DNA of 64,000 nucleotides from Marinobacter antarcticus (GTDB taxonomy: Bacteria; Pseudomonadota; Gammaproteobacteria; Pseudomonadales; Oleiphilaceae), in assembly GCF_011049865.1 (NCBI RefSeq), contig NZ_DRGY01000152.1, positions 23,034 to 87,033 on the forward strand, given 5' to 3'. The notes under the pieces were generated by a model. That model saw nothing but the letters and a program-made list of their open reading frames with translations, was not told the DNA's origin and searched no databases. The translations under genes and the position numbers were made by a program. Below are positions 1 to 64,000 of the stretch, piece after piece (position 1 is the stretch's first letter; every line of letters starts with the position of its first letter).

Positions 1-1116
1 CGACTCATAAACTATCTGAGCGGTTCGCGCTTTACCATTGCCCGGCTTGGGAGCGACCAATTTGTTGTTGTTGAGAAAGCACTCAAAGATGGTTTCCAGG
101 CGGCAGACACAGCAGAAGCTATTCTGGCGGGAATCAGCGAGAACATGGGAATGGAAGGCCTGAACATTTCCACCACCGCAACGTTGGGCATTGCACTCTA
201 CCCATCCGACGCTATCCAACCGGACAGGCTGCTCCAGAGCGCCGAGCAAACCATGATGCTGGCCAAGCAGAAAGGCCGGGATCACTTCCAGTTTTATGTC
301 GCAAGCATCGATCAGGAAATACGCGACCGCAAACAGTTGGAGAAAGATCTTTCCCAGGCTCTGACTCTTAACCAGTTCTATCTGGTGTACCAGCCTCAGA
401 TAAACCTGGAAACAAAACGGGTTATCGGAGCCGAGGCGCTTCTACGCTGGGACCATCCCGTGCGCGGCCTGGTGCCGCCGGACTACTTTATTCCGGTCGC
501 GGAAAACAACGGCTCCATTGTAGAAATCGGTCAGTGGGTAATGGATCAGGCTTGCCTGCAGGCAAAACTCTGGGCCGATAAAGGCCTGTACCTGCGCATT
601 GCGGTAAACCTGTCTGCCGTACAGCTACGCCAGGAGCGCATTGTCGATGACATTCTCAACACGCTGAAGCGCCATGACATTCCCGCTGGCCGCCTGGAAC
701 TGGAAGTCACGGAGACCAGTTTTATGACGAACCTTTCGGATGCGGTCGCCAAACTGCACGCATTGAACCGTGCCGGCATCAGCATTGCCGTGGACGATTT
801 TGGCACCGGCTATTCATCTCTTACATACCTCAAAAAAATGCCGGTACAGCACCTGAAAATTGACAAGCAATTTATACGGGATCTTCTGATTAACGAAGAG
901 GATACCCAAATTGCCAACACCATTATCGACCTTGGCAAAAGTCTCAACCTTACGGTGGTTGCAGAGGGCGTGGAAACAGCAGAGCAGGAGTACTACCTCA
1001 GCCAGCGGGGGTGCAAGCTGGCACAGGGGTATTTCTTCAGCAAACCTGTGCGCCCTTCGGATTTTGAGACATTTGTTCAGGGATTCCACCAGAAAATCGT
1101 AGAAAATAACGCCTGA
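1..1116 (+). CDS. GGDEF/EAL domain protein, 3' part (cyclic-di-GMP phosphodiesterase)
   Basis: The frame is open from the first base of the window, so the 5' end of the gene lies outside; 371 residues are visible. The first ~110 residues are the end of a GGDEF domain whose signature is degenerate (GSDQF at residues 17-21), so it probably does not make c-di-GMP. The rest is a full EAL domain: EALLRW (EAL at 145-147), NLSAVQLRQ, a VTET motif, DDFGTGYSS (265-273), KIDKQFI, EGVET and QGYFFSKP. These are the usual metal and c-di-GMP ligands, so hydrolysis of c-di-GMP to pGpG is likely, with the GGDEF half regulatory. A short gap separates it from lemA. What lies N-terminal (PAS, membrane or other sensor) cannot be seen. 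Confidence 0.9.
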   Translation, partial: RLINYLSGSRFTIARLGSDQFVVVEKALKDGFQAADTAEAILAGISENMGMEGLNISTTATLGIALYPSDAIQPDRLLQSAEQTMMLAKQKGRDHFQFYVASIDQEIRDRKQLEKDLSQALTLNQFYLVYQPQINLETKRVIGAEALLRWDHPVRGLVPPDYFIPVAENNGSIVEIGQWVMDQACLQAKLWADKGLYLRIAVNLSAVQLRQERIVDDILNTLKRHDIPAGRLELEVTETSFMTNLSDAVAKLHALNRAGISIAVDDFGTGYSSLTYLKKMPVQHLKIDKQFIRDLLINEEDTQIANTIIDLGKSLNLTVVAEGVETAEQEYYLSQRGCKLAQGYFFSKPVRPSDFETFVQGFHQKIVENNA

Positions 1117-1152
1117 TCCACTGTCCGGATTCATTACCTGTGAGGAGTTGCC

Positions 1153-1740
1153 ATGGGCACTACCATTATCGGCCTGATCGTTATTGCCATCGTGGCAATC
1201 TATCTGGTTTTCATCTACAACCGCCTGGTGTCTCTGCGTAACCAGTTCAAAAACGGTTTTGCACAGATTGATGTCCAGCTCCAGCGCAGGCACGATCTTA
1301 TTCCCAACCTGGTCGAAGCGGCGAAGGCCTACCTGGTGCATGAGAAATCAACCTTGACTCAGGTTATGGAAGCCAGAAACAACGCCGTCAGCGCCCAGAA
1401 AGATGCGGCCAAAGATCCCGGAGACGGTACCAAAATCCAGCGCCTTGGCGGAGCCGAGAATCTGCTCACCAAAGCCCTGGCCAACTTTTACGCGGTGGCA
1501 GAGAACTACCCGGACCTGAAAGCCAATGAAACCATCCAGCAATTGATGGAAGAGCTGTCAAGCACCGAGAACCGGGTGTCCTTTGCCCGTCAGGCCTATA
1601 ACGACGCTGTGATGACTTACAACATCTTCCGCGAACAGTTCCCCAACAACGTGATTGCCGGCATGTTTGCGTTCAAGGAAACTGCTCAGCTAGAGCTTGA
1701 GTCTCCCGAGGCCCGTCAAGTGCCCAAGGTGGCCTTCTGA
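1153..1740 (+). CDS. lemA: LemA family protein
   Basis: 195 residues, the usual LemA length. A single N-terminal membrane segment (about residues 3-24) is followed by the LemA helical domain; the conserved region with FAQIDVQLQRRHDLIPNL is visible right after the membrane anchor. A GAGGAG ribosome binding site ends about 6 bases before the ATG. LemA proteins are membrane-anchored with mostly periplasmic or exoplasmic helices and no firmly established biochemical role. Here it is followed after 11 bases by an M48 metalloprotease, the common lemA-htpX-like pairing, which suggests a role in membrane protein quality control. Confidence 0.9.
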   Translation: MGTTIIGLIVIAIVAIYLVFIYNRLVSLRNQFKNGFAQIDVQLQRRHDLIPNLVEAAKAYLVHEKSTLTQVMEARNNAVSAQKDAAKDPGDGTKIQRLGGAENLLTKALANFYAVAENYPDLKANETIQQLMEELSSTENRVSFARQAYNDAVMTYNIFREQFPNNVIAGMFAFKETAQLELESPEARQVPKVAF

Positions 1741-1751
1741 GGCGCTGACGC

Positions 1752-3674
1752 ATGGCTCATCCGGGTTTTTTCCAGCGCCAGGCGAGCGCCCGACGAAACA
1801 CCAGCCTGCTGGTGTTTCTCTTTCTCACTGCCGTAGTGCTTATCACGCTCGCGGTGTGCCTGGTGGGTTATTTCACAACCCGCAGCGAAACCTCCGGTCA
1901 ACCTTTCCAGTACTGGCTGGTGTCCAGCCACGGGCTGATCACCGCCGCAACGGTGGTTGTCCTTATAGGTATGGGCTCGCTCATACGCTGGGTAGATCTT
2001 GCGGGCGGTGGGAGCCGCGTGGCAAAAATGGTGGGCGCACGACCCATTGACCCGGACACCCGCGACGGCGATGAGCGCAAGCTACGCAATATTGTTGAAG
2101 AAATGGCCATTGCCAGCGGCGTACCCGTGCCCGAACTGTACATCATGGATAACGAGACCGGCATCAACGCATTTGTTGCCGGTTACACCCCGGGCTCTGC
2201 CGTTATGGTTGTCACCCATGGCGCAATCACCCAACTAACCCGCGACGAACTCCAAGGGGTTGTCGGCCACGAATTCAGCCATATCTTCAACGGAGACATG
2301 CGCCTGAACGTGCGCCTGATTGCCCTGCTTTCCGGTATTTTGATGATTGGCCAAATCGGCAGTTTTCTGCTTCACGCATCGTTTTACAGCGGTGGGCGAA
2401 CAACCGCGCGCAACCGCGACGGGCGAGCTCAGGCCTTGATGGGGTTTCTGGGTATCGCATTGTTTGTTATTGGCTACGTAGGCGTGTTTTTCGGGCGCCT
2501 GATTCAAGCCGCCGTGTCGCGCCAGCGGGAAACCCTTGCCGATGCATCGTCAGTTCAGTTTACCCGCAACCCGGACGGGATTGGCGGCGCCCTGTTCAAA
2601 ATCGGACTGCGAAGCAGCTATCTTGATACCACCGGCCATGCCAATGACATGAACCATATGTGCTTCGGGGAAAGCGCACGTATGAAGTTTACCGCGTTGC
2701 TCGCCTCCCACCCCCCCATTGAACAACGTATCAACGCGATTCAACCGGGGCTTTTGGCTCGCCTGAAAAGCCGCCTCCGGGATACTGAACCCGGCGATGA
2801 CCTGCGTTCGGCAACCGCCGGGCCGCGGCCGGCAGGCACCTCAGGCTTTGCTGGGAGCTCATCCATACAAACGCTTTCCGAGAGCGTGGGCACGATAAGC
2901 TCAAAGGGCGAAGATTTTGCCATTCATCTGCTGCAGCGCTTGCCGTCAACGTTTCGCAATTTGCTCTACACACGAGCCGGCGCCATTCAACTGTGCTACG
3001 CCATGCTCATCAGCGAACTGGCCGAACACACACAAGCTGAACGCCTCGGGTTACTGCGCAATCATTCGTTGTTCGGCGCGCAACCGGACCTCCTCGCCAA
3101 ACTCCTTCCGACACTTCAGGGCCTTGGGGAGGCTGTGCGCTTTCCTGCCCTGGAACTCGCCATGCCAGCGCTGCGCAAACTGGACCCGGACGAGCGCGCG
3201 GAACTGGCTGAAAATGTACGGCTGCTGGTGGATGCCGACAACCGGGTTACGTTGTTTGAACTGGCTCTGACCAGCTTCCTCTCCCGCCACCTGGGCGCCG
3301 AGGCGGGCCGGGTAACGCCCGTGCGCTACCGTCGTTATAACGCAGTGATGCCGGCACTGCAGAGGCTCTTGAGCCTGATGGCAAGAGCGGGCGCGCGTGA
3401 CAACCGCGATGCAGGCGCGTTGTACCTTGAGGCCATAGCGGGCTTCGCCAACCGCGGGAACCACGATTTCCCGATACTGGCCAAGGTTACGATGCGAGAG
3501 TTACAAGAAACGCTGACGGCGCTGAATGGGCTTTCACCCCTGCTGAAGCCCGCTGTTATAGATGCCTGCGGGCATTGCATTACCTACGATAGCGTTATTG
3601 ACGTGCGGGAATACGAACTGATGCGGCTCGTGGCGGACCAGCTCGATTGCCCGATGCCGCCGATGACCGTTTGA
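1752..3674 (+). CDS. M48 family membrane metalloprotease (HtpX-like) with long C-terminal extension
   Basis: 640 residues. Two membrane segments near the N-terminus (about 20-45 and 55-80) precede an M48 catalytic domain with the zinc motif HEFSH at 173-177 and the third ligand in RETLADA (Glu260); further hydrophobic helices lie between them. HtpX itself is about 290 residues. Here about 300 extra residues follow the protease domain; they look soluble and helical and carry no motif I can name. The start has GAGG about 9 bases upstream. The short gap after lemA points to one operon. Expected role: proteolysis of damaged membrane proteins. The function of the C-terminal half is unknown. Confidence 0.88.
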   Translation: MAHPGFFQRQASARRNTSLLVFLFLTAVVLITLAVCLVGYFTTRSETSGQPFQYWLVSSHGLITAATVVVLIGMGSLIRWVDLAGGGSRVAKMVGARPIDPDTRDGDERKLRNIVEEMAIASGVPVPELYIMDNETGINAFVAGYTPGSAVMVVTHGAITQLTRDELQGVVGHEFSHIFNGDMRLNVRLIALLSGILMIGQIGSFLLHASFYSGGRTTARNRDGRAQALMGFLGIALFVIGYVGVFFGRLIQAAVSRQRETLADASSVQFTRNPDGIGGALFKIGLRSSYLDTTGHANDMNHMCFGESARMKFTALLASHPPIEQRINAIQPGLLARLKSRLRDTEPGDDLRSATAGPRPAGTSGFAGSSSIQTLSESVGTISSKGEDFAIHLLQRLPSTFRNLLYTRAGAIQLCYAMLISELAEHTQAERLGLLRNHSLFGAQPDLLAKLLPTLQGLGEAVRFPALELAMPALRKLDPDERAELAENVRLLVDADNRVTLFELALTSFLSRHLGAEAGRVTPVRYRRYNAVMPALQRLLSLMARAGARDNRDAGALYLEAIAGFANRGNHDFPILAKVTMRELQETLTALNGLSPLLKPAVIDACGHCITYDSVIDVREYELMRLVADQLDCPMPPMTV

Positions 3675-3689
3675 AAAAATGCGTTGATA

Positions 3690-5645
3690 TTATTCCAACA
3701 GCCTACTTTGCCCCGTGTTAAACAAAACGTCGATATCCGGATTTGTGTTCATCTCCGGCAAGCCAAGCTTATCGCGAATATCAAGATTGACGTTCCACAG
3801 TTTGTTGAACTTCTCAGACGTCGCCGCAATCGCATCACCCTTACCCAGAATGATCTTCGGGCGAAGGAACACCAGCAGATTACGCTTTATCCGACGCTCG
3901 GACTCCGACGAGAACAAACGGCCAAGGTAGGGAATGTCTCCCAGAAAAGGCACCTTGCTCGTGTTTACCTGGTAATCCTCACGGGTAAGACCGCCCAGTA
4001 CGATGGTTTCGCCATCGTCCGCCAGCACGGTGGTTTTGATTTCACGCTTGTTGGTCACGATATCAGATGCATCTTCAATGCTGTCAGCAACGCTTTCCGT
4101 GGTCTGTTCCACAACCAGCCTTACAAGACCGTCTGCGCTGATGGTCGGGGTCACCTTCAAGGTAAGGCCAATATCACGGCGCTCGATCGTGGTAAACGGA
4201 TTGGTTAAGCCGTCTCCGGCAACGCTCGACTGCCCGGTTCGGAACGGCACGTTCTGGCCCACAATAATTTCCGATTCCTGGTTATCCAGGGTAATGATGC
4301 TCGGTGTTGAAAGCAGGTTAGCTGCAGCTGAGGTGGAGAGTGCCTGCAATAGAACACCCCAACTCACGCCGTTTTTATTTCGCTGCCCGGCGCCTATCGT
4401 AATACCCCCTGCCGCCGGGGCAATGGCAGACCCACTCAGAATGGCACCGAGAACGTCGCCCAAGCTGCGACCGACGTTACCAAAGTTTGTTCCTATTATT
4501 GGCGATGAGCCTCCGGACTCATCGCCCGCGGCCAACTGAACGCCGAGATCCTGGCCAATCTCATCGCTTATTTCCACGATAGCGGCTTCAATCAACACCT
4601 GGGCACGACGCACATCGAGCGCCGCAACAATCTGTTCGGCCTCCTGCATCAACGAGGGCTCACCGCGAATCACCAAGGCGTTCAATCCTTCGTCTGCAAA
4701 CACCGCAAACTGGCCCTGAGGCTTCTTGCTGGTGCCACCAGCGGCCGTGCCCCCACCAATTTCTTTGGCAAGCTCACCCATCACACCTTTGAGGATCTCG
4801 GTCAGATTTTTGGCATCAGCGTGTTTGAGGCGGATAATCTTGGTTGCGCCGCCGCTGGCGGAGGGCTGATCAAGTTGCACAATCAGCCCGCGCATCTTGT
4901 CCCGGAAGGATTGGTCGCCCCGGAGAATAAGCCGGTTGCTGCGCTCATCTGCCGTCACACTGTATTTTCTGGCGGCGTTGTCGTTGCCAGAGCGGCCTAA
5001 CTCGTCAGGCGCCAACTCCTGCAAAAGAACCACCATATCGCCAACCCAGGCTTCCTTGAGTTTGATCACTTCTACTTCGTATTTAGGGGGCTTGTCCAGA
5101 TCCCGGACAATCTGCTCGATGCGCTGAATATTTGATGAGTGGTCGCTGATGATTAACGCATTCGCGGCTGCAACACCTGCCAAATGACCATACTTTGCCA
5201 CCAGGGGCCGGAGTATAGGCACCAGCTCCAGCGCGTTAGCGTTGTCAACCTGGATAACCCGGGTAATGAGCTGTTCAGAGGGAATGGTGGAGAAGCGGCC
5301 AAGGGATTCAGCCGACTGTTTTGCGTCTACCTGCTGAACTATCTTTATGATTTCTTCGCCGGGAATGGCGGTAAACCCGTGAACATTCAACACCGCAAGA
5401 AACAGATCGTAAATTTCGTTCTTGTCCATCGGAGCACTGGAAAGCACGGTGACCTTACCTTTCACCCTGGGATCCACTACAAAGCTATAACCCGTGATGT
5501 CCGCCACCTGGGTAACAAAGGCACGAATATCAGCGTCTTTCAGATTCAACCTCCAGGTTTCCTCCTGGGCGTGCGCCATCGACATCAAAGGCAAAAGAAC
5601 AAGCAGAGCCAGGGCTCGCAGAAAGTTAGTCTTGTAGTTATACAT
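3690..5645 (-). CDS. gspD: Type II secretion system secretin GspD
   Basis: 651 residues from the ATG at 5645, chosen because it gives a clean signal peptide (MYNYK start, hydrophobic core, MSMAHAQ cleavage region) and has AGGAAG upstream; an upstream start at 5687 would put 14 residues before the signal and overlap gspC. After the signal come the N0 domain (begins EETWRLNLKDADIRAF), repeated N1-N3 secretin domains, and the C-terminal secretin beta-barrel (VPFRTG, then TVLADDGETIVLGGL and VPFLGDIPYLGRLF). It forms the outer-membrane pore for folded exoproteins. It is the last gene of gspN-gspC-gspD and converges with the M48 protease gene 15 bases away. The other gsp genes are not in the window. 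Confidence 0.95.
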   Translation of the reverse strand: MYNYKTNFLRALALLVLLPLMSMAHAQEETWRLNLKDADIRAFVTQVADITGYSFVVDPRVKGKVTVLSSAPMDKNEIYDLFLAVLNVHGFTAIPGEEIIKIVQQVDAKQSAESLGRFSTIPSEQLITRVIQVDNANALELVPILRPLVAKYGHLAGVAAANALIISDHSSNIQRIEQIVRDLDKPPKYEVEVIKLKEAWVGDMVVLLQELAPDELGRSGNDNAARKYSVTADERSNRLILRGDQSFRDKMRGLIVQLDQPSASGGATKIIRLKHADAKNLTEILKGVMGELAKEIGGGTAAGGTSKKPQGQFAVFADEGLNALVIRGEPSLMQEAEQIVAALDVRRAQVLIEAAIVEISDEIGQDLGVQLAAGDESGGSSPIIGTNFGNVGRSLGDVLGAILSGSAIAPAAGGITIGAGQRNKNGVSWGVLLQALSTSAAANLLSTPSIITLDNQESEIIVGQNVPFRTGQSSVAGDGLTNPFTTIERRDIGLTLKVTPTISADGLVRLVVEQTTESVADSIEDASDIVTNKREIKTTVLADDGETIVLGGLTREDYQVNTSKVPFLGDIPYLGRLFSSESERRIKRNLLVFLRPKIILGKGDAIAATSEKFNKLWNVNLDIRDKLGLPEMNTNPDIDVLFNTGQSRLLE

Positions 5646-5677
5646 CTGGCGATTTCTTCCTGTATCGATGAACCCGG

Positions 5678-6535
5678 TCAGCGCCACTGCTCGGGTATGG
5701 CATAGCTTATGGTAAAGATAGACCCGTCACGTTCAATTTCTATATCCAGACTGGCCTGGCCGCGCCAACTTTCCAGCAGCGATCTGTCCTGTTGCACATC
5801 GCCCAGGCGCTGGCCATTGATGGCCGTAATCACGTCTCCGGCTTTCAGATTCACCGCGTTCAGCATGGCGCTGGAGCCGTCGTATACGTAGCCCGAACCG
5901 CCGCTGGCATCAACGGGGCTGAGACCATAGGGCGTGAGCGCAGCCGCGCCGGCGCTGTCCAATTGTTGTCTGGCGTTCTCAAGAAACACATCCGGCGATG
6001 ATTCTGCCGGCTCCTGAGCCACCTCTGCAACCATTGTTGAAATATCGTCTTCTTCAAAGGTCAGTGACTCGTAACGGCCACTGCGGCGAATCAGTATGCG
6101 CCCCGGTTCCACCTCTGCCAACTCGGCGTTACCCGGCAACAAATCGCCAACCCGGTACCACGCGGTTTCACCGTTGCTTCCGGCCACTATAGCACCTGAG
6201 CTTGCCGCACGCTGTCCTACCAGAACACCTTCAAGCTTAAGCCGCAGCCCGGTTTCCGGGGCAGATTGTTTCACCGCCTCCGCGACCTTCCCCTGCGTTT
6301 CGGGCCGGCCAAAGAACTCATAGTTGGCCAACGGATAACCACCAGAACTCCCGAACGCCGGCGAACCGGATGAACCCGCAGCCGGTGCAACCGCAACCGG
6401 TTTGTCCTTCCAGGCAAAAAGCCAGGTTGCGTTCGCCAGAAAAATACCCAAATAGATAACCAATCCGACAAGCAACAGGTTAGCGACCGCTCTGGCAATT
6501 CGGTGCTGGGCACCGGCAGCCGGCATGGAAATCAT
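5678..6535 (-). CDS. gspC: Type II secretion system inner-membrane clamp protein GspC
   Basis: 285 residues from the ATG at 6535; a TTG one codon upstream is in frame but the ATG shares the TGATG junction with the gspN stop, a typical coupled start. One membrane segment (about 16-36), a Gly/Ser/Pro-rich linker, the homology region (GLRLKLEGVLVGQ, then AWYRVGDLLPGNAELAEVEP) and a C-terminal PDZ-like domain (AGDVITAINGQRLGD). GspC links the inner-membrane platform to the GspD secretin and helps select substrates. The stop lies 32 bases before the chosen gspD start. Confidence 0.93.
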   Translation of the reverse strand: MISMPAAGAQHRIARAVANLLLVGLVIYLGIFLANATWLFAWKDKPVAVAPAAGSSGSPAFGSSGGYPLANYEFFGRPETQGKVAEAVKQSAPETGLRLKLEGVLVGQRAASSGAIVAGSNGETAWYRVGDLLPGNAELAEVEPGRILIRRSGRYESLTFEEDDISTMVAEVAQEPAESSPDVFLENARQQLDSAGAAALTPYGLSPVDASGGSGYVYDGSSAMLNAVNLKAGDVITAINGQRLGDVQQDRSLLESWRGQASLDIEIERDGSIFTISYAIPEQWR

Positions 6536-7326
6536 CAACGCGCCCCAGGCAGCAGTGGCTGCTTCACGCGGAACACCACATCATCAGGACTGGCGGAATC
6601 TGGCCAGGGCTGCCCGGCAAGATCAATCATGCGTTTGTATACCCGCAGCTCCATCATGCCATTCCAGAGAATACTGGCCTGTGCCGCAGGCCCGTTGCCT
6701 GCCTGCTCCGCAACAACCAGGGCGACACCGCCCTCTGTGGTGTCCATATTTGCCCGCATGGGCGGAAACTGTGCTTGCCCTGTCTGATTGCCCATGGGCC
6801 AGCTCACAGTGCCCCCAGCCCATCGGGCGATGCCATCGGCGCGCACAACACGATCGTCTGCCCACTCCAGCTCTAGGCGATCAATGCTCACATCACCTTC
6901 AATCATTGCACCTCCGCTGCGCCGGATCAGATCGTCAAACTCCGCCACCATGATATTGCCACGGGCGTTCAGGCGAGCGTTTGCGGGCCACCCCAAGACA
7001 AGGTCACCGGAAACATTCGACCGCAGCGATTCGACCGACACCTGCGCAGGCTGCTCCAGAGTGGTAATAGAAGGCCAGCCGAGTTGCCAATCAACACGAA
7101 CGGGAAAACCGGCCACCACAATGCCGGCCGCACCATCCCATACCTTGCCCGCGACCTGCTGCACCTGAACCTGGGGTGGAAGAGCAATGTGCGGCGAAGC
7201 CTGCTGCCAAACCCAGCCAGCGGGAATAAAAACAACCAGTGCACCGAGATAGACAAGCACCCCGAGCAACACAAGCAGCAATACCTTGGCGGGGCGAAGA
7301 AAAGGTTTGGAATCAGCGTCACTCAT
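6535..7326 (-). CDS. gspN: Type II secretion system protein GspN
   Basis: 263 residues from the ATG at 7326 (an upstream TTG/GTG-type extension would add 22 polar residues before the membrane anchor). One N-terminal membrane helix (about 13-35, ending VFIPAGWVWQQ) and a periplasmic region typical of GspN (VAGKVWDGAAGIV, LVLGWPANARLNARGNI). GspN is an accessory, non-universal T2SS component. It is the first gene of the operon, overlapping gspC by one base. Its promoter should lie in the 75 bases between the groEL terminator and the start. Confidence 0.85.
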   Translation of the reverse strand: MSDADSKPFLRPAKVLLLVLLGVLVYLGALVVFIPAGWVWQQASPHIALPPQVQVQQVAGKVWDGAAGIVVAGFPVRVDWQLGWPSITTLEQPAQVSVESLRSNVSGDLVLGWPANARLNARGNIMVAEFDDLIRRSGGAMIEGDVSIDRLELEWADDRVVRADGIARWAGGTVSWPMGNQTGQAQFPPMRANMDTTEGGVALVVAEQAGNGPAAQASILWNGMMELRVYKRMIDLAGQPWPDSASPDDVVFRVKQPLLPGAR

Positions 7327-7400
7327 TCGGTTGCACACAGACAGTTGACCGGTAGCCGAGTCTAGCAAACGCGTTAGCCAAGTACATGACAAAAAAACAA

Positions 7401-7438
7401 AAAAACCCCGCGCCAGTGTGAACCAGCGCGGGGTTTTT
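7401..7438 (-). terminator. Rho-independent terminator of groES-groEL
   Basis: A perfect 8-bp GC stem (CCCCGCGC at 7406-7413 with GCGCGGGG at 7426-7433) flanked by A5 and T5 runs, so it can work in both directions. It sits 17 bases past the groEL stop on the minus strand and isolates gspN from the chaperonin operon. Confidence 0.9.
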
Positions 7439-7454
7439 AAGAGTATGGCCGGCG

Positions 7455-9122
<1,668 letters not shown>

Positions 9123-9182
9123 TTAAACCGAATTCGTTGAATCAATCGGATAAATGACTGTTCGTGCGAATGGCTTCCGCGA

Positions 9183-9470
9183 TCACTCAAGCACGCCGTA
9201 AATGTCGCTTTCGCTCATGATGAGCAGCTCTTCGCCGTCGATTTTCACTGTGTTGCCGGCATACTGGCCAAACACCACGGTGTCACCCGCTTTCACTGCC
9301 AACGCGCGAGTCTCTCCATTGTCGAGGATGCGACCGTTACCAACGGCAATAACCTCACCCTGGGAGGGCTTCTCTTTAGCGTTACCTGGCAGCACGATGC
9401 CACCGGCGGTTTTCTCTTCTTCTTCCTTACGGCGTACAACGACACGATCGTGTAGCGGACGAATCTTCAT
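9183..9470 (-). CDS. groS: 10-kDa co-chaperonin GroES
   Basis: 95 residues, the usual length. Starts [14 protein letters not shown]; the mobile loop ([14 protein letters not shown]) and the C-terminal ESDIYGVLE are visible. It caps the GroEL ring. First gene of the operon; its 5' leader of about 135 bases runs back to the sigma-32 promoter next to the fxsA stop. Confidence 0.98.
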
Positions 9471-9613
9471 TGCTCGGCTTCTCCAATAGTCAGATTAATG
9501 TGGCAATGACATTTGCTGTTGTGGCCGGACTGTTGTTGCAGTCCGACAAAATTGCCTGGCCGTTAACCTGCTGTTTCCAGCCGGTATCAGCCTACGGCGA
9601 ACTTGTGAGATGT

Positions 9614-9641
9614 ATGTGGGGCTGCCACTGGGGTTTTCAAC
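9614..9641 (-). promoter_or_regulatory. Sigma-32 heat-shock promoter of groES-groEL
   Basis: On the minus strand the sequence reads GTTGAAAA, then a spacer, then CCCCACAT, i.e. TTGAAA and CCCCAcaT with about 13 bases between, a near-consensus RpoH promoter (CTTGAAA / CCCCATnT). It lies about 145 bases upstream of the groES start, immediately after the fxsA stop, so fxsA read-through is the only other likely source of transcript. Confidence 0.85.
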
Positions 9642-9660
9642 ACCCGACACCATAAATTTT

Positions 9661-10167
9661 TTACTTTTTATCTAGGCGATCGTGGGTGGTTTTCGTTTCA
9701 TCCCGATACTCACCCTCGATAATATCGCCGTTGTCATCCCTGTCGAACGGACTCCGGCGACCGAAGGGATCGCCACCCGCCCCTGCACGAAAGTTAAACC
9801 CGCTGTTTCCGCCAGAAACCACCATTTTCTTCATTGCCAGCGCGGCCAGCCAGTGGCGCGTAAAAGGAATCAGGCAAACAAATCCAAAGGCATCGGTAAT
9901 AAACCCGGGGGTCAGCAGCAGCACACCGCCAACCGCGAGAATCAGCCCTTCTGCAACCTCCTTGGCGGGCAACTCGCCGCTGTTCAGGCGCTGATTGGCT
10001 TTCAGCAGTGTTGCCAAACCCTGTTGGCGAAGCAACCAGGCACCCGCAACCGCCGTTAACAGCACGATTCCGATGGTGTTGAACACACCAATCACGCCGC
10101 CTACCTGAATAAGCACCGCCATTTCGGCGATCGGAATGATAATAAACACAAACAGTAATATGGGCAT
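9661..10167 (-). CDS. fxsA: FxsA family membrane protein
   Basis: 168 residues. Starts MPILLFVFIIIPIAEM and has the FxsA core of four hydrophobic segments with GVIGVFNTIGIVLLTAVAGAWLLRQQG and LLTPGFITDAFG, then a polar tail of about 50 residues. In E. coli FxsA (YtfF-adjacent membrane protein) interferes with phage F-exclusion; the cellular role is unknown. The fxsA-groES-groEL order is conserved in gammaproteobacteria, and the same-strand layout here fits it. Confidence 0.93.
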   Translation of the reverse strand: MPILLFVFIIIPIAEMAVLIQVGGVIGVFNTIGIVLLTAVAGAWLLRQQGLATLLKANQRLNSGELPAKEVAEGLILAVGGVLLLTPGFITDAFGFVCLIPFTRHWLAALAMKKMVVSGGNSGFNFRAGAGGDPFGRRSPFDRDDNGDIIEGEYRDETKTTHDRLDKK

Positions 10168-10315
10168 CAGGCCCTCGCGATCAGGACGTGTTCATTTCAA
10201 GGCCGGGTACACACAGCCTTTCCAGCAATACCTTCTCTTTAGTTTAGGGCAAAACATAAAACTTCAAGATTGCGTGAGGCAATGACTGGGTAATGACTAA
10301 AAATGGCAAAAATAC

Positions 10316-10348
10316 TTTACAAAAATGGAAAATTCAATAAAATGTAAA
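10316..10348. promoter_or_regulatory. Candidate HipB operator (inverted repeat) before hipBA-1
   Basis: TTTACA at 10316-10321 and TGTAAA at 10343-10348 form a widely spaced inverted repeat in A/T-rich DNA 27 bases upstream of the hipB start. Spaced palindromes at this position are typical of autoregulated HipB-type operons. The binding itself is inference. Confidence 0.5.
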
Positions 10349-10374
10349 ATAAATTAGCCATAATAGCCGTCGAC

Positions 10375-10617
10375 ATGGACTACCAATCTTTAAGCCAGAC
10401 AATATCAACCCTACGCCACCAACAAGGGGTGTCTCAGCAAAAAATGGCTGAACATCTCGGCATCTCTCGCGCCACAATCAACGCGCTTGAGAATGGCCGA
10501 TCGGGCGATATTGGTATCCGAAAAATCATGAAGGTTCTGGATTACCTGGGCAAAGAACTGGCCATTCGGGATAAATCTCCCTTTCCCACTCTCGAGGAGC
10601 TACGAGATGAGCACTGA
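10375..10617 (+). CDS. hipB: HipB-type antitoxin / XRE repressor (module 1)
   Basis: 80 residues. An XRE helix-turn-helix is visible (QQKMAEHLGISRATINALENGRSGDIG, read as helix 2-turn-recognition helix), followed by a short tail. Overlaps the downstream hipA by 11 bases, so translation is likely coupled. By family it should bind and neutralise HipA and repress the operon through the inverted repeat at 10316-10348. Confidence 0.88.
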   Translation: MDYQSLSQTISTLRHQQGVSQQKMAEHLGISRATINALENGRSGDIGIRKIMKVLDYLGKELAIRDKSPFPTLEELRDEH

Positions 10618-11773
10618 GCTGACCGTGTGCGTTGAGGGTCACCTGGCCGGCAAGCTGTTTTTGGAGACACAAGACTTCGTATTCCGTTATAGCGAAGCGA
10701 CGCCCACTGATCAGTTCGTGTCATTGACCATGCCCGTGCGCCGAAAAGATTACAACCACCCTCGACTGCACCCGATATTCGAGATGCATCTGCCCGAGGG
10801 CTACCTGCTTTCGATTATCAAAAAACAGTTCGCCAAAATCACAGATACCAACGACTTCGGGCTTCTGCAGTTGCTCGCTCCCAACGTTCGCGGGCGCGTT
10901 GAATACATCCGCGATGGCCAATCCGAAACATCAACGCTTCATCTGGACACACTTCTGCATTCCGATAACCCAGCGCTGTTTGAAGAACTGGTTTCACGGT
11001 TTGCATTGCGTTCTGCGCTCAGCGGCGTGCAACCCAAAGTGCTGGCGCAACTTGAGAACAAGGCGACTCTGCGTCTGGACGATTTCATTGTTAAAGCCTG
11101 GGGGCCTGACTACCCCGCCCTCGCCCTGAACGAATACTGCTGCATGTTGGCCTGCCACTACGCGGGAATCCCGGTGCCGGATTTTTATCTGTCCGACGAC
11201 GAATCCCTGTTCATCATGAAGCGATTTGATCTCAGAGACGACGGAAGCACGCTGGGCTTTGAGGATATGTGTGTTCTTCAGGCAAAGCAGCGGGAAGACA
11301 AGTACACCGGCAGCTATGAACAAGTCGCAAAAACAATAAAGACGTTTGTCAGCCCTGAAAACAAGCAGGCATCGCTGGAACAGTTCTTCAAAATGCTGGT
11401 GATCAGCAACGTAATGCAAAACGGGGATGCACACCTGAAGAACTTTGGTCTGGTTTACGAGAGTGTCACCTCCGTCAGACTTGCACCGGCGTACGATATC
11501 GTTTGCACCACAGCCTATATAAACCTGGATATTCCAGCTCTAACACTCGCAGGCAGCAAAAAATGGCATTCCCGCACGCAACTTGAACGCTTTGGGGTAC
11601 AGGCCTGCGATCTGACGGCATCCAAAGCCAACGTGCTTTACGAAGAGTGCCGACAAGCTCTGAAATTGTTATTGCCTTACCTCACCACCCGACTTGCTCA
11701 GAGCCCGAACAGTGCGCAACGGATGGTGCTTGAACACCTGCAGATTCTCATTGCCAACGAAACCGGCGCATAG
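10607..11773 (+). CDS. hipA: HipA-type serine/threonine kinase toxin (module 1)
   Basis: 388 residues, slightly shorter than E. coli HipA (440). The N-terminal subdomain is followed by the P-loop-like SGVQPK (139-144), the ATP lysine in DFIVKAWG, the catalytic loop NGDAHLKN (Asp274) and the metal motif AYDIV. HipA kinases phosphorylate targets such as glutamyl-tRNA synthetase and slow growth. All catalytic motifs look intact, so it should be active. It runs convergently into the alkyltransferase-like gene with a 26-base overlap of 3' ends. A second, divergent HipBA module lies at 55770-57384. Confidence 0.92.
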   Translation: MSTELTVCVEGHLAGKLFLETQDFVFRYSEATPTDQFVSLTMPVRRKDYNHPRLHPIFEMHLPEGYLLSIIKKQFAKITDTNDFGLLQLLAPNVRGRVEYIRDGQSETSTLHLDTLLHSDNPALFEELVSRFALRSALSGVQPKVLAQLENKATLRLDDFIVKAWGPDYPALALNEYCCMLACHYAGIPVPDFYLSDDESLFIMKRFDLRDDGSTLGFEDMCVLQAKQREDKYTGSYEQVAKTIKTFVSPENKQASLEQFFKMLVISNVMQNGDAHLKNFGLVYESVTSVRLAPAYDIVCTTAYINLDIPALTLAGSKKWHSRTQLERFGVQACDLTASKANVLYEECRQALKLLLPYLTTRLAQSPNSAQRMVLEHLQILIANETGA

Positions 11774-12065
11774 ACACCCGGCCATTAACGACATCTACCC
11801 CTTCGGCCTTCAATAAGCTTACTTGCTCGCAGTAAATCTCTGAACCTTCCGGAAAAGCGATCTGACCGTTGCTGCGGATAACCCGGTACCAGGGCACGGA
11901 ATGGCCCTGCGGAAGCTTGCCAAGCGCACGGCCTATATAACGGGCCTGGCGCCCGAGACCTGCCATATCCGCAACCTGGCCGTAGCTTGCAACCTTGCCC
12001 GGCGGGATGGCGAGCACAACCTGCCAGATTTTCTGATCCTTTCCCGGTTCTGTTTGCTGCTCCAT
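11748..12065 (-). CDS. Alkyltransferase-like protein (MGMT-fold, no active cysteine)
   Basis: 105 residues from the ATG at 12065; an in-frame TTG at 12092 is possible but has no better ribosome site. The MGMT DNA-binding fold is clear (VVLAIPPGKVASYGQVADMAG, ARYIGRALGK). The methyl-acceptor motif PCHRV of Ogt/Ada is replaced by PWYRV (Trp59), the hallmark of ATL proteins, which bind O6-alkylguanine and hand it to nucleotide excision repair without removing the alkyl group. The usual ATL form is PWHRV; Tyr in the third place is a small deviation. Its 3' end overlaps hipA by 26 bases. Confidence 0.88.
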   Translation of the reverse strand: MEQQTEPGKDQKIWQVVLAIPPGKVASYGQVADMAGLGRQARYIGRALGKLPQGHSVPWYRVIRSNGQIAFPEGSEIYCEQVSLLKAEGVDVVNGRVSMRRFRWQ

Positions 12066-12107
12066 ACACCCTACCCGCTTGTCGTCTGCCAAGTTTCTAT
12101 GCTGTCT

Positions 12108-13490
12108 TTATCGGGCGGATATTGAGTGATGGGGAGCCAATGCATCCAACCTCTCGCCCTGACGAATCAGGAACAGCGCCAGAAGAATCGCGGGTATGCC
12201 CATCAAGCCCGACACCAGGAAAAATTCCGCGTACCCATAACCCGCCACCACAATGCCTGAGAACCCACCCAGAAACTTTCCGGGCAGCGTCATCAACGAA
12301 CTGAACAGCGCGTACTGCGTGGCGGTGAAAGAAGCACTGGTCATGCTGGAAAGCCAGGCAATCAAGGCCACATTGGCAATGCCACCGCTGAGATTATCGG
12401 CACTCACCACCGCCGCCAGAGTCATCAAATCCGGCGGATATTGAGCCAGAAACACAAACAAAAGGTTCGTTGCCGCCGTCATGATTGCGCCCGCCAGCAG
12501 GATCTTCCTTGTACCGTAACGCACCACCAACACACCACCGGCCAACGAGCCCGCGATGGTCATGAAAAAGCCAAAAATTTTGGTGACATCCGCCACCTGG
12601 GTTTTGCTGAACCCCATAAAATCCAGATAGAACGGGTTAGCCATCACGCCCATTGCGATATCAGAAACGCGATAAACGGCCACCATGATCAGGATCGCAA
12701 CGGAGAGCTCTTTGTAACGGTGGAAAAAATCCAGAAAGGGGCCGGCGACAGCGGCATAAAACCACCCCGCAAAGCGCGCCAGCCGCGGAGTCAGATGATT
12801 GCGCTTGGCCGCTTCCTGTTCTATTTTGAGGGCAATATCCTGAGCTGCAGAATAATGATTCACCTTTGGCTCCCGCACGATCAGCACGGTTAACGCACCC
12901 ACACCCACCAGCGCTGCCATCACTTCATAGGACACCTGCCAGGACCAGAACTCCGCCAGGTAAAGCGCCCCGGCACCGGCCACCAACAGCGCCAATCGAT
13001 ACCCGAAAATATAGGTTGCGGCCAGGGCTGCCTGAAGCCGCTCTTCGGCAATTTCGATGCGATAAGCGTCAATGGCCACGTCCTGGGTTGCCGATGAAAA
13101 CGCCACCAACAACCCGCAAAGTGCCATGGTTTCAGGCACCGCAATGGCGTCTACATGGGCCATCAGATACAGACCGGTGGCAATACCCACCTGTGCCAGC
13201 AATATCCAGCTACGGCGTTTGCCCAACAGTTTGTCCAGCACCGGCAACTTTAATCGATCAACCACCGGCGCCCAGAACACCTTGATGGAATAGGTTATTC
13301 CCAGCCAGCTAAAGAACCCGATGGTCGCGGTTTCTACGCCAACATCGGCAAGGCGAGCATTCAACGTGGAGAAAACCAGCAAAAACGGCAACCCGGCAGA
13401 AAAACCGAGAAACAGCAGTGCAATCACCTGCCAGCGCGTGTAGGTGTGAAGCGTATCCCTGATAAGGGCCAGGCGGGTGCCGGTTGAAAT
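12108..13490 (-). CDS. AmpG-like MFS permease, probable ATT start
   Basis: 460 residues if started at the ATT at 13488-13490. This ATT follows GGGAGG with 7 bases between, and no ATG, GTG or TTG lies between the in-frame yajQ stop (13506-13508) and a GTG at 13425-13427 that has no ribosome site and would start the protein inside the first membrane helix. About 12 membrane helices are visible; the N-terminal part (FLGFSAGLPFLL, SATQDVAIDAYRIE) matches the AmpG branch, which imports anhydromuropeptides in wall recycling. Substrate assignment is by family only. It lies 15 bases after yajQ, so the two form an operon. Confidence 0.8.
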   Translation of the reverse strand: MSTGTRLALIRDTLHTYTRWQVIALLFLGFSAGLPFLLVFSTLNARLADVGVETATIGFFSWLGITYSIKVFWAPVVDRLKLPVLDKLLGKRRSWILLAQVGIATGLYLMAHVDAIAVPETMALCGLLVAFSSATQDVAIDAYRIEIAEERLQAALAATYIFGYRLALLVAGAGALYLAEFWSWQVSYEVMAALVGVGALTVLIVREPKVNHYSAAQDIALKIEQEAAKRNHLTPRLARFAGWFYAAVAGPFLDFFHRYKELSVAILIMVAVYRVSDIAMGVMANPFYLDFMGFSKTQVADVTKIFGFFMTIAGSLAGGVLVVRYGTRKILLAGAIMTAATNLLFVFLAQYPPDLMTLAAVVSADNLSGGIANVALIAWLSSMTSASFTATQYALFSSLMTLPGKFLGGFSGIVVAGYGYAEFFLVSGLMGIPAILLALFLIRQGERLDALAPHHSISAR

Positions 13491-13505
13491 GGTGGAGCCT
13501 CCCGT

Positions 13506-13988
13506 TCAGTCGCGAAAATTATTGAACTGCAGAGGTACTTCCAGCTCGGTCTCTCTGAGCAAGGCAATGGCGGTTTGCAGATCGTCCCGCTTCTTCCCGT
13601 TTACCCGAACCTTGTCGCCCTGAATACTGGCCTGCACTTTCAACTTGGCATCCTTGATCATCTTTACAATTTTTTTTGCCATGTCTGCCTCAATACCCTG
13701 TTTCAACAGCAGGTGCTGCTTCACAAGCTTGCCGGCCTTGCTTTCGCCGTCTTCTTCCAGGGCGCGGCCGTCTATATTGCGCTTGGCAAAGGCCATTCGC
13801 AGCATATCCATCAGTTGCTCAAGCTGAAATTCCTGGGGCGCACTGATGGTAATGCCCTTGTCATCCTGCTCGATATCCGCATCCACATTCTTGAAATCCC
13901 AGCGATTGCCGAGATCCCGCTTGGCCTGATCCACCGCATTGGTGACTTCGTGCATATCAATTTCAGAAACAATGTCAAAAGAAGGCAT
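13506..13988 (-). CDS. yajQ: YajQ family nucleotide-binding protein
   Basis: 160 residues, normal length. Starts MPSFDIVSEIDMHEVTNA, and contains NRWDFKN and the two ferredoxin-like halves with the ending VPLQFNNFRD. YajQ proteins bind nucleotides; the Xanthomonas and Pseudomonas homologues bind c-di-GMP and affect transcription with a LysR partner. The AmpG-like permease follows in the same frame after 15 bases. Confidence 0.95.
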   Translation of the reverse strand: MPSFDIVSEIDMHEVTNAVDQAKRDLGNRWDFKNVDADIEQDDKGITISAPQEFQLEQLMDMLRMAFAKRNIDGRALEEDGESKAGKLVKQHLLLKQGIEADMAKKIVKMIKDAKLKVQASIQGDKVRVNGKKRDDLQTAIALLRETELEVPLQFNNFRD

Positions 13989-14103
13989 GATCGTTATTCT
14001 CCTGGAGCGGCAGCGCGTATACTGGCTGCTTTAGAAATAGGGGCAAGCATACCAAGCCCCGGTCATCCCCGCATCTGACAATGGACTGCAAAAGTAGACA
14101 ATC

Positions 14104-15075
14104 ATGCCAAATCTGGATCTTGCAATACTGGTAGTAGACGACGCGAAATTCAGCAGTATGGTTGTTGGCCGCACCCTGCGAAATGCCGGGTATCGCGACG
14201 TACGCATCGCCAATGACGCGCCTGCGGCTCTCGAACTGATGGATCAGCGCCCGGTAAGCGTGTTGATCGCCGACTGGCTGATGCCCGAAATGGACGGTCT
14301 GGCATTAACCGATCAGGTACGCCAGCAGGACGAGCAAAACAACCACTATACCTACGTGATGCTGCTGACCGCCCGGGAAAACGTGGAAGCCCTGGCGGAA
14401 GCCTTTGACCGGGGCGTGGACGATTTCGTTTACAAATCCGACATGAGCAAGCAACTGATCCCGAGGATTTTTGCCGCAGACCGCATGGCCGAGCGCCAAA
14501 ACACGCTGCTGCGCGCTAACGCCCTGCTTATCGAGAACAACCGCGAGCTGGAATCGAACAGCATCATCGATGTTGAAACCGGTCTTAGCAACAACCGCTA
14601 CGGCCGGGACCGACTGAGCAAAATACTGCGCCACGCCGAATCCCGGGGTGGCGCATCGGCGTATGTGCTGTGTGGCATTCGTAACTGGCAGGAGCTGAAA
14701 CGCAAACACCCGCCCACCGTAATGACCGAACTGTCTGTGGGTATTGCTCGCAGGCTCAGCACTCTGATTCGCCCTATCGATGTTCTGTGTCGGGTTGGCG
14801 ACAACCAGTTTGCCATTATCGCCTATTTCCCGAACAGTGATCACTGCACAACAACCGCCTTTCGCCGGCTGTTTGATGGCGTTAATCACAAGGCGCTAAA
14901 AACCACCATTGGCTATATTTCGGTAGAGGCCGGCCTGGTGCTTTGCAAAGCCGACGCTCAGAACGGAATGCCCTCTGTTCAGGATATGGAACAGGCTGCA
15001 GTGCAAGGCCTGGCAGAGGCCTATGAAACTAGCCGGTTTACCGAAACCGCACCCAAAATGGGAACGAGCGCCTGA
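14104..15075 (+). CDS. Response regulator with degenerate GGDEF domain
   Basis: 323 residues. The receiver domain (1-125) has the acidic pair VVDDA, phospho-acceptor Asp57 in IADWLMPEMDG, Thr in LLTARE and Lys in VYKSD. After a helical linker comes a GGDEF-like domain (about 155-300) that keeps the start DVETGLSNNRYG but has RVGDNQF (GDNQF, 232-236) in place of RxGGDEF, so cyclase activity is unlikely. It could be a c-di-GMP or protein-interaction output. It stands alone, with a candidate structured RNA and a terminator downstream. No cognate kinase is near. Confidence 0.88.
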   Translation: MPNLDLAILVVDDAKFSSMVVGRTLRNAGYRDVRIANDAPAALELMDQRPVSVLIADWLMPEMDGLALTDQVRQQDEQNNHYTYVMLLTARENVEALAEAFDRGVDDFVYKSDMSKQLIPRIFAADRMAERQNTLLRANALLIENNRELESNSIIDVETGLSNNRYGRDRLSKILRHAESRGGASAYVLCGIRNWQELKRKHPPTVMTELSVGIARRLSTLIRPIDVLCRVGDNQFAIIAYFPNSDHCTTTAFRRLFDGVNHKALKTTIGYISVEAGLVLCKADAQNGMPSVQDMEQAAVQGLAEAYETSRFTETAPKMGTSA

Positions 15076-15151
15076 ACTCGCAGAACAATTCGTAACACCA
15101 GGACACACATCACGCACAGACACAGCAAGTCGCAGAGCCTATTCTGAGATT

Positions 15152-15221
15152 GTGGATTTAAGCAGTATCCCACATGGCGGAGGAGCCGTGTTGTACCTCC
15201 GCCACCAAATGGGACATCCAC
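15152..15221. ncRNA. Candidate structured RNA / large nested hairpin
   Basis: Three nested pairing blocks share one axis: GTGGAT (15152-15157) with ATCCAC (15216-15221), TCCCA (15168-15172) with TGGGA (15210-15214), and TGGCGGAGG (15175-15183) with CCTCCGCCA (15196-15204), around a 12-base loop. A strong terminator follows 58 bases later on the plus strand, so a small RNA ending there is possible. It could also be a 3' UTR fold of the response-regulator mRNA. No known family is recognised. Confidence 0.4.
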
Positions 15222-15278
15222 GGAATTGACGAATTTTTTCAGACACCTTCGTTGGTCTTTTTTGTTTGTTCCTCTTTA

Positions 15279-15306
15279 GGCCAGCTTCTTAGCTGGCCTT
15301 TTTGTT
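15279..15306 (+). terminator. Rho-independent terminator after the response regulator / candidate RNA
   Basis: Perfect 8-bp stem GGCCAGCT (15279-15286) / AGCTGGCC (15291-15298) with a TCTT loop and a T5GTTT tail. Confidence 0.88.
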
Positions 15307-15321
15307 TGTGCGCCATGCACT

Positions 15322-15357
15322 AAAAACAAAAAGGCCAGATGGCAATGCCACCTGGCC
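15322..15357 (-). terminator. argG terminator
   Basis: On the minus strand, GGCCAG...TGGC pairs across an ATT loop with GCCA...CTGGCC (15333-15357) and is followed by TTTTTGTTTTT. It lies about 40 bases past the argG stop and faces the plus-strand terminator at 15279-15306. Confidence 0.85.
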
Positions 15358-15397
15358 CAGAAACCCTGATCTCAAAAACCCTGATCTCAGAACCGAC

Positions 15398-16609
15398 TCA
15401 GAGCTTGCGCCCTTTACCGGCAGCAATCCTCAATCGCAGAGCGTTCAGCTTGATAAAGCCTTCCGCATCTTTCTGATCGTAGGCGCCGTGATCTTCTTCG
15501 AACGTCGCGATTTTTTCGTCGAACAGTGAATCGTCAGACTTACGGCCAACCACGTCAACATTGCCCTTGTAGAGCTTGAGGCGAACGGTTCCGTTCACGT
15601 AGGCTTGGGTCTGATCGATCAGTGCCTGCAGAGCTTCACGCTCCGGGGACCACCAATAGCCGTTGTAAATAACCTCGGCGTAACGCGGCATCAGGCTGTC
15701 TTTCAAATGCGCCACTTCCCGATCCAGCGTGATCGATTCGATGGCACGATGCCCCCGCAGCATGATGGTGCCACCCGGTGTTTCGTAACAACCACGGGAC
15801 TTCATGCCCACGTAGCGATTCTCAACAATATCCAGGCGGCCAATACCGTTGTCACCGCCAACCTTGTTCAGGTGTTCCAGCACTTCGTGTGCCTTCATCT
15901 CCTGACCGTCGACAGCAACAATGTCGCCCTTGAGATAGGTAAGCTCGATGTACGTCGGTTTATCCGGTGCCGCTTCCGGAGACACACTCCAGCGCCACAT
16001 ATCTTCCTCGGCTTCCGCCCAGGGATCTTCCAGATTCATGCCTTCGTAGGAAATGTGCAGCAAATTGGCATCCATGGAATAAGGCGACTTGCCCTTCTTC
16101 ATATCCACCGGAATGTCGCGTTCTTTGCAATAAGTAAGAAGCTTCTCGCGGGAATTCAGATCCCACTCACGCCAGGGCGCAATAACCTTCACACCCGGCT
16201 TCAGTGCATAAGCACCCAGCTCGAAGCGCACCTGGTCATTACCTTTGCCGGTTGCGCCGTGGGAAATGGCGTCTGCTCCGGTCTGGTTGGCAATATCGAT
16301 CAAGCGCTTGGCGATCAAGGGGCGTGCAATCGACGTACCCAGCAGGTACTCGCCTTCATACACAGTGTTCGCACGGAACATCGGGAATACGTAATCGCGC
16401 ACAAATTCCTCGCGCAGATCCTCAATGTAGATTTCCTTAACGCCCAGCGCTTCCGCTTTTTTACGCGCCGGCTCAACTTCCTCGCCCTGGCCTATATCCG
16501 CGGTGAAGGTTACCACCTCACAGTTGTAGGTATCCTGCAACCACCGAACAATAACGGAAGTGTCCAGGCCACCTGAGTAGGCCAGCACCACTTTTTTAAT
16601 ATCAGACAT
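15398..16609 (-). CDS. argG: Argininosuccinate synthase
   Basis: 403 residues, full length of the short (type 1) ArgG class. The N-terminal PP-loop [10 protein letters not shown] binds [18 protein letters not shown] and [13 protein letters not shown] follow as expected. It joins citrulline and aspartate to argininosuccinate in arginine synthesis. Monocistronic, with its own terminator; no ARG box could be called with confidence. Confidence 0.98.
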
Positions 16610-16701
16610 GTCTAGCTCCAGACTGAACAGAATGGATGTATCGAAAAGAAGGGCGATATTGTACGGGAGTGCGGGGGAGTTGGCTATTGCACGCTACTTC
16701 T

Positions 16702-16726
16702 CCCCTCTCCCGTTGCGGGAGAGGGG
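16702..16726. repeat. Palindromic element, CCCCTCTCC type, copy 1
   Basis: Perfect 11-bp inverted repeat CCCCTCTCCCG / CGGGAGAGGGG around a TTG loop, between fliS and argG. No T run follows, so it is not a standard terminator. A second palindrome with the same CCCCTCTCC core lies at 25451-25478, suggesting a dispersed repeat family. Confidence 0.7.
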
Positions 16727-16765
16727 TTGGGGCGGTCCGACGCTTCGGGAGGGGGTAAGTTCAAA

Positions 16766-17167
16766 TCAACCAATCTGGGCCGACTGCTCCACAGCCTCTT
16801 CGCGAATGCCATCCCAGCCGCCTTTGATGGAGCGCAGCAGGTCTGCTACCTCATCCAGCTTGGCCACATCATTTTTGGCGTTCGCTTCAAACAAGGTGCG
16901 CTCCATGTAGTCATACAGAGCTTCCAGCCGAACGGCCAGATCACCACCCTTTTCGAAATCCAGAAAGCTGCGCAGGCCGCCCACAATTTCCATGGCTTTG
17001 GAGATCAGTTTTCCCTTTCCCGCATAGTCCTTCGCCTGCATGCGGGCCTTGGCCATATTGATTCGCTCAAGTGCGCCGTTATACAGCAACTGAATCAGCT
17101 TGTGCGGATCCGCATCGGTGATGCTGGTTTGGGTATTTACACGTTGGTAAGCTTGTAAACCGTTCAT
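16766..17167 (-). CDS. fliS: Flagellar export chaperone FliS
   Basis: 133 residues, normal length. Starts MNGLQAYQRVNTQ and contains DPHKLIQLLYNGALERI and the four-helix FliS pattern. FliS binds the C-terminal D0 region of flagellin in the cytoplasm and prevents early polymerisation. It follows fliD by 55 bases in the flagellin-flaG-fliD-fliS order. Confidence 0.95.
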   Translation of the reverse strand: MNGLQAYQRVNTQTSITDADPHKLIQLLYNGALERINMAKARMQAKDYAGKGKLISKAMEIVGGLRSFLDFEKGGDLAVRLEALYDYMERTLFEANAKNDVAKLDEVADLLRSIKGGWDGIREEAVEQSAQIG

Positions 17168-17221
17168 ACTTAACCTCGTTTATCACCGGCCACGCCGGAA
17201 TTGTCTAAGCGTTAGTCGGAA

Positions 17222-19213
17222 TTATTTCTTGTTGAAATTCTGAGGAGCCAGCGCATCGAGCTGCTGGGTCACGTAATCTCGGGTGTTATTAAGCCGGGAA
17301 ATCAGCGAGTCGGCGGAGCTGAACTGCTTCACCAAGCGCTCTCGGTATGATTCAATTCTCACGTCCAGCTTTACCTGGCTCTCCTGAATTTTCTCCAATT
17401 CACGGTTAAGGCTGCTGGTACGTGTGTCAAGCTTGCCTTCGGCGCCCACAAAGCTGTTGACCAGATCAACCGTACTCTTGCCAATGCCCTGTACAAAATT
17501 GATGGAACCACGATTGCCGGTCTGGTCGCCCAGAACACGCACCTGCAACCCAGAGGCCGGGCCGTTGTCTGCGCCAAGATACAACACCTGGCCATCACCC
17601 TTGGCTACCTGGCCGCCGATGGTGCCAGCAATATCCTGACCGTCTTCCCCGCTCGCCACAGAGAGACCAAAAGCCGTACCGCTTTCCACAGACGTGACGC
17701 TAACGCTCGATTCGGCACCGTATTTGCCAGAGGTAAACGTTAGCTTGTTATTGCTATCCAGCCCCACTTGCACGGCTTCGCCAGAGTCACTTAAACCCGC
17801 GTTAATGCCGCTATCCAGTTGCGCCTGAATATCAGCCACCAACGCTTCGCGAGAAACGCTCGCCCCCTGGGCAAGCTTCAGATTTACCGAAATGTCGCGG
17901 TTAATCTCGAGTGTGAACTCATCATTACTGTCATCGATCGTGACCGTGTCGGCCACCCCGGAGCCACCAACCAACTTGCCCTGTGTGGCCACCTGGGTAA
18001 CGTTTATATCGTACTTTCCCGCCTGGGTGTTGGTGCCGCTGCGCACAAATTCTACTTGGCCATCAGTCGCCCGGCCCTGTTCTGCAAACAGTGCCGTCAC
18101 ATCATCCGGGTTGTTCTTCAGCTCAGTCTCAAATTTTTCACGGTCGAATTCCAAAGCGCCTGTGCTGGGATCCGTAGAAATTCCAACGTCTGCGAGGCTG
18201 CGCACATTGGCGTTTTCAAGGCCCGGCACCACGCCGGTAAGCACCTGTCGCAGTTGCCCTTGAAGCGCTCGCACAGTGCTGTCGCCGGTGAGCAAACTGC
18301 CCACACCGGCCTCGCTGTTGAACCCAGCCAAACTGTCTATGGTAGATTGCAGCGCATTAAACTTGTCTACAAAGCCCTGCACCCGGTCTGTGACCGCCCC
18401 TAAATCCTGGCTGACTTTTACCGTGGAAGTGCCGATGTCCTTGATGCTGAACGACAGGCCATCAATGACATTCTCAAAATTATTGGTAGAACGGGTTACT
18501 TCAATGCCGTTGATCTTCATTACCGCATCGGCAGCGGCAATGGTTTCATCAAAGCCCGCGCCTGCGCCCATGTCTGCGTTAAAGGCAAAACGCGACAAGC
18601 CGGCGCCGTCGAAATCGGTGTCATCGCTATCGTTGGCTGTAATGCTCACGGCGTTGGCGGTACCCGTTTCATCCGCAGAAAGCACAAGCTGAAAGCCGCT
18701 GCCGGTATCAATCACACCCGCAGACACACCTGCACCGGCATCATTAATGGCGTTGGCTAAGCCTTGCAGAGAATTATTGCTGCTATCGATGGTGATCGTG
18801 GCGGCTTTATCGCCTACCGACAGGGTCAGCGTACCCTCGCCAACCGGCGCTGTATCACGATCCGCGAACACATCGCGCGATGCCAATGCCTGGGCGGAGG
18901 CCAAGCTGGTTACATCCAGGCTATAGCTGCCGCGACTGGCTTTTGTGCTATCCACTGAAACGCCAATGTCTTCATTGGAGGAGGTCGCGGAAAACGCCTT
19001 CAGGTTGTCTGCAGCACTCAGTTGGCGCATCGGCAGGCGCAGTTCGGTAATAGCGCTGCGCAGCTTGCCATAGGCAGACAGCATTGCTTCTGATTGCTGG
19101 GTTTTATTGGCCAACCGGCTGTCAGTTGGCGCGCGTTCTGCCGCAACCAACTGATCCACAAGATCGGACGTCAACACGCCAGACCCAATCCCCAGTGATG
19201 AAAGACCTGCCAT
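17222..19213 (-). CDS. fliD: Flagellar filament cap protein FliD
   Basis: 663 residues, long for FliD (about 450-480 in Pseudomonas or E. coli). The N-terminal domain starts MAGLSSLGIGSGVLTSDLVDQLV and has the SAYGKLRSAITEL coiled region; the C-terminal FliD_C domain ends with ESYRERLVKQFSSADSLISRLNNTRDYVTQQLDAL read across two helices. The extra ~180 residues sit in the middle (about 380-560) and look like additional surface-exposed beta domains rich in Asp, Ser, Gly and Val. The cap folds flagellin at the filament tip. A sigma-28-like promoter lies at 19255-19281. Confidence 0.95.
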   Translation of the reverse strand: MAGLSSLGIGSGVLTSDLVDQLVAAERAPTDSRLANKTQQSEAMLSAYGKLRSAITELRLPMRQLSAADNLKAFSATSSNEDIGVSVDSTKASRGSYSLDVTSLASAQALASRDVFADRDTAPVGEGTLTLSVGDKAATITIDSSNNSLQGLANAINDAGAGVSAGVIDTGSGFQLVLSADETGTANAVSITANDSDDTDFDGAGLSRFAFNADMGAGAGFDETIAAADAVMKINGIEVTRSTNNFENVIDGLSFSIKDIGTSTVKVSQDLGAVTDRVQGFVDKFNALQSTIDSLAGFNSEAGVGSLLTGDSTVRALQGQLRQVLTGVVPGLENANVRSLADVGISTDPSTGALEFDREKFETELKNNPDDVTALFAEQGRATDGQVEFVRSGTNTQAGKYDINVTQVATQGKLVGGSGVADTVTIDDSNDEFTLEINRDISVNLKLAQGASVSREALVADIQAQLDSGINAGLSDSGEAVQVGLDSNNKLTFTSGKYGAESSVSVTSVESGTAFGLSVASGEDGQDIAGTIGGQVAKGDGQVLYLGADNGPASGLQVRVLGDQTGNRGSINFVQGIGKSTVDLVNSFVGAEGKLDTRTSSLNRELEKIQESQVKLDVRIESYRERLVKQFSSADSLISRLNNTRDYVTQQLDALAPQNFNKK

Positions 19214-19254
19214 ACCAATGCCTCCTTTAAGGGGCCAATCGCTTTATACTGTCT

Positions 19255-19281
19255 TTAACGGCCGCAAGCGGCAAAACTTTG
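19255..19281 (-). promoter_or_regulatory. Sigma-28 (FliA)-like promoter of fliD-fliS
   Basis: On the minus strand CAAA, 15 bases, GCCGTTAA, against the consensus TAAA-N15-GCCGATAA. It lies about 45 bases upstream of the fliD start. The -35 has one mismatch and the -10 one. Confidence 0.6.
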
Positions 19282-19448
19282 CCCACTTTACCGTATAATT
19301 TTGTAACCTGGGACAACGCCCAAGCTCCTTGCTCGCAGGCTTATGATGTAAAAGCCAAAAAGCAGAACACCGCCGGCCCCTTGCAGGTGCGGCGGTGCTG
19401 TACAACCATTGCTAACATCAGAACAAAAGCGGTAACAATCTGCGCTTT

Positions 19449-19886
19449 TTACACTTTGATGTTAAACAACGTCAGCGGTTCGTCCTGATGCAATTTCTCT
19501 GCCAACCTCACCGCCACTTCATCCGGAATCTGGCGAATCACTTCCCGGGTTTGTTGGTCAACCACCCGAACGATGGTTTGCCCGCGGTCGTTATCCACCT
19601 CAAACTGCAAATCCCGCTGGACGTTCTGAACGTAATCGTTCAGTTGCGAAACCGCTGCATTCAACTCTTCCCGTTCAGCCTCATTTTGCTTCTTGAGCTG
19701 TTCTGCTTTGGAAACGCTTTGAACGGAAGGTATTGGTTTTGCAACGGCCTCGGATCCAGCCGATAAAGAAACAAGCTCGGAGGCATTCCTGCCTTCGGCC
19801 TGAGATGACGACATTGCCCTAGCCGGCGCTTGCGCACTGGCGCGAACCGGTTTCAGATCCGGGCTATTCAGGTTAACGTCATTCAT
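19449..19886 (-). CDS. flaG: FlaG family flagellar protein
   Basis: 145 residues. A low-complexity N-terminal half precedes the FlaG domain (LNDYVQNVQRDLQFEVD, then IVRVVDQQTREVIRQIP). FlaG affects filament length in Pseudomonas and Vibrio. It lies between the flagellin and fliD, as in Pseudomonas. The hairpin at 19919-19938 sits between it and the flagellin. Confidence 0.92.
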   Translation of the reverse strand: MNDVNLNSPDLKPVRASAQAPARAMSSSQAEGRNASELVSLSAGSEAVAKPIPSVQSVSKAEQLKKQNEAEREELNAAVSQLNDYVQNVQRDLQFEVDNDRGQTIVRVVDQQTREVIRQIPDEVAVRLAEKLHQDEPLTLFNIKV

Positions 19887-19918
19887 AGCTCACCTCACTG
19901 TCCTGAAACGGCTTAAAG

Positions 19919-19938
19919 CCGGAACCCGAGGGTTCCGG
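19919..19938 (-). terminator. Hairpin after flagellin 1 (terminator or attenuator)
   Basis: CCGGAACCC / GGGTTCCGG with a two-base loop, in the 69 bases between the flagellin stop and the flaG start. On the minus strand it is followed by CTTTAAG, a weak T run. It would set the high flagellin : flaG transcript ratio. Confidence 0.6.
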
Positions 19939-19955
19939 CCGTTACCGCTAATCCC

Positions 19956-21437
19956 TTACTGAAGCAGAGATAGAACCTGCTGCGGGCGGGCGTTGGCCTG
20001 CGCCAGTACCGAGATACCAGCCTGCTGCAGTACCTGGGACTTGGACAGCTTCGCTGTTTCTGCGGCGAAGTCGGCGTCCAGAATACGGCTGTTAGCTGCG
20101 CTCAGGTTCTCTACAGACGTCCCCAAGTTGGCAATGGTAGATTCAAAACGGTTCTGAATCGCACCCAAATCACCGCGCAATCCATTGACAGACGTCAGCG
20201 CCGAGTCAATGCGTTTGATTGCATCGTTGGCGCCTGCAACATCGCTGATGTCTACATTGCTAAGAGTCGAAGTGTCCTTGGAAATGACCGATCCCGAGAA
20301 GCCCAGTGCCGCTGCGTCAGCCGCGATTTCGATGGACTCAGATGCGCTCAACGTAACCGTGCCAACATTGGTATTGCCGGCGCCCGCTACAGCACTCGCC
20401 GTAGTTCCCAGCACAGAGTCGTTGGTACCAACAGCAAGCCCGCCAGCAACCGTAACTGCCGGAGTTCCCGCACCTTCAGTGAGCGCCTGATTCACGGTAA
20501 TGTCGCGCCCATCAACGGAGGTCAACGTTAGAGTTCCGGCATCCAATGACGCTGTCACACCGGTTTTGCTCGATGCGTCGTTGACAGCATTCTTCACTTG
20601 CTCAGCAGTTATACCCGCCGTTAGATCGGTAGTGGCGAATATAGTTTCACCGTTTATATCCAACGCGTAGGTGTCGGCATCATCACCTGAAATCGCAGTT
20701 AGGTCATATGACGCTGTATTCTGCGCGCTAACAGTCAACCCGGAAATTCCCGCGCTTTTTATTGATTCAGCTTTTGCGTAGGCGCTGCTCGCTGATTGGC
20801 CAGCTTCAGTACCAGCAACCGAACTGCCGATATTATAGGTTTCGCCAGATCCGACTTGAATTGTGCCGGTTCCTGACAAGCCAGTGCCGAAGGTGCCCCT
20901 TGCACCGGTGCCTTCTGCAATCTGCCCGATTTGGTTAGCTCTGGTTCCCTGACTGAGGTTTACAGAAATTGTCTCACCAGCGTTCGCGCCTACTTGGAAG
21001 TCTGCCAGTCCAAAGTTACCATCCAATACTTTCAAACCGTTAAACGAAGTCTGCGATGCAATGCGGTCGATTTCTTCAATGCGCTGGCTTACTTCCTGGT
21101 TCAGTGCGGAGCGATCCGAGGCGCTGTTTGTCGCGTTAGCAGACTGAACAGACAACTCACGAATACGCTGCAGGTTATTGGTGATCTCATCCAAGGCGCC
21201 TTCGGCAGTTTGTGCTAGAGAGATACCGTCATTTGCGTTGCGCTGAGCAACGTTGAGACCAGAAATCTGCGATTGAAAACGAGTTGAAATTGCAAGACCG
21301 GCGGCATCGTCTTTCGCCGAGTTAATCCGCAAGCCAGAAGACAACCGCTGAAGCGCCTGATCATTAATGCTTTGAGATTTGCCCAATTGGTTCTGAGCGT
21401 TCAATGAAGCGACGTTAGTGTTAATTCCGAGAGCCAT
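19956..21437 (-). CDS. fliC: Flagellin 1
   Basis: 493 residues. Conserved D0/D1 N-terminus (starts [32 protein letters not shown]) and C-terminus ([17 protein letters not shown], ending [12 protein letters not shown]) surround a variable Thr/Ser/Ala-rich centre (about 180-400). Secreted by the flagellar export system and polymerised into the filament. Head of flagellin-flaG-fliD-fliS on the minus strand, with a sigma-28 promoter at 21527-21553. The ends closely match flagellin 2 at 21922-23388 while the centres do not, so the two filaments would differ in surface. Confidence 0.97.
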
Positions 21438-21526
21438 AATGCTTCCCCTTCGACAGAAGTCGTTATTTCATGGAAAAGGTCTGGCGTCCGTTTTTTAGGT
21501 TTGGAAGCGCCGCCTTGTTGAAATAC

Positions 21527-21553
21527 TTAACGGCAGCACAGTCAGGTGCTTTA
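21527..21553 (-). promoter_or_regulatory. Sigma-28 (FliA) promoter of flagellin 1
   Basis: On the minus strand TAAA, 15 bases, GCCGTTAA: an exact -35, exact spacing and a one-mismatch -10 (consensus GCCGATAA). It lies about 90 bases upstream of the ATG. Confidence 0.8.
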
Positions 21554-21803
21554 GAAAAAGAACGGAGGATTTTGTAAAGGAATGTAAAATTCCATAAAAA
21601 TATAAATAACTATATGTTTTTAAATATTTTTTTATTTTTAATGTATTTTAAAAAAATACGATGATTACAGAGTGAGCCACCGAAAAAGCGGCAACCTCCT
21701 TCCTGCCAATGCTGCCGAAAATCTGGCAAACGCGTACAAAACCCGCCCTCCTAAAAAGCAAAAACATCACACAATCAGCGAGTTGAACTAAAGATCCAAA
21801 AAC

Positions 21804-21819
21804 TGGCACACACTTCGCT
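21804..21819 (+). promoter_or_regulatory. Sigma-54-like promoter of flagellin 2
   Basis: TGGCACACACTTCGCT has the -24 GG and -12 GC at the required 10-base spacing (consensus TGGCAC-N5-TTGC; here TCGC). It lies about 100 bases upstream of the flagellin 2 ATG. No acceptable sigma-28 site was found for this gene. Confidence 0.6.
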
Positions 21820-21921
21820 TTACCTCATCAAAACGGTCCTTTAACGATTCTTTGCCGGTATGTTGCCCTAAGCACTATAAGAAGCAGCGTGGCCCGGCAC
21901 CTCTGAGTAGGGAGATTAGAT

Positions 21922-23388
21922 ATGCCTCAAGTCATTAACACCAACATTGCCTCACTGAACGCGCAGCGTAACTTGAACGCTTCACAAACTCAGGCCAATA
22001 CGGCTCTGGAGCGCCTGTCTTCAGGTTTGCGCATTAACTCGGCGAAAGACGATGCCGCCGGTCTTGCCATTTCGGAACGTTTCCAATCACAGATTGCGGG
22101 CCTGAACCAGGCGCAGCGAAATGCCAACGACGGCATCTCCCTGGCACAAACTGCCGAAGGCGCCATGGATGAGATCACCAATAACCTGCAGCGAATTCGT
22201 GAACTCGCCGTACAGTCAGCCAACGCGACCAACAGCATCTCTGATCGCCAGGCCCTGAACCAGGAAGTACAGCAGCGGGTTGATGAGATCAACCGTATCG
22301 CAAGCCAAACCTCGTTTAACGGGCTCAAAGTGCTTGATGGAACGTTTGGAACGCAAACGTTCCAGGTGGGAGCCAACGCGGGTGAAACAATCGGCATCAG
22401 CGGGCTGGATTCAAGAGGCAGCCAACTTGGCGCAACGATAGGAACCACAACCGGCTTTGCATCGAAAATAGTGCCTTTCCAGAACGAAACAAACGCAACG
22501 GGTCTTGATTATTCAACCGTCGTTACCGCATCGCTGGAAATTGATGGCAACCCGTATACCGTTACCACGACGGCTGGCGACGACATTGCCTCCCTGGCCG
22601 CAGATATACAGACCGCAATAGCCACAGACTTTCCGGACATTGCCGTTTCCGGGGATACCGGATCCGACACCCTGACATTTACCAACAGCTCAGGCGAAAC
22701 CGTACCCGTGTCACTCGATTTGACCGATGCCGACGGGCCTCCGGCTAGCACGTTTACCCAAGCGCTTAAATCGGAAGGTGGCACCCTTTCTGACTATTTC
22801 AAGTCAAACCAGTCAGCGGCTGTGGATTTCACCATAAACGGCGTTTCATTTTCATCTGCAGACGTCAGCTCACTTAACGATCTGGTCGGTGCAATCAACG
22901 CCAAATCAAACGAAACAGGCGTAGAGGCGAACCTCGACAGAACGAACAGTGAAATCGTTTTCTCATCTCAGTTCGGGGGCGACATCGACGTTCAGGTCAC
23001 GTCCGATCTTAACGGCGATGCTGCTAACGATATTGATCTGACGGGATCGTATACCGCTGCGAACAATACCGTTTCGCTCAACAACACGGACATATCGACG
23101 CCAGACGGGGCCGACCGCACCATGGTCTCTATTGATTATGCGATCGATAAGATCAACGGCTTTCGCGCCGAACTCGGTGCGGTCCAGAACCGCTTCGAAT
23201 CCACCATTGCGAACCTGGCAACAACCGCAGAGAACCTCTCTGCCTCTAACAGCCGAATCCGCGACGCCGACTTCGCCGCCGAATCTGCCGAACTGGCTCG
23301 TACTCAGGTACTCCAGCAGGCCGGTCTATCGGTATTAGCCCAGGCTAACGCGCGGCCACAGCAGGTTCTCCAGTTGCTGCAAGGCTAA
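21922..23388 (+). CDS. fliC: Flagellin 2
   Basis: 488 residues. Conserved ends ([35 protein letters not shown]-terminal SRIRDADFAAESAELAR and [13 protein letters not shown]) and a variable centre (about 170-400) unlike flagellin 1. GGGAG lies about 8 bases upstream of the ATG. It is transcribed away from flagellin 1 and followed after 26 bases (to the chosen start) by a TPR/methyltransferase-like gene that probably shares its transcript. Confidence 0.96.
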   Translation: MPQVINTNIASLNAQRNLNASQTQANTALERLSSGLRINSAKDDAAGLAISERFQSQIAGLNQAQRNANDGISLAQTAEGAMDEITNNLQRIRELAVQSANATNSISDRQALNQEVQQRVDEINRIASQTSFNGLKVLDGTFGTQTFQVGANAGETIGISGLDSRGSQLGATIGTTTGFASKIVPFQNETNATGLDYSTVVTASLEIDGNPYTVTTTAGDDIASLAADIQTAIATDFPDIAVSGDTGSDTLTFTNSSGETVPVSLDLTDADGPPASTFTQALKSEGGTLSDYFKSNQSAAVDFTINGVSFSSADVSSLNDLVGAINAKSNETGVEANLDRTNSEIVFSSQFGGDIDVQVTSDLNGDAANDIDLTGSYTAANNTVSLNNTDISTPDGADRTMVSIDYAIDKINGFRAELGAVQNRFESTIANLATTAENLSASNSRIRDADFAAESAELARTQVLQQAGLSVLAQANARPQQVLQLLQG

Positions 23389-23414
23389 CGACAAGCGTCA
23401 AGATGAGGTATCCC

Positions 23415-25415
23415 ATGCACGCCAAGCATCACATTCAGGAATCCAACTCCCAACCGGGGCACGCGGCTCGCCTGCTTCTGCAGGCTAACCTTGCCTACGG
23501 TGAGTCAAACAGCAACGGCCTCAGTCATATTCAACGCCTGCAGGCCCGACAGGAATGCCGTGTGTACCTGGAAGAGGTGATTGCGCTTGAACCAAACAGT
23601 GCCGTTGCCTTGGGGTTGCTGGGGCGTGTCGAAATGGACGACGGGCAACTTGAAAATGCACATGGGCTTTTCAGCGCTAGCCTGGAAGCTCAACCGAATC
23701 AGGCACAGCAGTATGCCAACCTCGGATACTGGGCGCTTAAAACCGAACGGCCGGCCTTGGCAGAACAGCACTTCGTGCAGGCGCTGGACTGCGACCGGCA
23801 ATCCGCCGCCGCTTTTTGCGGCGTGGCCCACGCCAAGCGGCTGCAGGGGCAATTTGATGTAGCCTACCTGCACTATCGCAGGCTTCTGGAAGCGGGTACG
23901 GAGTGGGATTCGGTTTACAGCGGCATGTTCACGTGCGCTCAACACCTCGCGGTCAATAAAGCCGACAGCGATCTGGCTCTGGACGCGATTGCTCTGCTCA
24001 AGCACGAAGGCCTGCCCCATCAGGAGATCGGACGGTTTGTCGGTGCCATTATCCGTCAGCAATACAACCTGGATAATCCTGAGGCAGAGATCGTCCTGGA
24101 GGCGGCCAGTAACGATGCACTTCTGATTCTGGCACTGCAAAAAACGCTCATGCCAGATCCTGCCGTGGAAGAGCTTGTGGCCATGCTGCGCCGCGCCATT
24201 CTGGCGGAAGTCGCACAAACCGTTGAGCTTCGCGATGAACTGCAGCCACTTACACTTGCGATCGCACAGTATGCAGACCGCACGGGCTACGCGCTGGCAG
24301 CCGAAGATGACGAAGAGCGGCTGGTAGAGACCGTCAATAGCAGCCTCAAAGCACAAATTGTTATGGGCGAATCTCAGGAAGCCTTGACTGGCTCGCTGAT
24401 GATCAGCGCCATGTACGGCGCCCTGTTTCATCAAGATTTTGCAGTGCAGCTCGGACAATGGAACCCGGTGGACTGGCCGCTGGCACTTCAGCCAGTTCTG
24501 GCCGCCAGCTATTACCATCGGTCCGAAGAAGAAGACATCAAACAGTGCTTTGATGAAAAAGCGGACGAGCTTTGCCTGGATAGAACCGACGTTCCGCAGG
24601 CCTGGCCTGCCTGGTCAACACTGGCCTATCGCGCTGAAACCAGTCTGAAGTCGCTGATGGCAGCGGAGTTAGGAATAGCCACAGACAAGCTCCCGGACAC
24701 CTTGCGCATCATGGTGTGCGGCGCCCAATCGGGCCAGCGGGCTATGGAACTGGCGCGGTACCTGGCAGATGTGGAAGTCATTGCAGTGGATGAATCCCTG
24801 GCCAACATCGCCAAAGCCACCCGCATGGCGGCCGAGTCCGAGACCCGCAATATTGTGTTCTGGCCCTGGTCCATCGCTCAGCAGTTTGTAGCGGATGGCC
24901 ATCAGGTACACTGGATAGAAGTCGGCCGCCTGCCCTCCCCAGCCATGACCGAACTCTCACTGGCCGCCCTGGTGAACAGCGCGTCCGGTTCAGGCGCCGT
25001 CGTTCACCTGCATACCGCCATCGCAGAACAGACAGCCGGCGACCAGCAAATGCGCAAACTGATTACCGAACACGGCCTGCAACCAACCCGCTCTACGCTG
25101 CGCCAACTCCGCCGGATGGTGCTAACAAACCGACAAGATGTGACTTGGCAGGCGCTTGCCAATGAAGACGATTTCTACAGCCTGGGCGGATGTCGCGATC
25201 GCTGGTTTAAGCCGCAAGATGAGACGCAGCTTAAGGATCTGATGGCGATGGTGAGCAACGAAGTGGAATGGAAGCTGGTAAAGGCCCGTGACGAAGATGG
25301 CCACAGCCTTGCCACTAAACCCGTGCAAACGCAGATCCAGGCGGAGGCGCTGGGCAGCGAGGTGCAGAGTTTGATGGGACAGAACCTCAGTGTGTACTTT
25401 CAGCGGCGGCGGTGA
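23415..25415 (+). CDS. TPR protein with C-terminal methyltransferase-like domain, flagellin-linked
   Basis: 666 residues from the ATG at 23415, preferred over 23403 because GAGG lies 7 bases upstream. Residues about 20-180 form TPR-like repeats (YLEEVIALEPNSAVALGLLG, then LENAHGLFSASLEAQPNQAQ, LAEQHFVQALDCDRQSAAAF). Around residue 430 a Rossmann-type segment, LRIMVCGAQSGQRAMELARY followed by VEVIAVDESLANIAKA, resembles motif I and the acidic loop of class I SAM-dependent methyltransferases, though the canonical GxGxG is not clean. Not a recognised named family. Its position directly after flagellin 2 suggests a role in flagellin modification (methylation or glycosylation) or export; that is inference. 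No signal peptide or membrane segment. Confidence 0.75.
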   Translation: MHAKHHIQESNSQPGHAARLLLQANLAYGESNSNGLSHIQRLQARQECRVYLEEVIALEPNSAVALGLLGRVEMDDGQLENAHGLFSASLEAQPNQAQQYANLGYWALKTERPALAEQHFVQALDCDRQSAAAFCGVAHAKRLQGQFDVAYLHYRRLLEAGTEWDSVYSGMFTCAQHLAVNKADSDLALDAIALLKHEGLPHQEIGRFVGAIIRQQYNLDNPEAEIVLEAASNDALLILALQKTLMPDPAVEELVAMLRRAILAEVAQTVELRDELQPLTLAIAQYADRTGYALAAEDDEERLVETVNSSLKAQIVMGESQEALTGSLMISAMYGALFHQDFAVQLGQWNPVDWPLALQPVLAASYYHRSEEEDIKQCFDEKADELCLDRTDVPQAWPAWSTLAYRAETSLKSLMAAELGIATDKLPDTLRIMVCGAQSGQRAMELARYLADVEVIAVDESLANIAKATRMAAESETRNIVFWPWSIAQQFVADGHQVHWIEVGRLPSPAMTELSLAALVNSASGSGAVVHLHTAIAEQTAGDQQMRKLITEHGLQPTRSTLRQLRRMVLTNRQDVTWQALANEDDFYSLGGCRDRWFKPQDETQLKDLMAMVSNEVEWKLVKARDEDGHSLATKPVQTQIQAEALGSEVQSLMGQNLSVYFQRRR

Positions 25416-25450
25416 GTAGAACACCCCCCTCGAATGATCGGACCGCCTCA

Positions 25451-25478
25451 GGCCCCTCTCCCTCACAGGAGAGGGGCC
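25451..25478. repeat. Palindromic element, CCCCTCTCC type, copy 2
   Basis: Perfect 11-bp inverted repeat GGCCCCTCTCC / GGAGAGGGGCC with a 6-base loop, in the short gap between the convergent TPR gene and exonuclease I. No T run follows in either direction. Shares its core with 16702-16726. It may still work as a bidirectional 3' end. Confidence 0.7.
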
Positions 25479-25487
25479 AACATTCTT

Positions 25488-26951
25488 CTAGATATAAGGA
25501 ATCAAGGATTCCCCATACAAATGCAGATCCTCCAGAATCTGCTGGTTGTGCGGCGTCAACTCCGGATCGCTGGCCAGTCTCTGTAGCTCAAGCCCAAACG
25601 CCTCAAGCGAGAGCCAACCTTTTTTCGGGGCCATCAATCGTTGAGTGCGAAACGTTTCCCAGCGCTCACTTTCTTCGCTGGTAAGCGAATCCGGGTAGTT
25701 ACGAGCGCGATAGCGAAACAGGAGTTCCTGCAGGCCTTCATCTTTGAAGTTAAAAACCTCATCCACCAGCGCTTCCGGCGGCGTTTTCAACACGCGATTC
25801 AGCTCACTGCGATCCGCCGGAGAAATAAAACCGCCTGCGTAGAGCTGTTCGTCTGGATCGGTCAGGTCGCTTTCATGGGGCTGATCGAACGCCTCTGCAA
25901 TTCTCTCCTGCAGGCCTTGGGATTGTCTCAACAGCGCGAGATTGGCGCGAAGCGTTTCACCGTTCAGCTCAAGCTCTTCCAACCTTTCAGCAGACAGCGT
26001 GGTGAGCATGTTAGCAGGCGCCAGCACCGGGCATTTATTCAGCTGCACGCTTTTCAGGGGAAACCGCTTCGTGTCTCCCAACTGCGCCTGAGAGGTAAAT
26101 ACCCGCTCGCGTATCTGCTCCGGCGTGGCGTTAATCAACTCGCTCGGGTCTTCGCGCAGGTCGTAAACAATCACCAGGTTTTTGTTCGTGGGGTGTTCGG
26201 CCAGCGGGGCAACCATGGCGCAGCAGCCGCGAGTGGCCGGGTATTTGGCGGAAATGTGGAATACCGGCTTCATGGCGGCGGTGTCCAGCATGCCCCGGGC
26301 GGAGTGTTTGTCTTTGTTGTTCAGAACAAAATCGAACAGCTTCGGCTGTTTTTCCCGGATCAGTTTCGCAACGGCCAGGGTGGCCTCCACATCCGACATC
26401 GCATCGTGCGCGGCTTCGTGTGCGATGCCGTTGGCGGTGGTCAACGCTTCCAGCTTGAAACTGGGGCTGCCATCGTCTTTGCGCGGCCAAACAATGCCTT
26501 CAGGCCGAAGCGCATAGGTTAGCCGCACCATGTCAATAATGTCCCAGCGGGAGTTATCGTTCTGCCATTCCCGGGCGTAAGGATCACGCAGGTTGCGGTA
26601 GAGGGTATGGCGAGTTACCTCATCATCAAAGCGCAGGCTGTTGTAACCCACCACACAGGTGCCCGGCTGGCTGAAGGCTTCGTTAATCTGCGCGATAAAC
26701 TCAGCTTCCGGATAGCCCTCCTCCATGGCTTTCTGGGGGGTGATGCCGGTTATCAGGCAGGCTTCCGGTGACGGCAAATAATCGTCTGTCGGCTTGCAGT
26801 AAATAACCAGAGGCTCCTCAATAATATTGAGATCCGCATCGGTTCGCACACCGGCAAACTGCGAGGGCCGGTCATGAACCGGGTCGACGCCAAACGTTTC
26901 GTAATCGTGCCAATAAAAAGAGCGGATCAAAGCCAGGCTCCAACAGGTCAT
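25488..26951 (-). CDS. sbcB: Exodeoxyribonuclease I
   Basis: 487 residues. The DEDDh exonuclease domain is visible: WHDYETFG (Asp16, Glu18), the Asp in NSLRFDDE, and HDAMSDVEAT near residue 190; the SH3-like and C-terminal helical exonuclease-C region follow. It degrades single-stranded DNA 3' to 5' in recombination and mismatch repair. An ATG further in would cut the first hydrophobic residues, but the family usually starts just before this point (SFYWHDYET), so the first ten residues may be over-called. Confidence 0.95.
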   Translation of the reverse strand: MTCWSLALIRSFYWHDYETFGVDPVHDRPSQFAGVRTDADLNIIEEPLVIYCKPTDDYLPSPEACLITGITPQKAMEEGYPEAEFIAQINEAFSQPGTCVVGYNSLRFDDEVTRHTLYRNLRDPYAREWQNDNSRWDIIDMVRLTYALRPEGIVWPRKDDGSPSFKLEALTTANGIAHEAAHDAMSDVEATLAVAKLIREKQPKLFDFVLNNKDKHSARGMLDTAAMKPVFHISAKYPATRGCCAMVAPLAEHPTNKNLVIVYDLREDPSELINATPEQIRERVFTSQAQLGDTKRFPLKSVQLNKCPVLAPANMLTTLSAERLEELELNGETLRANLALLRQSQGLQERIAEAFDQPHESDLTDPDEQLYAGGFISPADRSELNRVLKTPPEALVDEVFNFKDEGLQELLFRYRARNYPDSLTSEESERWETFRTQRLMAPKKGWLSLEAFGLELQRLASDPELTPHNQQILEDLHLYGESLIPYI

Positions 26952-27120
26952 TGAGTAAGGTCAAGCCGACCGATTCTAGCCCAGCGCCGGCATTCAAGTA
27001 CATCCACCCCCGCAAACTGCCAGATTAATGAACACAAACTATCCAACACCTCACTCGCAATGGCAGGTAACAATCCGTTACACTCACCCACACCAAAGCA
27101 CCTAAAAAATGTAGTTTATG

Positions 27121-27148
27121 TGTACATATTTTTGCGTGCTGCTATAAT
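27121..27148 (+). promoter_or_regulatory. Candidate sigma-70 promoter of the REC-CheC / cyclase operon
   Basis: A perfect TATAAT at 27143-27148 with TGTACA 16 bases upstream (four of six matches to TTGACA), about 35 bases before the ATG at 27185. Confidence 0.45.
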
Positions 27149-27184
27149 AAATGAAAAGTTATTCAATTCTTTTTGGCCACAGCC

Positions 27185-28216
27185 ATGACCACACGCATAC
27201 TTATCTGCGACGATTCCGCCCTCGCCAGAAAACAAATGGCCCGGGCCCTGCCCGTTGGAATGGCCGATCAAATCCTGTTTGCCAATAACGGGGTTGAAGC
27301 GCTCACAAAGCTGCGCGCCCACGAGGCCGACCTGATGTTTCTGGACCTCAACATGCCAGAGATGGACGGCTACGAAGTTCTGGAACGGGTGCTGGCAGAA
27401 GACCTGCCCATCATGACCATCGTGGTGTCTGGCGATATACAGCCAGAAGCCCGTGAACGGGTGCGCAAGCTCGGCGCCATCGATTTTATAAAAAAACCTA
27501 CCGACCTGGCTCTGGTGCTCAGCCTGCTCGCCGATTACGGCTTCTACCGCCCGGGGGATCTTGAAAACGCAGCGCTGAGCGATGGCGCGCTCAATGTTGG
27601 CAACGAAACCCAGGCCCGGGAAATCTCGGTTTCATTGAACGACTACCTGCAGGAAGTTTCCAACGTTGCGATGGGGCGTTCATCCGATCTGCTTGCCCGG
27701 CTGTTGCGGGTATTCGTGAAGCAGCCCATTCCGAAAGTCGATTTTATTGCCAACTCCGAACTCCACATGGTTATCTCGGCCGCCCACAACAGCGATACCT
27801 ATTCTGCCGTGTGCCAGGGTTTCACCGGCGCGGGCATCGCAGGCGAAGCACTTCTGCTGTTTGCAGACGCCAGCTTCCAGGAAATGGCCGAACTCCTCCA
27901 CTACGATGCCATTGATGGCGAGTCCGTCAACGTGGAAGTGCTGATGGATATGTCCAGCATCCTGTTCGGAGCCTTCCTAAAAGGCATGGGTGATCAGCTC
28001 GATCTCAAACTCGGCCTTGGCCATCCCAGCGTGTTGGGTCAGCACCGACAAATCACCGAACTGCTCGAGCATCAGAACTCCCGGGAAGAACAACTTCTGT
28101 GCATTGAAATCAGCTACGCACTCGAAGAGCGGAACATACAATGCGACATGCTGGTTTTGCTCACAGAAGATTCGGTGCCCTATCTTGAACAACGCCTCCA
28201 ATACCTGGTGGAATAA
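27185..28216 (+). CDS. Response regulator with C-terminal CheC/CheX-like domain
   Basis: 343 residues from the ATG at 27185; a TTG at 27173 would add four residues. The receiver domain has CDDSA, phospho-acceptor Asp54 (LFLD-type MFLDLNMPEMDG), and Lys in FIKKPT. The second half (about 150-343) resembles CheC/CheX-type CheY-P phosphatases: LLIFADASFQEMAELL-like segments and a helix with VEVLMDMSSILFGAFL. A receiver joined to its own phosphatase-like domain suggests a self-limiting or cross-dephosphorylating switch. A diguanylate cyclase follows 3 bases later, so the pair probably couples a phosphorelay to c-di-GMP. Confidence 0.85.
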   Translation: MTTRILICDDSALARKQMARALPVGMADQILFANNGVEALTKLRAHEADLMFLDLNMPEMDGYEVLERVLAEDLPIMTIVVSGDIQPEARERVRKLGAIDFIKKPTDLALVLSLLADYGFYRPGDLENAALSDGALNVGNETQAREISVSLNDYLQEVSNVAMGRSSDLLARLLRVFVKQPIPKVDFIANSELHMVISAAHNSDTYSAVCQGFTGAGIAGEALLLFADASFQEMAELLHYDAIDGESVNVEVLMDMSSILFGAFLKGMGDQLDLKLGLGHPSVLGQHRQITELLEHQNSREEQLLCIEISYALEERNIQCDMLVLLTEDSVPYLEQRLQYLVE

Positions 28217-28219
28217 ACC

Positions 28220-29176
28220 ATGACCACAAACGAATCTGAAGCTCAATCCTTCCACTGGCTGGTGGATATGCTGGAATCCGTCGAAGTGGGTCTGGTGGTG
28301 CTGGATCTGGAATTCCGGGTGCAGGCGTGGAACAGCTTTATGGAGAACCACAGCGGCATCACCTCCAGTAAAATTCGAAACCGCGTCTTGTTTGAGTTAT
28401 TCCCCGACATACCCCAGGCCTGGCTTACCCGCAAAGTGGACGCCGTCGCCTTACTGGACACTCGGGCATTCACCTCCTGGGAGCAACGGCCCTACCTGTT
28501 TCAGTTTCGCAATACCCGCCCCATCACCGGCACTGAAGATTATATGTACCAGAACCTCACCATCAGCCCGCTTTCCGGCAGCACCGGGCAGGTAGAGAAG
28601 GTGTGCCTCATGGTTTACGACGTAACCGATATTGCCACCGGCAAACGAGCGCTTGAGCGGGCCAACGAACAACTTGCCAAACTCAGCATGACCGACCGGT
28701 TAACCGGCCTGTTGAACCGGGGCACCTGGGAGAACCTGGTCGACGCGGAGTTCGAACGATATCGCCGCTACAGTCAGGCAACCAGCCTGGTTATGTTTGA
28801 TATCGACTTCTTCAAAAAAGTAAACGATAGCCACGGTCACCTTGCAGGGGATGAAGTCATTAAACATACCGCCGCAACGGCCAAAAGCAATTTACGACAA
28901 TCCGACAGTATTGGCCGTTATGGTGGCGAGGAATTTGGAGTGGTGTTACCAGAAACCGATGCGGAAGGCGCTCGCATAATATGTGAACGAATACGGGAAA
29001 GCATTGAAAATAGCTTGGTGCAAACGGCTATCGCACCTATCAGTTATACGGTGAGCATAGGCATTGCACAACTGAACGATACGGCTAAAAGCTATATGCA
29101 ATGGATGCAACAGGCAGACGACGCTTTGTACGCGGCTAAGGAAGGCGGAAGAAATTGCGTCGTCGTTTTTGAATAG
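28220..29176 (+). CDS. PAS-GGDEF diguanylate cyclase
   Basis: 318 residues. A PAS-like sensor (about 12-135: VGLVVLDLEFRVQAWN start) is followed by a GGDEF domain with DRLTGLLNRGTWE, DIDFFKKVND and GRYGGEEF (GGEEF 235-239), the active-site form. An RxxD inhibition site is present (RQSD, 226-229), so product feedback is expected. It makes c-di-GMP from two GTP. No membrane segment, so it is cytoplasmic. It is the second gene of an operon with the REC-CheC regulator. Confidence 0.94.
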   Translation: MTTNESEAQSFHWLVDMLESVEVGLVVLDLEFRVQAWNSFMENHSGITSSKIRNRVLFELFPDIPQAWLTRKVDAVALLDTRAFTSWEQRPYLFQFRNTRPITGTEDYMYQNLTISPLSGSTGQVEKVCLMVYDVTDIATGKRALERANEQLAKLSMTDRLTGLLNRGTWENLVDAEFERYRRYSQATSLVMFDIDFFKKVNDSHGHLAGDEVIKHTAATAKSNLRQSDSIGRYGGEEFGVVLPETDAEGARIICERIRESIENSLVQTAIAPISYTVSIGIAQLNDTAKSYMQWMQQADDALYAAKEGGRNCVVVFE

Positions 29177-29210
29177 TTATGTTGAGTTATCATTCGAAAC
29201 GTTTTAATCC

Positions 29211-29252
29211 AAAAAAAAGAGGCCAGATGCTGTAAACATCTGACCTCTTTTA
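29211..29252. terminator. Bidirectional terminator between the cyclase and mvaT
   Basis: AAAAGAGG(C)CAGATG pairs with CATCTG(A)CCTCTTTT around CTGTAAA; A8 on one side and T4 on the other let it serve both converging genes. Confidence 0.88.
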
Positions 29253-29266
29253 AAATACTTAGCAGA

Positions 29267-29635
29267 TCAATTTTGCTGCCAGCTCTGTACCGCTTCTTTG
29301 CCGTGCTTTTCACGCCACTCATTCAGAACCTTATGGTTACCGCCGCGGGTTTCCACCACTTCACCGGTTTTGGGGTTCTTGTAGGTTTTCATAGGGCGCT
29401 TGGCACGTGTGCTGGTGCTACCTTCGGCCTTGGCACCCACAATGGTGGGATCAATGGCGGCCAGAATCTGAAGCACATGCTTCGGAGACTTGTCATATTC
29501 ATTCATCAACTCACGAATGCTGTTTTCAAACGCCAGTTCATGCTTTAGCGCCTGATCCTGTTCCAGTTGATTGATCTCAGCTGCAAGCTTTTCCATAAGC
29601 TGCTTCTTCTGGTAGTAGTCGTTAATCTTTGCCAT
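29267..29635 (-). CDS. mvaT: MvaT-type H-NS family nucleoid protein
   Basis: 122 residues. An N-terminal coiled coil (KLAAEINQLEQDQALKHEL) for oligomerisation and a C-terminal DNA-binding domain with TYKNPKTGEVVETRGGNHK and LNEWREKHG, the MvaT pattern known in Pseudomonas. It binds and silences A/T-rich DNA. It lies between the regulatory genes and the A/T-rich O-antigen locus, which is a plausible target; that link is inference. Confidence 0.93.
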   Translation of the reverse strand: MAKINDYYQKKQLMEKLAAEINQLEQDQALKHELAFENSIRELMNEYDKSPKHVLQILAAIDPTIVGAKAEGSTSTRAKRPMKTYKNPKTGEVVETRGGNHKVLNEWREKHGKEAVQSWQQN

Positions 29636-29888
29636 GGAATTAAAACCTTATGTTTTCAGTGAGCTCTAAAACCTAAACCGGGCCATAGAACATAGCGCCA
29701 TTCGGCTCAAGGGAATTTTAAAATCAAATGAATAGTAATTCATTAAGTTATATATGGCAAAGACTATTCATTTGGCCGGTCTTAATTGCAAGGCTTAGTG
29801 TATTACGTACATTGATTACGGGATATACCTACACACTGATAACGCATCACAAACCTTGTATTCAGTGCGCATGTAAGCCTATGAGAAA

Positions 29889-31829
29889 TCAAATAGGAAG
29901 CCGGTGTACCTTCCCCGTGGCGTCATGAGCGACGGGGACATCATGTCCACCGTTACACCACACAAGGTCGGCCACATTGCCATTCGGTGTAAATCCCGTG
30001 GGCGCACTTTTCAACGTTTCAACAATCTGACTGCAATCAAATTCCTGACTGGCCCGTGACAGTTTGCTCAACACAATTTCCAAATCTTCCCAAGCCATCG
30101 ATACTTCACGCGCCATCATAATACGAGGATGAGACGTACCTTGGGGATTGTCACCAATCAGCAGCTCTTCAAAGAGTTTTTCCCCTGGCCGCAATCCTGT
30201 GAAAACAACTTCGATGTCTCCTTCTGGTTGCTCCAGCGTTTTTTCCACAAGCCCCATCAGATGAATCATCTTGCGCGCCAAATCCGCAATCTTCACCGGC
30301 TCGCCCATATCCAACACAAACACCTCACCACCGCGGCCCATACTGCCGGCTTGCAACACCAGCTGGCTGGCCTCAGGGATGGTCATGAAATACCGGATGA
30401 TATCCTTGTGCGTTACCGTAATCGGCCCGCCGTCGCGAATCTGATCGCGGAACAAAGGCACCACGGAACCGGAAGAACCCAATACATTGCCAAAACGCAC
30501 CATCGAGAAAATCGTTTTATTCTGACGCTGCGCCAAACCCTGCAGAACCAACTCCGCCATCCGCTTGCTCGCGCCCATTACATTGGTCGGGCGAACTGCC
30601 TTATCGGTTGAGATCAGAACAAACCGCTCAACGCCGGCCGAGATAGCCGCCTCTGCCGCATGCAAGGTGCCAAACGTATTGTTCTGAACCCCTTCAATCA
30701 CGTTGTGTTCAACCAGCGGCACGTGCTTATAAGCAGCCGCATGGTAAACCGTCTGGATCTGGAAACTGCGCATCACCATTTCACACCGACGACGATGAAC
30801 CACGCTACCAAGCAGGGGATGAATCTCGACATCCAGCCCCTCAATCCGGTTAATAGCCTGCAACTCCCGCTCAATGGCGTACAGGGAAAACTCGGATTGC
30901 TCAAACAAAACCAGAACCCGCGGCCGGTGATGAATGATCTGCCGGCAAAGCTCCGAACCAATAGAGCCGCCAGCGCCGGTTACCATCACGGCTTTTTTAT
31001 ACAAACTGGACGCAACCTGAGCGTTATCGGGCCGCACAGGGTTTCTACCCAACAAATCCTCGATTTCCAAATCCCGAATGTCGTTAATCCGGGCCTGACC
31101 CGCAACCACTTCCGACATGGACGGAACCGTCTGAACCGGCAGTTTGAGCTCTTCCAAACGTTTAAGAAGCTGCCGACGATCAACCTGCTTATCGGCATCT
31201 AACGCCAACAGCAACCGCTTTACACCGTGAACACGCACAGCTTTCTCGAGATGATTCAAGGCAAACACCGGCACGCCGGCAATAAGGGCCTTGTGGTTAG
31301 CAGGCAACAAACCAATGAACACCACCGGTTGGTACTCAGTACCGTGTTGCAAGGCTTTAGCTAGTTGAGCGCCCGTTTCACCAGCGCCCACAATTGCCAC
31401 CAACTCCTTACCCCGGTTAGATGTGTGATGCACCAGCATGCGCACGCTCATGCGGCTGCCGCCCACAAAGATGAACGCCAGCGCCGCATAGATTACGGGA
31501 ACGGAACGTGGAACCTGAACCTGAAGGCTGTAGCCAAGAATAATCAGCAGCAAAGCGGAAGCGCCGACGCCCATGATGATCGTAAGGAACGCTCGGTCGC
31601 TCATGTAACGCACAACGGCGCGATAAAGGCCCAAGCGAACGAAAACACCCAAAGTGAAAACGACCGTGAGCGCGGTCACCAGTAATTGGCCTTGGTCAGG
31701 CAACCATAGGCTCTGATCTAAACGTAGTGCGAAAGAGGCCCAAAGCGCGAAGGAAAGGGCAATCGTATCTACCGACAAAGAAACCAGACGTTTCTGGAAA
31801 CGCGACAGCTTTAGAAACGATTTAAACAT
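29889..31829 (-). CDS. wbpM: UDP-GlcNAc 4,6-dehydratase, WbpM/PglF family
   Basis: 646 residues, the long membrane form. Four membrane helices (about 10-130), a CoA-binding-like Rossmann domain (IVGAGETGAQLAKAL), then the extended SDR dehydratase domain with VTGAGGSIGSELCRQ and the S-M-K type active site (STDKAVRPTNVMGASKR, about 405-420). It makes UDP-2-acetamido-2,6-dideoxy-4-ketoglucose on the cytoplasmic face. It is the last gene of the O-antigen operon, as wbpM is in P. aeruginosa; its ATG overlaps the aminotransferase stop by 8 bases. With the next three genes it gives a bacillosamine route. Confidence 0.95.
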   Translation of the reverse strand: MFKSFLKLSRFQKRLVSLSVDTIALSFALWASFALRLDQSLWLPDQGQLLVTALTVVFTLGVFVRLGLYRAVVRYMSDRAFLTIIMGVGASALLLIILGYSLQVQVPRSVPVIYAALAFIFVGGSRMSVRMLVHHTSNRGKELVAIVGAGETGAQLAKALQHGTEYQPVVFIGLLPANHKALIAGVPVFALNHLEKAVRVHGVKRLLLALDADKQVDRRQLLKRLEELKLPVQTVPSMSEVVAGQARINDIRDLEIEDLLGRNPVRPDNAQVASSLYKKAVMVTGAGGSIGSELCRQIIHHRPRVLVLFEQSEFSLYAIERELQAINRIEGLDVEIHPLLGSVVHRRRCEMVMRSFQIQTVYHAAAYKHVPLVEHNVIEGVQNNTFGTLHAAEAAISAGVERFVLISTDKAVRPTNVMGASKRMAELVLQGLAQRQNKTIFSMVRFGNVLGSSGSVVPLFRDQIRDGGPITVTHKDIIRYFMTIPEASQLVLQAGSMGRGGEVFVLDMGEPVKIADLARKMIHLMGLVEKTLEQPEGDIEVVFTGLRPGEKLFEELLIGDNPQGTSHPRIMMAREVSMAWEDLEIVLSKLSRASQEFDCSQIVETLKSAPTGFTPNGNVADLVWCNGGHDVPVAHDATGKVHRLPI

Positions 31830-33006
31830 CGGCGAGCGTTGCTTGCGTCATGATGCTTGCCAACACATTACACGTCTTATCAATTTCTTCGTGTCTTAAC
31901 GTCGGGTGAACTAAAAACATCAAACTGATCTCCCCAAGTTCGTGAGCAACAGGCAACGGTGTTTCCGGTCGCCAAGCTGTACCTTCAAATGCTTTCTCAA
32001 GATACACCTCAGAACAAGAACCTGAAAAGCATGGTACTCCTGCGTCTACAATCGCACTCTGTATCCGATCACGGCTCCAGCCCTCTGCCAACCTTTCAGG
32101 CTCTATAAAAACGTAGCACTTATACGCGGCATGTTCGACATCAGCGGATATGGTCGGTACCCGCAAGCCGGGCAACGCTCGCGCACAATCCCAAATCGCT
32201 TTGGCATTCCGCTGGCGCGCTTCCCGCCACTGCGGCATACGGGAAAGCTGAATACGCCCTATTACACCCTGCATTTCCGTCATACGCCCGTTAGTTCCGA
32301 AGCTCTCGTGCAACCACCGAAAACCTGGCGGATGCTCACGCTCATAAACAGCGTTCCAGCTCTTACCATGATCTTTAAACGACCACATGCGTGACCACAA
32401 GTTACGATCATTACAGGTAACTGCACCACCCTCGCCCCCGGTGGTCATAATCTTGTCCTGGCAAAATGACCAAGCACCGGCGTGACCGATAGAACCTACA
32501 GAACGGCCTTTATATCGCGCCCCATGAGCCTGGGCGCAATCTTCGATGACAAACAGATCGTGCTTCCCGGCCAGATCCATAATTGGATCCATATCGCAAG
32601 GCCAACCTGCAAGATGCACGCAAATCACTGCGCGGGTTCTATCGGTCACAACAGCAGCAATGCTTTCAGCGGTTACATTCTGGGAGTCTGCATCGACGTC
32701 CGCAAAAACCGGAACAGCCCCAGCCAGAACAATGCTGGATACTGATGCAAGAAACGTTCGGGAAGTGACCACTACCTCGTCGCCAGCACCGATGCTCAAA
32801 CCTTGTAAAATCAGATCCAAAGCGACCGTACCGTTAGAAGTTGTTATGGCGTATTCGCTATTTGAAAATATAGCGAATTCCTTTTCAAACTCCCGACATT
32901 CCTGGCCTGTCCAGTAATTTACTTTATTAGAAAGCAACACGCGGGAAACCTCAGTCGCTTCTTCCTGAGTGAAAGATGGCCAAGGTGAAAAGGGAGCGTT
33001 TAACAT
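31822..33006 (-). CDS. DegT/DnrJ/EryC1-type sugar aminotransferase (PglE-like)
   Basis: 394 residues from the ATG at 33006, which has AAGGA about 8 bases upstream; a longer start at 33051 has no such site. The PLP lysine is Lys185 (SFCQDKIMTTGGEGGAV), with NGTVALDL and EDCAQAHGA also visible. Expected reaction: transamination of the 4-keto sugar made by the WbpM/PglF enzyme to UDP-4-amino-4,6-dideoxy-GlcNAc, with glutamate. Neighbours (dehydratase, PglD-like acetyltransferase, PglC-like transferase) support the PglE role over other DegT functions. Confidence 0.9.
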   Translation of the reverse strand: MLNAPFSPWPSFTQEEATEVSRVLLSNKVNYWTGQECREFEKEFAIFSNSEYAITTSNGTVALDLILQGLSIGAGDEVVVTSRTFLASVSSIVLAGAVPVFADVDADSQNVTAESIAAVVTDRTRAVICVHLAGWPCDMDPIMDLAGKHDLFVIEDCAQAHGARYKGRSVGSIGHAGAWSFCQDKIMTTGGEGGAVTCNDRNLWSRMWSFKDHGKSWNAVYEREHPPGFRWLHESFGTNGRMTEMQGVIGRIQLSRMPQWREARQRNAKAIWDCARALPGLRVPTISADVEHAAYKCYVFIEPERLAEGWSRDRIQSAIVDAGVPCFSGSCSEVYLEKAFEGTAWRPETPLPVAHELGEISLMFLVHPTLRHEEIDKTCNVLASIMTQATLADV

Positions 33007-33059
33007 CTTTGAATCCTTAAAAAACGAAATATTGAAGCCCCGACAAGACAAGCCAAAAT

Positions 33060-33686
33060 TCAGATCGAAAGAGAATGAGCGGGATTGCCTATCATAGTTG
33101 AACCTGCAGCTATATCTTGAAGCACGACTGCGCCCATGCCAATGATGCTATTATCACCAACACACACTAATTGCCGAAGGCTTGCGTTGGCGCCGACCCA
33201 AACGCTATTACCCAGTCTAACACCACCGGCTAAAATCGCTCCGGGACTGATATGACAAGCACAGCCCAGAATACAATCGTGCTCAACCACGGCATTAGTA
33301 TTCAAAATAACACCGGCACCAACATTGGCTCCAGCGTTCACAACAACTCCAGCAAAAACGACCGTTCCTTGTTCAATTGATGCCCGTATACTTACAGTAG
33401 CGTTAGGATGCACAACGGAGACAACTCTACCTCCTTTTTCAATGAGTAAATCCAGCTTTTCCCAACGTATAGTGTTATTGCCAATACCTACCAGAACACC
33501 TTCAAAGTCAGAGAGACTCCTCAAGAGATCACTAGTCGTGCCAATAACAGTCCAAGGGCCATTATCTAAAACAGTTGGCCAGGCATCATCAAAAAATACA
33601 ACATCTTGCCAGCCTGCCGCTTCCGCAGCATCGGCTACAACCTTTCCGTGGCCACTGGCACCGAGTATGGCTAGACGCCCAAGCAT
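33060..33686 (-). CDS. pglD: PglD/NeuD-family sugar acetyltransferase
   Basis: 208 residues. An N-terminal Rossmann-like nucleotide-sugar domain (LAILGASGHGKVVADAA) and a left-handed beta helix with hexapeptide repeats (VVEHDCILGCACHISPGA, with the likely catalytic His in VVEHDC). It acetylates the 4-amino group of the UDP-sugar with acetyl-CoA, giving UDP-N,N'-diacetylbacillosamine in the Pgl pathway. Sits between the aminotransferase and the phosphoglycosyl transferase. Confidence 0.9.
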   Translation of the reverse strand: MLGRLAILGASGHGKVVADAAEAAGWQDVVFFDDAWPTVLDNGPWTVIGTTSDLLRSLSDFEGVLVGIGNNTIRWEKLDLLIEKGGRVVSVVHPNATVSIRASIEQGTVVFAGVVVNAGANVGAGVILNTNAVVEHDCILGCACHISPGAILAGGVRLGNSVWVGANASLRQLVCVGDNSIIGMGAVVLQDIAAGSTMIGNPAHSLSI

Positions 33687-33729
33687 TTATATTTCCTCAA
33701 CGCGAAATTAAGATTCCAAAACCTGAACT

Positions 33730-34329
33730 TCAAGAGTCTGAACTGCCGGTAAACTTACTCATCGTTGCTTCGCCTTCACCAGTAATTCCATCTCTAACCA
33801 AAACCTTTTTGACGGTCAGAAACAATATTTTTATATCAAGCCAGAAGTTGCCATTATCCACATACCATACGTCCAACTTGAACTTTTCGTCCCAGGAAAT
33901 AGCATTACGACCGTTTACCTGCGCCCATCCCGTCACACCCGGGCGAACGTCATGACGTCGGTACTGTTCTTTTGAATAAAGCGGAAGGTATTCCATCAAC
34001 AATGGGCGAGGACCAACAAGGCTCATGTCACCCTTAAGCACATTCCAAAGCCCTGGCAGTTCATCCAGACTCGTTGATCGCAGAAATCGACCGAGAGAAG
34101 TCATTCGTTCCGAATCCGGTAATTGGTTACCAAATCTATCAACTGCCTTATTCATGGTGCGAAATTTGATCATCTGAAACGGAATACCATTTTTCCCTGG
34201 ACGAGCTTGGCAGAAGAAAATGGGTGCGCCAAGATTGAGGCGAATGGCCAAGACCAAAAGAAAAAGCAGTGGTGAACAAAGTACCAAGACTGGCAGTGAC
34301 AATACTAAATCAAACAACCTCTTGAACAT
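33730..34329 (-). CDS. pglC: PglC-type phosphoglycosyl transferase (initiating enzyme)
   Basis: 199 residues from the ATG at 34329, one base past the TGA of the upstream glycosyltransferase. Small monotopic PGT form: one re-entrant membrane helix (about 5-30), KFRTM, SLDELPGLWNVLKGDMSLVG (the Asp-Glu catalytic pair and PRP that follow) and VRPGVTGWAQVNGRN. It moves a phospho-sugar, by context diNAcBac-1-P, onto undecaprenyl phosphate at the inner membrane and so starts the repeat unit. It holds the place of WbpL in P. aeruginosa, which is a polytopic enzyme of another fold. Confidence 0.92.
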   Translation of the reverse strand: MFKRLFDLVLSLPVLVLCSPLLFLLVLAIRLNLGAPIFFCQARPGKNGIPFQMIKFRTMNKAVDRFGNQLPDSERMTSLGRFLRSTSLDELPGLWNVLKGDMSLVGPRPLLMEYLPLYSKEQYRRHDVRPGVTGWAQVNGRNAISWDEKFKLDVWYVDNGNFWLDIKILFLTVKKVLVRDGITGEGEATMSKFTGSSDS

Positions 34330-34330
34330 C

Positions 34331-35554
34331 TCAGGTTCCTTCAAACAGGATGTCTTCAAAGTCTTTGCAGAGCTTTTCGTAAGACCTATTACCTAACAGC
34401 CACTCTCTCCCGAGCAGCCCTATCCGATCACGCTCATCGTTTGACATAGATGCATATCTCTTGAGCTCACTCACAAGAGCCTTAACATCCCCAGATGGGA
34501 CGAAAGACCCGCTTCCTGCCTCCGAAACCATTGACGGGTAACCAGAGTAAGAAGCTACAACAGGCTTTCCAGAGAACATGTAATCTATTAACTTGTTTAA
34601 AGATTGGCCGTACGCCCACACCTTTGAGGGGAAGGTGGAAAAATACACAATGTCACACAGAGAGAGAACTGATTGAACTTGGTTTTTAAAGACCTTGGGG
34701 GCGAAGACAACATTAGGTAAATCTCCGTATTTCTCTATATATTCTTGCTTTAAAGGGCCATCTCCCACAACAACGAATTCAATATTGCTTTCATCTTTCA
34801 TTATCTCCGCTGCTTTAAAAAATACATCAAGAGCATTAGTAATACCAATAGTTCCTGTATGTACAATTTTTAACTTTTCGCTCGAAAGATAGCTTTCGAT
34901 ATATAAGTCATCTAGAGAGCTAGCATTAACCAACTGTTCTTCAAAAACTCCCATAGGAACGCAGTACACCGGGGCCGCTATCTTGGTTACTTCCTGAACA
35001 TGTTGTTGTAAATTTGGCATGGTTCCGATAATGGCATCAGATTTTTTATAGCCAAGCCTCTCGACAAATGACAAGAAGTATACTAAAGGATTGTTTGGGC
35101 TGACACCGCCTTCTTCAACGATGGTTAAAGGCCAAATATCGCGAATTTCAAAGATAAGTCGACATCCATATTTTCTTTTCAGAACCAGACCATTCAAAAT
35201 CGTTAACAGTGAGAGGCTTGAAACAACTATGACGTCAGGCTTAGGAATTTTGGATTTATCCAGCCAAAACAATCCCCACTCAAAGTGAAACCAACTTAAT
35301 ATTCTAAAGATCGACTTTGCTACGCTATATTTTAAAGTTCTTATCCAGATTACAGTTACACCATCAATCGATTGTTGTAATGTTTTTAGGGCCAACTCCG
35401 GCATCTTCGCCAGGCGATTAGAGTCGGAGGTGATAACCACTGGCTTATATCCAAATTGAGCCAAACCAGCTATAAGAAACCATCCTCGACCACCCGGTGT
35501 TGACTCTGACTTTGATTCAAAATACTTCGATATATACCAGACTACCTTAGTCAT
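34331..35554 (-). CDS. GT4-family glycosyltransferase
   Basis: 407 residues. GT-B fold: an N-terminal acceptor domain (YFESKSESTPGGRGWFLIAGL) and a C-terminal donor domain with VHTGTIGITNALDVFF, VVVGDGPLK and the EAGSGSFVPSGD segment that carries the ribose/phosphate Glu. It resembles WbuB-type transferases that add N-acetylfucosamine-like sugars in O-antigen and capsule loci; donor and linkage cannot be read from sequence. It runs one base into pglC. Confidence 0.88.
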   Translation of the reverse strand: MTKVVWYISKYFESKSESTPGGRGWFLIAGLAQFGYKPVVITSDSNRLAKMPELALKTLQQSIDGVTVIWIRTLKYSVAKSIFRILSWFHFEWGLFWLDKSKIPKPDVIVVSSLSLLTILNGLVLKRKYGCRLIFEIRDIWPLTIVEEGGVSPNNPLVYFLSFVERLGYKKSDAIIGTMPNLQQHVQEVTKIAAPVYCVPMGVFEEQLVNASSLDDLYIESYLSSEKLKIVHTGTIGITNALDVFFKAAEIMKDESNIEFVVVGDGPLKQEYIEKYGDLPNVVFAPKVFKNQVQSVLSLCDIVYFSTFPSKVWAYGQSLNKLIDYMFSGKPVVASYSGYPSMVSEAGSGSFVPSGDVKALVSELKRYASMSNDERDRIGLLGREWLLGNRSYEKLCKDFEDILFEGT

Positions 35555-35569
35555 AAAATCAAAACCACT

Positions 35570-37384
35570 TTAATAGAGCCGAGGGATGGAGTTAACAATC
35601 TTAATTACATCCGTAAAATTCAAATCGAGCACGTCTAGATACCATCGTATATTCTCATATCGAGGCTGATTTTCATCGGCGACCAATTCGATGGCCCGGT
35701 CACGGGTTATTTGTCCCTCACGGATTTGATTACTCCTAAACGTATCGTGCTCTGTGAACCCCGCCACCAGATAGTAGATATAGTTATAAAATGCGGCGGT
35801 ACCATCGCCAATACGCCATGTAGTATTAGTGTCCACCGCTATTTCCCAATCATACTCATCAATTAATGTACGATCAATTAACTCTTCATCCCAACGCCAG
35901 TAATCGAATATGTGATAGTAGTCTTTCTTTTCGGTAAAGCTTCGATGGTACTCACCAGAAAGAGTATCCCAAAGTGAAGAGTTGAAATACCCGGGACTTT
36001 TAATCATTGCTTTGAATCGAAGTTTTTGATACTCGAGCTGCTTCTGCCAACCATGACTGTAGACTCGCTCCTCCTCAAAGTCAGGCGGGACACCCAGAAA
36101 CCCCGCTTTGAAATGGGTAACTTCAAGTGGATTTACACCCCAGAGGTTAAGATCAATACCTGTCTGTTTTTTAACAGATTCAACGTGCCTAAAGAAATGC
36201 TTATCACCAGCCGTCAGAATACTTATCATCCCCAAGTGTGGCGCCTTGAGCCACGCTTTAAGGTTCCTTTTAATATTCTCTCGCTTTTTGATAATATCAT
36301 CTGCGATGATGATATTTTCAACTCCCAACTCGGCACACATCCGACTAATATTTCGCCTTCCAAGGTCTGTAACCATACCCCAATCATAAGTATAAGTGAT
36401 TGGGGTCATACCAAGCTCTTTAACTATCAGATGAAGACCATAGCAACTGTCCCGACCACCAGAGAACGGAACAATACAATCGGGAGCACCATCACGGCGG
36501 TACTGCTTTAGCAGGTCAAAAATTTCTTTCTTCGGCTTAGGCACATTGCGCAGTTGGTAATTATTGCAGTAGTTACATACACCCTCTTGATCAAAAGTAA
36601 TGTAAGGCATTGTTTCCGGTAAAATACATTTTGAGCAACGTTTAAGCTCAGGTTTAGGATAAAGCAGTAACGCCTGTTCCGAGTCGATTTGAGAAAATTT
36701 TGGTATTAGATTGACTCGGTCGTCTTTATTTTCTTTTAGCTCGATTTTTTCATTTATTGGAATATCAACATGTACTTCGTCATTGATGACTTTTTTAACT
36801 TTCTCACACTCCAAAACGGAAAGTGGATACTCTTCGGATGAAAAATAAAAGTCGCTATTCTTATAGCCAATGTACAGACTGCCATTATTCGAAAATACCA
36901 CCATTTTCCCAAGCTTGGGCACCACAATTGCTGCCGAAATCACACCTTTACATAGCGCAAAAACTTTTTCGGAAACACCAATTAAACTACCTGTTTTAGC
37001 GATGTGCAACTCCGCAATAGCGGCGATAACCTCTGTATCAATCTCCTGATGCCTAGTTGCTCCTATTTCATCCCAGACAGCCTCATCGTTAACGACAATA
37101 CCATTGTGAATAACACAGATGCCATTTCTGATCACCGGCTGATTATCGCCAAGACCATTGGTTATCAATCGGCTGTGCCCCAAGGCAACTCTGGCGCCCT
37201 TAAGTTTCACCTTCTGCAGTAAATCTTTGATGTCACTGCCTGCGCGATAAATCTGGTACTCCGAGTGTTTAGCGAGCATAAGCCCACTTGAATCACGGCC
37301 CCTTTGTCTTGCGTGCTCTGCAAGAAATTTTAAATCCTTTGCGTCAACTTTAGTTAAAGAAGAAATTCCAAATATTCCACACAT
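35570..37384 (-). CDS. Fused class-II glutamine amidotransferase / WbpG-like sugar amidotransferase
   Basis: 604 residues. The N-terminus MCGIFG with Cys2 and GHSRLITNG, then NGIVVNDEA, is a class-II (Ntn) glutaminase domain (about 1-215). After a linker come two CxxC pairs (CSKCILPETMPY and CNYCNNY) and a PP-loop ATPase with PFSGGRDSCYG (about 305-315), like WbpG/PseA N-acetyl sugar amidotransferases. This layout mimics asparagine synthetase B but with a WbpG-type synthetase half. It would make its own ammonia and so not need HisH/HisF. By context it amidates a sugar in this locus. A separate WbpG with HisH2 and HisF2 is also present, so two amidations are possible. Exact substrate unknown. 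Confidence 0.85.
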   Translation of the reverse strand: MCGIFGISSLTKVDAKDLKFLAEHARQRGRDSSGLMLAKHSEYQIYRAGSDIKDLLQKVKLKGARVALGHSRLITNGLGDNQPVIRNGICVIHNGIVVNDEAVWDEIGATRHQEIDTEVIAAIAELHIAKTGSLIGVSEKVFALCKGVISAAIVVPKLGKMVVFSNNGSLYIGYKNSDFYFSSEEYPLSVLECEKVKKVINDEVHVDIPINEKIELKENKDDRVNLIPKFSQIDSEQALLLYPKPELKRCSKCILPETMPYITFDQEGVCNYCNNYQLRNVPKPKKEIFDLLKQYRRDGAPDCIVPFSGGRDSCYGLHLIVKELGMTPITYTYDWGMVTDLGRRNISRMCAELGVENIIIADDIIKKRENIKRNLKAWLKAPHLGMISILTAGDKHFFRHVESVKKQTGIDLNLWGVNPLEVTHFKAGFLGVPPDFEEERVYSHGWQKQLEYQKLRFKAMIKSPGYFNSSLWDTLSGEYHRSFTEKKDYYHIFDYWRWDEELIDRTLIDEYDWEIAVDTNTTWRIGDGTAAFYNYIYYLVAGFTEHDTFRSNQIREGQITRDRAIELVADENQPRYENIRWYLDVLDLNFTDVIKIVNSIPRLY

Positions 37385-37433
37385 AGTAAAACTACAACCT
37401 TTTCACTCAGAGATTTCACAGATAGCCCGATTA

Positions 37434-38546
37434 TTATGTATGGTTCGGGCTAAAGCGCGGCGTCAAAAAATCGGGTATATGATCGGCTTTTATGGCTTCT
37501 ACAATTCGTTGCGAAGCCTTTCCTCCGCCATACAACTGCTTCGTATCTTCAACCTTCCGCCCATAGTTTTGCAGTGCTGCAGTTACAATTTTCTGCGTAT
37601 CCGAACCAACCAACTCATTAACACCAGCCTCAACCAGTTCGACCCATTCAGTCTGATCGCGCATAGTCACGCAGGCTTTACCAAAGAAAAACGCCTCTTT
37701 TTGTACTCCTCCGCTATCAGTTAATACCAACTGGCAGTGGCTCAAAAGCCAAATCATTTCAAAATATCCTATAGGATCAACTAGGTGTATTTTTAACTCC
37801 AATCCATGCTGGCTAATAAGTCTGCGGGTGCGGGGGTGCAGCGGCATTATAACGGGTGCTTGTTCATTGTGGATCTGGTTTAGCGATTTCACGATATTTG
37901 CTAGGCGTTCGGGATTGTCCGTATTTTCGGCACGGTGGAGAGTCGCAAGGATGAAATTTTCCGGAAAATCACCGACTGCAGGGGCTGCAGCGTTTTCCGC
38001 AAACAACAAGGCGGCGTCCTGCATCACGTCCCCCACCTGAAGCACTTTCGCGGGTTTGTCAGTAAAGCCTTCCTTTTCTAGATTTCTGACGGCAGTATCT
38101 GATGGGCAAAACAACAGATCACTAATCTGGTCAGTAAGAATACGGTTGATCTCTTCGGGCATCTCCATATTGAAGCTCCGAAGGCCCGCTTCTACATGGG
38201 CAACGGGAATGTGGAGCTTGGCCGCAGCAAGCGCCCCGGCCAAGGTAGAGTTGGTATCACCATAAACCACCACGCGGTCGGGTTTAATTTTCAGCAGGGC
38301 GAGCTCAATTTCCATCAGCATTCGGCCAGTCATTTCGCCGTGACCGCCCCCGTGTATATCCAACTGAATATTAGGCCTGGGGATACCTAACTGGTTAAAG
38401 AATACGTCCGACATATTTGCGTCGAAATGCTGGCCGGTATGAAGCAAAATTTCTTCAATGCCATCGGTTTGTTGAATGGCGCGAGAAACAACGCTGGCCT
38501 TTATGAATTGAGGACGGGCTCCAATGATCGTAAGGATTCGTTGCAT
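37434..38546 (-). CDS. wbpI: UDP-GlcNAc 2-epimerase family enzyme, WbpI-like
   Basis: 370 residues. Starts with GARPQFIKA and has HTGQHFD, HVEAGLRSFN, TLHRAEN and DSGGVQKEAFF, the WecB/WbpI signature residues. WecB acts on UDP-GlcNAc; in a cluster with wbpA, B, D and E the expected substrate is UDP-GlcNAc3NAcA, giving UDP-ManNAc3NAcA as WbpI does. The WecB activity itself cannot be ruled out from sequence. Confidence 0.9.
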   Translation of the reverse strand: MQRILTIIGARPQFIKASVVSRAIQQTDGIEEILLHTGQHFDANMSDVFFNQLGIPRPNIQLDIHGGGHGEMTGRMLMEIELALLKIKPDRVVVYGDTNSTLAGALAAAKLHIPVAHVEAGLRSFNMEMPEEINRILTDQISDLLFCPSDTAVRNLEKEGFTDKPAKVLQVGDVMQDAALLFAENAAAPAVGDFPENFILATLHRAENTDNPERLANIVKSLNQIHNEQAPVIMPLHPRTRRLISQHGLELKIHLVDPIGYFEMIWLLSHCQLVLTDSGGVQKEAFFFGKACVTMRDQTEWVELVEAGVNELVGSDTQKIVTAALQNYGRKVEDTKQLYGGGKASQRIVEAIKADHIPDFLTPRFSPNHT

Positions 38547-38555
38547 ATAGTGTCT

Positions 38556-39662
38556 TTACTCAGCCAGTGAATTATAGAAATCGAGAAGCTTCTGTTCTTC
38601 AATACCCCAGTTAAACTTCTCCAACACCGCCTTCTGACCGTTGAGACCCATCTGCTCTGCTTCCTCGGGGTAAGTTACTAGATAGTCAATCGCTCCGGCA
38701 ATGGCCAGTGGATCGAGTGGATCGACGCAAAGGCCACAATTATTGCCTTCGATGATTTGCTTCCAGAGGGGAAAGTGCGAGCCAATAACCGGCACACCAG
38801 CACTCATGTACTCGAACATCTTATTCGGCTGGGCATCGATATGGTTCGGCGAAGGCAGAAAAGTCACCAAACCGCCTACACAATAGGAAAGAAGGTCACG
38901 CACTTCTCCTCGTCCTACAAAGCCATGCACGTCCACTTGTTTCCAGCCCTGATCAATCTGAGCTTCTTTCTCGTCAGCCAGATTGCTGAACTTGCCAGCC
39001 AACTGCAAACGGGCGCCAGATTGAACGCGCCCCATAGCCTGAACGACCTGCAAGATTCCTCGAAGCCGCCCGATACCCCCAACATAAGCAACCTGCTCCT
39101 CCTTCTTCGACCAGTCCACCGCTCCACTAGAAAGCTCGCCTAACAATGGGTAGTTATTAATGTCTACCGAGCGCACACCCATGGCGGTATACTTATCACG
39201 AATGTAGGGAGTTGCGGCAATCACCGCATCCAGCTTGCGGCAAACCCAACGTTCGTATACCGCAAAGGTTTTCGACAGCAACCACAGCGCGGGCTTGTTT
39301 AAATAAGGCTTGCCCAATAATTGCTTGGAAACATCCTCATGAGCGTCGAAGATAACTGTTTTGCCCTGTTTTTTTAGCTTCAGACCAATAGGAAGCAACT
39401 CTGGATCGTGAAGATGGTAAACCTCCGCATCTAACTCAAGCGCTTTCGCAAACACCCGTCCGGGTGCATTGCGGATTCGATCTAAACGGCCTTTTGAAGC
39501 ACCGACATCGCAGATCGCAATGCCGTTTTTGGTTTCAATGCCCTTACCGTCCGCTACGACTAAGTAAACGGTATGACCATAATTAACGAGAGAGGTACAT
39601 TCCTTAAGGAAAATTCGAGTGTCGAAACGGGGATGAACAGAGGTGAGATGGACTATTTTCAT
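38556..39662 (-). CDS. GT4-family glycosyltransferase, WbpH-like
   Basis: 368 residues from the ATG at 39662; an in-frame GTG at 39686 would add eight residues. GT-B fold with [14 protein letters not shown] at the start, [24 protein letters not shown] and [20 protein letters not shown]. Position between wbpG and wbpI equals that of wbpH in P. aeruginosa O5, where it adds a mannuronic-acid derivative. Specificity by position only. Confidence 0.87.
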
Positions 39663-39701
39663 TTGACGTCGAATTGCTCCTTTCACCTGACGAGTATCAG
39701 T

Positions 39702-40853
39702 TTACGAGTAAACCTTGATTCTTTTTCCGGTCATCCGAGTAACGAACGACTGAAGTCGCTTCAAGAATTTATACTTCTTTTCCCAAGTTGCAAATTCATT
39801 ATATTCATGAATCGGAGCTTCCATCAACTCGTTAAACTCTGCGCGATTGATACGTAATTTTTTACAGAAGTAGGATATATCTATTTCAAGCTCGTCATCA
39901 TTATAGAGTGGTTCTTTCATTTTTGTAAGTGCATCTTCACGCGTCATTTGCCCCGAAACTATCAAGCTCGAATAATGCGGCCTTCTTTTATCATAACCAA
40001 ACTTAGTCGGAAGATAATAGTTCTGGAAAAATTTGGTAAACAAAGACTCTCCGTGTTTACGAGGATAAGGTTTGTATCCAACAGTTTTTTCAAGCTCAGC
40101 CAGCGCCTCAATTTTGTCGTAAGGCATGTAATTTAACGGCCGTACTGTGCGCATTTTTTTTATAAACGGGTACCAAATATAACATTTAAAAAAACTTATA
40201 GTTTTATATTGTCTGAGCTTCCTCTCGCCAAAACGACTATGTATTGCGTTCAAGTTAATCGCATCCATAGCGCTGCCATGCCATGCCTTTGGAAAAATAC
40301 CTTCCGTTGCCAAATTACCTCCGGATAAAATGTAACGAATCCGATGCTTAGTAGCAAAATGATAAAGGCTAGCAAAAAAAATATGGTCTTGGGGCACATC
40401 CTGGTTAGCAACTCCTGCCCGCAAATAGGCGAGATGCAAATCCCGCATATCCTGCCAATCGACGACATGGGTGTGTAAATCAAAATCACAGTGTTTGACT
40501 ACCGCTTCTATATTTGCGACCGCAAGCTCGCTGTTCCAACCGGCATCGACATGCATTACAAGTGGGCGCAAACCTAATTCCTTTACCCTCAGCGCAAGAT
40601 ATGAACTATCAACACCACCACTCAAACCAAGTATGCAATCATACTCCTGATCTTTGCCTGCGGCTTTAATATCCAAAACGGCTTTTTTTAGTAATTCTTG
40701 TCCCTTCTCGTTTGGAAACCAATTTTTTCGCGAAACACTTTCGAACTCAACACAATGATTACACACCCCATCTTGACTGAATTCAATTTCGGGGTCTGAT
40801 GTATCCATAACGCAACTGGAACATATCTGAACATAGTCACCGCTTGAAGTCAT
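39702..40853 (-). CDS. wbpG: N-acetyl sugar amidotransferase WbpG
   Basis: 383 residues. Zinc-type cysteines at 11, 14, 31 and 34 (CSSCVMDTSDP, CNHC), the PP-loop GLSGGVDSS (76-84), HVDAGWNSELAVANIE and the middle segment SGGNLATEGIFPKAWHG, all typical of WbpG/PseA. With HisH2 (glutaminase) and HisF2 (ammonia channel) it converts an acetamido to an acetamidino group; in P. aeruginosa this gives UDP-ManNAc3NAmA. The gene is notably A/T-rich compared with its flanks. Confidence 0.93.
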   Translation of the reverse strand: MTSSGDYVQICSSCVMDTSDPEIEFSQDGVCNHCVEFESVSRKNWFPNEKGQELLKKAVLDIKAAGKDQEYDCILGLSGGVDSSYLALRVKELGLRPLVMHVDAGWNSELAVANIEAVVKHCDFDLHTHVVDWQDMRDLHLAYLRAGVANQDVPQDHIFFASLYHFATKHRIRYILSGGNLATEGIFPKAWHGSAMDAINLNAIHSRFGERKLRQYKTISFFKCYIWYPFIKKMRTVRPLNYMPYDKIEALAELEKTVGYKPYPRKHGESLFTKFFQNYYLPTKFGYDKRRPHYSSLIVSGQMTREDALTKMKEPLYNDDELEIDISYFCKKLRINRAEFNELMEAPIHEYNEFATWEKKYKFLKRLQSFVTRMTGKRIKVYS

Positions 40854-40910
40854 AAATTATCCTAATGAACGTTGGTAATTACTTTAATTAGCTATTCTCG
40901 AAATTAGACA

Positions 40911-42215
40911 TTACTTTCTAGCGTTCAGGAAATTTCCATAGCCATTGATCGACGCCAAAATAAAGATAATACCCATTCCAGATGAAACAAGTACAGTAGT
41001 AGCATTTTGCTCAACGACAAGAATACCAAATGCAAAGCCGATAAAAATGAACAACGGGTTTTTTCGGCATGAATAAATCGAATCAACAACTCCCAAAAAA
41101 CTTACAACAACGAAAGTAATGAATAAGTACGCCAAGATACCGCCAGAAGCCAACTGATACAAAAATGTATTTGTATTAGCATTAAGTCCTTCGTGACCCA
41201 AAAAGCTTTCTCCGACAACAAAACTGACTGGTCTATCAGAAGCAAAACCATTCCAAATGCTCCAACCAGACTCGGCACCATTCGATATAAATTCAAAGTA
41301 AGCTGACACCAAAAAAGGTGGGACTGTAAAAGCTCTTCTAATAATATAATCGGCAACAAAAGAGTAATTAAAAAAGTAAGTCTCTAACAAAAAAACTAAA
41401 AAAGCACAGTAAATGGCAAATAATAAAAGATTTAGTGCTTTATTCAAGTTATTTTTTCCATAATAAAAACCAACTAAAGCTGATAATATCAAAATAAACA
41501 AGGGGGCCTTCACGCCAATCAGGTAGAAGAAAGCCAACCAACAACTGAAAGCAATAAACAACCACAAAATACGGAACTTTAAACCTGCGAAAAACGCTAG
41601 CATAGGAATAAAGCCGTTCATAACCCAAGAATTTAGGTAGGCGAAAACTGATCCTGTGGGGTATAACTCGCGGCCTTCCAAACGGCGAATGTAAGACGTC
41701 GCCATATCAAATCCTGCCGACTCTGTAGGATTGAAAAGTCCAAAAAAGACGACGGCCAAACAAATGATCAAAGCTATGCCAAGGACCATCCAATTGCCCA
41801 GCAATTTTGGAATCCGCAAAGGATAATGTAAAGCAATAACACCTACGCATCGAACGAGCAGCAAGGGAGTTAACAGCACGAAAAAGGAAATCCAATATAT
41901 ATATGTATCATCAAACCCCCTCATAGGATATAAAACTGAGTAGGGAAGGAGAACGAACAGCGAGTGGAAAATAACAAAAAAATCAGAAGGTTTTACAATG
42001 ACTTTCGATGAAACAATAAAAATTATCAATAGAGAGCTCATAGCATTTACGATATACTCGAGCTTAAATGAAAATGTAAGATACCCAAAATATGCATTAG
42101 CTTCGGCTAACTGAAGATAATATGCCATCAGTATCCCTAATGGAATTAAAAAGAAGCCGGTCAAAATAAATAGTTTTGTGGATAAATTTTTCATCGAAAC
42201 AATTGGCTTATACAT
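40911..42215 (-). CDS. wzy: O-antigen polymerase Wzy (by topology and position)
   Basis: 434 residues with about ten to eleven hydrophobic helices and one large polar loop (about 320-370), the Wzy plan. Sequence is poorly conserved in this family, so the call rests on topology, the gene's place between hisF2 and wbpG, and the presence of wzx and wzz. It should join lipid-linked repeat units in the periplasm. Very A/T-rich. Its start overlaps the end of hisF2 by 8 bases. Confidence 0.8.
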   Translation of the reverse strand: MYKPIVSMKNLSTKLFILTGFFLIPLGILMAYYLQLAEANAYFGYLTFSFKLEYIVNAMSSLLIIFIVSSKVIVKPSDFFVIFHSLFVLLPYSVLYPMRGFDDTYIYWISFFVLLTPLLLVRCVGVIALHYPLRIPKLLGNWMVLGIALIICLAVVFFGLFNPTESAGFDMATSYIRRLEGRELYPTGSVFAYLNSWVMNGFIPMLAFFAGLKFRILWLFIAFSCWLAFFYLIGVKAPLFILILSALVGFYYGKNNLNKALNLLLFAIYCAFLVFLLETYFFNYSFVADYIIRRAFTVPPFLVSAYFEFISNGAESGWSIWNGFASDRPVSFVVGESFLGHEGLNANTNTFLYQLASGGILAYLFITFVVVSFLGVVDSIYSCRKNPLFIFIGFAFGILVVEQNATTVLVSSGMGIIFILASINGYGNFLNARK

Positions 42216-42951
42216 GAAATTTTGGATAATTAATTAACACTGCACGGTGTTTTCCATGAAATACAAACATGCTACCAGCAGCTACTGCTGATGCTCCACC
42301 TTCGCTTATCCCTTGGTTCAAGTGTTCAACAGTTCCGGCCCCGCCACAGGCAACTATGGGTACGTTTACGGCTTCCGCAATTTTACGTATCAGCTTTAAA
42401 TCATATCCATTCATCATACCATCACGATCGATGCTGTTTATAAAAATCTCTCCTACCCCGGCGTTTACAAGCCCTATAGCGTGGTCAACAGGGTCAAGTC
42501 TTGTATCCTTACTACCGGAATGGCTCATGACTGTGTATCCCCTCAAAACTGTTTTTTTTACATCTATTGCTCCAACTATAGCTTGACTACCAAATACTCT
42601 TGACGCGTCTGAAATAACTTGGATTGATTCAAATGCAGCGGTATTCACTACAACCTTTTCAATCCCACAACGAATGAGACGGGTTATTTGTTGAAGCGTT
42701 CGGATACCACCTCCATAAGCCATTGGCATAAAGGCTTCGCCAGCTACCTCTTCAATCAAATCGTAATTTGGTTCGCGCCCCTCTCGTGATGCGTCGATAT
42801 CGAGTATAACAACTTCATCCGCTTCCTTATCGCTAAATATGCGCACAGCATTAATCGGATCTCCAATATAAACAGCATCCTTAAATCTTCGAGTTTTGAC
42901 TAAACCATTATCACTTACCAACAGGCATGGAATCACACGCGCACGATACAT
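42208..42951 (-). CDS. hisF2: HisF-like cyclase/ammonia-channel subunit HisF2 (glycan type)
   Basis: 247 residues. TIM-barrel HisF fold: RVIPCLLVSDNGLVKT, DEVVILDIDASREGR (Asp), GGGIRTLQQI and ACGGAGTVEHL. It lies in an O-antigen locus next to hisH2 and wbpG, with no other his genes, so it should pass ammonia to the WbpG reaction, not make imidazole glycerol phosphate. Its ATG directly follows the hisH2 TAA. Confidence 0.93.
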   Translation of the reverse strand: MYRARVIPCLLVSDNGLVKTRRFKDAVYIGDPINAVRIFSDKEADEVVILDIDASREGREPNYDLIEEVAGEAFMPMAYGGGIRTLQQITRLIRCGIEKVVVNTAAFESIQVISDASRVFGSQAIVGAIDVKKTVLRGYTVMSHSGSKDTRLDPVDHAIGLVNAGVGEIFINSIDRDGMMNGYDLKLIRKIAEAVNVPIVACGGAGTVEHLNQGISEGGASAVAAGSMFVFHGKHRAVLINYPKFHV

Positions 42952-43563
42952 TTATTCACCTTTCACAAAAGCAGAAAGTAGTTGCTTGCCGAACCTGTGG
43001 CTCTTCTCTGGGTGGAATTGAACCCCAGCAATGTTGCCCCGTGCAACCCCGGCAGCAAAATCTATTCCATAGTGAGCAGTGAGTAGGATATCGCTGGGGT
43101 TCCGCGGGGCCATATAGTAACTATGCACAAAATAAAACCGACTTTTCGGTTCCATAGAAGCGCACATAGGATTCTGAAGATCTCTATTGGACACCTCATT
43201 CCAGCCCATGTGGGGTACACGCAACCCAGGAATCTCCGGAAACCTAAGCACGTCGATATTCAACCAACCCAAACCGTTCTCAACGCCCTCCTCACTGCCA
43301 TTGCCAAGCATCTGTGCGCCTACACAAACACCAAGAACCGGCACTTTCTGTTTCAACGCCTTCTCTTCCAAAACCGGAATCAAGCCACTATTGCGAAGAT
43401 TTTTCATACAGGCATCGAAAGAACCATTGCCGGGTAATATAATTTTTTCTGCTTTCTCGATATCATCTTCTCGAGCGGTAATGTTACTGCGAACGCCAAT
43501 ACGCAGCAACATATTAGCAATTGCGTTAATATTCCCAATATCGTAATCAATTATGGCAATCAA
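42952..43563 (-). CDS. hisH2: HisH-like glutaminase subunit HisH2 (glycan type), TTG start
   Basis: 203 residues from the TTG at 43563, which overlaps the wzx stop as TTGA and gives the normal HisH start (IAIIDYDIGN); a longer upstream frame adds 23 unrelated residues. Class-I glutamine amidotransferase triad: Cys80 in VLGVCVGAQ, His184 and Glu186 in VQFHPEKSH. It releases ammonia from glutamine for HisF2/WbpG. Confidence 0.92.
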   Translation of the reverse strand: MIAIIDYDIGNINAIANMLLRIGVRSNITAREDDIEKAEKIILPGNGSFDACMKNLRNSGLIPVLEEKALKQKVPVLGVCVGAQMLGNGSEEGVENGLGWLNIDVLRFPEIPGLRVPHMGWNEVSNRDLQNPMCASMEPKSRFYFVHSYYMAPRNPSDILLTAHYGIDFAAGVARGNIAGVQFHPEKSHRFGKQLLSAFVKGE

Positions 43564-44789
43564 CGATTTACCCCTAAACTGAAACGGTAAGACATCAACA
43601 GATAGATTGCATACAAAGCACCATATCCCCAACTAAATGTTTTCAAAGCAACTTCATATCCCGACAACGTTGTCAGAGAAAAAGCTGTCATTCCAAGTAA
43701 GCCAATCTGCCAAATAAGATCAAGGTGTTGCTTCTCAGCTATATAAACCATATAGCTAAGAGGACTGGCAACAAAACGCAGAGCGAACAGCGGCAACATC
43801 CAAACCGCAATTACACCTGCTTGAGCCCATTCTCTTCCAAATGCAAGAATAAACAAAGGCTCGCTGGCAAAGAACATAATAAAACAAAATATGAAGGAGC
43901 CAAAAGAAAGCACATTAAAGGTTTTAACGTATTCTTCTCGACATTCGCCACGGTCAAAATAACTTGTAGCAGCGTGGCGTTTAAAAACGTCCAAGACAGA
44001 TTTTCCAAGCAATCCGATGGGTGCTCCGAGCACCTTCATTGTCATTGCTAACATTCCAGAGATATCTGCCCCAAATCGAGCAGTAACAATTAGAACTGGC
44101 AACTGAGCGGCGCCAGTATTTATAAAATCAGCTGGGAGTGAAAATATAGGGAATCGACGTTGACGCTTCCAAAAGCTTACAACGCCCAACCAAATTCCAT
44201 TTTTTGGTAGATCCGTCAACGGCAGCATACAGAATGATAAAACAAGTGCTAGTATCAAGCCGAGCAAATGAGCCAATGCCAACACGGAAGCTGTTGAAGA
44301 AAAAAGGCCGCCTATAATCTGAAAAAGTGTAATGAGACCAGCCTGCGCAATCCGCATGTAAGAAAGCTTACGATACTCACCCTCCGCAGCCGCCCACGAC
44401 TGCCATATATTGTTGGTCGCCAAAAATAGTGCGGCGGGAAGCCACACCAACACGAGTACAATTGGGTATCGGGCGAGCAGGTCTGGCAGGAAAAAAACCC
44501 CACCGAAGACGACGATTGTAAAAAAAGCACTCACGAACCCAGTCACTACCAAAGTCGATAACACTGCTAACCGACGCTCCACCCCGTCTTTTTCAATAAC
44601 CAGCGCCATGTCGTATCGACAAGTCAATAAAACAGCAAGCAGCATAACAAGTCCAAGCCAAGCAGAGAACATACCGAACTCGGCGGGTGCATAGAGCCGT
44701 GCAATAACAAGCGACCCCAGCACGGGAATTAGTTGAGCAATGACTGACCCCGTAAGCACGGACTTTACACTTCTCCAATAATTTGTCAT
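43560..44789 (-). CDS. wzx: Wzx-type flippase
   Basis: 409 residues and about 12 hydrophobic helices, a polysaccharide transporter (MATE/MOP) fold starting with the GSVIAQLIPVLGSLVIARLY segment. It should flip the undecaprenyl-linked repeat unit to the periplasm. Its TGA overlaps the hisH2 TTG start. The upstream gap to the acyltransferase gene is about 115 bases of A/T-rich DNA. Confidence 0.92.
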   Translation of the reverse strand: MTNYWRSVKSVLTGSVIAQLIPVLGSLVIARLYAPAEFGMFSAWLGLVMLLAVLLTCRYDMALVIEKDGVERRLAVLSTLVVTGFVSAFFTIVVFGGVFFLPDLLARYPIVLVLVWLPAALFLATNNIWQSWAAAEGEYRKLSYMRIAQAGLITLFQIIGGLFSSTASVLALAHLLGLILALVLSFCMLPLTDLPKNGIWLGVVSFWKRQRRFPIFSLPADFINTGAAQLPVLIVTARFGADISGMLAMTMKVLGAPIGLLGKSVLDVFKRHAATSYFDRGECREEYVKTFNVLSFGSFIFCFIMFFASEPLFILAFGREWAQAGVIAVWMLPLFALRFVASPLSYMVYIAEKQHLDLIWQIGLLGMTAFSLTTLSGYEVALKTFSWGYGALYAIYLLMSYRFSLGVNR

Positions 44790-44905
44790 CTAAAGCTATC
44801 TTTTTATTGATTTAGTAAATCGATTTTTCGAAGCTTCTAATTCTTAGGTCCGCAGAACATAATCATTCAACAACAACGACTGTAACCGAAAAGGAAAAAT
44901 TAATT

Positions 44906-46795
44906 TCAATGAAGACGACCTTTCGGATGAGAATATTTGTTATTAAAAATTGAATTTTTTATTACACTCTTTGCCTGTTTAGCATATTCGATAATACCGA
45001 TTTCGTTTATGTGATTATTATCATAGTAAACTGGCTCTCCTTGATAAATTGGTGCTTTCTCAAATATTGGTAAATTATCAAAACCAAGGTAATCCAATTT
45101 AGGTATTTCCTCTGCGAATTTTCTCAAAAGTCGATTCGTCCGCACATAGTCAGGATTACGCTGCGACTCAACGACTAATCCCAAATTATTGAATCTAAGA
45201 ACGCGCAGTGGATTACTATTTAATAACGGCTCTTGTCCAATGATGTAAACATGTGTTCCGTTTGACGTAATCGTTTGGAAAAACTCAACCAAGGCGCTCT
45301 CAAAGTCTTTGCTTTTCAACTGCCAGTTCCACAAGGCTGCAAGAAACACAATTTTAGCCTTCGCCAGATGCTCATTGGCGATCTTAATTTGGTCTTGGCA
45401 TTGCTGGTGTGCCCACTCAGCAATGCGCTTATAATCGAAATCTGGAATAGTCACGCAACTGCTAGCCGTGATTATTCGAGCTTTAAAGCCGAGCTCTTTG
45501 CCAAGGTAAGCGAAAAAGTTGTTTAGCATTGCTGCGTGGGAGTCACCCAGTACCAGCACCTCTCTATCGCTGCTCAGGTCACCTTGGAGACAGTCACTTA
45601 CAATTTTACCGTGACAGATACCGGCCGGGTCTGCATAGCGCTGATACTCAATTGGTAACTGTTCGGGCGTAAAGGCTTCATTCACATTAGCCATTACTTG
45701 TGAGGTGCCGAGGACTGCTGTAGTTAGTAAAAACCAATTTAGTGCCTGCCTCTTGTGAACGTGCTCTGTCCGGAATGGCCGCTCTAACCAGTAGTAAGAA
45801 ACCATTGATAATAGAAATGTCAGGGCAATGAATAGCAGACTAAACGATAAGTCCAACACTTCAGATCCGGTGTAGTAGCGTAAAAAAGCGAGCACCGGCC
45901 AGTGCCAGAGGTAAAGCGAATAAGACAATGCCCCAATCCATACAAGAGCTCTATTTGATAGCAAACGCGCAGTAAGTCCCTTCGAAGTACCGATAAGCAG
46001 AAAAACTGTGCCCATTATCGGCAACAGCGCCGGTAAGCCTGGGAAGTGGCCGAGTTTGGGTTGGGCGATGGCCGCCAATAGAATAACTAATAAACCTGAG
46101 CTGCTGAGCCACTGGGTTATTCTGCCCCTCTCCCTCCAGGTTGTTGAGGTTACAAACAGCGCTGCAAGGCAACCTGCAAAGAACTCGGGCAGGCGAGCGT
46201 ACAGGCTATAATAGGTGGCTTGCTCAATTCCCAAAAATCGCAGCCTGTATTCGGCCAGCAGCGTGCAGCCAACCAACAATGCAACCAGCGTATATTTAAG
46301 GGTTTTAATGGGTAGCAGCAGTATCAGTAGCGGAGCCAGCAGGTAAAACTGGATTTCAACCGCCAGCGACCAAGTGTGCAGTAGGGGTTGTTCGTGATTA
46401 GCTGGGGCAAAATAATCGCCAAAACCCGCGAAATAATCGTTGCTTGTGAACCAGGCGGCTTTCTCCAGCCCGTCCTTGAAGATGTTGAAATCCTTCGGGA
46501 TGAAGAATACAGCACCTGCAAACGCTACTAACACCAGCATGAAAAAGTAGGCCGGAGCGATGCGCTTAAGGCGACTACTATAAAAATACTTGAATGTGGC
46601 ACTCAGGGTATAGCCAGGCTGAGCTTTTTTCTTCAACAAAATACTGGTGATCAAAAAACCTGAAATCACCAAAAATACATCCACACCGATGAACCCCCCT
46701 GGCAGCCACGTGGGATTGTAGTGAAAAACCATCACAGCAAGCACCGCGATGGCTCTTAGTCCCTGAATATCGGAGCGGTAGTGGGTTCCACTCAC
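44906..46795 (-). CDS. OafA-type acyltransferase with SGNH domain (WbpC-like)
   Basis: 629 residues. Acyltransferase-3 membrane domain (about 1-340, ten helices; starts YRSDIQGLRAIAVLAVMVFH with the catalytic His) and a C-terminal SGNH-like domain (VLGDSHAAMLNNF, then NNHINEIG). It acetylates glycans on the periplasmic side. GTG start overlapping the wbpE stop as GTGA. Length and place match WbpC of the P. aeruginosa O5 cluster, although here it follows wbpE. Confidence 0.92.
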   Translation of the reverse strand: MSGTHYRSDIQGLRAIAVLAVMVFHYNPTWLPGGFIGVDVFLVISGFLITSILLKKKAQPGYTLSATFKYFYSSRLKRIAPAYFFMLVLVAFAGAVFFIPKDFNIFKDGLEKAAWFTSNDYFAGFGDYFAPANHEQPLLHTWSLAVEIQFYLLAPLLILLLPIKTLKYTLVALLVGCTLLAEYRLRFLGIEQATYYSLYARLPEFFAGCLAALFVTSTTWRERGRITQWLSSSGLLVILLAAIAQPKLGHFPGLPALLPIMGTVFLLIGTSKGLTARLLSNRALVWIGALSYSLYLWHWPVLAFLRYYTGSEVLDLSFSLLFIALTFLLSMVSYYWLERPFRTEHVHKRQALNWFLLTTAVLGTSQVMANVNEAFTPEQLPIEYQRYADPAGICHGKIVSDCLQGDLSSDREVLVLGDSHAAMLNNFFAYLGKELGFKARIITASSCVTIPDFDYKRIAEWAHQQCQDQIKIANEHLAKAKIVFLAALWNWQLKSKDFESALVEFFQTITSNGTHVYIIGQEPLLNSNPLRVLRFNNLGLVVESQRNPDYVRTNRLLRKFAEEIPKLDYLGFDNLPIFEKAPIYQGEPVYYDNNHINEIGIIEYAKQAKSVIKNSIFNNKYSHPKGRLH

Positions 46796-47871
46796 TGTGT
46801 GAGTGCCGCCGAGATCTTCCTCTGTTCATCCTCTGTCAGGTACGGATGCATTGGAATGCTCATCACCGCTTGTGCCATTGAATCCCCTACAGGCAACGTC
46901 GCGCGCTCGTCCAGTACTGCAGGTTGTTTGTTCAAAGGGATCGGATAATGCACTGCTGTCGGAATCCCGACATCCTTGAGTTTTGCCTGGATTCCATCCC
47001 TACCCTGCACCCGAATGGTGTACTGCGCCCACGCAGACCTGTTATGAGACTCCACGTGAGGCGTCTCATCAAATCCAGCGTTGTTCAGCAACCGGGTATA
47101 GATTTCTGCTACTTTGTTACGCAACTGAACTTCTTCATCCAGTAATTCCAGTTTTGGCAATAGAATTGCGGCCTGCAAAGTATCCAGACGGCTGTTCACA
47201 CCCACACGTACATGGTGATAACGACGCTCTTGGCCGTGGCAGGCGATCTGTCGCAAAATTTTAGCCAGCTCATCATCATTGGTAAACATGGCCCCGCCGT
47301 CTCCGTAGCAACCAAGGGGTTTACTGGGAAAAAAGCTGGTAGTGGCAATGGTGGAAAGATTGCAGGATTTTTTACCTTTGTAGCTGGCCCCGAAGCTTTG
47401 TGCGCCGTCCTCAATGACCGGGATGCCGTGCTTATAGGCGATGGCGTTAATTGCATCAAAATCCGCGCACTGACCATAAAGCGATACAGGAATGATGGCT
47501 TTGGTTCGCGGGGTGATTGCCGCTTCCAGTTTAGTTGGGTCCAGATTGTAAGTACGTGGATCGATGTCCACGTAAACAGGCTTGGCACGCAACAACGCGA
47601 CAGTTTCTGCGGTGGCTATGTAGGTAAAGCCCGGGGTAATAACTTCGTCTCCCGGGCCAATACCTAGCGCCATCTGAGCAATCTGTAGGGCATCTGTGCC
47701 GTTGGCGCAGGTGATGCAGTGTTTTGCGCCAGTGTAAGCAGCAAGCTTTTCTTCCAGTTCAGTTACTTCCGGGCCCAGGATGTATTTGCCGTGGGCGAGG
47801 ACTTTCTGGATGTTGGCGTCAATTTTATCTTTAATCCTGGCTTGTTGTGCTGCCAAATCAATGAATTGCAT
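46792..47871 (-). CDS. wbpE: UDP-2-acetamido-2-deoxy-3-oxo-glucuronate aminotransferase WbpE
   Basis: 359 residues, DegT family. PLP lysine Lys184 in SFFPSKPLGCYGDGGA; NGTDALQIA and EDGAQSFGA are also as in WbpE. It transaminates the 3-keto sugar made by WbpB to UDP-GlcNAc3NA. Follows wbpD, which acetylates the product. Confidence 0.95.
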   Translation of the reverse strand: MQFIDLAAQQARIKDKIDANIQKVLAHGKYILGPEVTELEEKLAAYTGAKHCITCANGTDALQIAQMALGIGPGDEVITPGFTYIATAETVALLRAKPVYVDIDPRTYNLDPTKLEAAITPRTKAIIPVSLYGQCADFDAINAIAYKHGIPVIEDGAQSFGASYKGKKSCNLSTIATTSFFPSKPLGCYGDGGAMFTNDDELAKILRQIACHGQERRYHHVRVGVNSRLDTLQAAILLPKLELLDEEVQLRNKVAEIYTRLLNNAGFDETPHVESHNRSAWAQYTIRVQGRDGIQAKLKDVGIPTAVHYPIPLNKQPAVLDERATLPVGDSMAQAVMSIPMHPYLTEDEQRKISAALTQ

Positions 47872-47929
47872 TAGAAAAGAGCTCTTTTAGCCACTAAAAA
47901 TACGAAAGAGTACAAACACAAAAGCCAAT

Positions 47930-49470
<1,541 letters not shown>

Positions 49471-49473
49471 TTA

Positions 49474-50784
49474 TTACGCCTTAACAATGTGTTCAGCTGG
49501 CTCGCGGTATTTGCCACGGCTGTCGATAATTAGCTTGGCATGTTGTTTGATCATGTCATAGTCGAAGCGGTCGTGATCGGTTGCCAACAATACCGCATCG
49601 AAGGTCGCAAGATTTTCAGCAGTCAGTGGCTCACTGGAGAGCTTGAAACTGTACTCACGCATTTTCGGGAATACGGGCACATGGGGATCCGAATAGGCCA
49701 CAATTGCGCCTTTGCCTTGGATCAGCTCCATGATTTCTACTGCAGGAGACTCCCGCATGTCGTCCACGTTCTTTTTGTAGGCAATGCCCAACACAAGCAC
49801 CCGGCTGTTCTTTAGGGCTTTGCCAGCATCGTTCAAGCCGTCCATCAATTTGCTAATCACGTATTCGGGCATACCCCGGTTTACCTCACCCGACAGTTCG
49901 ATAAAACGGGTGTTCAGCCCGTATTCGCGAGCTTTCCAAGTGAGATAGAAGGGATCTATGGGAATACAATGGCCACCCAGCCCCGGCCCCGGATAATACG
50001 CAGTGAAACCGAACGGTTTAGTCTTGGCCGCGTCTACCACTTCAAAAATATCGATGCCCATGCGATCAGCCACAATCTTCATTTCGTTGACCAAACCGAT
50101 ATTTACTGCGCGGTGTATGTTCTCTAATAACTTGGTCATTTCTGCGGTTTTAGTGGAACTAACCGGCACAATTTGGTCGATGGCGGGCTCATAAAGGGCA
50201 ATGCCTACTTCCAGGCAAGCGGCGGTATGGCCCCCAACCACTTTAGGGATTGTGTGGGTTTTAAAAATCGGATTACCTGGGTCTTCCCGCTCCGGTGAAT
50301 AAACCAGAAATATATCTTCGCCTACCGTAAGGCCGCCTTCTTCAGCTCTTGGCAGCAACTCTTCTTCGGTGGTACCAGGATAAGTTGTACTTTCAAGCGA
50401 GATCACCTGCCCTTTTCGCAGGTACGGCTTGAGAGCGTCCATGGTATTGGTGACGTAGCTTATGTCTGGCTCGCGGTATTTGTTCAGAGGTGTAGGCACG
50501 CATAGAATCAATGCGTCACAGTCGCGGGCCCTGCTAAAGTCAGTAGTAGCCTCGAAACCACTCTTGAAAGCACTCGCCACCAAGTCTGATGAGATATGTT
50601 CAATGTAGCTTTTGCCGGCATTCAAGAGATCAACTTTTGCGATATCTATGTCGATACCGATTACTTTACATCCGACGTCAGCATATCGCAGCATTAGCGG
50701 CAAACCGACATAGCCAAGGCCTGCAATGCCTATTACGGCCTCTTTGTTTTTTAGCTTCGAAAGTAAAACTTCTAGAGTCGACAT
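49474..50784 (-). CDS. wbpA: UDP-N-acetyl-glucosamine 6-dehydrogenase WbpA
   Basis: 436 residues. NAD-binding [12 protein letters not shown] (19-30), [11 protein letters not shown], and the catalytic Cys273 in [12 protein letters not shown]. Oxidises UDP-GlcNAc to UDP-GlcNAcA with two NAD+, first step towards the diacetamido uronic acid. It is the first gene downstream of the ops element at 50842-50853. Confidence 0.96.
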
Positions 50785-50841
50785 AGGGTTCTCTGGTTCT
50801 CTGGTTCTGAATTTTGTATGTTTCTAAGTCGCATGTTTTGG

Positions 50842-50853
50842 CACGCTACCGCC
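50842..50853 (-). promoter_or_regulatory. ops element for RfaH
   Basis: On the minus strand the sequence is GGCGGTAGCGTG, an exact match to the operon-polarity-suppressor element read in the non-template strand by RfaH. It lies in the leader between wzz and wbpA, 58 bases before the wbpA ATG and in the sense of transcription of the wbp operon. rfaH is encoded about 1 kb upstream on the same strand. Confidence 0.9.
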
Positions 50854-50904
50854 CCACCGACCAAGCCTCAGCGTTTTAAGGTCACAGGAATAATAAGCAC
50901 ACCG

Positions 50905-50940
50905 ACGAAACGAAAAGCGTCACCGAGTGATGAACGCTTT
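50905..50940 (-). terminator. Terminator after wzz
   Basis: On the minus strand AAAGCG...TCAC pairs with GTGACGCTTT, then TTCGTTTCG. It sits 11 bases past the wzz stop and just before the ops site, so RfaH may act partly by letting polymerase through here. Confidence 0.6.
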
Positions 50941-50950
50941 CAATTCGTCG

Positions 50951-51730
50951 TCACTGAGCGCCGTCACTCGCCAGGCGATCTCTCACTGAAGACGCAAACT
51001 CACTCATAAAAGTCACCAAAACGCCTATCATGAGCCCCAACAACACTGCCAACGCCATAATCAAACTGCGCTTCGGGGCTATTTTTTCAGCGCTTTGACG
51101 GCTGGTAACGAGTAGTTCAACGTCATCAAGACCCACGAGCTGAAGCTCAAGCTTCGAACGATTCTCAATTGCACTGGCAATTGCTTCACCGGCATCCTTT
51201 TCACCTTTCAGCAAGTCAACAGTCCTTCCCAGTGATTGTATCTGGCTCTCCAGACTGGCTTGCTCTACTTTTACTAGGCGCCCTTGAGAGTCAGCAACTT
51301 TGGCTATCAACGCTTCATGAACAGCTTTTACGGATTTACTATTTTCAGCCGTAGTACTGCTGTTGAATTGAATAAGGCCGGTATCTTCAGGATTACTGAA
51401 GGACACATCAAAAGGCATTTTTTTATCATGCTCGGCTCGATAAGCCGATTGCGCCTCCGGCAACCAACGATTTTCCAGTGTTGCAATTGCCGTTGTAGGC
51501 GGCTGAACAAAGGTGCCGCCGTCTTTTTGGGCCACCTGAACCAGGCTAACGTATTGGTATTCGTTCGGTGTTAACAGCGCGTAGGCCAAACCCGCAAGCG
51601 TAATTGCAACGAAAACGGCGTAGAAGGCCCGGCGCCTGCGAATAAAGATCGCGGCAAGATCGACCAGGCTGATCTCATCAGAATAGTCTGTCCGGTGATT
51701 GTTAGGAGAAGTCATTTGTTGATCTTGCAT
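50951..51730 (-). CDS. wzz: O-antigen chain-length regulator Wzz
   Basis: 259 residues. Two membrane helices (about 35-57 and 220-245) around a periplasmic coiled domain, the Wzz/PCP-1 plan; the N-terminal cytoplasmic part has DEISLVDLAAIFIRRRR. Short for Wzz (about 320-350). Alternative ATG at 51715. Sets the modal length of Wzy polymers. It precedes wbpA as in P. aeruginosa, but a terminator and the ops site separate the two. Confidence 0.88.
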   Translation of the reverse strand: MQDQQMTSPNNHRTDYSDEISLVDLAAIFIRRRRAFYAVFVAITLAGLAYALLTPNEYQYVSLVQVAQKDGGTFVQPPTTAIATLENRWLPEAQSAYRAEHDKKMPFDVSFSNPEDTGLIQFNSSTTAENSKSVKAVHEALIAKVADSQGRLVKVEQASLESQIQSLGRTVDLLKGEKDAGEAIASAIENRSKLELQLVGLDDVELLVTSRQSAEKIAPKRSLIMALAVLLGLMIGVLVTFMSEFASSVRDRLASDGAQ

Positions 51731-51862
51731 TAACGTCGAGTCCCAAAAATAGCTTGTGATCTGGGCACGTGATTCAGCTAAATCAGATGCCAGCTTTATT
51801 CGGACTGTATTCTACAGATTCCGCCTACTAATTTCCGTCATCAGATAAGGAAATTCCCCGAT

Positions 51863-52342
51863 TTAACGTTTTATCGCCGAAACCGGCACCTTCACCCGCT
51901 GATGCTTTTGCATAAAGCTAATGAGCACGATGGCCCGCTCTTCGCCATCATACGCCTGAAATACTGCATTGATGCCTTCAAACGCCCCCTCACTCATTTG
52001 AACCGCTTCGCCATGCTTGAGCCCGCCCTGCTGCGTAATGGCATTCAGGCTGTCTTTGACGTGCTGAATAATTTCATCGGAGATGGCTGCCGGCTTGTTC
52101 GCAAAACTGACAACCCTTAGAACGCCGCGGGTTGAGCGAATTTTTGCCCAGTTGGGATCGGTCTGTTCGAGATTGACGAACATATAACCACGAAACAGTG
52201 GTTCAAGCTTTTGGGCACGTTTTCCGGATTTGATTTTTTCTACCTGAACTTTCGGGTAGAAGCAGTCAACGTCCTGATTCTGCAGGTGGGCAAGCGCCCG
52301 ATCGCCTTGTGCGGGCTTGTGCTGGAGAGCGTACCAAGTCAT
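51863..52342 (-). CDS. rfaH: Transcription antitermination protein RfaH
   Basis: 159 residues. NusG-like N-terminal domain (MTWYALQHKPAQGDRALAHL, LFRGYMFVNL) and a short C-terminal KOW-type domain ending VKVPVSAIKR. The full RfaH length and lack of nusG neighbours argue for RfaH. It loads at ops elements and suppresses pausing and Rho termination in long surface-polysaccharide operons. Next to its probable target. Confidence 0.92.
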   Translation of the reverse strand: MTWYALQHKPAQGDRALAHLQNQDVDCFYPKVQVEKIKSGKRAQKLEPLFRGYMFVNLEQTDPNWAKIRSTRGVLRVVSFANKPAAISDEIIQHVKDSLNAITQQGGLKHGEAVQMSEGAFEGINAVFQAYDGEERAIVLISFMQKHQRVKVPVSAIKR

Positions 52343-52388
52343 ACGGTTCCGATGTCAGTTAGTGGGGAACGTTGATTCTAAAAGCGCA

Positions 52389-53165
52389 TCAAAAATACCA
52401 GTTTCCTGCCGCAATAAAATACGGGTTTAGCACATTCTCTTTGCCGTACTGCAAAGGCGCGCCTTCCAAGGTGTGTACGTTACCGCCTGCGGCAAGCAAC
52501 ACGGCGTGTGCGGCGGCGGTATCCCACTCGCAGGTAGGGCCCATGCGCGGGTATATGTCGGCCTGCCCTTCGGCTATTCGGCAAAACTTGAGCGAGCTGC
52601 CAGCCTGGACTGTTTCATGGGCGCCCAGCGATTCGATGAAAGCGCGGGTTTCATCATTCAGGTGGTTCTTGCTCGCAACAACGCGCCTGGTTGTTTGCGG
52701 TTGCGCCACTCCGATGCGTTGAATTTGCCCTGCCTGGTCACGCTTGCTGGCGCCCTCCCCTTTGATGCCCCAGAATGCCTCTTGCAGCGCCGGGGCCGTG
52801 ACAACACCCATCACCGGTTCGCCGTTCTCAATCAAAGCAATATTGACTGTGAACTCCCCGGAGCGCTGGGTAAATTCTTTGGTGCCATCAATGGGATCCA
52901 CCAGCCAGAACCGCTGCCAATGTTTGCGCTCATCCCACGGGGCCTGAGCGCCCTCCTCTGAGAGGATTGGAATATCCCGGCTGATGTGTCGCAGGCCTTC
53001 CAGAATAATGTCATGGCTGGCCACGTCTGCTGCGGTGATCGGCGATTGGTCTTCTTTATAGCTCACGTTGAAATCCGATTGGTAAATGCGCAGCACCTCC
53101 GCGCCGGCCCTGTCGGCTATTTTGAGCACGTCTGCAAGAATTGAGCTGTGGTGCATGGTTTGCAT
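52389..53165 (-). CDS. cysQ: 3'(2'),5'-bisphosphate nucleotidase CysQ
   Basis: 258 residues from the ATG at 53165 (ATG at 53156 also possible; a longer frame to 53210 lacks a ribosome site). Inositol-monophosphatase fold with LSEEGAQ, DPIDGTKEF (90-98) and CEWDTAAAHA metal motifs. Hydrolyses PAP to AMP in sulfate assimilation. It leads the minus-strand series into rfaH with a 46-base gap. Confidence 0.94.
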   Translation of the reverse strand: MQTMHHSSILADVLKIADRAGAEVLRIYQSDFNVSYKEDQSPITAADVASHDIILEGLRHISRDIPILSEEGAQAPWDERKHWQRFWLVDPIDGTKEFTQRSGEFTVNIALIENGEPVMGVVTAPALQEAFWGIKGEGASKRDQAGQIQRIGVAQPQTTRRVVASKNHLNDETRAFIESLGAHETVQAGSSLKFCRIAEGQADIYPRMGPTCEWDTAAAHAVLLAAGGNVHTLEGAPLQYGKENVLNPYFIAAGNWYF

Positions 53166-53332
53166 CCTGTCTCGCTTTTGGTGTTTTAGGCTATTAATCA
53201 AAAGAATCAATCAAGAGTATCAAATAGTGAGCCCCTGCCCCACGCAAGCTTTCCCCAGCGGGCGCTTTCAGGCAATCTGGTCGATCTGATTCCCCGAACG
53301 CTCTAGCCCTAACAGATAGAAGGCTGTTGTAC

Positions 53333-55597
53333 ATGAAACGTCACTCTACCGGAGGCACGGCCGGCTTATTTTTGGGCTCATGGCGCTGTAACCCCGGGCT
53401 CGCTGCCCTGGCGCTTGGTGCAATTTTGCTAATGATCGCAGCCGGTTCAGTTCAAGCCCAGCCGTTTACGCTGCCGGGCATACCCGGGTTTTCAGCGCAA
53501 ACGCAGGAGCCAGAGAAGGCGTCGCCTGAGGAGCTGGAAGCCTCACTGAATACCACAATACAAGCCCTGCAAGATGATGAGAGCCGGGAATCTCTGGTCA
53601 AGCAGCTCAAAACCATACAGCAAGGGCTGCAGGCGGAATCGTTGCAAGCCGCCAATGAATCGGCCGTTGACCACGGGCTGCTGGGTGCGCTTGCCAATTT
53701 TTTCGGCGAAGCGGCCAATCCCGACAGCTCCGAAAAAACCTCTCTGGGCAAGTGGAAGTCGAATTTTCGCAACGCTTATCTCGCGGCTGAAAAACTCTTA
53801 ACCGGGATGTCGTTTCGCGTATTCGCCGAAACCATAGCCGGCGTTACCGTATGGTTGATCGCACTGTGGGGACTTTCCCGTCTGGCTCGCTTGCTGTACG
53901 CATGGCAGGGCTGGCCGGTGCAGATGCCAAGGCAGCCCAGGCCGTGGATGCTGATCGCGCATCTGGCGCGGCGGCTTTTGCCCTGGCTGATTACCTTTAC
54001 AGCGCTTTTAGCCGGCCTGCCGACGTCGGGCATGTCGGAAGCCGCTCAAAACACCGTGCTTATTCTGGCCTACGCCGCTCTGAGCGCCCGAGGCCTGACC
54101 ACATTCTTTGATGTGACCATTTCTGTTTTCTCCAGCGGCCATCGCCTGACCGCCGTTCTTATCCTTCGCCGCAGAATGCTGGTGCCGCTGTTCATCATCG
54201 GCGTGCTATTCGCCCTTGAGGATGCTTTGGGTACAAGCGAACTCACCGACCAACTCGGCGTGGAACTGGCCAGCGCGCTTGCGCTGACCTTCAGCATAAT
54301 CGCCGCCCTGCTGAGCTTTTTCCTTATCGTTCGAAACCGCCGGCCGGTTACTCACCTGATTCGCAACCGCCCTTACACGCAACGCCAGAACCAGGGTGTG
54401 TGGCGGGAAGTGACCGCCCTTCTGGCCCGGCTTTGGCATATACCCATGCTAGTGGCTATCAGCGCCTCGGTGGTCGCTGTTTTTGCAAACGGCGGAGAGG
54501 CCGATGCGGCGCTGGGCAAAGCCATGATCTGCGCGCTGCTGCTTGCAGCAACACTCGCGATTCAGGGCCTGATTGGCATTCAGGAAACTCGGCCCAAACA
54601 CCACGCACTGAGTAAATTCAGCGGAAGGCTGGTGCGCTTCGGCTACCGTTTGGTGCAAACCGCTGCGTGGCTGATTTTCTTTGAACTGGTGTTGCAGATA
54701 TGGGACTTGTCGCTACTGGGTTTGGCAGGCAAACCGCCGGTGAGCATTGGCCTGGCGGGCAGCGTGGTTGGCGTGATCCTCACGTGGCTGATTGCCAATC
54801 TTGTCTGGATTTTTGTGGATGAACTTCTGGAGCGGGCGTTGCACGGCGGAGATCGCAAAACGCGAATCAACCCGGCAAGGGCTCAAACCATTGTGCCCAT
54901 TGCAAGAAACACACTGCTGGTCATCATCATAATCGTCGCTATATTAGTGGGGCTCTCTTCCTTAGGCGTCGACGTAACGCCACTGCTGGCGGGTGCCGGC
55001 ATCATCGGCCTGGCGGTCGGTTTTGGCGCCCAGACTCTGGTTCAGGATTTGATCACCGGCTTGTTCATTGTGGTTGAAGACTCCATGTCAGTTGGCGATT
55101 TTGTGGAGATCAACGGTTTTATGGGAACCGTGGAAGGCTTCAACTTGCGCACCGTGCGGCTACGGGACCTTGAAGGCGTTGTTCACCACATCACTTTCAG
55201 CAAAATCAGCTCCATTCACAACATGTCGCGGCAGTTTGGTATTGCGCTGATCAAGATCCGGATTCCGAGAGAACTGCCCATTGATGACGCCATACTGTTA
55301 ATGACAGAAACCGCAGAAGAGCTGCGCACGCAACCGGATATGCGATGGCTAATCTGGTCGCCGCTTGAAATGCAGGGCATTCACTCATTTGAGGAAGGCT
55401 GCCCGGTGTTGCGGATGCGAATGCGCACAAAACCCGAGTGCCAGTGGGATGTTTCCCGGGCGTTTAATCTGTTGCTTAAGCGCAACATGGAAGAGCGCTA
55501 TATTGATGTTGCGGCACCGAGGATTAGTGTGCAGATGGATGCGGAAGGGGGTGGCCGTTCGTCGGTTATAGAGGGGCGGCATAGTCCTGAGGCCTGA
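53333..55597 (+). CDS. MscS-family mechanosensitive channel, large periplasmic form
   Basis: 754 residues from the ATG at 53333. A signal-like hydrophobic segment ending VQAQPF, a periplasmic coiled region (about 50-150), about ten membrane helices, and the MscS pore and beta domain near 530-640 (AGAGIIGLAVGFGAQTLVQD pore helix, VGDFVEINGFMGTVEGFNLR). It opens under membrane tension to release solutes. Closer to YnaI/YbdG-type long MscS than to MscS itself. Monocistronic. Confidence 0.93.
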   Translation: MKRHSTGGTAGLFLGSWRCNPGLAALALGAILLMIAAGSVQAQPFTLPGIPGFSAQTQEPEKASPEELEASLNTTIQALQDDESRESLVKQLKTIQQGLQAESLQAANESAVDHGLLGALANFFGEAANPDSSEKTSLGKWKSNFRNAYLAAEKLLTGMSFRVFAETIAGVTVWLIALWGLSRLARLLYAWQGWPVQMPRQPRPWMLIAHLARRLLPWLITFTALLAGLPTSGMSEAAQNTVLILAYAALSARGLTTFFDVTISVFSSGHRLTAVLILRRRMLVPLFIIGVLFALEDALGTSELTDQLGVELASALALTFSIIAALLSFFLIVRNRRPVTHLIRNRPYTQRQNQGVWREVTALLARLWHIPMLVAISASVVAVFANGGEADAALGKAMICALLLAATLAIQGLIGIQETRPKHHALSKFSGRLVRFGYRLVQTAAWLIFFELVLQIWDLSLLGLAGKPPVSIGLAGSVVGVILTWLIANLVWIFVDELLERALHGGDRKTRINPARAQTIVPIARNTLLVIIIIVAILVGLSSLGVDVTPLLAGAGIIGLAVGFGAQTLVQDLITGLFIVVEDSMSVGDFVEINGFMGTVEGFNLRTVRLRDLEGVVHHITFSKISSIHNMSRQFGIALIKIRIPRELPIDDAILLMTETAEELRTQPDMRWLIWSPLEMQGIHSFEEGCPVLRMRMRTKPECQWDVSRAFNLLLKRNMEERYIDVAAPRISVQMDAEGGGRSSVIEGRHSPEA

Positions 55598-55662
55598 GGG
55601 TACGCTGCGGAGACAGAGGCTGTGGTCGCCGGAGACTTTACAAAGGATCAAGCCCCTCTTTT

Positions 55663-55679
55663 GCTGTGCCTGTCCATGA
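55663..55679 (+). repeat. 17-bp repeat, copy A
   Basis: GCTGTGCCTGTCCATGA. The same word occurs at 57857-57873 and, with one change, at 59812-59828, where it ends the RAYT 3' tails. This copy has no RAYT tail before it and marks the left side of the accessory island. Confidence 0.7.
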
Positions 55680-55685
55680 CCACTT

Positions 55686-55707
55686 ATAGCAACACATTTG
55701 TTGCTAT
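55686..55707. promoter_or_regulatory. Candidate HipB-2 operator (palindrome)
   Basis: ATAGCAACA / TGTTGCTAT, a perfect 9-bp inverted repeat with a four-base centre, 62 bases upstream of the hipB-2 start. Position and form fit an autoregulatory operator. Confidence 0.55.
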
Positions 55708-55769
55708 TACTTTTCAAAGCATCTAATATGTTTCTTATTACTTAAAAAGCAACTTATGCGTTTACATAA

Positions 55770-56126
55770 ATGACCCCACTACTGCAACAACTCAAACATC
55801 GACGATTAACGCTCGGCCTCAAGCAACGCGATATGATGCTACGCGTTGGGGTCTCGCGCCAACAGTACCAACGCTTGGAATCCAAGGGAAATCCCAGGCT
55901 GGATACTCTGGAACTGATAGCGAAAGGCCTTAACAGCACACTCATGCTTATCCCCGAAGATAAGCTCAGCGCGGTTCGCGCCGTGCTGGAGAAAGAAGTT
56001 GGAAATTCTGATATGGGTTCACCCACACCGGATAAATCGCCAGAATCTGCCAAAGATAACAGGAAACAAAGCCTGGTTGATAACCCATGGCAAGGTTTAC
56101 TGGGGGAAGACATTGATGAGCGATGA
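55770..56126 (+). CDS. hipB: HipB-type antitoxin / XRE repressor (module 2)
   Basis: 118 residues. XRE helix-turn-helix (LKQRDMMLRVGVSRQQYQRL over two helices) then a polar tail rich in Ser, Pro, Lys and Asp (about 80-118), longer than module 1. Overlaps hipA-2 by 11 bases, the same overlap as in module 1. Should repress through the palindrome at 55686-55707 and hold HipA-2. Confidence 0.85.
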   Translation: MTPLLQQLKHRRLTLGLKQRDMMLRVGVSRQQYQRLESKGNPRLDTLELIAKGLNSTLMLIPEDKLSAVRAVLEKEVGNSDMGSPTPDKSPESAKDNRKQSLVDNPWQGLLGEDIDER

Positions 56127-57384
56127 TTTCACGGAAGAAGTGAGCGCACTCCGCTTGACGCTGCACGGTAAACTGGTTGGCTACCTGGCCGGTTTTCAGG
56201 GCGGGCGCAATGTTTTAAGCTTTGCTGAGAGCTTCCGAACAGATACGAACCGTCCCACATTCAGCTTGATTACTCACCCGGTATTCCCACACGCAGAGAA
56301 ATTGATTGCCGAAGCCTGGACAAGAACTCAAAAACTGCATCCCGTACTGTCTAATTTGCTTCCCGAAGGGGCGTTGAGAGCGTTAGTTGCGCAAGGGCTC
56401 AAAGTTCACACCGATAATGAATTCCACATTTTTTCTCATCTGGGGGAAGACCTGCCAGGCGCTTTAGTAGCCGAGCCCATGAAGCCAGAAGATGTACCAA
56501 AGAGTGTTCTTGGCACTCGTGGCAACGCCAGAGCCGTTACGTTTCAGAAAACCTCTTCCGGCAATAAGTTTTCTCTGGCCGGTGTTCAAATGAAGTTTTC
56601 AATGAAAGCCATTGATGGTCGTTACACTCTTTCAAAAGGCAATATTCTGGGCGACTGGATTGTTAAAACACCGTCTACGTTACACAGAAATGTACCAGCC
56701 AACGAGTTCACCGCCATGACGCTGGCGGCACTCGCCGGAATCAATATTCCTGACATCGAACTGGTTGAATTAAGCAACCTGGACAACCTCCCCCAGATAA
56801 ACCTGCCCGATGAGAAACAGGCTTTTGCGATCAAGCGCTTTGATCGCGACAATGGCACCCGCATCCACATGGAAGACTTCGCCCAAGTGCTAATGAAGTA
56901 CCCTCACGAGAAATATAATTCGGCAAGTTATGAACAAATCGGCCGAATTCTCTACAAATTTTCCGGCGACGGGCTAGTCGATGCGCAACAATTCGCCAGG
57001 CGATTGCTGGTAAATATTCTTCTCGCTAATGGCGATGCGCACCTAAAGAACTGGAGCCTGCTTTATTCCGACCAGGTTACCCCCCGGCTCTCGCCTGCCT
57101 ACGATATCGTCACAACCAGCGTTTACATTGAGAATGAAACACAATACGCGCTCAACCTGGCAAAAACCAAAGACTGGTATGGCGTTTCATATGCGCATTT
57201 CCAATCCTGGGCTGGCCGGTCCGACATTCCGTGGAGAGCAATTAAGCCACACCTGGATGACACAATGGAAAAAGCAAGAGATCTGTGGCCAAAGGCCATC
57301 GGAAACCTACCTATGAATGAAGGCCACAAGCGAAAGCTCAAAAAACACTGGAGCAAACTGGAAAGCGATTTTCGTATTCTGTGA
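56116..57384 (+). CDS. hipA: HipA-type kinase toxin (module 2)
   Basis: 422 residues from the ATG at 56116, which has GGGGGAAGA upstream; a longer frame from 55999 runs inside hipB in another frame and is rejected. Motifs: SLAGVQMK (Ser153 region), DWIVKTPS, NGDAHLKN (Asp307) and AYDIVTTS. Only moderately like module 1, so it is not a recent duplicate. It ends 11 bases before the RAYT remnant. Confidence 0.92.
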   Translation: MSDDFTEEVSALRLTLHGKLVGYLAGFQGGRNVLSFAESFRTDTNRPTFSLITHPVFPHAEKLIAEAWTRTQKLHPVLSNLLPEGALRALVAQGLKVHTDNEFHIFSHLGEDLPGALVAEPMKPEDVPKSVLGTRGNARAVTFQKTSSGNKFSLAGVQMKFSMKAIDGRYTLSKGNILGDWIVKTPSTLHRNVPANEFTAMTLAALAGINIPDIELVELSNLDNLPQINLPDEKQAFAIKRFDRDNGTRIHMEDFAQVLMKYPHEKYNSASYEQIGRILYKFSGDGLVDAQQFARRLLVNILLANGDAHLKNWSLLYSDQVTPRLSPAYDIVTTSVYIENETQYALNLAKTKDWYGVSYAHFQSWAGRSDIPWRAIKPHLDDTMEKARDLWPKAIGNLPMNEGHKRKLKKHWSKLESDFRIL

Positions 57385-57395
57385 AATAGGGGCAT

Positions 57396-57663
57396 TACCA
57401 AGACCGTGTTACCGGGCGCAGTTACGAGCATCGACGGGCCTGGATTGAGGATGAATGCACAGGTCATTTTTGGGAAAGCAGATTCAAATTCCAGGCATTA
57501 GACACAGAAGAAGCCCTCCTCGCCTGCATGGCCTATGTAGACCTGAATCCCATACGGGCTGCCATGGCAGATACTCCAGAAACGCCGGAACGACAAACGC
57601 GGGGCCATTGATGAAAAAGCGCTGCCCATTCTACAAAGGCTGAACCTGGACCCAGGCCGCTTA
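57396..57663 (+). pseudogene. RAYT transposase remnant with internal deletions
   Basis: The frame from 57396 reads [16 protein letters not shown], a typical N-terminal part of a REP-associated tyrosine transposase, then jumps to [11 protein letters not shown] and [18 protein letters not shown], and ends at TGA near 57612. Compared with the copy at 58768-59619, three blocks are missing: the HUH core, the region after MADTPET, and the C-terminal end before the shared tail. The second junction shows a short CCGGA/CGGA microhomology. It cannot encode a working transposase, but it keeps N-terminal bases lost from the other copy. Confidence 0.8.
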
Positions 57664-57873
57664 GTCTCCCCCATTCCTTGATCGGCAACCCATCGGCACC
57701 TCTGCCGAGAACGCCCCCTGCCTGAAATTCGGTGATTCCGACGTTTTGCACCGGAATGCCGCCGTGAATTGACCGTAACTCCGAAATAGACGCATCAGAA
57801 ACGACAAAGGCCCGAAGTTCGAAACCGTCGGGCCTTTGGGTATCACGTCAGGCTATGCTGTGCCTGTCCATGA
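57664..57873 (+). repeat. RAYT 3' tail, copy 1 (hairpin and 17-bp repeat B)
   Basis: About 210 bases closely matching 59620-59828. It contains the hairpin AAAGGCCCGA (57806-57815) / TCGGGCCTTT (57828-57837) and ends with the 17-bp repeat at 57857-57873. No gene seen. Confidence 0.8.
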
Positions 57874-57953
57874 TCACTATTTTGAGTTAGATTGTTGGCG
57901 TCTACACTCAGACTCGTATATTCTTTGTATATACAACTGGATTAAGGAATACA

Positions 57954-58238
57954 ATGACACTCAAATGCTCATCTGCAGTAAAGCAGAAGCTGGCCGAGAA
58001 GCACGGCGTCAGCTTGGAAGAGATTCAGCAGTGTTTTGCTAACCGAGAAGCTGGTCTACTTGAAGACACACGAGAGGATCACAAGACCGACCCAGCAACA
58101 CAGTGGTTTATTGCTGAAACGGATTACGGTCGCCTCCTAAAGATAATATTTATCCTCAAGAATGGCGATATTTTATTAAAGACGGCGTATGGCCCGAACG
58201 CGAAAGAAGAAGCCATCTACGCAAAATACGCCCACTAA
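57954..58238 (+). CDS. BrnT-like toxin (small RelE-fold-like protein)
   Basis: 94 residues. The pattern HGVSLEEIQQCFANRE, then WFIAETDYGRLLKIIF and KTAYGPNAKEEAIYAKYA recalls BrnT-superfamily toxins often mislabelled as ADP-ribosyl-(dinitrogen reductase) hydrolase. AAGGA precedes the ATG. The next gene, 55 bases on, looks like its CopG/BrnA antitoxin; toxin-first order is typical of BrnTA. Function is by family resemblance and pairing. Confidence 0.7.
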   Translation: MTLKCSSAVKQKLAEKHGVSLEEIQQCFANREAGLLEDTREDHKTDPATQWFIAETDYGRLLKIIFILKNGDILLKTAYGPNAKEEAIYAKYAH

Positions 58239-58293
58239 TCAGTGATAGTCGCAGAAAGTAAGTGAAGAAATCCGAAGCGACGGGAGAGTTAAT

Positions 58294-58632
58294 ATGAGCA
58301 AGAAAACAGTAGGGACCTCGGAAGCCTGGGAAGAAGGCGACTTGGGCCAAAACGAAGAATTTGTCCGTGTATCCAAAAACGTTGACGATACCGCGCTGAA
58401 TGAAGCTGCCGGCCTACAGCCAATCTCTATTCGTTTGCAAAAATCACTGATTGAAGATTTCAAGATGATCGCGGAGATCAATGGCATTGGGTACCAGCCT
58501 TTGATTCGCCAGGTGTTGAAACGGTTTGCGGACTCAGAAAAGCGACGGATACTGCGTGAAAAATCTGCAGAAATACGTGCTCTTGGGGATGACGATCCTA
58601 ACGGCGGTGAAAACAAGCAGGCGTTTGGGTAA
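58294..58632 (+). CDS. BrnA/CopG-like antitoxin
   Basis: 112 residues. A ribbon-helix-helix segment (PISIRLQKSLIEDFKMIAEI then GIGYQPLIRQVLKRF, about 62-100) follows a polar N-terminus. GGGAGAG lies about 7 bases before the ATG. RHH antitoxins bind the toxin with one end and the operon promoter with the other. The promoter would lie before the toxin gene (57874-57953). Confidence 0.72.
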   Translation: MSKKTVGTSEAWEEGDLGQNEEFVRVSKNVDDTALNEAAGLQPISIRLQKSLIEDFKMIAEINGIGYQPLIRQVLKRFADSEKRRILREKSAEIRALGDDDPNGGENKQAFG

Positions 58633-58654
58633 CTCGGAGGGTAATCCCCCCAAT

Positions 58655-58765
58655 ATAAGCCGATATTGCTTATTCACTCGAATAGAGCACAACCCAGCCA
58701 ACTTTCCACCAAGATGCTCAAAACGGTTTCCTGGCGGGCGCGTTCGCCATACTGTTAACCAAATT
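58655..58765 (-). pseudogene. HigB/RelE-family toxin fragment
   Basis: On the minus strand about 30 residues (RPPGNRFEHLGGKLAG, then CSIRVNKQYRLI) match the C-terminal half of HigB/RelE toxins (typically PPxNRLExLxGDRKGQYSIRINDQWRI). No N-terminal half, no start and no antitoxin are present, and the frame leaves the family pattern after RLI. A relic of a third toxin-antitoxin module, cut by the RAYT copy. Confidence 0.55.
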
Positions 58766-58767
58766 CC

Positions 58768-59619
58768 TTGCAAACATCAACAGAAGTCTGGATTGAAGAG
58801 CGCACACGCCTTCTGTCATCCGTGTTTTCAGTGGATATCGCAGCCTATGCGGTAATGTCTAACCACTATCATCTGGTGGTAAAACTCAGCCCGGATGAAG
58901 TGGACTCCTGGGGCAATGATGAGGTTCTGGCGCGCTGGTGCAGTCTTTATAAGGGGCCACCACTGGTGCAGCGTTATTATCGGGGGGATCACCTCTGCCC
59001 AGCCGAACTGCGTCGAATCGATGAATACGCAGAAACCTTCCGCCAGCGATTGGGAGACTTGAGCTGGTTTATGAAATGTCTGAATGAAGCTATAGCTCGA
59101 CAGGCCAACAAAGAAAATGAATGCACAGGTCACTTTTGGGAAAGTAGATTCAAATCCCAGGCATTAGAAACAGAAGAAGCTCTGCTCGCCTGCATGGCCT
59201 ATGTATACCTGAATCCCATACGGGCTGCCATGGCAGATACCCCGGAAACGTCGGATCACACCAGCATCAAAGAACGCATCCAGCCTGCCTTTAATCTGGC
59301 TGAAGCGATTGCGGGGCAAACGGAGCAACAGGCTTTAACGGAATTTGCGATGCCGCTGAAACCTCTGCTGGCTTTCGAAGGTGTTATCCGCAACAGCGTT
59401 CAGCGCAGGATACTGTTCAGCTTTGAAGATTATCTTGAACTGGTAGACTGCACCGGACGAGTCAGCCGGAACGACAAACGCGGGGCCATTGATGAAAAAG
59501 CGCTGCCCATTCTGGAAAGACTGAACCTGGACCCAGGCCGATGGTGCCATCGGGCGACGGCGTTTGAGGACAGCTATCAGGATTATCGAGCCCCCGCTGG
59601 CCGGGGACAAGCGGCCTAG
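58768..59619 (+). CDS. REP-associated tyrosine transposase (RAYT), 5' end damaged
   Basis: 283 residues from the ATG-like start at 58768. The IS200-like HUH motif is MSNHYHLVV (about 29-37); [32 protein letters not shown] and [13 protein letters not shown] follow as in large RAYTs. About 45 residues expected at the N-terminus are missing: just upstream, another frame reads KHQQK where the relative at 57396 has YEHRRA before WIE, so two extra bases break the frame. RAYTs move or maintain REP-type palindromes. Likely inactive or reduced; the rest of the frame is intact. Confidence 0.75.
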   Translation: MQTSTEVWIEERTRLLSSVFSVDIAAYAVMSNHYHLVVKLSPDEVDSWGNDEVLARWCSLYKGPPLVQRYYRGDHLCPAELRRIDEYAETFRQRLGDLSWFMKCLNEAIARQANKENECTGHFWESRFKSQALETEEALLACMAYVYLNPIRAAMADTPETSDHTSIKERIQPAFNLAEAIAGQTEQQALTEFAMPLKPLLAFEGVIRNSVQRRILFSFEDYLELVDCTGRVSRNDKRGAIDEKALPILERLNLDPGRWCHRATAFEDSYQDYRAPAGRGQAA

Positions 59620-59828
59620 ACTCCCCCATCCCTTGATCGACAACCCATCGGCACCTCTGCCGAGAACGCCCCCTGCCTGAAATCCAGTGATTCCGGCATT
59701 TTCCACCGAAGTGCTGCCGTAGATTGGCCATGAGTCCGAAATAAACGCATCAAAAACGACAAAGGCCCGAGGGTCGAAACCGTCGGGCCTTTGGGAATCA
59801 CGCCAGGCTAAGCTGTGCCTATCCATGA
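59620..59828 (+). repeat. RAYT 3' tail, copy 2 (hairpin and 17-bp repeat C)
   Basis: Matches 57664-57873. Hairpin AAAGGCCCGA (59761-59770) / TCGGGCCTTT (59783-59792), then the 17-bp repeat with one change at 59812-59828. On the minus strand this is also where transcription of the ligase gene would end. Confidence 0.8.
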
Positions 59829-59843
59829 TTAATTCCGAGGGCC

Positions 59844-61319
59844 CTACTCTGGCATTTGGCTCGGACGGCGAGGAAAGTTCCCGTGAAACCAAAACCTGGG
59901 CAGAGCTCCAGTTGGCACATTATCATTATAATAGTTTAGGTCCCTCTCCATAGCTTTGTGATACGCCACCACTTCGTTCAACCAATAGTAGCATGGCACG
60001 CTTATTAGCAGCCCAACCAACGCGGCTGCAAAAGCTCTGGCTTTAGGGTGCCTGGGCGTGACTTTCGGAACGTTTGGTGTAATCAGTGCCCAAAACACAC
60101 AAAGCACTAGAAAGCCGATTAACATCGAGCCTGGCGCCATAAATACGGCAGAAACACCGGCATGTAATAGAGCAGCTGAAACCGATGCAGTAAAAGCCGC
60201 AAGCGGCAGCGCAAGATCATTATTTTCATCAGCACGCACTTCATTCCGCCGCTGCCAGAAAAGTCGCACTGCCTGGCCCACCAGCACTAAAAGAGCACCC
60301 ATTAGCAACCATCCATACTCTGCCGCCCACATCAAATACATATTGTGAGGATGGCCAAACTTGGGAGACCGCTGGTACTCCTCCGTCAATATTTCATGCG
60401 TTAGCCACGATTGAGGCCCCATGCCAAACGGAAAATTCTTCAAACTCATTTGCCACGCTTCAAGAAACAGAGGCATCCGGCCAGATGTGTCTGCCTTCAG
60501 CGCGCGAAGACTAATTTCATCTAGCAACAACCAGGGGACAACCACGGAAAGGAGTAGCCACGCAATTACGCCATACGCCAAATAACGTAAAAACACCTTC
60601 AACCAAGGTAGCGCCGGGCGACCAATCAACATAGCAGCAATAAAAACTCCAAACGCGATTCCCAACATAGTTCCCCGAGAAGACGAAAGGAACACAATCC
60701 ACCACCAAAGTGCCGCTCCCAAAGCAACAAAAAAACGCCATAGCCTTTGGTTTCTAAGCGGGCCCACAAGCACGGCTAGGGGAAGCAATGGAAGCAGCCA
60801 CGTGGCGATGTGACTCCAATAGCGAATACTTACAAAGCCCCAGGGAATAAAGTTCGAAAGGTTTGCTACCCGATCAGAGAGTGCAAAAAAATAAACCGTT
60901 ATAGTGGCGCCGCCATAAAAGGCAGTTGTGACCGCTGCGACACTGACGAAAACTACGACCCAGTATTGCTTCTGTTGGCCATTTCTCGGCAAGCTACCGA
61001 CCAACACAAAGCCAAGAAAAAATGCTGCATACATTCCAGGGTCTGTCCAATTATGAGGAACTTCACCAAAAGGCAATGCCAATATGATAAATCCACCCGC
61101 AATGAAGACGGCAGGCCACATACGCGCGTGCAGAGCCCAGCCGCGCTGATAAATCCCCCCCCCTGCCGACAGACTAACTAACAACCCCAATAAGCCTACC
61201 AACAAATACCGCTGTGACGCATAACCACCGACTGGCAGCGATAGAAAATCTGCAAATAAAACGCTGACAAACTCCGCGGCGACAAGTAACCAAAGAGTTG
61301 CATTCCAAATTCTCTGCAT
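59844..61319 (-). CDS. Wzy_C-type O-antigen ligase family protein, candidate pilin glycosyltransferase (TfpO/PilO-like)
   Basis: 491 residues from the ATG at 61319 (AGAGGA upstream; a longer frame to 61490 would add a polar stretch). About 11-12 membrane helices and the Wzy_C region with a large periplasmic loop (SSSRGTMLGIAFGVF, then PFGMGPQSWLTHEIL and HPHNMYLMWAAEYG, where the conserved His sits). This family includes O-antigen ligases and pilin oligosaccharyltransferases. It lies 238 bases downstream of pilA on the same strand, as tfpO does in P. aeruginosa 1244, and the pilin ends in Ser, so a pilin role is favoured over WaaL. Confidence 0.82.
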   Translation of the reverse strand: MQRIWNATLWLLVAAEFVSVLFADFLSLPVGGYASQRYLLVGLLGLLVSLSAGGGIYQRGWALHARMWPAVFIAGGFIILALPFGEVPHNWTDPGMYAAFFLGFVLVGSLPRNGQQKQYWVVVFVSVAAVTTAFYGGATITVYFFALSDRVANLSNFIPWGFVSIRYWSHIATWLLPLLPLAVLVGPLRNQRLWRFFVALGAALWWWIVFLSSSRGTMLGIAFGVFIAAMLIGRPALPWLKVFLRYLAYGVIAWLLLSVVVPWLLLDEISLRALKADTSGRMPLFLEAWQMSLKNFPFGMGPQSWLTHEILTEEYQRSPKFGHPHNMYLMWAAEYGWLLMGALLVLVGQAVRLFWQRRNEVRADENNDLALPLAAFTASVSAALLHAGVSAVFMAPGSMLIGFLVLCVFWALITPNVPKVTPRHPKARAFAAALVGLLISVPCYYWLNEVVAYHKAMERDLNYYNDNVPTGALPRFWFHGNFPRRPSQMPE

Positions 61320-61485
61320 TACGTCCTCTGGCCAAAGGGTTAAGCATTGTGTATAGAGTGGAGAGAAAAGCTCAAAAGCTTTTCTCTCATCCACAAACAA
61401 CAGATGCGATTCATCACAGGCGACGCGGACGCAAATGGAGGGGCTAGATTTTGCTTTCCCATGGCTTTTGCATACACACCAGAAC

Positions 61486-61521
61486 GGCAAAGGCCCGGGG
61501 TCGAAACCTCCGGGCCGTTTG
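61486..61521 (-). terminator. pilA terminator hairpin, related to the RAYT-tail hairpins
   Basis: CAAAGGCCCGGGGTCGAAAC / CTCCGGGCCGTTTG region: GGCCCGG pairs with CCGGGCC. It is followed on the minus strand by a short T run. Its bases resemble the hairpins at 57801-57840 and 59756-59795, including GTCGAAACC in the loop and TTTG(T/G)(A/G)ATCA after it. Confidence 0.6.
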
Positions 61522-61556
61522 TAATCAGATACGCTAGTCCCTAAATGTGATTGTTC

Positions 61557-62042
61557 TTAAGATGCAGGACAACCCGAGGGGGCAAATGATTTTTTGAACG
61601 CTGCTGCACTGCCACCATCTACTTTGCACGTGTAAGCGCCTTCTGCAGTGCGCGTCAGGATCACTTTTGTACCTTTGATACCAGAACTCACATTATTATC
61701 TAATGTAGCTTCAAGTGTCTTGCCACCAGTGCCATCAATATTGATTGTAGGTGCGGCCGCAAAAAGATCGGAAGACGTATAACCGAGCTCGTCAGCAGCA
61801 CTAGTATAACTTGCACTGGCGTCGTCGATTGCGCTTGGATTATTGCCTCTCAGAAGCTCTTCTTCTATTGCTGTTTTCAAAGCAGACACTTCGCTAACCG
61901 CTCGGGTAATCTGCGACCGAGCAATATAATCCTGATACTGCGGAATAGCGATAGCCGCCAAAATACCAATGATCGCAACAACGATCATCAATTCAATCAG
62001 CGTAAAACCCTTCTGAGCATGATTAATTTTCATGTTCTTCAT
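61557..62042 (-). CDS. pilA: Type IV major pilin PilA
   Basis: 161 residues. Class-a prepilin leader of 12 residues ([12 protein letters not shown], cut before [13 protein letters not shown]); GAGG lies 7 bases before the first ATG. The N-terminal alpha helix and the C-terminal disulfide pair Cys139-Cys158 frame the D-region, and the last residue is Ser161 (GCPAS). Assembled into retractile pili by PilB/PilT. A strong sigma-54 site lies at 62138-62153. Divergent from pilB. Confidence 0.95.
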
Positions 62043-62425
62043 ATTCGACCTCTGCTTTTGTCGTTAAGAAATCTGAGATGGCCCGGAGTCGGTGGAGTTA
62101 ATCCCGCGACCAGTTTTACTGAGCCTGAAGTTCATAAAGCATCTAGCGTGCCAACCATGAATCCAACCCCATAAACCGCCAAGAATCAGTCAACTAAGCC
62201 ATACACTAACGCCTGACACGACACTTCTAACTTGCATACGTAAAGCCCCTCCCTGTCACCCACTGACAAACTTTGTCACTCACCCTGCTCAACCTTCCGC
62301 CTGAACAACTCCAATCCCTACCCCAAACCAACACACACCTTTCCAAACCCAGACCAGCCATCTAAACTCTCCCCAATCAACACAACCTCATTTCAGTAAC
62401 CTGGGCAGCGCTCTTTACCTAACTT
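62043..62425. other. Divergent region between pilA and pilB
   Basis: 383 bases without genes. It holds the pilA sigma-54 promoter (62138-62153, minus). From about 62230 the plus strand is C/A-rich and poor in G, with no clear promoter for pilB and no hairpin. Confidence 0.75.
62138..62153 (-). promoter_or_regulatory. Sigma-54 promoter of pilA
   Basis: On the minus strand TGGCACGCTAGATGCT: the -24 GG and -12 GC are 10 bases apart, and only one base of the core differs (ATGCT for TTGCT). About 95 bases upstream of the pilA ATG. Matches the RpoN/PilS-PilR control known for Pseudomonas pilA. Confidence 0.85.
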
Positions 62426-64000
62426 ATGGCTACTAATCAAAACAACATCACGCTTACCGGTCTGGCCCGTCGCTTTGTGGATGACGGGCTTCTCGAAGAG
62501 GCCGTCGCCAAGGATGCTTTTTTACAGGCATCCCAGAACCGTATTCCGCTGATTACTTACCTTACCCAGAATAAACTGGCAGACAGCTCCAAGCTGGCTT
62601 TTTCGGCGGCGATGGAGTTTGGGGTGTCGGTGCTGGATCTCTCGGCATTCTTACCGGAAATGATGCCGGAGAAGCTGGTCGACGAGAAGCTGGTGCGAAA
62701 GCACAACGCTCTTCCGCTTTATAAGCGGGGCAACCGACTGTTTATTGCGGTATCTGACCCCACGAACATTCAGGCCTTGGATGAAATCAAGTTCAACACC
62801 GGCCTGAGCACCGACCCCATTCTGGTTGACGATGCGAGGCTCCGCGAAGCGATCGATAAGTATCTGGAGTCCCACGACACCAGCATGGGCGATCTGGATG
62901 ATGCGGACCTTGACGGTGTGGAAACCGAGGGCGGCGAGCACGACGATGAAGACGTTGTTACTACGAACGATGTAGACGACGCACCTATCGTAAAGTATGT
63001 AAACAAAATGTTGCTGGATGCCATTCGCGGGGGCGCCTCGGATGTGCACTTTGAGCCTTATGAAAAAATTTACCGGGTTCGCTCCAGAACTGACGGTATT
63101 CTGAAGGAGATGTCTCGCCCCTCCATCAAGCTGGCACCCAAGATTTCGGCGCGCATAAAGATTATGGCCCAACTGGATATTTCCGAGCGCCGGGTGCCTC
63201 AGGATGGCCGTATCAAGATGAAGCTGTCCAAAACCAAAGCGATTGATTTCCGGGTTAACACCTTGCCAACGCTTTGGGGTGAGAAAATCGTTCTGCGGAT
63301 TCTGGACCCCAGCCAGGCCAAGCTGGGCATTGATGCGCTGGGCTATGAGGAAGATCAGAAGAAGCTGTATATGGATGCGCTGGCCCAGCCACAGGGCATG
63401 ATTCTGGTTACCGGGCCAACGGGCTCCGGTAAAACCGTGTCGCTCTATACAGGTTTGAACATTCTCAACACGGCGGATATCAATATCTCCACAGCGGAGG
63501 ACCCCGCCGAGATTAACCTTGAGGGCATCAACCAGGTTAACGTAAACAACAGAGTTGGTTTGGGTTTCGCGGAAGCGCTGCGGGCTTTCCTTCGCCAGGA
63601 TCCAGACGTGATCATGGTGGGTGAGATTCGGGATCTTGAAACCGCCAATATTGCCATCAAGGCCGCGCAAACCGGTCACCTGGTTCTCTCTACCCTACAC
63701 ACCAACAGTGCGGCAGAAACTCTCACGCGAATGATGAACATGGGCGTGCCGGCATTCAATATTGCAACGTCGGTAAGCCTGATTATTGCCCAGCGGCTGG
63801 GCCGAAAACTGTGCAGTGCATGCAAACAGCCAGGCGATGTGCCGAAAGAGGTGCTTTTGTCCGAAGGGTTCACACAGGAACAAATTGATACAGGCTTTAC
63901 GTTGTTCCACCCCAAGGGCTGTGATAAATGCAATGGTGGGTACAAAGGCCGCGTCGGGATTTACGAGGTGGTGAAGGTAACTGGAAAGCTGGCCAGCATG
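62426..64000 (+). CDS. pilB: Type IV pilus assembly ATPase PilB, 5' part
   Basis: 525 residues are visible from the ATG at 62426; the frame runs off the window. N-terminal MshEN/T2SSE_N domain (about 30-150, LARRFVDDGLLEEAVAKDAF start, then VSDPTNIQALDEIKF), an acidic linker (about 155-190), and the GspE/PilB motor domain with Walker A GPTGSGKT (330-337), the Asp box (EDPAEINLEGINQ), Walker B (DPDVIMVGEIRD), the His box (TGHLVLSTLHTN) and the CxxC zinc pairs (CSACKQ, CDKCNGG). It powers pilus extension. Divergent from pilA; pilC would be expected next. Confidence 0.96.
   Translation, partial: MATNQNNITLTGLARRFVDDGLLEEAVAKDAFLQASQNRIPLITYLTQNKLADSSKLAFSAAMEFGVSVLDLSAFLPEMMPEKLVDEKLVRKHNALPLYKRGNRLFIAVSDPTNIQALDEIKFNTGLSTDPILVDDARLREAIDKYLESHDTSMGDLDDADLDGVETEGGEHDDEDVVTTNDVDDAPIVKYVNKMLLDAIRGGASDVHFEPYEKIYRVRSRTDGILKEMSRPSIKLAPKISARIKIMAQLDISERRVPQDGRIKMKLSKTKAIDFRVNTLPTLWGEKIVLRILDPSQAKLGIDALGYEEDQKKLYMDALAQPQGMILVTGPTGSGKTVSLYTGLNILNTADINISTAEDPAEINLEGINQVNVNNRVGLGFAEALRAFLRQDPDVIMVGEIRDLETANIAIKAAQTGHLVLSTLHTNSAAETLTRMMNMGVPAFNIATSVSLIIAQRLGRKLCSACKQPGDVPKEVLLSEGFTQEQIDTGFTLFHPKGCDKCNGGYKGRVGIYEVVKVTGKLASM

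Follow-up and report, generated by a model that had tools for sequence, protein, structure and literature searches.

When the sugars of a bacterial coat are amidinated, its charge and antigenicity change. In P. aeruginosa O5, the amidinated sugar ManNAc3NAmA is made by WbpG, a type of enzyme whose working is little understood (PMC10607449). WbpG and WbuX are N-acetyl sugar amidotransferases (NASATs, TIGR03573), and one such enzyme has a solved structure, 8WEX. Glutamine-derived ammonia is delivered to WbpG by HisH2 and HisF2, which comprise a class-I glutaminase and run on chains separate from that of the synthetase. A second group, the AsnB-type uronamide enzymes WbpS, WbqG and PGN_1234, combines a class-II glutaminase with another kind of PP-loop synthetase (PMC7468200).

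The gene described here lies in a window of 64,000 nucleotides from Marinobacter antarcticus. It resembles WbpG and WbuX in its PP-loop (SGGxDS), its tetracysteine site, the full-length homology of its synthetase and its O-antigen context. It differs from them in carrying an additional class-II glutaminase, in having, by genome content, no need of HisH2 and HisF2, in forming a separate clade and in scoring below the family cut-off. With WbpS, WbqG and PGN_1234 it shares a class-II glutaminase placed N-terminally to an ATP-using PP-loop synthetase and an occurrence in surface-glycan clusters, but their synthetase is of the Asn_synthase kind and yields a uronamide, whereas that of the fusion is NASAT-like.

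Architecture and active sites of the fused chain

The gene (35570..37384, minus strand) is one open reading frame with an ATG start and without internal stop, encoding a single chain of 604 amino acids. A preliminary description had read it as an Ntn glutaminase with Cys2 joined to a WbpG-type synthetase with CxxC pairs and SGGRDS, and motifs, profiles and the structural model agree on this reading. The N-terminal domain (residues 1-235; 36680..37384, minus strand) matches GATase_6 over residues 63-184 (42.4 bits, cut-off 27) and GATase_7 over residues 77-185 (31.9 bits, cut-off 25); the models for GlmS, PurF and AsnB also match this end. The C-terminal domain (residues 246-604; 35573..36649, minus strand) aligns with nearly the entire TIGR03573 WbuX model over residues 248-591 (E 2e-41), and its 142.5 bits stay under the curated cut-off of 203.2, as do the scores of the fusions in all 31 genomes compared. 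The proposed combination of GATase_6 or GATase_7 with a WbpG-like domain is therefore present, all three profiles being matched on one chain. Profile searches found no match to PF00733 (Asn_synthase) or AsnB in the synthetase domain.

The residues C2, R28, G29, R72, T75, N94, G95 and D116 correspond to the class-II set of the GlmS and PurF proteins that the same genome encodes. A Cys after the initial Met, followed by the Arg, Thr, Asn-Gly and Asp of the active site, marks the domain as a class-II (Ntn) glutaminase. Among 69 homologs, 67 keep this set, Cys2 itself (codon at 37379..37381, minus strand) included. GlmS and PurF have the same catalytic residues, but their synthase domains are unrelated to that of the fusion. 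In the synthetase, the zinc-type tetracysteine site C250 C253 C270 C273 (36566..36637, minus strand) and the PP-loop SGGRDS at residues 308-313 (36446..36463, minus strand) are invariant among the 69 homologs, and a zinc site is present in the NASAT structure 8WEX (PMC10607449). An AlphaFold2 model built with the 69 homologs reached a pLDDT of 90.5 and a pTM of 0.90. In Foldseek, its first-ranked match was 8WEX (E 1e-14, TM 0.56 by target length), followed by AsnB across both domains and then GlmS; by sequence, too, 8WEX, a Legionella NASAT, is the nearest solved protein, with GlmS next. Chance is excluded as the origin of this architecture because full-length homologs, mostly of 54-73% identity, occur in many phyla.

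The main rival to an amidinating enzyme is a uronamide synthase, which would supply its own ammonia and, like WbpS, WbqG and PGN_1234, adenylate the C6 carboxylate of a HexNAc-uronic acid to form an amide. The order of the domains, a class-II glutaminase and then a PP-loop synthetase, mirrors AsnB and WbpS, and solved AsnB proteins can be aligned with the two domains; the synthetase, however, is NASAT-like throughout, down to the tetracysteine site of that family, and matches no AsnB model. Of 53 fusion loci, 14 also hold genes of the AsnB/WbpS type, where a second uronamide enzyme would be redundant. On balance, a uronamide product appears unlikely.

In two homologs most of the glutaminase active-site set is gone together, namely at L088:187-1980, with Ser2, and at L090:10001-11812, with Pro2. 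These two have the lowest N-to-C identity ratios among the 69 homologs, and their synthetase motifs are all intact. Such a loss in two lineages is what one would expect if the supply of ammonia is a separable module. A stand-alone synthetase, 71% identical (L102:7986-9095), is nested inside the fusion clade; it lies on a 119.5-kb IMG/VR contig, and no GATase_6 match occurs anywhere in this record, which may be a fragment. Together, the three cases show a synthetase of this family maintained with no glutaminase of its own, a point against the self-contained reading.

Distribution and origin of the fusion

A scan of species genomes gave at least 80 loci that match over all or nearly all of the chain. 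Those listed fall in nine phyla, and a plasmid copy from Solidesulfovibrio adds a tenth. Public annotations of these genes vary between hypothetical protein, glucosamine 6-phosphate synthetase and 7-cyano-7-deazaguanine synthase. The fusion is a real, conserved and widespread architecture that is unnamed in the libraries searched, and what is new here is a NASAT-type synthetase carrying its own class-II glutaminase. No characterised enzyme with this architecture was found in PDB, Pfam, NCBIfam or the literature searched, so the earlier statement that none is recognised holds for the exact combination. It may be narrowed by the E. albertii O1 polysaccharide, an O-antigen apparently made with the fusion, whose structure has been published. 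It is also narrowed by the known pairing of a class-II glutaminase with a different PP-loop synthetase (PMC7468200).

Among 399 genomes of the phylum, a stand-alone NASAT over the cut-off is found in 42 and the fusion in three, two of which are the genome of the window and its known relative. A search of 36 genomes of the same genus yielded no fusion, but one genome from another family of the same order has it at 69% identity, a pattern that suggests horizontal acquisition. In a quick maximum-likelihood tree, with long branches flagged, the synthetase domains of all 30 sampled fusions group in a single clade (SH-aLRT 100), which a stem 3.07 changes per site long sets apart from the clade of stand-alone WbpG. 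The fusion therefore most likely arose once and spread widely, as judged from this tree. Full-length matches are absent from phage records, and IMG/VR holds two full-length copies besides the stand-alone one; the full-length genes are at L100:7035-8858 and L101:8001-9824, on contigs classed as viral. In an Arsenophonus endosymbiont (locus L079; G467:C3:408515-424342), the frame of the fusion is open and a nearby WbpB-type gene is split over several frames with stops; the cluster looks like a decaying one.

Given the stem of 3.07 that separates the fusion from stand-alone NASATs, and the missed family cut-off, acetamidine chemistry is not simply transferable from WbpG. A tentative broader reading, given a minority share of confidence, is a widespread, uncharacterised single-chain family whose chemistry or acceptor would be unlike that of WbpG, which would for instance make a uronamide or amidinate a second hexuronic acid in addition to the one served by WbpG, and which would have passed between phyla with surface-glycan clusters.

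The glycan locus and the supply of ammonia

The fusion gene lies in a tight co-directional operon, with a gap of 49 bp upstream and 15 bp downstream; all genes named here are on the minus strand. Downstream it adjoins a GT4 glycosyltransferase (34331..35554, Pfam match), beyond which PglC-, PglD-, PglE- and WbpM/PglF-like genes for an initiating sugar and a phosphoglycosyl transferase occupy 29889..34359. Upstream are a WbpI-like UDP-sugar 2-epimerase (37434..38546; TIGR00236, 332 bits), a WbpH-like GT4 glycosyltransferase (38556..39686; profile match) and a stand-alone WbpG (39702..40853; TIGR03573, 327 bits, over the cut-off). They are followed by HisF2 of the AglZ/HisF2 family (42208..42951; NF038364, 362 bits, over the cut-off) and the class-I glutaminase HisH2 (42952..43632; TIGR01855, 217 bits). 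Further upstream are a WbpE-like aminotransferase of the DegT family (46792..47871), a WbpD-like N-acetyltransferase of the hexapeptide family (47930..48505), a WbpB-like Gfo/Idh dehydrogenase (48502..49464; profile match) and a WbpA-like UDP-sugar 6-dehydrogenase (49474..50784; TIGR03026, 429 bits). Wzx and Wzy complete the set, which is of the P. aeruginosa O5 wbp type. The same operon contains an SGNH-domain acyltransferase (44906-46795) that probably O-acetylates the glycan. The stand-alone WbpG with HisH2 and HisF2 named in the preliminary description is thus in the operon of the fusion.

The co-occurrence of these genes was followed in 31 fusion-bearing genomes, some of them incomplete MAGs, with curated cut-offs for HisF2 and WbpG. 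HisF2 passes the cut-off in nine genomes and stand-alone WbpG in ten; all nine with HisF2 also have stand-alone WbpG (Fisher p 5e-7, a statistic that ignores relatedness), and 21/31 have neither over the cut-off. Since HisF2 occurs only alongside WbpG and most of these genomes have neither, HisF2 follows WbpG, and the fusion does without it. By genome content, the fusion is independent of HisH2/HisF2. This result, together with an E. coli cluster without wbpG, hisH2 and hisF2, bears out the suggestion that the fusion solves the supply of ammonia in another way. The glutaminase domain might instead act in trans and feed WbpG, or the fusion might be a backup for the residue that WbpG modifies, as the sharing of one operon in the window would allow; with stand-alone WbpG missing from 21 of the 31 genomes, and HisF2 tracking WbpG rather than the fusion, either arrangement is very improbable.

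Other arrangements of these genes were also seen. At L041:8457-11824, the genes immediately upstream of the fusion are of the HisH2 and HisF2 types, and the stand-alone WbpG of that genome is about 20 kb away. At the actinobacterial loci L070 (genome G465) and L068 (genome G464), the fusion has HisF2, a WbpA-type dehydrogenase and a pair of stand-alone WbpG-type genes in its vicinity, but no gene of the WbpB type.

Acceptor sugar and predicted reaction

The simplest setting of the fusion was met in E. coli, where it occurs in two of 5,426 genomes. A chicken strain carries it between galF and gnd (L170), together with genes for a Gfo/Idh protein, a TviB-like dehydrogenase, an acyltransferase, a DegT protein, Wzx, Wzy, a GT4, a WecB-like epimerase and, after the fusion, another GT4. 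Within this O-antigen locus there are no WbpG, HisH2, HisF2 or Pgl-like genes. Identities to the window are 73% for WbpD, 74.5% for WbpE, 72% for WbpI, 73.5% for the fusion, and 63% and 51% for the GT4s (the WbpH-like and the downstream one, respectively); the genes of WbpA and WbpB type are only 34% and 23% identical. From this content and these identities, the only sugar pathway that can be recognised belongs to the UDP-ManNAc3NAcA type.

The 5' transposase gene of the locus has 8.4 copies of a CTCTG-type pentamer, and the E. albertii O1 cluster has a CTCTG tandem repeat in a transposase, plus central transposase genes (PMC5622975). The E. coli locus is thus apparently of the E. albertii O1 type, a link made through this signature rather than through sequence comparison. 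ManNAc3NAcA is reported from an E. albertii O antigen, and the title of the original paper likens the antigen to P. aeruginosa O5 (PMC10622841). The reported likeness of the O1 antigen to that of O5, which has an acetamidino sugar, speaks against a uronamide.

The wider genome context is more varied. Close WbpB homologs occur in 13/30 fusion genomes vs 16/397 other genomes of the phylum, a comparison that ignores relatedness and in which the fusion genomes span more phyla. In several other fusion genomes, a dehydrogenase stands beside a divergent Gfo/Idh gene within about 30 kb of the fusion; several loci have no WbpB-type gene near it, and the actinobacterial loci have only a WbpA-type dehydrogenase nearby. 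The acceptor may therefore vary, some loci in Bacteroidota and actinobacteria being at odds with a ManNAc3NAcA-type context. In favour of the uronamide reading, the carboxylate would be the shared feature at the actinobacterial loci, where the neighbourhood has a dehydrogenase of the WbpA type and lacks a gene of the WbpB type. NDP-sugar dehydrogenases in all 30 fusion genomes tested also agree with it, but they are equally present in 14/14 controls, so that their genome-wide presence was discarded as an uninformative test. NASAT homology favours the acetamidino product, and the wider uronic acid contexts keep the uronamide in consideration.

GT4 families are found at position +1 of the fusion in most loci, and a GT4-PglC-PglD-DegT-WbpM block is the commonest downstream neighbourhood. 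The acceptor could on this account be another amino sugar, for instance an initiating sugar resembling diNAc-bacillosamine, which the neighbouring PglC/D/E/F-like genes make, or the sugars could depend on the lineage. The E. coli cluster, however, has the fusion without the Pgl block and with a ManNAc3NAcA-type pathway as its only one, and this reading is somewhat less probable still than that of a uronamide synthase.

The preferred reading, held to be probable, is an amidotransferase that supplies itself with ammonia from glutamine, acts on a 2,3-diacetamido-2,3-dideoxy-hexuronic acid and most likely gives its 3-acetamidino form. The N-terminal Ntn glutaminase would hydrolyse glutamine with Cys2 as the nucleophile, and the ammonia would pass, presumably by channelling, within the chain to the NASAT-type synthetase. 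There, ATP bound at the PP-loop would activate the acetamido carbonyl, AMP would leave and nitrogen would replace the oxygen. One chain would then do what WbpG needs HisH2 and HisF2 for. The acceptor would be ManNAc3NAcA in the window and GlcNAc3NAcA in loci without wbpI, either as a nucleotide sugar or as a residue within the lipid-linked O-unit. The architecture, the conserved active sites and the grouping in a single clade are direct observations. The hexuronic acid acceptor is strongly indicated, and the 3-acetamidino product moderately so.

Two wbp-type glycosyltransferases and one UDP-ManNAc3NAcA-type pathway in the window lead to the expectation of two hexuronic acid residues. The earlier suggestion, by which a cluster with two amidotransferases would amidate two positions or two sugars, is plausible. 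The WbpG/HisH2/HisF2 trio and the fusion might each serve a different hexuronic acid residue, a division of labour that is weakly indicated.

WbpG-type enzymes rely on a multi-part ammonia supply, and an enzyme in a single chain is simpler to study biochemically. The fusion-only E. coli cluster is a direct test case for its function. With this family, genes that now carry the wrong label of glucosamine 6-phosphate synthetase or queuosine enzyme can also be named, and O-antigen structures become easier to predict from genomes.
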